Shown: positions 1-35,174 of the stretch, in pieces
Numbering within the stretch: position 1 is the first letter of the stretch
Layout: every line of letters starts with the position of its first letter
Assembly (NCBI GenBank): GCA_013202385.1
Contig: JABMOT010000194.1
Location: 1 to 35,174 of the forward strand
Source: Fidelibacterota bacterium
GTDB taxonomy: Bacteria; Fidelibacterota; UBA8477; JABMPR01
Reading direction: 5' to 3'
Length of the DNA: 35,174 nt
Made by a program: the position numbers and the translations under genes
Notes under the pieces: generated by a model
Databases searched by the model: none
Told to the model about the DNA's origin: nothing
Seen by the model: only the letters and a program-made list of their open reading frames with translations

Positions 1-336
1 GGCTTGAATATCGGTTATGGCTTTGGAGATACATCGGCTGCCAGCGAGAACATCATTTTTCTTAATGGCCGCGGACACAAATTGGACGGAGTCAGTTTTC
101 ACATCCCTGAGGATAATTTTTTAAAGCAATGGCAGTTTTCCAGCAATGATGGTCGTCTCGAATTGGATTTTACTCCCATCCTCGATCGCTACTCCAACAC
201 GAATCTGCTGGTGATCCAATCCTGGCAGCATCAGGTTTTTGGCCGCTTCTCGGGTCAGGTCACCTTGGATGATGGATCGATTCTAGAGATCGAGAACCTA
301 CTGGGTTTTGCCGAAAAGGTGAAGAACCGCTGGTAA
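1..336 (+). CDS. C-terminal fragment of a DUF2804-like protein, truncated by the window edge
   Basis: Open frame runs from base 1; the listed TTG start at 4 is probably internal. C-terminus 'VFGRFSGQVTLDDGSILEIENLLGFAEKVKNRW' resembles the DUF2804 ending. Confidence 0.65.
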   Translation, partial: GLNIGYGFGDTSAASENIIFLNGRGHKLDGVSFHIPEDNFLKQWQFSSNDGRLELDFTPILDRYSNTNLLVIQSWQHQVFGRFSGQVTLDDGSILEIENLLGFAEKVKNRW

Positions 337-516
337 TCAGCTTTAAAATTATGAGATAAATCCTTGAAGAATTCTCATTCGGGTCAAGCCCCTAAATGCT
401 GGACTGATGAAGGCTAAAAGTTTATACTTGTGACCTGGAAAAATGGCGTGTCTCGGAACTGAGATGATTGATAGGCCGAAGTGACAATATTTGTAGAATA
501 TAGAAGGCGTTAAAAA

Positions 517-975
517 ATGATATTCCGTAGTACCTATAATAAGATCGTTGAGAAAATTCATGAGATTAATGATGATATCAAGCAGAATACTAAAGATATC
601 AAAAGAGCAGCTGATTTTGGGGATTTGAAAGAGAATGCTGAATACCATGCTGCTAAAGACAATCAGGCACATCTACACAATAAGCGCCATCGATTTGAGA
701 AGCATCTGGATGAAGAGGTTGTAGAGCCTAAGGACGTGAAAGCGGATAGAGTATCATTTGGGACCAAAGTAACTTATAGCGATGGCGAAAATACCATCAC
801 AGTGTCAATGGCCGGCGCTGCTGAGTATGAGTTAGAGCTCTACGAGAATATTGTCACCACTTCATCTCCATTCGCTCAACGTGTCCTGGGCAAGAAAATT
901 GGTGACACTCTGACACTGGATCTTCCAGGGGGAACCAAAACACTCACCATCCTGGATATCCAACTGTTGAAATAG
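517..975 (+). CDS. greA: GreA/GreB-family transcription elongation factor
   Basis: N-terminal coiled coil with tip motif 'DFGDLKENAEYHAAKDNQ' (canonical GDLxENAEYHAA) and C-terminal 'SPFAQRVLGKKIGDTLTLDLPGG' FKBP-like domain. Confidence 0.85.
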   Translation: MIFRSTYNKIVEKIHEINDDIKQNTKDIKRAADFGDLKENAEYHAAKDNQAHLHNKRHRFEKHLDEEVVEPKDVKADRVSFGTKVTYSDGENTITVSMAGAAEYELELYENIVTTSSPFAQRVLGKKIGDTLTLDLPGGTKTLTILDIQLLK

Positions 976-1092
976 TTTTTGCGCAGCGTTTCAGTCAATT
1001 TTTACGAATCCTTCAAACCGTCAGAAGCGCCATTGTTTGGGCCTTAGTCATCAGCGTACACAAACAGCAAAATCATACTCAAGGGACACCTC

Positions 1093-2253
1093 ATGCTAAC
1101 CTCTCTAAAATCAAAATTCCTGCTAAATCCAGATATTCATTATTTGAATCATGGATCTTTTGGAGCCTGCCCTCGCCCTGTATTTGAAGAGTATCAACGC
1201 TGGCAACTAGAACTTGAGCGTAATCCCATCGACTATTTTACCAGGCAATTAAAGGGCTTATTTGGAAAGGAAGCCAGTGGTCCCTTGGAAAAAGCCAGGA
1301 CAGATCTAGCTCAATTTGTGAATGCGGATGCGGAAGGGATGATTTTCACGCCTAACGTGACAATTGCTCTCAATGCCAATGCAAATTCCATCCAGCTGAA
1401 TGCACATGACGAGGTTTTGACTACAGATCATGAATATGGAACCATCATAGCAACCTGGTCGCGGAAATGCAAACAGACTGGGGCTGTGCTTAAGCAGGTC
1501 GAGATCGATCTGCCGGTGTCCACGCAGACTGAATTTATCGATTATTTCTGGAAGCAGGTGACCTCCCGAACCAAAGTGATTCTAATGAGTCACATCACCT
1601 CGGCCACAGCACTGGTTTTACCGGTAAAAGAGATTTGTGAAAGAGCCCGACATGCTGGGATTATCACAGTAATTGATGGTGCCCATGCTGTGGGACATCT
1701 GGATTTGGATGTACGTGATATCAATGCTGATTATTATACAAGTAATTGTCATAAATGGCTTTTGACCCCAAAGGGTACTGCCTTTTTATATGTTCATCCG
1801 AATCAGCGTGATCACTTTCAACCTCTGGTAATCAGCTGGGCAGAAATCAATCAGCCCTCTTTCTCTCTGCGCCATGAAATGTGGGGGACCCGTGATATGG
1901 CTGCCTTTTTGAGCATTCCTAAAGCATTGGAATTCCGCCAAATAAACGATTGGTCCAATCGGGCGGCTGAAGCTCGAAAAATTGTGCTGGAGTATCGGGT
2001 AAAATTCGCTGCCTTATGTGAACGAGATCTGATTTGCGATGAAACCTGGTTAGGACAAATGGCCAGCATCCTCCTACCAGCAAACACAAAACCTTTTGAA
2101 TTGTGGAACTATCTGTGGGATGAGTTCAAAATAGAAGCCATGATCACAAAATGGCAAGACGAGCCGATTCTGCGGCTGGGATTCAACGCCTACAACTCAA
2201 GGAATGAAATGGATCTGCTTTTTCAGGCATTATCCAGCTTTTATAAGCTTTAG
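1093..2253 (+). CDS. Class V aminotransferase, isopenicillin-N epimerase-like PLP enzyme
   Basis: 'YLNHGSFGACPRPVFEEYQRWQLELERNPIDYF' N-terminus, 'VIDGAHAVGHLDLDV', and PLP-lysine context 'SNCHKWLLTPKGTAFLYV'. Confidence 0.85.
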   Translation: MLTSLKSKFLLNPDIHYLNHGSFGACPRPVFEEYQRWQLELERNPIDYFTRQLKGLFGKEASGPLEKARTDLAQFVNADAEGMIFTPNVTIALNANANSIQLNAHDEVLTTDHEYGTIIATWSRKCKQTGAVLKQVEIDLPVSTQTEFIDYFWKQVTSRTKVILMSHITSATALVLPVKEICERARHAGIITVIDGAHAVGHLDLDVRDINADYYTSNCHKWLLTPKGTAFLYVHPNQRDHFQPLVISWAEINQPSFSLRHEMWGTRDMAAFLSIPKALEFRQINDWSNRAAEARKIVLEYRVKFAALCERDLICDETWLGQMASILLPANTKPFELWNYLWDEFKIEAMITKWQDEPILRLGFNAYNSRNEMDLLFQALSSFYKL

Positions 2254-2389
2254 ATCAAAGCCTCTCCAATTAGGAAAGTGTCTACCTTCATTTGAGAATT
2301 ATCCCATAACTGAAGTTTTCTTACAATACACATTTTCATGGTGCATTCAAAAGATTCACATCAATATTAATGGTTCACTAAAAAACAGC

Positions 2390-3520
2390 ATGCTGGAGAA
2401 GAAGACATTGAAGCAAACGATATTGGTCATATTCACTATCACACTATTGATTACAAACCTCTACGGGTGGGGACATGGATCCCATCGCTTTATAAATGCT
2501 ACGGCTGTTGATCATTTGCCTGTAGAGATGTCATTCTTTCAGGATCACAGGGAGTATCTTCGCGTGCATTCTGTTGATCCCGATTATAGCAGTGACCCTT
2601 ATCCAAGTGGGTATCACTGGATTGATATTGATTATTATGATGCGTTCTTTTCCGGAACCTTGCCCCATGAATGGGAAGCCATTATTGCCATGTATGGTCA
2701 AAATACCGTAGAATATGTCGGCATCGTACCCTGGGTGATTACCTGGTGGATGGATGATATGGTAGCCTTGATGGAAGCCGGAGATTGGGATCATGTCTGG
2801 CAAAAAGCAGCTGAACTGGGACACTACGTTGCTGATTCACACCAAGCCCTCCATCTTACTGTCAATTACGACGGACAGGATACAGGCAATACCGGCATTC
2901 ATGCACGCTATGAAACTGAAATGATGAATGACCACCTTAGCGAAATTGTTTTATCAGATTCTATCGCTGAATATTGGGAAACCCCCTTAGAATCCATCTT
3001 TTCGTATATTGATGATATTTATCCCATGGTCGATCTGGTCATGGCAGCAGATGATCTGGCTTCAGATGTGGATTCCAATCATGGGAACACCTATTTAAAC
3101 ATGATGTGGGTGGAAGTAGGGGATACAACGGTATGGAGTCTTGAGCGAGCCACCCTGGATCTTGCCAGCGTCTGGTACACGGCCTGGGTAAATGCAGGCT
3201 CTCCCTACCCACCTGGTGTCGTTAACATAGCAGATCAACGACCATCTCAATTTGAACTGAGTACTTTTCCAAACCCATTTAATGGGCAGGTTAATCTAAG
3301 CTATCAAATTATCGCAGAAGGTGAGACCAGTTTAAGAATATTTGATCTTAATGGACGGTTGGTCAGGACGCTCGTTTTGGGATCTAGTGCACCTGGGAAT
3401 TATGTTGTTCTCTGGGATGGAAAGGATCAGGATTTGGTAAATGTTAGTTCAGGGATATATTTATGTGAATTGCGGAACACTGGAAGCAGAGTGGTTCAAA
3501 AGGTATCCCTGTTAAAATAA
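2390..3520 (+). CDS. Secreted S1/P1-nuclease / zinc-dependent phospholipase C-fold protein with C-terminal T9SS sorting domain
   Basis: Signal peptide from internal ATG 2390 (MLEKKTLKQTILVIFTITLLITNLYG) followed by 'WGHGSHRFIN', 'YHWIDIDYYDAF', 'LGHYVADSHQALHL..DGQDTGNTGIHARYE' metal-ligand motifs; C-terminal 'FPNPFNGQVNLSYQI...LRIFDLNGRLV...SGIYLCEL...QKVSLLK'. Confidence 0.8.
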   Translation: MLEKKTLKQTILVIFTITLLITNLYGWGHGSHRFINATAVDHLPVEMSFFQDHREYLRVHSVDPDYSSDPYPSGYHWIDIDYYDAFFSGTLPHEWEAIIAMYGQNTVEYVGIVPWVITWWMDDMVALMEAGDWDHVWQKAAELGHYVADSHQALHLTVNYDGQDTGNTGIHARYETEMMNDHLSEIVLSDSIAEYWETPLESIFSYIDDIYPMVDLVMAADDLASDVDSNHGNTYLNMMWVEVGDTTVWSLERATLDLASVWYTAWVNAGSPYPPGVVNIADQRPSQFELSTFPNPFNGQVNLSYQIIAEGETSLRIFDLNGRLVRTLVLGSSAPGNYVVLWDGKDQDLVNVSSGIYLCELRNTGSRVVQKVSLLK

Positions 3521-3552
3521 TGAAGACCAATTATTGAGGAGAAGAACTGGAG

Positions 3553-3984
3553 ATGAATCAAGATTTTTACCAGAAAATGCGCGTTGATATTCGCGAATGG
3601 CTCCAAACAAAAACCGGAAAATCCAGCAAATGGTCTGAGTATTTATTGCTGGCACCAGATTTATTCCACCTGTTAGCCAAGCTGGCCATGGATAAAGAGA
3701 TTCCGAGCTCAGAGAAAGCAAAAATTGCTGGCGCTCTGGCCTATTTTATTTCACCCATCGATTTAATTCCAGAGGTTTTGTTTGGACCCATTGGATATCT
3801 GGATGATGTCGCCTTAGCGGCCTACGTTATCAATTCAGTCATGAAAAAATGTGACCCTGCAATTGTCCGGCGACACTGGGCTGGGGAACAGGATATACTG
3901 GATCTGGTGCAGCAGATCGTAGATGTCGCTGCAGATATGCTTGGCAACAAGATTTGGGACAAACTAAAAAATTTGGTCAAATAA
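3553..3984 (+). CDS. DUF1232 (YkvA-like) protein
   Basis: Motif 'KIAGALAYFISPIDLIPEVLFGPIGYLDDVALAAYVI', characteristic of DUF1232. Confidence 0.8.
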   Translation: MNQDFYQKMRVDIREWLQTKTGKSSKWSEYLLLAPDLFHLLAKLAMDKEIPSSEKAKIAGALAYFISPIDLIPEVLFGPIGYLDDVALAAYVINSVMKKCDPAIVRRHWAGEQDILDLVQQIVDVAADMLGNKIWDKLKNLVK

Positions 3985-4147
3985 ATAAAGACCAGTTTAG
4001 CCTTAAGCGTGGTTCACAGGCATCCTCGCCAGACTTCGTTTAAGAGTCTTCTGAACGCCAATAGGGAGAATCCAGATTCGCGTGACGTCAGCGCCCGTTC
4101 ACTGACCATATGCTTTTGAGCTTTGTATCCTTTGACAAGGGATCCCA

Positions 4148-6196
4148 ATGTTACGACTTTTGCCCATCACTTTTTTAATTCTTTTTGCCTGTGAGCCTGA
4201 GCTCCCCCCAGCTATAGTAATTATGAGTCCCGATCATCGAATTAGTGTGGAATTGGAGCAAATTCAGGGTTATCCCACTTATCATATTGAGGTAGAAGGA
4301 AAATTACTAATAAGACCATCAGCTCTTGGATTTCGCCTAAGGAAACAGCCTGATCTTACAGGTCCCTTCAAAGTTATTCAGACAAATCAGAATGAAATAA
4401 AGGAAACCTGGGAGCCGGTTTGGGGCCAGGAAAACCTGATTTCCTCTCGAAGCAATATGGTAAGAGTAGAACTAAAAGAAATAAATTCTCCAGGGCGTAA
4501 GCTTATTCTGTATTTTCGAGTGTTCGATGATGGGGTAAGTTTTCGTTATGAAATACCTGAACAGTCTGAGTTAGACTCGCTCTTTATTATAGAAGAATTA
4601 TCAGAATTTAATTTCGCGCAAAATGGTCAGGCCTGGTGGATACCAGGTAGTCATGAGTTCGATGCCTATGAAAAGCTACACAATAAGAGTCTGTTAAGTG
4701 AGATTGACTCTGCAAACACACCGATAACCTATCTGAGCGATGATCACTTTTATATCAGCATTCATGAGGCAAACCTGTCTAATTATGCGGCCATGACCCT
4801 GAAAAAAACAAGCGCTGACTCGTTAAGCTTTAAAAGTGAACTGGTTCCATGGCCTGATGGAGATAAAGTAAAGACTGTGACACCGATGCTTTCTCCCTGG
4901 AGGACTATAAGCATAGGTTGGAATGCGGCAGATCTCTTGCGATCTCGCATGATTTTGAATTTGAATGACCCCAATCGATTGAGCGATGTCTCGTGGATAC
5001 GGCCCATGAAATATGTGGGGATCTGGTGGGGAATGCATATTGATAAGTATACCTGGGTCCAGGGGGATCGTCATGGTGCCACCACCCAAAATACGAAAAC
5101 ATATATTGATTTTGCAGCAGACAATAACATCCAGGGTGTTCTGGTTGAAGGTTGGAATCAGGGCTGGGAACAGTGGGGTCAGGAAGGTGCATTGCAGTTG
5201 ACATCGCCCTACGCAGACTTTGATATAGACTCGGTCACGCAATATGCCCGTGACAAGCAGATCGCATTTATTGGGCACCATGAGACAACCGCAAATGTTT
5301 CTGCCTACGAGGAGCAGCTGGATACGGCTTTTGCCTACTATGCAAATCTGGGCATTCATGCAGTAAAAACAGGCTATGTTGGATCGATCAAACCCAGCGG
5401 TCAATATCACTATGGTCAGTGGATGGTAAATCACTTTCGGCGGGTCGTAGAAACAGCGGCCAAATATCATATTACAATTGATGCCCATGAACCAATCAAA
5501 GCGACTGGAATTGAGCGAACCTGGCCAAACATGATGACCAGGGAGGGTGCCCGCGGGCAGGAATACAACGCCTGGAGCGAGGGTAACCCCCCAGATCACA
5601 CAACCATTCTACCTTTCACCCGACTCCTGGCCGGACCCATGGATTACACTCCTGGAATATTTGATATCTGTTTCGACCGTTATAAAAAGGGCAATAAAGT
5701 ACATTCTACCTTGGCCAAACAATTGGCCCTTATGGTCGTTATTTACAGCCCATTGCAAATGGCGGCAGACCTGCCAGAAAATTATACTGGCCAACCCGCC
5801 TTTCAATTTATCAGGGATCTTGAAACAGATTGGGATGAATCCAGATATCTCGAAGCGGAGATTGGACAATTCGTCACCATTGCTCGGCGCTATGAGAATA
5901 AATGGTTTATTGGAGCCATTACCAACGAGCATGGCCGGACCCTATCCATTAAAATGTCAAGTATCACCGATTCAGACATGGTCGCTGAGTGTTATTCTGA
6001 TGGAGCGGATTCGGATTGGGAGAAGAATCCTACTGCCATTCACATTGGATCCTACCTGGCAAAATCTTCTGATTCGCTGAAAGCTACGCTGGCACCAGGG
6101 GGCGGCTTGGCACTATATTTACGGCCAGTAGAGGATTCTGACATTGACTTAAGGTCAATATCAAAATTGTTACAGGATCAGATGACTCAAAAATGA
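4148..6196 (+). CDS. Glycoside hydrolase family 97 (SusB-like alpha-glucosidase), lipoprotein
   Basis: Lipobox 'LILFAC'; GH97 blocks 'YVGIWWGMHIDKYTWVQGDRHGATTQNTKTYIDFAADNNIQGVLVEGWNQGWEQWG' and 'DAHEPIKATGIERTWPNMMTREGARGQEYNAW...HTTILPFTRLLAGPMDYTPGIFD'. Confidence 0.9.
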   Translation: MLRLLPITFLILFACEPELPPAIVIMSPDHRISVELEQIQGYPTYHIEVEGKLLIRPSALGFRLRKQPDLTGPFKVIQTNQNEIKETWEPVWGQENLISSRSNMVRVELKEINSPGRKLILYFRVFDDGVSFRYEIPEQSELDSLFIIEELSEFNFAQNGQAWWIPGSHEFDAYEKLHNKSLLSEIDSANTPITYLSDDHFYISIHEANLSNYAAMTLKKTSADSLSFKSELVPWPDGDKVKTVTPMLSPWRTISIGWNAADLLRSRMILNLNDPNRLSDVSWIRPMKYVGIWWGMHIDKYTWVQGDRHGATTQNTKTYIDFAADNNIQGVLVEGWNQGWEQWGQEGALQLTSPYADFDIDSVTQYARDKQIAFIGHHETTANVSAYEEQLDTAFAYYANLGIHAVKTGYVGSIKPSGQYHYGQWMVNHFRRVVETAAKYHITIDAHEPIKATGIERTWPNMMTREGARGQEYNAWSEGNPPDHTTILPFTRLLAGPMDYTPGIFDICFDRYKKGNKVHSTLAKQLALMVVIYSPLQMAADLPENYTGQPAFQFIRDLETDWDESRYLEAEIGQFVTIARRYENKWFIGAITNEHGRTLSIKMSSITDSDMVAECYSDGADSDWEKNPTAIHIGSYLAKSSDSLKATLAPGGGLALYLRPVEDSDIDLRSISKLLQDQMTQK

Positions 6197-6215
6197 ATCT
6201 AAAAGCGGGGCAATA

Positions 6216-7865
6216 GTGAGACACACTTCAATAAAATTTTTAATCGCAGCCACCATGTTCATGGCTATTCAAACTTGTTTACCACCACCGGTGACAAAGA
6301 CAGAAAGTTCTGATATGAATATTATACCAAAACCACAATCCATAGAAATACTTGAGGGCGAGTTCAAATTTGCAAAGTCAACCAGCTTCTATATCTCTGG
6401 TTCCAGCCAGAATGTCACCTTTTTTAGCGACTTTTTGAAAGGTTTGATCCCTGGACTTCAAGTTGGAGAGCAGGGTTCTGCAGATATTGAGCTTGAAATC
6501 ATGCAGGAAACCGATATTCAGAAGGAAGGGTATCGATTGGCGGTGACTAAAAAGGGGATTCATATTTCTGCTGGAGATGAGCCAGGACTCTTTTATGGAA
6601 TACAATCGCTGCGGCAATTGTTACCTCCAAGCAGCGAAAACGGCGTTGAATCGTTGAAAGGTTATAGGATTCGATCCGCTATTATTGAAGACTTCCCCCG
6701 CTTTGGCTGGCGCGGAATGCATCTGGATGTCTCCAGGCATTTCTTCCCACTTGAATTTGTTAAACGTTACATCGATATGATTGCCCTGCATAAAATGAAT
6801 GTTTTCCACTGGCACCTCAGTGATGACAATGGCTGGCGGCTGGAGATCAAAAAGTATCCTCTTTTGACCGAGATATGCGCATGGCGTGTGGATCGTGAGC
6901 ACGAAGACTGGCGAAAATGGTCACCCATTAAAGCAGGTGAAACCAGCAGCTATGGTGGCTTCTATACCCAAGACGAAGTCCGGGAAGTTGTTGCATATGC
7001 AGCCCAGCGTCAAATCTCAGTGATTCCAGAAATAGAAATGCCCGGTCATTCTTCAGAAATCTTTGCGGCCTATCCAGAACTGTCCTGTCAGGGTGAGCTG
7101 CTCCCCGTTCGACCAGGGAGCTATTGGCCAAACGAAGACATACTGTGTGCCGGAAATGATTCTGTTTTTACTTTCCTGGAAGATATTATCGATGAGGTTG
7201 TGGAGCTTTTTCCTGCCAGATATATCCACATCGGGGGTGATGAAGCACGAAAAACCCATTGGAAAACATGCCCGAAATGTCAAAACCGAATCACGGTTGA
7301 GGGGCTGGCCAATGAGGATGAATTAAAGAGCTGGTTTGTCCAGAAGATGGAAAAATATATCCTGTCAAAGGGCAAGAATCTTATTGGCTGGGACGAAATT
7401 CTGGAAGGGGGTCTGGCACCTGAAGCGACAGTGATGTCATGGCGAGGTGAAGCTGGCGGAATTGCTGCTGCCAAAGCCGGTCACGATGTAATAATGACCC
7501 CAACCTCCCATGTTTACTTCGACTATTACCAGGGAGATCCAGAGACAGAACCTCAAGCCATCGGGGGACATTCAACGCTGGAAAACGTCTATAGTTATGA
7601 GCCGATTCCAGCTGAGCTGGAAGAGCAGGAGCACCGATTTGTATTAGGATCGCAAGCCAATTTGTGGACCGAATTTATAAAAACTCCAGAGCATGCAGAG
7701 TATATGGTTTTGCCGAGGATGACCGCTTTATCAGAAGTGCTATGGTCGGCAAAAGATCAACGGGATTGGCAGGACTTTAGATCACGTCTGGGCTGGCTTT
7801 TGCCGCGTTTTGAGGAATTGGGGTGGAATTATCGACCCCTAGACGCTGAACAACTCAATAAGTAA
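6216..7865 (+). CDS. Glycoside hydrolase family 20 beta-N-acetylhexosaminidase, lipoprotein
   Basis: 'WRGMHLDVSRHFFPLEFVKRYIDMIALHKMNVFHWHLSDDNGWRLEIKKYPLLT', 'EIEMPGHSSEIFAAYPEL', catalytic D-E pair 'YIHIGGDEARKTHW', 'MSWRGEAGG'. GTG start. Confidence 0.93.
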   Translation: MRHTSIKFLIAATMFMAIQTCLPPPVTKTESSDMNIIPKPQSIEILEGEFKFAKSTSFYISGSSQNVTFFSDFLKGLIPGLQVGEQGSADIELEIMQETDIQKEGYRLAVTKKGIHISAGDEPGLFYGIQSLRQLLPPSSENGVESLKGYRIRSAIIEDFPRFGWRGMHLDVSRHFFPLEFVKRYIDMIALHKMNVFHWHLSDDNGWRLEIKKYPLLTEICAWRVDREHEDWRKWSPIKAGETSSYGGFYTQDEVREVVAYAAQRQISVIPEIEMPGHSSEIFAAYPELSCQGELLPVRPGSYWPNEDILCAGNDSVFTFLEDIIDEVVELFPARYIHIGGDEARKTHWKTCPKCQNRITVEGLANEDELKSWFVQKMEKYILSKGKNLIGWDEILEGGLAPEATVMSWRGEAGGIAAAKAGHDVIMTPTSHVYFDYYQGDPETEPQAIGGHSTLENVYSYEPIPAELEEQEHRFVLGSQANLWTEFIKTPEHAEYMVLPRMTALSEVLWSAKDQRDWQDFRSRLGWLLPRFEELGWNYRPLDAEQLNK

Positions 7866-7895
7866 ATTCAGGTTCTGAGTGAGACCATGTCCCTC

Positions 7896-8996
7896 TCAGA
7901 GCTTGGGATCTTGTTTATATATATTTATGGGTTCGTTGCCTAGGAGAACACGTAGCCCGGCTTCGGCCAGCGCTTCCAGTTCATTTTCACCAGGTTCAAT
8001 ATAAATTTCGGCCATATTATGAATGCGTTCAGAGATTGACTCGCAAAGTAAACTTGAGTGTGCCATGCCACCTGTGAGTAAAACGCCATTAAGTTGAAAA
8101 GATAACACTGAAGCCATGGCGCCGATTTCCTTGGCAATTTGATACACCATTGCCTCGAAGATCAATTGGACTTCTACTTTCCCGGATTTCAACAGCTCTT
8201 CTACTTTTCTCAAATCTCCTGTTCCCAGGTATCCTTTTAGCCCAGAATTTATAGAAAGTAAGGTCTCTATTTTTGCTCGGCTCGAGCCTTTCTGGAAAGC
8301 CAGATCCAGAACTCCAGCAATAGGTAATGCACCGGCTCGTTCTGAGCTGAAGGGACCCATGCCGAGTAGCCCATCATTTACATCAATAATACGTCCGTTT
8401 TTTAAAGCAGCCACTGATATTCCACCTCCCATGTGGCAGACCACCCAGGAACTTTTAAAGAAATCCAGATCCAGCCGCTTGCATCGTTTTCGTAAACTTG
8501 CTTTGATATTGAGGGCATGGCTTCGTGATTTTCGCTCAATGCCCGGAACCCCTGATATTCTGGCAACTGCTTCGAATTCATCCGTACTAATTGGATCCGC
8601 AATATAAACAGGAATATTTAATTCCGATCCGAGCTGATATCCAATCAAGGCTGCCAGATTGCTGGCATGCCGAGAATACCTGACCGAGTTAATGTCATTT
8701 ATCATTCCAGTGTTTACAGCGTATACACCACCCTCCAGGGGTCGCAGTGGTGCACCCCGAGCCATGATGAGATCGAATTTGAAGGGCTCTGATGCGACAA
8801 ATTGTCTAACTGCCTTCGTTCTTATTTCGTTGGCGGTCTCATAATTTTCAATTTGACCTGCGGGTGTATCTGTAGGATCCAGACTGGCTTCCTTGATGAG
8901 TCGAATTGACTTATGAATCAAATTAAAATGATATACTGCCAACTTTGTAGAAGTTGATCCAGGATTGATGATCAGGAAGTGACCGCTGTTCGTCAT
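7896..8996 (-). CDS. buk: Butyrate kinase
   Basis: Acetate/butyrate kinase fold motifs 'LIINPGSTSTKLAVY', 'VCHMGGGISVAALKNGRIIDVNDGLLGMGPFSSERAGALP', 'GVLLTGGMAHS', 'YIEPGENELEALAEAGLRVL'. Confidence 0.92.
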   Translation of the reverse strand: MTNSGHFLIINPGSTSTKLAVYHFNLIHKSIRLIKEASLDPTDTPAGQIENYETANEIRTKAVRQFVASEPFKFDLIMARGAPLRPLEGGVYAVNTGMINDINSVRYSRHASNLAALIGYQLGSELNIPVYIADPISTDEFEAVARISGVPGIERKSRSHALNIKASLRKRCKRLDLDFFKSSWVVCHMGGGISVAALKNGRIIDVNDGLLGMGPFSSERAGALPIAGVLDLAFQKGSSRAKIETLLSINSGLKGYLGTGDLRKVEELLKSGKVEVQLIFEAMVYQIAKEIGAMASVLSFQLNGVLLTGGMAHSSLLCESISERIHNMAEIYIEPGENELEALAEAGLRVLLGNEPINIYKQDPKL

Positions 8997-9098
8997 TGTG
9001 CTGCTTTCATACTAATACGCTGAAATTAAGTCTGCTGAGCCTTAAAACACGGGATACTTGATGTGATTTGGCAGATTTAGATCGAATGAAGTAGATAA

Positions 9099-9521
9099 AT
9101 GATGGAGACCTTTTATTTAAGCTCCCTATATTGTCGTATGAATCTCCGACAGAAATCAATCGCCTGGTTTAATCCTACGATTCATTCAATTGTTTCCATG
9201 GGTATTTCTCTCATCACAGCGTATCTGGCTTTTAGAAATGTCGAACTCAGCAGCGAGACACTCGTCACATTTATGGCATATTACTTAATGCTGGGAATAA
9301 TGACGATCATATTCAGCATGAGAATCAAGTTGACAGATAAAAAAACCCGTCAGCTATTACAATTCAGCTTTATTTTGTTTGGATTTGTCCTCATGGCTGC
9401 AGGTGTTTTGGGGATGCTGAATGGTAAAGTTACAATGGCTGCAATATTTATGCTTATCTTGTTTCTACCGGGTCTGGCAACCATGAGAGCTGGGCTACAT
9501 TTTAATAAAACTGGAGAATAA
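9099..9521 (+). CDS. Small integral membrane protein of unknown function
   Basis: ORF with about four hydrophobic segments and no recognised family; ends adjacent to the next CDS (9521/9522). Confidence 0.55.
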   Translation: MMETFYLSSLYCRMNLRQKSIAWFNPTIHSIVSMGISLITAYLAFRNVELSSETLVTFMAYYLMLGIMTIIFSMRIKLTDKKTRQLLQFSFILFGFVLMAAGVLGMLNGKVTMAAIFMLILFLPGLATMRAGLHFNKTGE

Positions 9522-10340
9522 ATGCATTTTAAGATCAACATATATAGACAACTCGTTTTTCTCAGCATACTCACGCTCCTGGTTGCGTGTGCAGGAACTG
9601 GATCTGAAAGCGCTTCCAGAAAAAGTGACGTTAAGAATCAATATATCCAGATAGATGTTGAATTATTTGGCGAAGGAACCGAAATCAGGAATGCTGGGAA
9701 TCTGCTCATGGACAATCCTGAAGGGCTGGTGCAAATATCAAAAGCTGGTGAAGCCAATGACAGTGTTTTGGTGGTGGTTGTGCACGGATATGAATCACAG
9801 GGCTATGAATGGATTACAGGCCTGAAAAACCTGGTGGATCATTACGGGTCAGTTTTTTTCTTTCGTTTTGATTGGACACGCTGTCCTGACGAAATAGCTC
9901 TCGATCTGGTTTCAGAGATTCTGGCTGCCCAAAAGACGGGTGGCTTTGGAAAAATTATCCTCTTTGGGCATTCCTATGGCGGCATGGTAGTGACTCTGGC
10001 AGCATCCCAACTCGGAAAACAAAATGCAGAAATCCACGTTATTGCAGCCCCATTAAGCGGTTTCCCTAAATTGCTGGACAATTGTGAAAATATGAAGTAT
10101 GACGATAATGATAAATTGAATTATCCAGGCTGGAATCCATCTGTTCAGGTGATTCAATATAAAACCGTCCATGCGCAAGATGGGGCTTTTCGTGAACTGG
10201 CCAGGGATCCACAGGATATTGATCTACCCTTCTATCTGGTAGAGGAGCTTCCCCCGACCATGGATGGTCACCGCCTGGGACACAATTGGTCGGTGACCTG
10301 GGTTCTTGATAAGCATATTGGCAAGCCGCATCGATTCTAA
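9522..10340 (+). CDS. Alpha/beta-hydrolase-fold lipoprotein
   Basis: Lipobox 'LLVACAG'; 'VLVVVVHGYESQGYEW', nucleophile elbow 'ILFGHSYGGMVVTLAASQL'. Confidence 0.75.
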   Translation: MHFKINIYRQLVFLSILTLLVACAGTGSESASRKSDVKNQYIQIDVELFGEGTEIRNAGNLLMDNPEGLVQISKAGEANDSVLVVVVHGYESQGYEWITGLKNLVDHYGSVFFFRFDWTRCPDEIALDLVSEILAAQKTGGFGKIILFGHSYGGMVVTLAASQLGKQNAEIHVIAAPLSGFPKLLDNCENMKYDDNDKLNYPGWNPSVQVIQYKTVHAQDGAFRELARDPQDIDLPFYLVEELPPTMDGHRLGHNWSVTWVLDKHIGKPHRF

Positions 10341-10391
10341 GAACAGAGAGTAAATCATGCAATCAATGCTTGCGGAAAATTTGTAATAGCA

Positions 10392-10399
10392 TACTTTTG
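10392..10399 (+). promoter_or_regulatory. Candidate Bacteroidetes-type promoter -7 element (TACTTTTG) with TTG 19 nt upstream (10370-10372)
   Basis: TTG-N19-TACTTTTG matches the TTG..TAnnTTTG layout upstream of the CDS at 10458; the 10-mer ATACTTTTGT recurs exactly 40 bp later (10431-10440). Confidence 0.4.
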
Positions 10400-10457
10400 T
10401 GGCCTTGACTATAAAAATGCTAGCAGTGATATACTTTTGTCTTGAAGGAGGCTTGTT

Positions 10458-10991
10458 ATGAATAATAAATTCATAATCTCAATGCTAATCGGCATTGGTT
10501 TCGCACTACCTCTCATGTCTCAAACGCCGGAAATCTACTGGGGAATTAACTGGTCAATGACCGCTTCTCAGGTGGACTCGACTTTAGCGGGTGTGTTCAA
10601 GGAGAAAAAATTAGCGACTAAAACCAATTATGTGGATAATCGCCAACTCTCAGGGCTTTCTTATACTATTTCTGAAAAGGGGATTGCGAAAATTTATGTA
10701 TGGTACAATGTCAAAGGCGCAGAAAAGGTATCGATACACTCTATTGAAGTCCTTTATAGTTTTGACTATCCCTATGATGCCAAGCGATTTAAACAAGCCT
10801 ATTTTGAAAAATATGGCCACGTTTTCGAGGATAAATCTGAAGCCTATCTCGTTGAAAGTGGAGGTTCAGTATTGCTGAGAACGGTAAAGGAACCTAAGGC
10901 TGGTACTTTAGGACAAACTGTTTTTCAGGTAAGTATGCTGAGTACAATCCCATTTGAGATGACGGAAGAAAACATGGATTTCCTCTTTTAA
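10458..10991 (+). CDS. Exported protein of unknown function
   Basis: SD 'GGAGG' then ATG; N-terminal signal peptide 'MNNKFIISMLIGIGFALPLMSQ'; no recognised domain. Confidence 0.6.
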   Translation: MNNKFIISMLIGIGFALPLMSQTPEIYWGINWSMTASQVDSTLAGVFKEKKLATKTNYVDNRQLSGLSYTISEKGIAKIYVWYNVKGAEKVSIHSIEVLYSFDYPYDAKRFKQAYFEKYGHVFEDKSEAYLVESGGSVLLRTVKEPKAGTLGQTVFQVSMLSTIPFEMTEENMDFLF

Positions 10992-11102
10992 CATACGCGG
11001 GTTTTAACCTGCTGAGAAAGTAAATCCCAATTGCTACTTGGATCAATCGATCTAGGAATATCCTGCTAATAACGATTTATAACCATGTTTTCACAAATAA
11101 TC

Positions 11103-11125
11103 AAGGCATTCTCAAGGAGTGCCTT
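11103..11125 (+). terminator. Hairpin, possible terminator downstream of the CDS at 10458
   Basis: AAGGCATTC-(TCAAG)-GAGTGCCTT: 9-bp stem with one wobble pair and a 5-nt loop, followed by T-rich TCCATTTCT. Confidence 0.4.
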
Positions 11126-11236
11126 TCCATTTCTAGCAGACCGCTTTTAGCAAGAACACCTATTCAAGGGTAAAAATTTGACAACGGCATATTTTTTGCC
11201 CCTGAAGTATTTGGTTTGCATTCAAGCTGAAAGGAT

Positions 11237-11869
11237 ATGCTGAAGTTAATGATCGCTGAATATAGTTTTGGGATGTCAATCATCATTCTGATGGTATCCA
11301 TAATCACTGGAGCAATCTTGTTGTTGGCACCAGGCTCGATTAGACTACAACGACCTGAGACTGGCTGGACTGGCTGGATGTTTAACATCATGAATCTGTC
11401 ATTCTTTTTAATATTGATCCCTCTCAGCGGTTTGTTACTCATTCGAGGAATTTACATTCCCTATCTGGTTTGTGTTAATTTACCGCATTCTCCTCTGCGA
11501 ATTGCATTTGAAGTCGTTGGCCTATTTTTGTTTCTCTCGGGCAGCATACTCCTGCTCTGGAGTAGACTCTCGCTGCGTCGCAGTTTTCGATTGGCTGGAG
11601 TGAAACCGGGTCAAAACGATTATCTCACACTTCATGGTCCCTATAAAAAGATTCGGCACCCCATGTATTTATCCGCTTTGCTGGTCCTCTTGGGGTTGAC
11701 TTTGATACTGTCATCAGTGTTGTTGACAATCATGTTTATAGTGATGTTCTGGTTGGTGAGACGCTTGATCCCTGAAGAAGAGATTCAGTTAGATCAGGCT
11801 TATCCAATTGCTTATGCCGAGTATTGTAAACGGGTTCCCGGGGCCCTGTTTCCATTGAAACGGAAATAA
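11237..11869 (+). CDS. Isoprenylcysteine carboxyl methyltransferase (ICMT)/PEMT-like integral membrane methyltransferase
   Basis: 'LHGPYKKIRHPMYLSALLVLLGLTL...RRLIPEEEIQLDQAYPIAYAEYCKRVPGALFP', the typical C-terminal signature of the family. Confidence 0.8.
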   Translation: MLKLMIAEYSFGMSIIILMVSIITGAILLLAPGSIRLQRPETGWTGWMFNIMNLSFFLILIPLSGLLLIRGIYIPYLVCVNLPHSPLRIAFEVVGLFLFLSGSILLLWSRLSLRRSFRLAGVKPGQNDYLTLHGPYKKIRHPMYLSALLVLLGLTLILSSVLLTIMFIVMFWLVRRLIPEEEIQLDQAYPIAYAEYCKRVPGALFPLKRK

Positions 11870-12000
11870 CTTTTTCCCTGGGACTGGGGAGTCTTAAATT
11901 CAAGTCTATCACTTTAAGCTGGTTGCATTTATGCCAGCGATATGTTAGACTTTGGATTACTAAACTAAACTTTCAACAAGTGGTTAAACAGGGAGTCAGC

Positions 12001-12804
12001 ATGAAGATATATATCTCTGCAGATATTGAAGGTATTACCGGAATTGGTCACTGGAATGAGACTGACAAAAACTTCCCCAGTGAATATTCCTGGTTCCAAA
12101 AACAGATGACAGCCGAGGTGGGAGCTGCTGCCCGAGCTGCCATAGATGCTGGAGCAACAGAGATAATGATCAAAGATGCCCACGATTCGGGCAGAAATCT
12201 GATTCTGGATGAACTACCTGAACTCGTGAAGATCGTTCGAGGGTGGGCCGGTCACCCCCTGTCTATGGTCCAGGAGTTGGATGAAAGTTTTGACGCTATT
12301 ATGTTTGTGGGCTACCACTCCCGTGCAGGCCAGAACACCAATACGCTGGCTCACACAATGTCATCTTCGCGGATTGCCAGGATGACCCTGAATGGCTGTG
12401 ACATGTCAGAATTTTATCTCCACGCTCTTGCAGCTTCCTATTATGGAGTTCCAGCAAGATTTGTTTCTGGAGATGAAGGTCTTTGTACTGAGGTAAAGGA
12501 ACACAATTCAAGTATCGAAACCGTCGCCACCCTTAGAGGTGTCGGTAATTCTGTGATCACTCAGCATCCTGCTAAAACACTTGAAATGATTTCTGCAGGT
12601 GTCCAAAAAGCGCTTAAGGGAGATCTTTCCCGGGGGCTAATGACCATACCTGAGAAACTTGAATTCTCAATTGAATTCAAAAAACATCAGGATGCTTACC
12701 GAGCAGCATTTTATCCCGGGGCGACACTTCTCAATCCACTGACTGTGGGATTCAATACTGACGATTATTTTGAGGTGTTGCGCTTCAACCTGCTCGCATA
12801 CTAA
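12001..12804 (+). CDS. M55-family D-aminopeptidase (DppA-like)
   Basis: Start re-chosen at ATG 12001: 'MKIYISADIEGITGIGHW', 'IKDAHDSGRNLILDELP', 'VGYHSRAGQNTNTLAHT', 'VSGDEGLCTE'. Confidence 0.88.
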   Translation: MKIYISADIEGITGIGHWNETDKNFPSEYSWFQKQMTAEVGAAARAAIDAGATEIMIKDAHDSGRNLILDELPELVKIVRGWAGHPLSMVQELDESFDAIMFVGYHSRAGQNTNTLAHTMSSSRIARMTLNGCDMSEFYLHALAASYYGVPARFVSGDEGLCTEVKEHNSSIETVATLRGVGNSVITQHPAKTLEMISAGVQKALKGDLSRGLMTIPEKLEFSIEFKKHQDAYRAAFYPGATLLNPLTVGFNTDDYFEVLRFNLLAY

Positions 12805-12829
12805 GCTCTGGATTATTTCTATCCATCTG

Positions 12830-14710
12830 ATGCACATAAAATCAATTCTATACTTTCTGACCCTATTTTTTGGTCTGGGATTAATTGCACAGGATAGTCT
12901 GGCTGTCGTCCCTCAGAATCCAAGTAATTTGTTGGAGGATTACCTGAATGATCTTGGGGAAATGGGGCGGACACTCAGTGGCTGGAAAGGTGAATCTGAA
13001 GCTGAAGGCTCTTGGTTTTTTGGCTCATATGCAATGCTTCTATTGCAAAATAATGGCCGGAGTGCAGATCTACCATTTAAAGGGTTCGAGTCTTTGATTC
13101 CAGCTTTGTGGAGTGATTTTAAATATTTAACACCTCGATATCTGGTGGAATTGGCTGGTGGGGCACTTTCCAATGGAAATCTTATGGCCATTACCGAGAA
13201 GCACTCATTTTCAGAATTACGCAAAGAGGAGAGATTTATCCTCAACGTGGCAGGCTTGAGCTATTTGAGAATGCTTCAATCCACAGTTGGTGATTCTCTT
13301 TACAGCCAAATTATAAATGAGACCATGCTGTCCTCGCCAACCCCCACCCATATTACCCACGCTCTCATTGAAACTATCGGATCCCTATGTGGACCAGAGA
13401 TGGGGCATCAGTTTGAGTTAGCACTCAGCAGTTCGCGTTGGGCAGATGTTGAGTTGAGTAAGGTGACATCTACCAAGACCGGTGTGGAAATTAGCATTAA
13501 ACACAAAGGCGTATGGCATTTTCCGGTAGAAGTACTGGTCATTTCCGCCGCTGGAGATAGCAGTTTTTTCGTCTACGGAATTTCTGATCAGGATCCCCTC
13601 ATAGTACCCCAAAATGATATCGTAGAAATTATATTGGATCCTAAGCGAAAATTGTCGGAATATTACCGCTACAACAACAAGTGGCCTCGTTTGAGTAATA
13701 ACATCCATATTCAACCCTTTGTGGCACTTCCAGATTGGACCAGCTACCGCGTGACGATAAATCCCACTATTTGGTCTGATTGGGATGGTGAGAAACGATT
13801 CGGGTTAAAATTTGCATCGGGATTTGGTGTTGATCTCTGGCCAGCCTATCCCAGTGACTTTCGTCATCGTGTCAGTATTGAAGTGAATGCCCACGCTCCC
13901 TATGATACCGCTGTGAATTGGGGAGAGCGATTGTCCTACAGTCATCCCTTGAACTTGGAAAATAGATTATTCACACAGCTTAACATCCACACTTTTGATG
14001 ATTGGGAGGGAGTTGGTATTGGGCTGACCAAGTATGTTGGACAGCAGAGTTTCTTGATACAGGGACCCGCCCTGACCTATCAGCGTCTCAATATTTCAAT
14101 TGAACATGATAACTATGCAGATTCACTGATTTGGGTAAGAGATCAAAAAATTGATGTGGTCAAGGCAGCTTACTCTGGGTTATCCCTGACGCGGCTTGGG
14201 GATCGCTTGTATATCAACTTACGATCTGCATATGGCCAGGGACCGGAGGGTAATTTCTCTATATTCAAGGCTAACTCAGATCTTTCAGGTGTTTTTTGGG
14301 GTTGGCTGGTGGGAGGTCTTCAAATAGAAGCTGGATTTCAAAGTCAAGAAACACCAGAGCCCTATCAATTTTCCCATTCCTACATATGGCAGGACGCCCT
14401 GGCCGCAATTCCAATTTTCAGGGGCCAGAATAAACTCACTCATAAAACCAATAATTATATGGGCGTGAGCATGTCCGGGGGATATTGGTTTTCTGGATTT
14501 CAGCTAAAGGTGTTTTCAAGCACCATGATTGTAGATATGGACGATATAGGTTGGAAGTCCGTCAAACCGCGGCATGCAGCTGGGTTTGGATTTGAGCATA
14601 ATTCATTTTTCACGGCTGGACTCTATTTTCCACTTTGGCAATCCCATCCACTCGAAGGAGAAAAGCCCTGGGCCTGGCGTTATCAATGGCGTTTGACCTG
14701 GAACTTGTAA
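12830..14710 (+). CDS. Exported protein: degenerate M1-peptidase-like C-terminal region followed by outer-membrane beta-barrel-like domain
   Basis: Signal peptide from internal ATG 12830; 'LNVAGLSYLRMLQSTVGDSLYSQII...' and '...VEISIKHKGVWHFPVEVLVISAAGD...DPKRKLSEYYRYNNKW' resemble the C-terminal part of M1 aminopeptidase-like proteins, then an aromatic-rich barrel-like tail. No HExxH seen. Confidence 0.5.
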   Translation: MHIKSILYFLTLFFGLGLIAQDSLAVVPQNPSNLLEDYLNDLGEMGRTLSGWKGESEAEGSWFFGSYAMLLLQNNGRSADLPFKGFESLIPALWSDFKYLTPRYLVELAGGALSNGNLMAITEKHSFSELRKEERFILNVAGLSYLRMLQSTVGDSLYSQIINETMLSSPTPTHITHALIETIGSLCGPEMGHQFELALSSSRWADVELSKVTSTKTGVEISIKHKGVWHFPVEVLVISAAGDSSFFVYGISDQDPLIVPQNDIVEIILDPKRKLSEYYRYNNKWPRLSNNIHIQPFVALPDWTSYRVTINPTIWSDWDGEKRFGLKFASGFGVDLWPAYPSDFRHRVSIEVNAHAPYDTAVNWGERLSYSHPLNLENRLFTQLNIHTFDDWEGVGIGLTKYVGQQSFLIQGPALTYQRLNISIEHDNYADSLIWVRDQKIDVVKAAYSGLSLTRLGDRLYINLRSAYGQGPEGNFSIFKANSDLSGVFWGWLVGGLQIEAGFQSQETPEPYQFSHSYIWQDALAAIPIFRGQNKLTHKTNNYMGVSMSGGYWFSGFQLKVFSSTMIVDMDDIGWKSVKPRHAAGFGFEHNSFFTAGLYFPLWQSHPLEGEKPWAWRYQWRLTWNL

Positions 14711-15001
14711 GACTGCTCTGATGGTCAAAATGAAGCAGGAAACCATGATGCTGAGCCTGCCTGCCAAACCGTAGTCCTATTGCGCAGACGGGTCGAAACA
14801 TTTTGCTCTCAAAAGAGATATCTTCATAAAAGAATTACCTCTGGCAGAGGTTCCCCCTCGGTGAGCGCATGGATGACCAGACAATTTTATTCCATAAATA
14901 GCGCCAATCGGAGTCTTTGATAATGCGGTGTATATATTTCATAACGATTAATCTTTCATATCGGCTATTTTAACGACATCTACAATACACAGGAGGTTGG
15001 C

Positions 15002-15850
15002 ATGGAATGGGTTTTATCGGTTCGAGCTGAATGGTTGACGCCAATTATGAAGACTTTCACTTTTCTTGGGGATGAGGAATTTTTCTTGCTATTTCTGCCC
15101 TTGGCTTATTGGTTATGGCGGAAAAATGTTATGGGTCGCGTGGGGATGGTATTACTTTTTACCTTTGTCCTCAATGCAATCATCAAAGGCATTTTTCACA
15201 TCCCAAGGCCAGAGTTGATTGAACATCTGGTCAAAGCCGATGACTGGTCATTCCCCAGTGGTCATTCACAAGGGGCCATGGTTCTCTGGGGCTGGCTAGC
15301 CTACGAATTGAAGGACCGGCGCGCTTATTTACTGGCCGGATTGCTCATTGCTGGCGTCGGTTTTTCCCGGGTATATCTTGGTGTTCATTATCCCAGTGAT
15401 GTTTTGGGTGGATATGCCATTGGTCTGGCAACCCTCTTTTGCTACGCCTGGATGCTCAAACATGAGCCCGTGGGCTGGCAGCACCTTGGACCGACTCGGC
15501 AGAGCTTGATTATTTTCATTATACTGATGGGATTATTCATGTTGGTCCCTGAATTATCAGAAGTGGCCATCAAGGGGGGTGCCGCTTTTATCGGTTTTCT
15601 CACAGGCTACCTGCATGAAAAGAAATATCTGTGCTCAACGCTTAAGCCCGGTATGAATCTGGTATTATCTAAACTGGTGCTTGGCGTTACCGGAATCGTT
15701 CTTATCTGGCTGGGGCTTAAACAAGTTTTTGTATCGGTCGGCTATGCTACAGATATGGCCATCTTTATTCGCTATACACTTCTGGGAGCCTGGATCAGTT
15801 ATGGAGCACCCTATTTATTCTGTCATTTTGGCTGGAATGAGGGGAAGTGA
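15002..15850 (+). CDS. PAP2-superfamily membrane phosphatase
   Basis: All three PAP2 motifs present: 'KGIFHIPRP' (KX6RP), 'FPSGHS' (PSGH), 'SRVYLGVHYPSD' (SRX5HX3D). SD AGGAGG upstream. Confidence 0.92.
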   Translation: MEWVLSVRAEWLTPIMKTFTFLGDEEFFLLFLPLAYWLWRKNVMGRVGMVLLFTFVLNAIIKGIFHIPRPELIEHLVKADDWSFPSGHSQGAMVLWGWLAYELKDRRAYLLAGLLIAGVGFSRVYLGVHYPSDVLGGYAIGLATLFCYAWMLKHEPVGWQHLGPTRQSLIIFIILMGLFMLVPELSEVAIKGGAAFIGFLTGYLHEKKYLCSTLKPGMNLVLSKLVLGVTGIVLIWLGLKQVFVSVGYATDMAIFIRYTLLGAWISYGAPYLFCHFGWNEGK

Positions 15851-15886
15851 GTTTGTTTTTGGGTTGAATGGTAACAATTGGACTTA

Positions 15887-15922
15887 TCGTCTTTGCGAAG
15901 CTGAAAGCTGAAGCAATCCCTC
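15887..15922. repeat. REP-like extragenic element (TCGTCTTTGCGAAGCTGAAAGCTGAAGCAATCCCTC)
   Basis: Resembles from memory the dispersed 'TCGTCATTGCGA...GAAGCAATCTC' repeats seen in many bacterial genomes; directly precedes an octamer tandem repeat. Confidence 0.4.
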
Positions 15923-15928
15923 TTTTAC

Positions 15929-15968
15929 TTAATGAGTTAATGAGTTAATGAGTCGATGAGTCACGGAG
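15929..15968. repeat. Octamer tandem repeat (TTAATGAG x3, then TCGATGAG, TCACGGAG)
   Basis: Three perfect 8-bp units followed by two decayed units, read directly. Confidence 0.85.
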
Positions 15969-16143
15969 TTTTTGGGGAGTAAGTCAACCCTCATTTCCCT
16001 TTGCTCCTATAACAATCATCCTGCAAAATTATTTATATTTGCACTGAAAACGGATCAGCCCCCGATCATCACCAGTCGGAAGACAGGAATTCAGGACCGG
16101 TTTCGGGTAACTGTGAAGATTTGAACACGACGTTTTAACTGTC

Positions 16144-16172
16144 TTGGAAGGGTACCCATATTGGGTTATAAT
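16144..16172 (+). promoter_or_regulatory. Sigma-70-like promoter TTGGAA-N17-TATAAT
   Basis: Perfect -10 hexamer and near-consensus -35 at optimal 17-bp spacing, about 78 bp upstream of ATG 16251. Confidence 0.65.
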
Positions 16173-16250
16173 CCTTGTCCAATGAGAATGCTCAACACAC
16201 TATTTCTGAATAATCCAAACTCTAAATTGAGATAAAAAAGGACTTTAATT

Positions 16251-18827
16251 ATGAAAGCTTTAAATGGGGTTGTCATCCTCTGTCTAATGACGACGCTGGC
16301 ATTTGGTCAATTGTTTATCAATGAGATCGATTATGATCAACCAGGAACTGACGCTGGTGAATTTATTGAATTGGCAGGACCTGCTGGCACTTATAACAAT
16401 GTTACCCTGGATCATTTTAATGGGAGTGGTGGGGCGCTGATTTGGACCTTACCTCTGCCTTCATTTACTTTAGCAGATGAATCAAATGGATATGGCTTCT
16501 ATGTAGTTGGTGCAACCGGGGTCCCCAATGTTGATCACGCAATCCCAGGTTCTATTCAAAATGGGGGTGACTTCCCGGATGGTGTCGTTCTTAAAATTAA
16601 TGGAAACATTGTAGATGCCGTGGCCTATGAAGGTGAAATGAACGATGCTGATGGTAATCCCATGGAAAGCATTCTTGGAGATTTCGCAGGTATCGATTCT
16701 TCAGCCAGCAGAATTGGAGCCGATGGATCACTATGGGAGTATGGCCCTTTTTCACCAGGTACGATCAACACCAACCAAACCCTTGACCCCAATGCGAATT
16801 CTAATCCCATTGCCAGCGCAGGACCAGATCAAATCGTTGAGAGTGGTGCTGCGGTGACCCTGGATGGAAGCGGCAGTTCAGACCTGGATGGCACTATAGA
16901 GACTTACCTTTGGGAACAGGTGTCTGGCACGACGGTTACGATCAATAATGCCAACGCTGCAGTAGCCAATTTTGTTGTCCCTAATGTAACAGAAACCAGT
17001 AGCTGGGTGTTCTCACTCACCGTCACAGATAATGAAGCTGGAACTGGAACCGATGAAGTGGGCATTAGTGTTTTGTTCAGCATGAACATTGCCCAGGCCA
17101 GAGCTCAGGCAATTGGGACTCTCGTGACGGTTATCGGGCTGGTTAATAGTACGAATTTATCCAGCTCAGGGACCGACTACACCTTTGAGGATGAAACGGC
17201 AGGTATCGATCTTTATATAGCATCTGTGCCTGTGTCCTTAAACCTTGGTGATGAGATCATGGTCACCGGTGTTACCACAAACTATTTGGATAAACTTGAA
17301 CTCGTACCCGCAAGTGCATCCGATGTATCCATCATAAGTACAGGGAATACCTTACCTGATCCGCAGGTCATAACAGTTGCTGAATTGTTGGCCAACGGTG
17401 AGAACTATGAAAGCGAATTAATTCGCATTGATGGTGTGTCCTTCGCCGCAGGAAATGATTCCTGGCCTACAGCCGCAGGAAATGCCAATGTAAACATTAC
17501 TGACAACGGATCAGATCTTACCGTCATGCGCATCGATGATGAGACCGAAATTGATGGAACGGCAGAACCCGTATGGCCTGTGGATCTAATCGGAATTGGC
17601 TCCCACAATGCAGGTGTTTATCAGATTACACCTCGCTTGCTTAGCGACTTTTTGTCTAATGTTGTTCGACCCACTTTTGCAAACGCCACACACGCTCCTG
17701 CATTCGTTACATCCAGCAACGAGATTACTGTGACCATCGATATTATTCCAGGCGATGAGACTCAAAGTATTGCTTCAGCTATCATTATGTACGGTGTTGA
17801 TGGCACCTTGCTCAATGAGAGTGGGATGTGGCTGGATCAGGGGAATACCTGGATGGGAACCATTCCAGCTCAGGAACCCAACACTTTTCTTGCTTATGAA
17901 ATTATCGCAACCAGCAATGATGATAGCGAATTCGATTCGTATACTTATGAAATCGCCATTGCCTCAACGGAACTGACAACTATTGCCTCAATTCAAGCCA
18001 ATCCTGTCGTTGGTCAGGTTGTGACCATTGATGGCATCGTCACAATCGGCGGTGATCTCCTACAACCCCCCTATACAAAAGCATACATTCAGGATGCTTC
18101 AGGCCGTGGGATCAACCTGTTCAATTACGATGCGTTACCGATCAATCGGGGTGACCAGATAAAGGTTGTTGGTGTAGTTGATGTTTTCTCTTCGACTGTG
18201 GAGATTACAGATTTTTCATATGAGCTCATGTCGACTGGCAATGACCTTCCTGCGCCTATAATCTTGACCCCCGGTCAAGCAAATGCTGCCTCGTGGGAAG
18301 GAACGTTCCTAAATATTTCGGGCAAGGTTACTGAAACCTGGTTTGCTGGATTTGGTACCAATGTGAGGGTTGGAGATGCATCTGACACCACCATGATTCG
18401 CATCTGGGAAACTACGGGTGTAGACACTTCTCGCCTGCGGGTTGGGACTGATTGGTCATTCCTGGGGGTTGCCAGCCAATATAATGGGGTATTTCAACTG
18501 CTGGTAGCCTACGATGAAGATATTGTAAGCACTTCAGCCATTGATTTTGTTGATTCAAAACCGGCAAGTTTTGGATTGAATCCTGCTTATCCCAATCCAT
18601 TTAATCCCAGCACCACATTGAGCTGGAATTTATTGGAAGCCGGAGCGCTGTCTCTTCGTGTTTTTGATATTCGCGGTCGCGAAGTGGCCCATCTGGCTGA
18701 AGGTTTTAGCGAAGCGGGTCAATTTTCGATGAATTGGAATGCCTCTGAGCTGAATTCAGGAGTCTATTTTATCCAGCTGAATACATCGAGTAACTCAGCC
18801 ATTCAGAAAGTAATGCTGATTAAATAA
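16251..18827 (+). CDS. Secreted multidomain protein: lamin-tail-like, PKD/K319L-like, OB-fold-like modules, C-terminal T9SS sorting domain
   Basis: Signal peptide; 'FINEIDYDQPGTDAGEFIELAGPAG' (LTD); 'ASAGPDQIVESGAAVTLDGSGSSDLDGTIETYLWEQVSG' (PKD-like); 'TIASIQANPVVGQVVTIDGIVTI...AYIQDASGRGINLF...GDQIKVVGVV' (OB-fold-like); 'AYPNPFNPSTTLSWNL...LRVFDIRGREV...SGVYFIQLNTSSNSAIQKVMLIK' (T9SS). Confidence 0.8.
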   Translation: MKALNGVVILCLMTTLAFGQLFINEIDYDQPGTDAGEFIELAGPAGTYNNVTLDHFNGSGGALIWTLPLPSFTLADESNGYGFYVVGATGVPNVDHAIPGSIQNGGDFPDGVVLKINGNIVDAVAYEGEMNDADGNPMESILGDFAGIDSSASRIGADGSLWEYGPFSPGTINTNQTLDPNANSNPIASAGPDQIVESGAAVTLDGSGSSDLDGTIETYLWEQVSGTTVTINNANAAVANFVVPNVTETSSWVFSLTVTDNEAGTGTDEVGISVLFSMNIAQARAQAIGTLVTVIGLVNSTNLSSSGTDYTFEDETAGIDLYIASVPVSLNLGDEIMVTGVTTNYLDKLELVPASASDVSIISTGNTLPDPQVITVAELLANGENYESELIRIDGVSFAAGNDSWPTAAGNANVNITDNGSDLTVMRIDDETEIDGTAEPVWPVDLIGIGSHNAGVYQITPRLLSDFLSNVVRPTFANATHAPAFVTSSNEITVTIDIIPGDETQSIASAIIMYGVDGTLLNESGMWLDQGNTWMGTIPAQEPNTFLAYEIIATSNDDSEFDSYTYEIAIASTELTTIASIQANPVVGQVVTIDGIVTIGGDLLQPPYTKAYIQDASGRGINLFNYDALPINRGDQIKVVGVVDVFSSTVEITDFSYELMSTGNDLPAPIILTPGQANAASWEGTFLNISGKVTETWFAGFGTNVRVGDASDTTMIRIWETTGVDTSRLRVGTDWSFLGVASQYNGVFQLLVAYDEDIVSTSAIDFVDSKPASFGLNPAYPNPFNPSTTLSWNLLEAGALSLRVFDIRGREVAHLAEGFSEAGQFSMNWNASELNSGVYFIQLNTSSNSAIQKVMLIK

Positions 18828-18838
18828 TTAAAATACTG

Positions 18839-18874
18839 GCTGCGAGAGGCGCCTTAGAGGGCGCTTCTCGCAGC
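18839..18874 (+). terminator. Strong intergenic hairpin, possible terminator or RNA-processing/stability element
   Basis: GCTGCGAGAGGCGCC-(TTAGAG)-GGCGCTTCTCGCAGC: 15-bp stem with one G-U pair. No T-run follows. Confidence 0.6.
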
Positions 18875-18924
18875 GAATAAAACACCAATTGTTGAACCCT
18901 ATTAGCTGAAACAGAAGTGAGAGA

Positions 18925-20910
18925 ATGAAGAGAAAACTAAGCCTGGTTACCCAATTTCTGCTGGTGCCATTCCTGATGAATGCAGCAGATCACTTGAGCA
19001 TTAGCGAAGTGGTTCTGCAACCTTCCGCAGGTGAATATATCCTTCTGACCAACAACACTGGCAGTACAGTCAATCTGAACAACTATTACTTGACTGATGC
19101 TACGGATAAATCAAATGGCAAATATTACTATAAGCTGCCCAGCGCCGTTGATTACTGGTCAGGTAGCTCCACTGATTTTATCGCTCGCTTTCCGGATACA
19201 ACGTTAACGACAGGCTCCTCACTTTATCTAAGTTTAGCCCGGCATTCAGATTATTTCGCAACATATGGGATCAACGCTGCCCTCTCCCTTAAAGAGGACA
19301 TGCTTAGTGCTGTGGATGGTGTTGTTACTATTGGCAGCTCACCCAACGCCAAATTAAATAATGACGTGGCTGAATCTCTGATCCTGTTCTACTGGGATGG
19401 AAGCTCAGCAACCGTGCAAGATGTGGAATATCTGGTCTGGGGTACCAATTATACAAACGCATCGGAGCATATGTTGGATAAAACTGGTCTGGGGACCTAC
19501 CTGGCTGATACTCCCGTAGCCAACCAATCTTTCATGCCCATGCATTTTAATGGCTCGAAATTGATCCGAAATAGTGGCGAAGGTACTGAATCAAGTACCG
19601 GTGGAAACGGTATAACCGGTCATGATGAGACCAGTGAGAATCTGGCAGATACCTGGTCGGTTGTCGATCTTACAATCGTGAAACCCAGCATCGCCAACAT
19701 TCTGGCCACGCCCCCTGACCCTGAGACCAGCGAGGACATCGTTATATCGGCCAGCGTGACCGATGATGTGGGAATCAGTTCTGTCACCCTGACCTACACT
19801 TTTCCGAGCGCTACTGGCTCCCCGGTGAGCCAGACCATGACCAACACAACAGGAGATACTTACTCCGCCACCATCCCTGCTATCGCAGAAGAGGGGACAT
19901 TATCCTATTATATCACTGCTCTCAATACCAGCGGGCTGACCAAAATCTCAACCATTCGTGGCATCACCATTGCGGATCCACCGCCTCCAGTTACTATTCA
20001 AACGATTCGAGAAAATTTTAGTAGTTATCTGGGACAAACCGTCAATCTAAATGTAGTGGTTGCTATCGGATCAGGCATTACCCGAACTGATCGCTCAGAG
20101 GTCTATGTACAGGATGAATCAGGTTACGGATTGGTGCTCTCGGCAACGGGATTGTTAAGCCCGCCTCTGGTGCAGGGGGATTCAATTAATATTCTGGGCG
20201 AGGTCGCAGAGTTTGGCACTACCAAGCAGCTTCAAAATTTTTCAACCAGTATTTTGGCAACAGGACGACCTGTGCCGGCTATTCGTACAATCACCAGTGC
20301 TGAAATGGCTGCCGATGCAAATCAGGGCAGTTTTGTAAAAGTCTGGGGTGCCGTTCAATCCCGCGCCGATGGAGTGGGAGGTGGAAGCAATATTGGTCTT
20401 GAGGATGCAGATGGTTTGCTTACCATCCGTATCTGGGACACAACCCATCTCCTGGATGATTTCACTGCTGACAGTCTGTTGCAGGTTGGGAATCTGGTTC
20501 AAGTATACGGAATTGCCAGCAATTACAACGGTGATGGTCAGTTACTTGCCGCCTATGCTGGCGATATTCAACCCTACAAGGAGGGTGAAGATAGTGATGG
20601 CGGTACCAGACTGGAGGTTGCACCTTTTCCGTTTGTCCCTCAACTGGCTGAGAATATTCAGTATGTTTATCGATTCCCGGCGAACTCCCGCGTGACCCTG
20701 AGGATATTTGATCTGTCAGGTCATCTGGTGACAACTCTGTTTGAAGATTATCGAAGTTTATCACTTGAAGTGACCAAAACCTGGGATGGTCGTGATGAGA
20801 TTTATCAGCTGGTGGCACCTGGAACTTATATCATGCACCTGGAAACTGTGAATCGGAGCACCGGTAAAATTTTAACAGATATGGCTCCTGTAGTCATTGG
20901 GAGCAGATAA
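18925..20910 (+). CDS. Secreted protein: lamin-tail-like, Ig-like and OB-fold-like domains, FlgD-like C-terminal Ig module
   Basis: 'HLSISEVVLQPSAGEYILLTNNTGSTVNLNNYYLTD' (LTD); 'TIRENFSSYLGQTVNLNVVVAI...VYVQDESGYGLVL...GDSINILGEV' (OB-fold-like); shares 'IRIW(E/D)TT...VG...G(V/I)AS.YNG..QLL.AY..DI' with the upstream CDS; C-terminal 'RVTLRIFDLSGHLVTTLFEDY...WDGRDE...APGTYIMHLE'. Confidence 0.75.
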   Translation: MKRKLSLVTQFLLVPFLMNAADHLSISEVVLQPSAGEYILLTNNTGSTVNLNNYYLTDATDKSNGKYYYKLPSAVDYWSGSSTDFIARFPDTTLTTGSSLYLSLARHSDYFATYGINAALSLKEDMLSAVDGVVTIGSSPNAKLNNDVAESLILFYWDGSSATVQDVEYLVWGTNYTNASEHMLDKTGLGTYLADTPVANQSFMPMHFNGSKLIRNSGEGTESSTGGNGITGHDETSENLADTWSVVDLTIVKPSIANILATPPDPETSEDIVISASVTDDVGISSVTLTYTFPSATGSPVSQTMTNTTGDTYSATIPAIAEEGTLSYYITALNTSGLTKISTIRGITIADPPPPVTIQTIRENFSSYLGQTVNLNVVVAIGSGITRTDRSEVYVQDESGYGLVLSATGLLSPPLVQGDSINILGEVAEFGTTKQLQNFSTSILATGRPVPAIRTITSAEMAADANQGSFVKVWGAVQSRADGVGGGSNIGLEDADGLLTIRIWDTTHLLDDFTADSLLQVGNLVQVYGIASNYNGDGQLLAAYAGDIQPYKEGEDSDGGTRLEVAPFPFVPQLAENIQYVYRFPANSRVTLRIFDLSGHLVTTLFEDYRSLSLEVTKTWDGRDEIYQLVAPGTYIMHLETVNRSTGKILTDMAPVVIGSR

Positions 20911-20945
20911 TTGTGAATTGTGAATTGTGAATTGTGAATTGTGAG
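20911..20945. repeat. Heptamer tandem repeat (TTGTGAA x4 + TTGTGAG)
   Basis: Five consecutive 7-bp units beginning immediately after the stop codon of the CDS at 18925. Confidence 0.92.
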
Positions 20946-20947
20946 AG

Positions 20948-21301
20948 ATGAGTAAAAATGTGATTAAAGACAAGAGTTTTGCATTTGCTCTCAGAACGAT
21001 CAAGCTTTATCAATTGCTGGCTGATCAGAAAGAATTTGTCTTAAGCAGACAGTTGCCCAAAAGTGGAACTTCAATCGGAGCACTGGTTAGAGAAGCTGAA
21101 CATGCTGAAAGCAAGGCTGATTTTATTCACAAAATGGCTATTGCTCAAAAAGAGGCCAATGAGGCAGATTATTGGATCGAGCTCCTATACCAATCAGAAT
21201 ACATAAACAAATCTTCCTTTGCGTCTATATCCAGTGATTTAAATGAAATTAACAAATTATTGGCATCCATCATCATTACTTCAAAAAGTCGGAAAAAATG
21301 A
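20948..21301 (+). CDS. Four-helix-bundle protein of the 23S rRNA intervening-sequence (S23/IVP) family
   Basis: 'KDKSFAFALRTIKLYQLLADQKEFVLSRQLPKSGTSIGALVREAEHAESKADFIHKMAIAQKEANEADYWIELL', a typical S23/IVP pattern. Confidence 0.88.
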   Translation: MSKNVIKDKSFAFALRTIKLYQLLADQKEFVLSRQLPKSGTSIGALVREAEHAESKADFIHKMAIAQKEANEADYWIELLYQSEYINKSSFASISSDLNEINKLLASIIITSKSRKK

Positions 21302-22248
21302 AAACAAATAATTTACCATTTACAACTTACCATTCATTGCTTAAGAACAGTTGGGCAACTTTTGTAATCACATCGCTTCTCACAGGTCTTTCCTATGGTC
21401 AGGTAACAAGTGATGTGCCTTATAAAACGCCAGCCATGGGCGCGCTCATGGGGTCCAATCTGGCAATCTCATTTGATGGGAGTAGCATTCTCTTGAATCC
21501 GGCCATCCTCAATACCGTAGAATCAGGATTTGTCATGGCTGGTACACAACATGTCTTTAATCAAAAATTCCTCGGTCACACTGTCCTGACAACCGGGTTC
21601 AAGCTCCCCAAAAATCTTGGAAGTCTTGGGTTAAGTTTTGAGTCCATGAATGTCTCTTACCGAGATGAGAACCTGGTGGGTGAAACTGCGGTGGGGTTGT
21701 CCCACGCTTTTAATTTGCAGAAAGATCGCATTTCAGCCCTTAATATGGGTTACACCTTGAAATATCTGTCCGTTGATTATGGTCAATCGGCAGGCGTTAG
21801 CGGCGATGGCTCAGATGGTATGGACTTGGGAAGTTCTGCTGCCTTTGGTGTCGACCTGGGTTTTCAAGCCACTTTATCCAAGCGTCATTGGTTGGGTGTT
21901 GTTGTTCACAATGTAAATCGACCACAGATCGGATCTGGTGCGACAACTTCAATGCTGCCCAGGGATGTTCAGGCAGGCTTTTCCTATGCACCAACTCGAC
22001 AGGTCATCACCAGTTTTGCCCTGGTCAGCGGACCGGGTTTTGCCCCTGAGTTTCATGCAGGACTGGAGTATGAGTTAAATCCTTATCTCACACTGCGGTC
22101 GGGAATCCAGTCGCAACCCAATCGCTTTGGTACTGGATTTAGTTTTCATGCCCGCGGCATCGGTCTGGATTACGCCATAGTCACACATCCCGTTTTGCCG
22201 GCGACACACCAATTGTCAATTGCTTACGATTTTGAAGGTCCGTTTTAA
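21298..22248 (+). CDS. PorV/PorQ-like outer-membrane beta-barrel protein
   Basis: 'PAMGALMGSNLAISFDGSSILLNPAIL' N-terminal pattern, repeated beta strands, ATGA overlap with the upstream ORF. Confidence 0.65.
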   Translation: MKTNNLPFTTYHSLLKNSWATFVITSLLTGLSYGQVTSDVPYKTPAMGALMGSNLAISFDGSSILLNPAILNTVESGFVMAGTQHVFNQKFLGHTVLTTGFKLPKNLGSLGLSFESMNVSYRDENLVGETAVGLSHAFNLQKDRISALNMGYTLKYLSVDYGQSAGVSGDGSDGMDLGSSAAFGVDLGFQATLSKRHWLGVVVHNVNRPQIGSGATTSMLPRDVQAGFSYAPTRQVITSFALVSGPGFAPEFHAGLEYELNPYLTLRSGIQSQPNRFGTGFSFHARGIGLDYAIVTHPVLPATHQLSIAYDFEGPF

Positions 22249-22258
22249 GGGGCAGCTG

Positions 22259-24763
22259 ATGAAAGACCATTTGAACCATACATTCATTTCATTGTTGAAG
22301 ATCATTTTACTGCTCCCTTGCCTTATCTGGTCGGGGCAGTTGGATATCAATAATGCCTCTCTGGATGCGTATCAGGATCTTCCCTTAACACCCATACAGA
22401 TTCAGGCAGTTTATGAGTATGTCCAGTATCATGGTCCCCTTGAGAGCATCTATGAGTTGGTCAATGTTGAGGAATTATCACCCTGTGACATTGAGGGCAT
22501 AAAAGCCTTGCTCCTGTTGCGGCCAGATGATTCTGCAGCTACCAACACCCGATTGGAGGATCAATATCGCAAGGTGGAAGATTGGACTTCCACTGAAGGA
22601 GCTAGCGAAGGTCTCATGGAGTTATGGCTGGAGCGCCTGGCTGAGCCTATGAATGTGAATACGGCCTCCTATGAAGATTTGGTCTCCCTGCAGAATGTGA
22701 GTCCCATTGACGCTGTTGCGGTGTTAAAACTCAGAGAAGAATCAGGATCCATTGGATCCGCCCGGTGGTTGAGAAATGCCACAGGACTATCCTATTATGG
22801 TTATCGTAATTTACGTGATTTTGTAGCTTTCAGCGAACCTGAGGGTGGACAATGGCATGTCTGGTACAACCTGGTGATGAAGTCAATTCCTTCAACGACT
22901 TCCTCAGAGGAAGAAACAGCACCTTCTTATTATGATCCCAATGCCAACTACCATCTGGAAGGCTTCCCCAACTCACCGGATATCCTCCATAAATTTTCCC
23001 TTAGCAATTCCAGCCATTGGAAGACGGGTTTTTCCTATAACCGTCAGCTGGGTGAGATTAATCGTTATTTTGGAGATGGCAATATCCCTGAAATCAAAGC
23101 CCATCTTACGTTTTCAAATTTGGATGCAGGACCCTTCCATCTGGATCGTCTAGTTCTGGGGAATTTTTCTGCAACGATGGCCCAGGGTGTGGTATTTGAA
23201 AGCACAGATTTCAGATCCCCTCGTCGCTCAGGCTATGGCTGGAACAAACGTGCCCATGGTGTATTCTCAGACTTGTCGCGCAGTCAGGAATATGCCCAGA
23301 AAGGGCTTGGTATTCAGGGCTCTCTTTTTGATCGCGTCAAGTTGCTGGGATTTGTTTCAAAAAATGATCGGGATGCTGTTTTAAATCCAGATGGCGAGTC
23401 ATTCACAAGTCTGATCACCCTTTCGCCGCGTTCAAATATTTTGGATGGAGGACGTGAAACCATCCTCATGGAATTGAAAGATGTTGTGAATGAGGTCACT
23501 TATGGCGGTAATGTCCGCTTTGAGTTCTCGCCCGGAACTTTTCTGGGTCTTTCCTCATATGAGAGTCTCTATGACAAAGAGCTGAGACCGGAACCACTTC
23601 TGTCTATTGTGGATGCTGCAAATACGGGATTGTTCTTAAATAGTTCAGGGAACGGTGGCGATACTGAAATCGCTGCCATGCATGGCTCCTCAGCAAAGTC
23701 TGGTCTTTGGGCTGATGCAAAGGCTAATCGCCGAGTCCAAGGGCTGGAATTCAGTACTGTTGTGAGCAATCTGGCACTTCAGGTTGAGTGGGGCGTGCTC
23801 GATAAGGATAGCGAGATTTTGTCTGTGAAGCAAGACCCTCAAGCTCTGGTTGCCAATGCCTTTCTGCAGTTTGATAATTTCAATTTCATGGTTCTATACC
23901 GTGATTACGATCTGGGTTATGATAATCCCTACCAGCGCAGTTTTTCAAATTACCAGCGCTATAAGAGCAGTATTTTTGAGGATGATTTCTACTTGAAATA
24001 CAGCTACCTCTCCAATTTGTACACTGGAGCAGCACAGCCACAAGCAGAACGAGGCGTTTTTATTAGCAGCCGCTACCAGATTCACAGAGCCTGGGTTCTA
24101 ACCACAAATTTTGATACCTGGACCCGCGTGGCAGATGGTTCACGTTATTATCGCACTGTCGCTACAGCTGAATATCGTCCAACCTTTAATTATCGCTTTA
24201 ACATTCGCCAAAAATGGCAGGCTCGCGGGAGCTTCAACCTGTTCTCACCGACAGGTTATGAAAACCGGGAAACGATTATTCGAGCAAGAATGCGTTTAGG
24301 TGGATTCGATCAGCTCCAGGTCCGTATTGTTAACTCGATTACCCAATTTGATCCTCGTCGGCGCTTGACCATTGATCTTGCGACAGGACTAAGCAATGTT
24401 TCGCCAGTTGGGCAGGCCGCCAGTCCTGGCAATGCTCTTGGTTTTGACCTGATACACAATTTCAATCCCATGTTCAAGGTGATTGGTTCGGCCATGTATT
24501 ATAAAGGCTTTTTCTGGAATTTTGAAGATACAGATTTTGGCGTATTCGATGCTCCCAACGGTTCGATTCGTTGGTGGGTGACTGTCTTTTCAAGATTGGG
24601 AAATCACTGGGCGGTTCGGGCAAAACTAACCTGGGACGATGGGGCAGCCACAAGTAATTATGCCTACGGATTGGTGCAGTACGATCCCAGGGCACTACAG
24701 AAAAACGTCTCCTGGTTTGGTGAGGGCACAGATTTTCGGCTCCAATTGGATTATGCATTCTAA
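22259..24763 (+). CDS. Helix-hairpin-helix (ComEA-like) N-terminus fused to outer-membrane beta-barrel
   Basis: Start re-chosen at ATG 22259; 'LDINNASLDAYQDLPLTPIQIQAVYEYVQYHGPLESIYELVNVEELSPCDIEGIKALL' and 'MNVNTASYEDLVSLQNVSPIDAVAVLKLREESGSIGSARWLRNATGLS' are HhH repeats; the rest is aromatic beta-strand-rich and ends 'FRLQLDYAF'. Confidence 0.75.
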   Translation: MKDHLNHTFISLLKIILLLPCLIWSGQLDINNASLDAYQDLPLTPIQIQAVYEYVQYHGPLESIYELVNVEELSPCDIEGIKALLLLRPDDSAATNTRLEDQYRKVEDWTSTEGASEGLMELWLERLAEPMNVNTASYEDLVSLQNVSPIDAVAVLKLREESGSIGSARWLRNATGLSYYGYRNLRDFVAFSEPEGGQWHVWYNLVMKSIPSTTSSEEETAPSYYDPNANYHLEGFPNSPDILHKFSLSNSSHWKTGFSYNRQLGEINRYFGDGNIPEIKAHLTFSNLDAGPFHLDRLVLGNFSATMAQGVVFESTDFRSPRRSGYGWNKRAHGVFSDLSRSQEYAQKGLGIQGSLFDRVKLLGFVSKNDRDAVLNPDGESFTSLITLSPRSNILDGGRETILMELKDVVNEVTYGGNVRFEFSPGTFLGLSSYESLYDKELRPEPLLSIVDAANTGLFLNSSGNGGDTEIAAMHGSSAKSGLWADAKANRRVQGLEFSTVVSNLALQVEWGVLDKDSEILSVKQDPQALVANAFLQFDNFNFMVLYRDYDLGYDNPYQRSFSNYQRYKSSIFEDDFYLKYSYLSNLYTGAAQPQAERGVFISSRYQIHRAWVLTTNFDTWTRVADGSRYYRTVATAEYRPTFNYRFNIRQKWQARGSFNLFSPTGYENRETIIRARMRLGGFDQLQVRIVNSITQFDPRRRLTIDLATGLSNVSPVGQAASPGNALGFDLIHNFNPMFKVIGSAMYYKGFFWNFEDTDFGVFDAPNGSIRWWVTVFSRLGNHWAVRAKLTWDDGAATSNYAYGLVQYDPRALQKNVSWFGEGTDFRLQLDYAF

Positions 24764-24820
24764 AGGATGCCAGATATGAATACGATGACAGTTCAGAATT
24801 TGAAGTATAAGAAGAATACT

Positions 24821-26155
24821 ATGACTTATCTAAGTAAACCGCTTTCCCGATTGCTACTATTTGCTGTTATGTTGTGCTCCCAGGGTCATTCTCAAAGTTA
24901 TTTCAACGCACTTTTTATGAATCAGTATGCTTCGACACACAGTAGTGATATAGCTCTGGCAGGATCCAACACCTCATCCTATAGTAACCCTTTCAATACA
25001 TTTAGCAATCCTGCCAACCAGGGCAAGCTGAAGGGGGTGCAACTCTCAAGTGCCTTAAATGTGCTCAGTATAAATGAAAACCGATCTTACCCTGCCATTG
25101 ATCAATTTGGTGACCGAGTAACCGATAATATCTATGTTGTTTCCCGAGGGCTGCAAAACAGTTTTTCTGGGGGTGTATCCTGGGGCTCAGGATCTCTGGG
25201 GGTATCGGCTGCCAGTATGCCGTTTAGCACGCCTGCTTTCTTTTATAAGGAAGAGCTTAGAGGAAGTCTTTATGCTCCAAACATCAATCGTGATCCATTA
25301 ATCGGCTATCATCACATTGAACAATCAGGCATCATCCAATCAAGCGGCGCAAGTGCAGGTTCCAGCTTTGGATCTTGGTCTGTCGGCCTTGCACTAAGAA
25401 TGTTGCATGGGATTGGATTAGAAAACCAATATGGTGTATCAGTTCTGGATAGTACAGACGTTTCGGCTCTGGCCAGTGCTAGCACCCTGCTAAAGACCGA
25501 ATCCTGGGGTCTGGAAAATTCCCCCCTAATCATCAATTTTGGAGTGATCAAAGATTTTGGTCTGCATTTGCGTGTTAGCGCCAGTTTTCAGTCCGGATAT
25601 TCTCTTGAATCTAAAAAACAGGGTGCCTTACCATTTTTCGAAGCAACGGAAGATCTTCCCTTGATTCAATGGGCTTCAGATACTGTTGGTGTGATTATCG
25701 ATGTTCCTGCTCAAATAGAATTGGGTCTGCGAATGAAACCATCGAATCCCTTGCCCACCTCAATCTATATCACGCTGGCGTATCAGGACTGGACCCAATA
25801 TGGTGTGACTTATAGCGATTCACTCTCCGGCGAAATTTCCGCATTTGATTTTCCCCTTCAGGAGACTTTCACCATCAGAGGGGGGATTGAACACTGGGTG
25901 AGTGATAATGTACCCTTCAGAGCTGGACTGGTTTGGTCTGAGTCGCCTATTGCCGGTGAACTATCACAAAGCCGATTTAGCGCTGGTTCCGGCTGGACAA
26001 GTGGACCCTTGCAATTTGATGTAGCTGTCCAGCTTTTTTCGGTTGAATATAATTCCATTGATCTATTCATTCCGATTGGATTGACACCTAATGCAACCGA
26101 AAAAATTCGCGAAACTCAAACCAGCTATTCAATCAGTGTGAGCTACAGCCTGTGA
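24821..26155 (+). CDS. Outer-membrane beta-barrel protein (PorV/FadL-like)
   Basis: Signal peptide from ATG 24821; 'YASTHSSDIALAGSNTSSYSNPFNTFSNPANQGKLKGVQLSSALNV', terminal 'YSISVSYSL'. Exact start (24767 or 24821) uncertain. Confidence 0.65.
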   Translation: MTYLSKPLSRLLLFAVMLCSQGHSQSYFNALFMNQYASTHSSDIALAGSNTSSYSNPFNTFSNPANQGKLKGVQLSSALNVLSINENRSYPAIDQFGDRVTDNIYVVSRGLQNSFSGGVSWGSGSLGVSAASMPFSTPAFFYKEELRGSLYAPNINRDPLIGYHHIEQSGIIQSSGASAGSSFGSWSVGLALRMLHGIGLENQYGVSVLDSTDVSALASASTLLKTESWGLENSPLIINFGVIKDFGLHLRVSASFQSGYSLESKKQGALPFFEATEDLPLIQWASDTVGVIIDVPAQIELGLRMKPSNPLPTSIYITLAYQDWTQYGVTYSDSLSGEISAFDFPLQETFTIRGGIEHWVSDNVPFRAGLVWSESPIAGELSQSRFSAGSGWTSGPLQFDVAVQLFSVEYNSIDLFIPIGLTPNATEKIRETQTSYSISVSYSL

Positions 26156-28116
26156 AAAAGTTTCCTCTCAACAGTCTGATGATATTGATTTTGGTGTTGC
26201 TTATTTCCCAGCCCGGGATGCTGGACGGCCAGACTCGCACTTATCACAAAAAATTCGAATCAAAAGCATATCTCAAGGTTCATCTTTTGTTTACCAATGA
26301 TCTTCACGGTGGCATTGCACCTTCGAAAGCCTGGTTTATGAATCCTGAATTTCCACCGGACCTGGGCGGTGGGGCATCCATGTACCGATACGCACAAGAA
26401 ATCAGGGCTGAAGCCGCCGCAGAGGGTGCAGAGGTTTTACTGCTGGATGGTGGAAATATTTTTCAGGGAACCCCCCTGGGTATGGCCGACTCAGGTCGAG
26501 TGATGATCGAGTGGATGAACGAGATGAATTATGATGCTTCCGTGATTGGAATGCAGGATTTTATGTTTGGAGTGAGTAACCTTGCCGATCTTGATAGGAG
26601 CTCAAAATTCCCCCTTCTTGGCGCAAATATCGAGTCTGCCAATTATGATCCACAGGATTATCTAATCAAAGATTTCCAGGGGGTCAAACTGGGTGTGTTC
26701 GGTCTGACCAGCAGCAACACTCCGCACAAACTATTACCTGAACAAACCAGGGGAGCTGTATTTACCCCTGAAATTATGACTGCCAAAGAGCAAGTTGCTC
26801 TCTTGAAATCGAAGGGTGTAAACTGTATCATCGGTCTTTCACATCTAGGCGTTCCCTACCAGCGCGAAGATGAATTCGCTGAATTTGTAGACACCTATGA
26901 GGATGAAAGTGACTTTGGCAACAGAGTCATCACAAATCTTGAATTGGCCCATGTTGTGCCCGGAATGAATGTCATTGTATCTGGCGGCACAAACGCGGGT
27001 TACAATACACCTTGGGAAGATCCTCAGACTCACACACTGATCCTTCAGGGTTATGGAGGCGCCAGCAATATTGGCCATGTCATCTTGTACATTCACAAGG
27101 AGACAGGTACTCTGGCAGGGTATCGACAACCATTTTCCAGGGGTGTGCTTCTCACACTCAGCACTGATGATGCGCAACCGGATCCGGCCATGGAAAAACG
27201 ATTGCTTGCTCTGGAAAAAAGCAGAAGTGAGATAAAAAAACGCGATTTTTCAAGGGTGAAAACGATCCAGGCGGAAATAGTTTCAGCTCCACTTCTAAAT
27301 CGCTGGGACTTTAAAGTTCCGAATTTCAATCAGGATAATTTTCTGGACATAGCCACATGGAACATGGAGTGGTTCCCCAAATCCAAGGACAGCACCATCA
27401 CGGCAGTGGCTGAAATCATGCAAAAGGTCAATGCAGATGTCTATGCCGTTCAGGAGATTGGGAGTCTGGAACAATTTGCAGCCATGCTGGAGCTGTTGCC
27501 GGCATATGGTTTCCTGGTGACCAGACAGTCCTCATTTTTTGATCAGGCGATTATTTACAAAAAAAGTGTTCTTCAGTTCGTTGGTCGAGAAGAGCCCTTC
27601 GCCCATGCTGATTATAATTTTGCCGGTCGTCCTCCGCTACGGGCAGATTTCTTGTGGACAGCTGGTAAAGAACCCGTACCTATTTCAATCATTGATCTCC
27701 ATCTCAAGTGTTGCGGGAATGGATTGGAACGTCGCAAAAATTCAATGGAAGAACTCCATGAATATTTAAGCCTGGGGATGGAATGGGGTGAAGATAATAT
27801 CATTGTTCTGGGAGACTGGAATGACCAATTGGACGATGTCGGCATGCTCCAAAGTTTTACAGCATTTCTGGATGATCCCGACCATTTCCGTTTTGCAACG
27901 GCTCGCATTGCCGGGGATGTGAAGCAAGCTTCCTATCCAACCTGGCCCAGTTTTCTGGATCACATTCTCATTGGGCGGGGATTTTTTGACGAATTTGAAA
28001 ACAAGAGTACAATTCAGACTTTACCTGTTGGCGAATGGTTGGGAAGCTGGGAAAATTATGAACTCATCATTTCTGATCATCGACCCGTCCTTATGCAACT
28101 CAATATGTCCAATTAG
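26152..28116 (+). CDS. Exported fusion: degenerate 5'-nucleotidase-like metallophosphatase domain + endonuclease/exonuclease/phosphatase (EEP) domain
   Basis: GTG start in GTGA overlap with the previous stop. N-domain 'LLFTNDLHGGI', 'LLDGGNIFQGTP'; C-domain 'IATWNMEWF', 'AVQEIGS', 'IIDLHLKCC', 'VLGDWNDQLDD', 'SFLDHILIG', 'ISDHRPVLMQL'. Confidence 0.88.
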   Translation: MKKFPLNSLMILILVLLISQPGMLDGQTRTYHKKFESKAYLKVHLLFTNDLHGGIAPSKAWFMNPEFPPDLGGGASMYRYAQEIRAEAAAEGAEVLLLDGGNIFQGTPLGMADSGRVMIEWMNEMNYDASVIGMQDFMFGVSNLADLDRSSKFPLLGANIESANYDPQDYLIKDFQGVKLGVFGLTSSNTPHKLLPEQTRGAVFTPEIMTAKEQVALLKSKGVNCIIGLSHLGVPYQREDEFAEFVDTYEDESDFGNRVITNLELAHVVPGMNVIVSGGTNAGYNTPWEDPQTHTLILQGYGGASNIGHVILYIHKETGTLAGYRQPFSRGVLLTLSTDDAQPDPAMEKRLLALEKSRSEIKKRDFSRVKTIQAEIVSAPLLNRWDFKVPNFNQDNFLDIATWNMEWFPKSKDSTITAVAEIMQKVNADVYAVQEIGSLEQFAAMLELLPAYGFLVTRQSSFFDQAIIYKKSVLQFVGREEPFAHADYNFAGRPPLRADFLWTAGKEPVPISIIDLHLKCCGNGLERRKNSMEELHEYLSLGMEWGEDNIIVLGDWNDQLDDVGMLQSFTAFLDDPDHFRFATARIAGDVKQASYPTWPSFLDHILIGRGFFDEFENKSTIQTLPVGEWLGSWENYELIISDHRPVLMQLNMSN

Positions 28117-28130
28117 TCAGTAGCGTTTTA

Positions 28131-29039
28131 ATGAGGCGAATAAGGCTATTTTGTCTGCTGCCGCTGGTCGCTGTTCTTTTTGTGACTTGCGCAGAACCGG
28201 TCATCTCAAGCATTTCCTCTGGACCTCGGATTCCGCGGATTGATGATGATACGGCTATTTCCATTATTACCTGGAACATTAGAGAAATAGATGCCAATGT
28301 GACCCAGAAGACAAAAGATCGGGTTCAGCTAATTATGGATTCCTTAGATGCTGACTTTTACTGTCTGCAGGAAATTGAACAAAAATCTGCTCTCCAGGAT
28401 ATTGTGGATAATTTGGATAGATATTCCGCCATTATTTCGAATGAAACTCGATATGATCACCTTGCTATAGTATATAAAAATACGTCCTTTCTGCCTGTGC
28501 TTACAGAGGATTTGTTTAAGAATGATGATTATAATTTCGCCGGTCGGCCTCCATTGATGGTGAATTTTGTATACAGTGTTGGAGCTGATGAGCATATCCT
28601 CAATTTGATCGATTTGCATATGAAGTGTTGCGAAGCCAATCCAAGTGATCTGGAACGCCGCCATGCTGCCACGAACATGCTTCAGGAATGGCTGCGCGAC
28701 AAGCTGGCATGGGGGGATAGCAATTTTGTGGTCGTAGGTGATTGGAATGATGATATTTATGACTCAGATGGTTCCGGTGAATACGCTTTCGAAGCTCTGC
28801 TTGAAGATCCAGAGAATTTTTACTTTGTTACGGATTCATTGGCTGCCACAGGTACTGCCCGGAATTCATCCTACCCGAGTTGGCCCAGTTTTTTGGATAA
28901 TATTCTGATCAGCGAATCTTTGTTCGATGAGTACAAAAATTCTACAGTTGAAGTGCTTCGCCTCGATGAAGTATTTGGAGACTATTCATCGGTTGTTTCC
29001 GATCATCGACCCGTGTTATGGTCCTTTACACCCAATTAA
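28131..29039 (+). CDS. EEP-family nuclease-like lipoprotein, paralogous to the C-terminal half of the preceding CDS
   Basis: Lipobox 'VLFVTCAE'; 'IITWNIREI', 'CLQEIEQ', 'LIDLHMKCC', 'VVGDWNDDI', 'SFLDNILIS', 'VSDHRPVLWSF'; shared 'DYNFAGRPPL' with the upstream gene. Confidence 0.88.
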   Translation: MRRIRLFCLLPLVAVLFVTCAEPVISSISSGPRIPRIDDDTAISIITWNIREIDANVTQKTKDRVQLIMDSLDADFYCLQEIEQKSALQDIVDNLDRYSAIISNETRYDHLAIVYKNTSFLPVLTEDLFKNDDYNFAGRPPLMVNFVYSVGADEHILNLIDLHMKCCEANPSDLERRHAATNMLQEWLRDKLAWGDSNFVVVGDWNDDIYDSDGSGEYAFEALLEDPENFYFVTDSLAATGTARNSSYPSWPSFLDNILISESLFDEYKNSTVEVLRLDEVFGDYSSVVSDHRPVLWSFTPN

Positions 29040-29120
29040 GCGCAACCCCAAGAATAGCAATCTGATCCTTCAACGGGGAATGATTCCCATTGATTTCAGG
29101 AATATAATCTGGCGGTCGTT

Positions 29121-32100
29121 TTATCCATCATAATCAGGATTGAGCGGGAATTCGATCAAAAATTGAGCCCCAGTATCCCCATTGTTCAAAACTACAGATC
29201 CCATGAGTTGATGCTCAGACAGTATTTTTACCAGGTAGAAGCCAAGCGAATGAACTGAGTCCCATACAACAGGTTTGGGTATGCCGATTCCATTGTCTGA
29301 AATCTCTAGTTGTATTCTGTCCTTATTTAGCATGGATAAACGCACAACAATCTGCTTGTCCTTTCGGGCGGGATCAGGGAAGGCATATTTCTGGGCGTTG
29401 GTCACCAGTTCATTGATGAGGAGACCACAGGGTACTGCAATGTCCACCGACAGGTTGATCTGTTCAACTTCGGTGATGATGTTTACCGGAACCAAGGGTT
29501 GTTTGAATGCAGATTGCAACTCACTGGTTAGACCATGGATATAGGTGGAAATGTCTATATTGTCCAATTCCTGGGAACGGTAGAGTGCATCGTGAACCAG
29601 CGCCATGGAGTTAATACGGTTTCTGAATTCGTCTAAGGTCTGAATTGTTTTTGGGTCGTCAATACCTGCCTTTTGTAATCCCAGGAGACTGGCAATTATC
29701 TGGAGATTATTCTTAACGCGATGGTGGACCTCCTTGATCAGGAGTTCTTTCTCGTTCAAAGATTTTTCTAAAAGATTTCGGTGCTGCACAACCTCGGTAA
29801 TATCATCCAGAGATATCATGACATGATTTGTTGAGCCATTTTCTCCCTTCAAAGGATAGACCAAAATATGGGCAACTCTGTTGCTGCCATCGGGAGCCAC
29901 AAAGCTCACCTCGGGGGCTTCAACAATTCTACCAGTCAGGGCGGCCTTAAAATGTTTCCCCAGGTTTAATTGTTGGGCAAGCGGATCAGTATTAACATGA
30001 TAATCGCGTATGATATCATCAGTACTTTTTGCAGCCCATAGTTTTTCCCAGCCCTTATTCAGGTTGGTAATGTTTCCCTCAGTATCATGGATGGCCATAG
30101 GTGTTGGAGATTGAGAAATCACGGCTCGGAAATAGTCGGCTCTAACCCGAGCGCGTTTGTGGGCTTCTCGTCTCGAATTCACCTGAGCATTCAGTTGAAT
30201 ATTGTGTCTTTCCAACTCCGTACTCCTGCGCACCAAGTACGTAGTTCTCAATCGGTACAACATGGTGAAAGCCAGCAGGATGATCATAGAAACTGCCAGA
30301 ATAAACCACCAGGATTTATAAAATTGAGGCAGCACCATGATTTGAAGCGAAATCCCAGCTTCATTCCAGACCCCATCATTATTGCTGCCCTTCACGTGAA
30401 GGGTAAAATTTCCGGACGTAAGATTGGTAAAAGTGATAATGTTTTGATGACCGCTATAGCGCCATTGATTATCAAAGCCCTCCAGGAAGTATGCATACCT
30501 GTTGCTCGGAGGGTGATAAAAGTCCAGGCTGGTAAACCGGATGCTGAAAAAGAGATCACCGGGCAGTAACATGATTTCAGGAGCTTCTGTCATCGATTCC
30601 TGGAGCACAAAACGGCCATGGTACAGTTCATTAACCTCTATGGGAGTGTTCATAATGGAGAGGTCGGTGAATTGGATCGGTGGAATGTTTTGATTTTCCT
30701 CAATTTGAGTCGGATCAAACCAGGTAATCCCCTCGATTCCGCCAAAGTAGATCAATCCGTTGTGATCCATGCAGGCCGCTGGATTAAACTCTTTACTCAT
30801 AATTCCATCGGCCAGACCATAATTGTGAAACGATTCCTGGTCCATATCAAAACGCGATAAGCCGTTGTTGGTGCTCATCCAGAGAAACCCATTTTCATCC
30901 TCGAAAATTGCATAGATGGATTCGTTGAGTAAGCCCTGAGCCTTGCCAAAATTTTGAAAAGTCTTTGTACTTGGATTAAATTTTGAAAGACCACCACCAT
31001 AGGTTGCTATCCAGAGATAACCCTGTGTGTCTTCATGAACTGCCATGACATCATTGTTTGGTAAGGAGTATGGATTATTGGCTGAACTCTTGAATTGCTG
31101 GAGCGATTGACTCTCAGGATCAAAGGCGATGAGTCCCTCATTTTCTGCGCCCATCCAAAGCAGGCCTTTTGAATCCACAAAGATGGATAAAAACGAAAAG
31201 CTTTCCATCTTTACGCCGTTGAAACTTGGTTCGCTAAAGGTTTCAAACTGCATGGTAACAGGATTCAGCATGATAAGCCCTGCTCCCCAGGTTCCTATCC
31301 AGAGAAAGCCGTCCTTATCTTCAGCAAACACGAGTATATAGTCACTTTGAAGCCAATCTTCTTGTTCAGGTTTTGGAACGATATGCTCAAAAGTAGTAGA
31401 TCCTGACCTTCGTACATCAAGAATAGTACTGGCTGAACTAACCCATAAATTGTCGTGGCGATCGATAAATATATCTTGAAGACTATTATCGCTAATGCTA
31501 CCGGGGTCTGCAGGGTCATGTTTGAATACCTCAAAGCTTTGGTCCACAGGATTAAACAGTGTGAGTCCTTCTGACCAGGTGGCTATCCATAGGCGCCCCA
31601 TGCTATCTTCTCTTATCCTCAGTATGCGGTTGTCGTGGAGACCTTCCGGATTGAGAGGGTCATAACTTATGTTAAAAAATTTCTTCCGATTGCGAGCAAA
31701 CTTGCTGACACCTCCACCGGATGTCCCCACCCAAATGATATCACCATCATCATACAGGCACCGAATGATATCATCTTTTAAGGCGGATTTGTCATAGATC
31801 TTTCTGTCGATGTGATCAATTAGGACACCTTGCGAGTTTAAGACCAGGATGCCTTCTGAATCGGTCCCGACCCATATTTTATCGGGGCTCTCCTGAATCA
31901 TCGTGAGAGCGCCAGTTTCAGGATAGCCAGGATTTATATCAGAACCGAACCCGTGATGAATAAAATGGCCACTTCTTCGATCGTAAAGATCCAGCCCGCC
32001 CCAGTTTGTACCAACCCAGAGTCTGTTATTGTGGCCGTCGTAAGTTTCAAAAATGAGATTTACATTATCATCGAAGAGAGACTCTGATATCTCAGGATCA

Positions 32101-32750
32101 TGCTGGTATGATTTTAACGCAAAGCTATTTAAATCTAGAACATTTAAGCCAGCGTTTGTTCCAATCCAAAGCTGGTCAAGGTGATCTTCAAAAAGGGAGA
32201 GGACTTGTGCACCACTCAAGCTGACATCATTTTTAACAAGGTCACCTAGTGGTTGAATCAAGCCAGAATCAGGGTTGATCCGGAAAAGACCGGACTGCTC
32301 AGTACCTACCCAGATATATCCTTCATGATCCTCATGAAGTGCAAAAATGGATCCTTTCCCCAGGGTTAGCATATCTGTGGAATTCTCAGGATAGTGGCGA
32401 AAACTCTCAGTTTTGTAAACATAGCGGTTCAATCCTGATTCGTATGTGCCTATCCATAAATCACCTTTTCGATCAGTGAGTGAACACATGATTGAACTGG
32501 AATTTATGCTTGTGGGATCCTGAGGATTATTGCGAAAATTTTTAAATGCGATTCCATCATAGCGATCTAACCCATCTTCAGTCCCGATCCAGATGAAGCC
32601 ATACTTATCCTTTGTAATGGTCATGCCACTATTTTGGGAAAGCCCATCAGTAATATCAATTGTCTCGAAAAGGTAAGGTGGTGTGCTATTACCAAATGTC
32701 AGGCCAAAGTATAAAGGTGACAGAAATAAGATTTTAATGAGACGCTTCAT
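29121..32750 (-). CDS. Sensor histidine kinase: two-component regulator beta-propeller repeats, Y_Y_Y domain, TM, PAS, HisKA_2, HATPase
   Basis: Many 'GFIWIGTEDGLDRYD', 'LWIGT..GLN' propeller repeats; 'LDFYHPPSNRYAYFLEGFDNQWRYSG' (Y_Y_Y); TM 'WWFILAVSMIILLAFTMLY'; PAS; 'IKEVHHRVKNNLQIIASLLGLQ' (HisKA_2); 'NELVTNAQKYAFPD', 'ISDNGIGIPK'. Confidence 0.93.
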   Translation of the reverse strand: MKRLIKILFLSPLYFGLTFGNSTPPYLFETIDITDGLSQNSGMTITKDKYGFIWIGTEDGLDRYDGIAFKNFRNNPQDPTSINSSSIMCSLTDRKGDLWIGTYESGLNRYVYKTESFRHYPENSTDMLTLGKGSIFALHEDHEGYIWVGTEQSGLFRINPDSGLIQPLGDLVKNDVSLSGAQVLSLFEDHLDQLWIGTNAGLNVLDLNSFALKSYQHDPEISESLFDDNVNLIFETYDGHNNRLWVGTNWGGLDLYDRRSGHFIHHGFGSDINPGYPETGALTMIQESPDKIWVGTDSEGILVLNSQGVLIDHIDRKIYDKSALKDDIIRCLYDDGDIIWVGTSGGGVSKFARNRKKFFNISYDPLNPEGLHDNRILRIREDSMGRLWIATWSEGLTLFNPVDQSFEVFKHDPADPGSISDNSLQDIFIDRHDNLWVSSASTILDVRRSGSTTFEHIVPKPEQEDWLQSDYILVFAEDKDGFLWIGTWGAGLIMLNPVTMQFETFSEPSFNGVKMESFSFLSIFVDSKGLLWMGAENEGLIAFDPESQSLQQFKSSANNPYSLPNNDVMAVHEDTQGYLWIATYGGGLSKFNPSTKTFQNFGKAQGLLNESIYAIFEDENGFLWMSTNNGLSRFDMDQESFHNYGLADGIMSKEFNPAACMDHNGLIYFGGIEGITWFDPTQIEENQNIPPIQFTDLSIMNTPIEVNELYHGRFVLQESMTEAPEIMLLPGDLFFSIRFTSLDFYHPPSNRYAYFLEGFDNQWRYSGHQNIITFTNLTSGNFTLHVKGSNNDGVWNEAGISLQIMVLPQFYKSWWFILAVSMIILLAFTMLYRLRTTYLVRRSTELERHNIQLNAQVNSRREAHKRARVRADYFRAVISQSPTPMAIHDTEGNITNLNKGWEKLWAAKSTDDIIRDYHVNTDPLAQQLNLGKHFKAALTGRIVEAPEVSFVAPDGSNRVAHILVYPLKGENGSTNHVMISLDDITEVVQHRNLLEKSLNEKELLIKEVHHRVKNNLQIIASLLGLQKAGIDDPKTIQTLDEFRNRINSMALVHDALYRSQELDNIDISTYIHGLTSELQSAFKQPLVPVNIITEVEQINLSVDIAVPCGLLINELVTNAQKYAFPDPARKDKQIVVRLSMLNKDRIQLEISDNGIGIPKPVVWDSVHSLGFYLVKILSEHQLMGSVVLNNGDTGAQFLIEFPLNPDYDG

Positions 32751-32780
32751 GATGTGCTTGACAATATCTCCTTGTTAAAA

Positions 32781-32818
32781 ACGAGTGTTCATTCTTTTTT
32801 AACACATGAACAATTCGT
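32781..32818 (-). promoter_or_regulatory. Inverted repeat/hairpin in the leader of the sensor kinase gene
   Basis: + strand ACGAGTGTTCAT ... ATGAACAATTCGT; arms pair apart from a small bulge. On the - strand the hairpin is followed by TTTTT and then AAGGAG. Confidence 0.5.
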
Positions 32819-33026
32819 TTGTGTATGCGATGGATTCGAAAATATAGTACCAAATGACCAACCTGCAACAAAGAGATGGAGCGTAATTCTTATGACATAA
32901 GGAATATTAATCGGGAATAGCTTATGAATCCGGTATCAAAATAGAAATCAAAGTCTATAAGATGAAGTGCCAGTTTACGCAATGCTCAGATCAGCAGGGG
33001 AAACTATCTAGGCTTGGCGTGTTGGC

Positions 33027-33800
33027 CTAATTCTTCCCAGGAAAAAAGACGTCCCAATTCTTAAGCGTGTCCTCGGAGGCTTGTTGACTCGCCTCCTTTT
33101 TATTGCGACCTTCACCGAAGCCAACGAGGGAGCCATCGATACTCACCTGAATCATATAAAGTGGGTCATGATCGGGTCCTGTTGTTTTCGTAATCTCAAA
33201 ACTGGGATTCCCCATCTTCAGACGCTGACATTTCTCTGCAAGTTGACCTTTAAAATTAAAGGTTTGTAATTCCTCTGCATAATCAGCTTTGCCAGCTATC
33301 ACATTGGTCTTGATCCAGCGGGCAGCAGGTTCATAGCCTCCATCCATGTAAATAGCGGCTATGAGAGATTCAATAACATCTGCCATGATGGAGTCATTGT
33401 CTCTTTGTCCAGTTCGTCTGCTGGAATCACTAAGTAAGATCCAGCGCCCCAGATCAAGTCGACTTGCACATTCTGAGAGGTAGCTGCCATTTACCAGGAT
33501 GGTGCGATATTTTGTCAGCGTCCCTTCGTTCAAGTGGAGATGAGTCTTGAAAAGAAAATCGGAAACCACCAATTGCAGAACTGCATCTCCTAAAAACTCC
33601 AGTCTTTCGTAAGAATAGCTAATATTATTTTGGCTGGCAAATGAGCTATGCGTTAGAGCACGCTCAAGGAGATGGGGTTCCTTGAAAGCATGCCCGATTG
33701 CTTTTTCAATGGTTGATAGCTTTTTCGCGAAATCATCAGACACCTGAGAAACCTCAGGTGTCTGAACTGTCTTACGAAAGATCTTCCCCAACAGGCTCAT
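33027..33800 (-). CDS. rnc: Ribonuclease III
   Basis: Start re-chosen at the ATG at 33800 (MSLLGKIFRK...). 'YERLEFLGDAVLQLVVSDFLF', 'DVIESLIAAIYMDGGY', C-terminal dsRBD 'FKGQLAEKCQRLKMGNPSFEITKTTGPDHDPLYMIQVSI...GFGEGRNKKEASQQASEDTL'. Confidence 0.95.
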   Translation of the reverse strand: MSLLGKIFRKTVQTPEVSQVSDDFAKKLSTIEKAIGHAFKEPHLLERALTHSSFASQNNISYSYERLEFLGDAVLQLVVSDFLFKTHLHLNEGTLTKYRTILVNGSYLSECASRLDLGRWILLSDSSRRTGQRDNDSIMADVIESLIAAIYMDGGYEPAARWIKTNVIAGKADYAEELQTFNFKGQLAEKCQRLKMGNPSFEITKTTGPDHDPLYMIQVSIDGSLVGFGEGRNKKEASQQASEDTLKNWDVFFPGKN

Positions 33801-33810
33801 AATGTTACGA

Positions 33811-35052
33811 TTAGGTCTTAAATTCCTTAACGGCCAGAACTGCGTTGTGACCGCCAAACCCAAATGAATTGCTGATTCCAGCTCGAACCTCGCGCTGAGC
33901 AGCGACCTTTGGGGTATAGTCCAGATCGCAGTCATCGCATGGATTTTCATGATGAATCGTCGGTGCAATGGTGTTTGTCTGAATCGTTTTTACCAACGCA
34001 GCGAGTTCAATGCCACCAGACGCCCCGAGGAGGTGACCGGTCATAGATTTTGTTGAACTTACAGCAAGTTTATAGGCGTGCTCACCAAAAACAGCCTTAA
34101 TGGCAATCGATTCATTCTTGTCGTTGGCAGGGGTTGATGTCCCATGAGCATTGATATAGTCAATATCCGTGGGCAAAAGGTCACCGTCACTTAAAGCCAT
34201 CTTCATCGCTCGATTGGCGCCTTCTCCTCCAGCAGCAGGACTGGTAATATGATAGGCGTCTGCAGTCATGCCAAATCCTGAAAGTTCAGCCAGAATATTT
34301 GTACCACGAGCCTGGGCATGTTCAAGACTCTCCAGGACAAACACGCCAGCACCTTCTCCCATTACGAAACCATCACGCCCCTTATCAAAAGGTCGGCTGG
34401 CAGAATCGGGATCAGGATTAAAGGTCAGGGCTTTCATGTTGGCAAAACCGGCAAATCCCATTGAGGTCATCGCAGCATCGGAACCACCACAAATCATGAC
34501 ATCAGCATCACCATAGCGAATCGCCCTCATACCAAGTCCGATAGCATGGGCCGCCGTTGCACAAGCCGAATTTACCGAGAAGTTGGGACCCTTCAAACCC
34601 CAGATGATTGAAACAAAACCAGCAGCAATATCTGGGATCATCATGGGAATGAAAAATGGACTAACCCGACGATGTCCCTTCTGGATCAGCATGGCATGTT
34701 GCTCTTGAAATGTATAAAGACCACCGACTCCGCTGCCGATGATTACACCCATTCGATTAGGGTCTTCATTGGCAATGTCCAGTTGACTTTGAGAAATTGC
34801 GTGTTTCGCAGCGTAGACAGAAAAGCGTGTAAAAGGGTCCATGCGACGAGCTTCTTTAAAATCAACCACATCGTCAATGTCCACTGGATCTTTGATAGCT
34901 GCGGCAACTGTGGCGTTGTAGCCATCCTCTACCAACCAATCTTGAGTCGTGATACCATTTTTTCCGGCAACTAAATTGTCCCAAAAGATGTCTACATCAT
35001 TGCCTAGCGGGGAAACGATCCCCATCCCCGTTATAACAACACGCTTTTTCAT
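33811..35052 (-). CDS. fabF: Beta-ketoacyl-ACP synthase II
   Basis: 'RVVITGMGIVSPLGNDVDIFWDNL', catalytic Cys 'VNSACATAAHAIG', 'NAHGTSTPANDKNE', 'STKSMTGHLLGASGG', 'NSFGFGGHNAVLAVKEF'. Confidence 0.97.
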   Translation of the reverse strand: MKKRVVITGMGIVSPLGNDVDIFWDNLVAGKNGITTQDWLVEDGYNATVAAAIKDPVDIDDVVDFKEARRMDPFTRFSVYAAKHAISQSQLDIANEDPNRMGVIIGSGVGGLYTFQEQHAMLIQKGHRRVSPFFIPMMIPDIAAGFVSIIWGLKGPNFSVNSACATAAHAIGLGMRAIRYGDADVMICGGSDAAMTSMGFAGFANMKALTFNPDPDSASRPFDKGRDGFVMGEGAGVFVLESLEHAQARGTNILAELSGFGMTADAYHITSPAAGGEGANRAMKMALSDGDLLPTDIDYINAHGTSTPANDKNESIAIKAVFGEHAYKLAVSSTKSMTGHLLGASGGIELAALVKTIQTNTIAPTIHHENPCDDCDLDYTPKVAAQREVRAGISNSFGFGGHNAVLAVKEFKT

Positions 35053-35065
35053 GATACTCCCTTAT

Positions 35066-35129
35066 AAAAAAAACTGGGCTCACTGGAAAGCCAGGCACTA
35101 ACCCCCGACCTATCAGTGAACCCAGTTTT
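35066..35129 (-). terminator. Intrinsic-terminator-like hairpin in the region just upstream of fabF
   Basis: + strand AAAACTGGGCTCACTG (35070-35085) pairs with CAGTGAACCCAGTTTT (35114-35129) with one wobble mismatch; on the - strand the hairpin ends in eight consecutive T. Confidence 0.7.
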
Positions 35130-35153
35130 CATTCAGAAAATGGTGATTAAAGC

Positions 35154-35174
35154 TTAACCAAGCTTACTATCAAC
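35154..35174 (-). CDS. acpP: Probable C-terminal tail of acyl carrier protein (truncated by the window edge)
   Basis: Reverse-strand codons read ...VDSKLG-stop immediately upstream of fabF; assignment rests mostly on the common acpP-fabF-rnc gene order. Confidence 0.4.
   Translation of the reverse strand, partial: VDSKLG

Follow-up and report, generated by a model that had tools for sequence, protein, structure and literature searches.

Why should genes for secreted LTD/OB proteins, outer-membrane barrels and DNase-I-like enzymes stand side by side on one strand of a Fidelibacterota contig? The locus lies in a stretch of 35,174 nucleotides, referred to as the window. The original prediction described it as an envelope locus for processing extracellular nucleic acid; taken as a whole, this interpretation is partly supported. 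Our ORF check recovered all eight genes on the plus strand where they had been predicted (Table 1), and the ATGA overlap at 21298, the GTGA overlap at 26152 and the gaps of 10-14 nt are real. The ATG at 22259 opens the HhH-barrel gene, with an alternative TTG at 22220 possible. Within the window, no terminator-like site was found on the plus strand between the genes, and one such site follows the last gene at 29075. A sigma-70-like site begins exactly at 16144; such sites are as many in this region as expected from shuffled sequence. A reading of the locus as a defence system was rejected on zero PADLOC matches.

Table 1. Genes of the locus, with their positions in the window and the evidence for each assignment
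Gene	Position	Strand	Product	Evidence
LTDPKD	16251..18827	+	Secreted; LTD-like N-terminus, PKD, DUF5689/OB-like region, T9SS type A sorting tail	PF22352 3e-18, PF18962 3e-11, TIGR04183 8e-11; syntenic in relatives
LTD2 (core)	18925..20910	+	LTD + Ig-like + OB-like surface protein; conserved C-terminal domain resembling PorU tail	Profile matches; orthologues: LTD 31/33, PorU C-terminus 17/33
Four-helix bundle (sporadic)	20948..21301	+	23S rRNA IVP family	Domain match
PorV-like (core)	21298..22248	+	Putative PorV/PorQ-family outer-membrane barrel	NF033709 2e-12, under cut-off
HhH-barrel (core)	22259..24763	+	Signal peptide, two ComEA-like HhH domains, predicted outer-membrane barrel	Domain matches, AlphaFold2
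FadL-like (core)	24767..26155	+	FadL-family barrel, closest to PorV/BamG scaffold barrels	FadL/OMPP1-like match below cut-off; orthologue profile matches
Fusion enzyme	26152..28116	+	Exported; EEP domain, catalytic residues intact, behind a UshA-type metallophosphatase domain that is inactive	Profile and motif comparison
EEP2	28131..29039	+	EEP-domain lipoprotein, catalytic residues intact	Lipobox VTC in N-terminus; EEP match

Six to seven adjacent genes form a block that is conserved in two poorly known phyla, Fidelibacterota (Marinimicrobia) and Calditrichota. In both, the core order of LTD/OB, PorV-like, HhH-barrel and FadL/BamG-like barrel is kept even where identity falls to 36-40%, and the median gaps between module genes are -1 to 14 nt. 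Neighbour counts were restricted to loci with enough flanking sequence. Among these, the Fidelibacterota carried the PorV gene in 54/54, the LTD gene in 50/50 and the FadL gene in 57/57, and the Calditrichota in 18/18, 18/18 and 17/19, respectively. The PorV-like gene lies directly upstream of the HhH-barrel in all 72 testable loci. Such recurrence of gene order in two phyla is therefore more than chance. The original prediction had named a lack of conserved co-occurrence as a refuting outcome; this outcome is not observed, since LTD/OB and enzyme genes do recur beside the HhH-barrel in both phyla, and the predicted locus stands as an operon-like unit under conservation.

The HhH-barrel itself is encoded by 34/40 Calditrichota genomes and by 56/120 of the Fidelibacterota; no second full-length copy per genome was seen. 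Its presence and absence are nearly identical to those of LTD2 across the 120 genomes. The frequency of the core barrel in Calditrichota looks more like that of a standing envelope function than of an optional nutrient one. Among the members that vary are LTDPKD, EEP2 and the four-helix bundle. The predicted domain assignments held for LTD, PorV family (below its cut-off), HhH-barrel, FadL-like and EEP; as a correction, the gene at 20948 encodes a four-helix bundle of the 23S-rRNA-IVP type. It is found at the equivalent place in few loci only (L037/L078, L041/L085, L049, L126) and is probably not part of the machine. Literature searches turned up no account of the HhH-barrel or of the whole module. 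Retention of the four-gene core by nearly all Calditrichota genomes and by a large share of the Fidelibacterota, with a barrel family of no described function, implies an outer-membrane function missing from current accounts of the FCB group.

The surface proteins place the module in type IX secretion (T9SS) territory, because of their T9SS-type tails, the presence of SprA in 118/120 genomes and occasional proximity to the sprA cluster. The LTDPKD tail scores 41.8 bits against TIGR04183 (cut-off 23) and qualifies as the type A sorting tail of T9SS cargo; the LTD2 tail only resembles such a tail (13.3 bits). Foldseek with LTD2 returned generic Ig proteins, plus PorU and PorZ at low TM. The predicted OB-fold stood in part: the match is weak and sub-threshold in the window LTD2, and 18/33 orthologues match PF01336 at E<=0.001. 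The module adjoins the rdgB-sprA-M28 cluster in genomes G036, G031 and G101, and shares a contig with it in G028 and G094.

The HhH-barrel displays two HhH_3 domains (residues about 27-90 and 131-190), followed by a predicted barrel of ~24 strands (residues 199-833; AlphaFold2 pLDDT 81.6, pTM 0.79). Foldseek retrieved generic barrels only (FimD/PapC usher, TonB receptors) at query-normalised TM <0.35, and the family has no described function and no convincing solved structural relative. The HhH domains had been predicted to bind DNA. Position-wise glycine counts over 62 sequences revealed the canonical GhG in none of the hairpins: hairpin 1 has 0/62 Gly at both GhG positions, and third-position Gly occurs in 2/62, 0/62 and 0/62 sequences in hairpins 2-4. 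The first HhH domain is also acidic, with a net charge of -9 (median -4). A separate ComEA encoded in the same genome, our positive control, has its GVG and GIG hairpins intact. Compared with this ComEA, hairpin residues and charge do not support the DNA-binding reading, which we rejected; judged by sequence, the HhH domains are without DNA-binding hallmarks.

The window PorV-like protein scores 47.3 bits against NF033709 (cut-off 90 bits), a model matched by 21/22 of its orthologues at E<=0.001. Orthologues of the FadL-like barrel (n=54) match the PorV family (41/54), the BamG model NF053685 (24/54, up to 5e-22) and FadL (5/54), and the window copy matches none of these. With 23.3 bits against Toluene_X (cut-off 29.7), it also scores too low for a FadL/TodX hydrophobic transporter. 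Its identification as the BAM subunit BamG was rejected: the window copy had no match to NF053685 (cut-off 250 bits) at E<=0.01, and better candidates are encoded elsewhere in the same genome, none of which attains the BamG cut-off.

A phosphohydrolase lies downstream of the core in 48/51 Fidelibacterota and 10/18 Calditrichota loci. It is an accessory of the module, since in the other 8/18 Calditrichota loci no enzyme adjoins the core. The ancestral enzyme of this slot is a complete UshA-type 5'-nucleotidase, whose nearest solved relatives are the nucleotidases UshA and CD73. Full-length forms with intact motifs occupy the same slot in Calditrichota and basal Fidelibacterota, and the substrate-binding domain 5_nucleotid_C (PF02872) is present in L107 (1e-34) and L126 (2e-32). 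A domain search found PF02872 absent from the window fusion protein, in which the C-terminal domain has been exchanged for EEP; one single exchange fits the barrel tree. Against the UshA-type motifs scored (D-x-H, GD, GNH(D/E), H, GHxH), the window fusion reads TNDLHG, LDGGN, GMQDFM, LSHLG and SGGTNAG and does not qualify as a UshA-type metallophosphatase; the changes presumably correspond to D84N, N116M, H117Q, H252G and Q254N in E. coli numbering. The site is lost in 37/37 EEP-type proteins, intact in 16/22 of the 5_nucleotid_C-type orthologues and degraded in 6/10 Calditrichota enzymes. The last figure, together with the enzyme-free loci, indicates that not every module can have phosphoester cleavage as its core function.

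Meanwhile, EEP catalytic residues are invariant in 36/36 alignable fusion orthologues, and both window EEP proteins retain the full catalytic set (N, E, H, D/N, SDH), with PF03372 above cut-off; their EEP domains span 27325-28113 and 28242-29036. The predicted pseudo-5'-nucleotidase–EEP fusion and EEP lipoprotein were recovered as a UshA-like N-terminus joined to EEP, plus a further EEP protein that carries a lipobox. Surface exposure of the fusion enzyme is not supported, given that lipobox and T9SS tail are both missing from it, and its role as a nuclease at the surface is in doubt. With the single EEP domain as query, phmmer returned nothing from PDB; the profile search did find relatives, matching DNase gamma, DNase I and other EEP enzymes. 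The 5'-nucleotidase ancestry is an independent pointer to nucleotide or nucleic-acid substrates, and the exchange for a dead nucleotidase plus EEP amounts to a clean experiment of nature through which the substrate can be tested directly.

Based on these findings, we consider it the best reading, at about even confidence, that the module serves to acquire nucleotides or nucleic acid; it suggests an undescribed way of obtaining these compounds from outside the cell. The HhH-barrel, the PorV-like and BamG-like FadL-superfamily scaffold barrels and one or two T9SS-exported LTD/OB proteins would form one complex. By analogy with PorP/SprF systems and type B CTD proteins, the cognate PorV-like barrel probably anchors the surface proteins via an uncleaved tail. 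An exported phosphohydrolase usually accompanies them: a 5'-nucleotidase in its original form and, in one large clade, a DNase-I-like EEP domain carried on a nucleotidase domain that is inactive. Most likely, nucleic acid or nucleotides are bound by the surface proteins, fragments or nucleotides pass through the large barrel into the periplasm, and the enzyme cuts or dephosphorylates them in that compartment so that nucleosides and phosphate can be imported. A concentrative nucleoside transporter occurs in 108/120 genomes; its co-occurrence, like that of ComEC and secretin, is too widespread to discriminate. We tentatively suggest that this may be a new class of outer-membrane machine, in which a ~24-stranded barrel with periplasmic non-DNA-binding HhH domains, and PorV-/BamG-type scaffolds holding T9SS-exported LTD/OB receptors, move nucleotides or nucleic-acid fragments, distinct from TonB-dependent/SusCD systems, secretins, BAM and the SprA translocon. 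If nucleic acids are handled, the module would serve as a genetic marker by which the scavenging of phosphorus and nucleosides could be recognised among abundant marine and sediment bacteria that are uncultured.

It is possible, though we lean against it, that the four core genes encode a machine for general outer-membrane assembly or one associated with T9SS, similar in plan to the BAM of Bacteroidota, which has a BamG barrel and a BamH canopy; the phosphohydrolase would then be a passenger or envelope maintenance enzyme. The near universality of the core barrel in Calditrichota, there also without enzyme, is consistent with this, as are the kinship of the second barrel to BamG/PorV, the PorU-like LTD2 tail and PorU/PorZ fold matches, the vicinity of the rdgB-sprA-M28 cluster and the retention of an inactive phosphatase domain. 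However, the majority of Fidelibacterota genomes with SprA have no core, which is therefore not needed for T9SS; POTRA, chaperone and sortase are all absent from the operon, the better BamG candidates (none at cut-off) lie elsewhere, and the repeated association with nucleotidase and EEP is left unexplained. That the enzyme acts on another phosphoester (NAD, UDP-sugars, phosphorylated glycans, lipids), which the module acquires, is unlikely. UshA relatives do include UDP-sugar hydrolase and NAD nucleotidase, and EEP relatives sphingomyelinase C and mannosyl-6-phosphatase, but the only trait that both slot enzymes share is chemistry on nucleotides or nucleic acid, the matches of EEP include the MnuA nuclease and, weakly, ExeM/NucH, and LTD/OB is the accessory part of ExeM.

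We regard natural transformation as very improbable, with the HhH-barrel as outer-membrane DNA channel and HhH as periplasmic DNA receptor. The ComEA-like HhH architecture and ComEC in 98/120 genomes speak for it; against it stand the hairpins and acidic HhH1 set beside the intact separate ComEA, secretins in 50/60, and the co-encoded nucleases, which would destroy incoming DNA. Nor does ComEC clearly separate genomes with the barrel from those without. That these are merely adjacent, functionally unrelated envelope genes is scarcely credible: LTDPKD, EEP2 and the four-helix bundle do vary, but the LTD-PorV-barrel-FadL order persists at near-zero gaps over the divergence of two phyla.

The module is reminiscent of several known systems. 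Like ExeM/NucH of Shewanella (NF033681), it has LTD, OB-like and EEP domains, and LTDPKD, EEP2 and some LTD2 orthologues weakly match that model, so the predicted description as a split ExeM fits at the domain level. ExeM/NucH is nevertheless one secreted polypeptide, whereas the module splits the domains over genes and adds three outer-membrane barrels and a (pseudo)nucleotidase; every match lies far below the family cut-off (300 bits), the best in the window reaching 29.4 bits. Candidatus Izemoplasma has no outer membrane. Its eDNA-degradation loci likewise co-locate genes for LTD-nuclease, nucleotidases and transporters (PMC8289736), but barrels and T9SS are absent there. SusCD-type nutrient loci of Bacteroidota resemble the module by analogy only, combining surface binder, outer-membrane barrel and envelope hydrolase in one operon. 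The module has no SusC/TonB-dependent or SusD-type family match; its barrel has HhH instead of a plug/TonB box, and its binder is exported via T9SS rather than as a lipoprotein.

FadL-family barrels are known to hold surface proteins (PMC9143113), as does BamG (PMC12611786). Barrels of the PorP/SprF type and their type B CTD proteins (PMC9143113) share with the module a FadL-family barrel gene beside that of a T9SS-type tail protein, whose tail is conserved and possibly uncleaved; the module barrel is PorV/PorQ-like, not PorP, its partner's tail resembles that of PorU, and the binding is predicted only. The Bacteroidota BAM with BamG/BamH (PMC12611786) also sets a FadL-family barrel and surface protein alongside a large barrel, but the module is without BamA and its window FadL copy is unmatched by the BamG model. 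The UshA/CD73-type 5'-nucleotidase has an intact full-length homologue in the very slot where the window lineage has EEP for the C-terminal domain and a lost active site. In G016 (942 aa) and G094 (1002 aa), EEP2 and the protein before it form a single fused chain.

All eight genes of the original prediction were recovered in the window on a single strand, with its coordinates and overlaps, and its domain calls were borne out by Pfam and NCBIfam. The window is part of contig C172 of a draft genome of 3.17 Mb that is 72% complete, and its named relatives put it among the Fidelibacterota (Candidatus Neomarinimicrobiota/Marinimicrobia). Among 120 relatives, the HhH-barrel was found in 55 (single-sequence search) or 56 (profile search), with one full-length copy per positive genome or fragments consistent with one copy. 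Loci were picked by two peptide motifs within the barrel, and the HMM training set consisted of Fidelibacterota copies. The same flanking genes occurred in the same order in the 40 fetched Fidelibacterota loci wherever the contig was long enough. Calditrichota also carry the module, as seen when each species was scanned through one genome and the best 80 of 123 confirmed loci were kept; distribution statements cover these two phyla.

In loci with enough flank, drawn from two sets that overlap in genomes and are thus non-independent, the PorV-like gene accompanied the barrel in 54/54 Fidelibacterota and 18/18 Calditrichota, the LTD protein in 50/50 and 18/18, the FadL-like gene in 57/57 and 17/19, and the phosphohydrolase in 48/51 and 10/18. 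Median gaps between neighbouring genes ranged from -1 to 14 nt. The barrel was present in 34 of 40 Calditrichota genomes. Nearly all genomes are drafts from uncultured organisms, in which absence is uncertain. The distribution of LTD2, the LTD/OB-like surface protein, closely follows that of the barrel. Almost every genome that encodes LTD2 at full length also encodes the barrel; in the exceptions, G067, G042, and G069, the LTD2 match lies at a contig end, is divergent, or is apparently not an orthologue.

The gene following the FadL-like barrel differs between lineages. In Calditrichota and one Fidelibacterota branch, it encodes a complete 5'-nucleotidase (Metallophos and 5_nucleotid_C), whose nearest solved relatives are a nucleotidase (3ivd), a bacterial 5'-nucleotidase (2z1a), UshA, and CD73. 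In the second Fidelibacterota branch, to which the window belongs, an EEP domain takes the C-terminal place instead. On the barrel tree, a single change suffices to explain this difference (support of 91 by SH-aLRT, a quick method). The metallophosphatase residues were destroyed in 37/37 EEP-type proteins, counting by domain content L092, which ends at a contig edge, and L125, both of which a crude sorting rule had put elsewhere. Among nucleotidase-type proteins, these residues were intact in 12/12 from Fidelibacterota and 4/10 from Calditrichota. Meanwhile, the EEP residues TWN, QE, HxK, GDxND, and SDH were conserved in the 36 alignable copies, where the only spelling variants, one SWN and one GDLND, left the catalytic letters unchanged. 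The loss of the former residues and conservation of the latter argue that catalysis shifted between domains within a conserved operon slot. Retention of the dead phosphatase fold suggests a structural or binding function for it. In both G016 and G094, the enzyme protein is joined in one chain with the EEP lipoprotein that comes after it, pointing to a functional tie between the two.

Both the fusion and the 5'-nucleotidase displayed an apparent signal peptide. A lipobox was seen in 0/62 copies, and the copies subjected to profile searches lacked a T9SS tail; hence, the simplest reading of these sequences is that they act in the periplasm. The second EEP protein is a lipoprotein in the window, and a lipobox was recognised in 10/27 copies; the L116 protein has LTD and dockerin instead.

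In the AlphaFold2 model of the HhH-barrel (pLDDT 81.6), a signal peptide and two HhH domains precede a barrel with about 24 strands. Foldseek matches to this model were confined to barrels of a generic kind, ushers, and TonB receptors (query-normalised TM < 0.35), and sequence profiles matched PDB entries through the HhH part only (EEPD1, ComEA). In canonical HhH motifs, the hairpin glycines hold DNA phosphates. In the HhH-barrel, hairpin 1 had glycine at either position in 0/62 sequences, and hairpins 2, 3, and 4 had the third-position glycine in 2/62, 0/62, and 0/62. The net charge of the first HhH domain is -9 in the window copy (median -4), and a separate ComEA in the same genome has the hairpins GVG and GIG. 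For these reasons, the DNA-binding role originally proposed for this barrel is not supported.

The module is associated with the type IX secretion system. The upstream secreted protein LTDPKD ends in a tail that scores over the cut-off as a type A sorting tail, and the strongly conserved tail of LTD2 is PorU-like in 17/33 orthologues. SprA was present in 118/120 genomes. The module directly follows an rdgB-sprA-M28-asparaginase cluster in G036, G031, and G101 (names other than SprA and M28 were read from the sequences), and both lie on one contig in G028 and G094. In L156-L161, the recurring cluster that runs into the module reads rdgB, sprA, M28 peptidase, lipoproteins, PorV family, and asparaginase, and may include additional T9SS components of this phylum. 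Within the FadL superfamily, both smaller barrels fall in the PorV/BamG branch and not with the FadL transporters; no NCBIfam model matched the FadL-like copy of the window at E<=0.01. The best BamG candidates of this genome, L170 and L171, both fall below the BamG cut-off. FadL-family barrels hold T9SS cargo, probably via the cargo tail (PMC9143113), and in BAM such a barrel acts as the scaffold on which a surface protein sits (PMC12611786). By analogy, we infer that the PorV-like partner holds LTD2 on the cell surface.

The best reading of the module is one of surface binders, a barrel, and a periplasmic enzyme. LTD/OB surface proteins would capture nucleic acid or nucleotides, the HhH-barrel would admit them, a nuclease or nucleotidase would process them in the periplasm, and a concentrative nucleoside transporter, widespread among the relatives (108/120 genomes), would move nucleosides over the inner membrane. 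The gene order, the domain swap, and the association with T9SS are demonstrated, and complex formation, transport, and substrate are all presumed here. The strongest objection is that close to half of the Calditrichota loci keep the four-gene core but lack the enzyme, which keeps alive a function of the core in envelope assembly; we give this alternative a real but clearly minor chance. The single-contig genome of L175 carries the core without any enzyme.

Features in and around the module
Feature	Coordinates	Strand	Remark
621-aa protein without Pfam match and PAP2 phosphatase gene	12845-15850		upstream of operon
23S-rRNA-IVP-type four-helix bundle	20948-21301	+	same site in few relatives only
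1209-aa protein resembling propeller-type sensor histidine kinase	29121-32750	-	convergent with operon
EEP protein fused to LTD and type I dockerin	L116:16673-18292		in place of EEP lipoprotein
BamG candidate L170	G000:C89:2183-3301		outside window
BamG candidate L171	G000:C219:13061-13867		outside window

Since few relatives have the four-helix-bundle gene at this place, we treat it as a visitor to the module. The few lineages that share it are scattered (L037/L078, L041/L085, L049, and distantly L126) and carry it at the same joint, between LTD2 and PorV; it is a stray gene that favours one site. The kinase-like gene, a possible regulator, is retained beside the operon in most loci of the genus, across which the 621-aa protein and PAP2 phosphatase genes also keep their upstream position. 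On the barrel tree, L127, whose record is titled Caldisericaceae, and L121 and L136, titled Flavobacteriales, fall within Calditrichota and Fidelibacterota, so these labels are probably wrong. In many Calditrichota (L126, L127, L128, L137, L149, L150, L174), the module is followed by small opposite-strand genes of about 125, 90, 450, and 346 aa, some of which start response-regulator-like.
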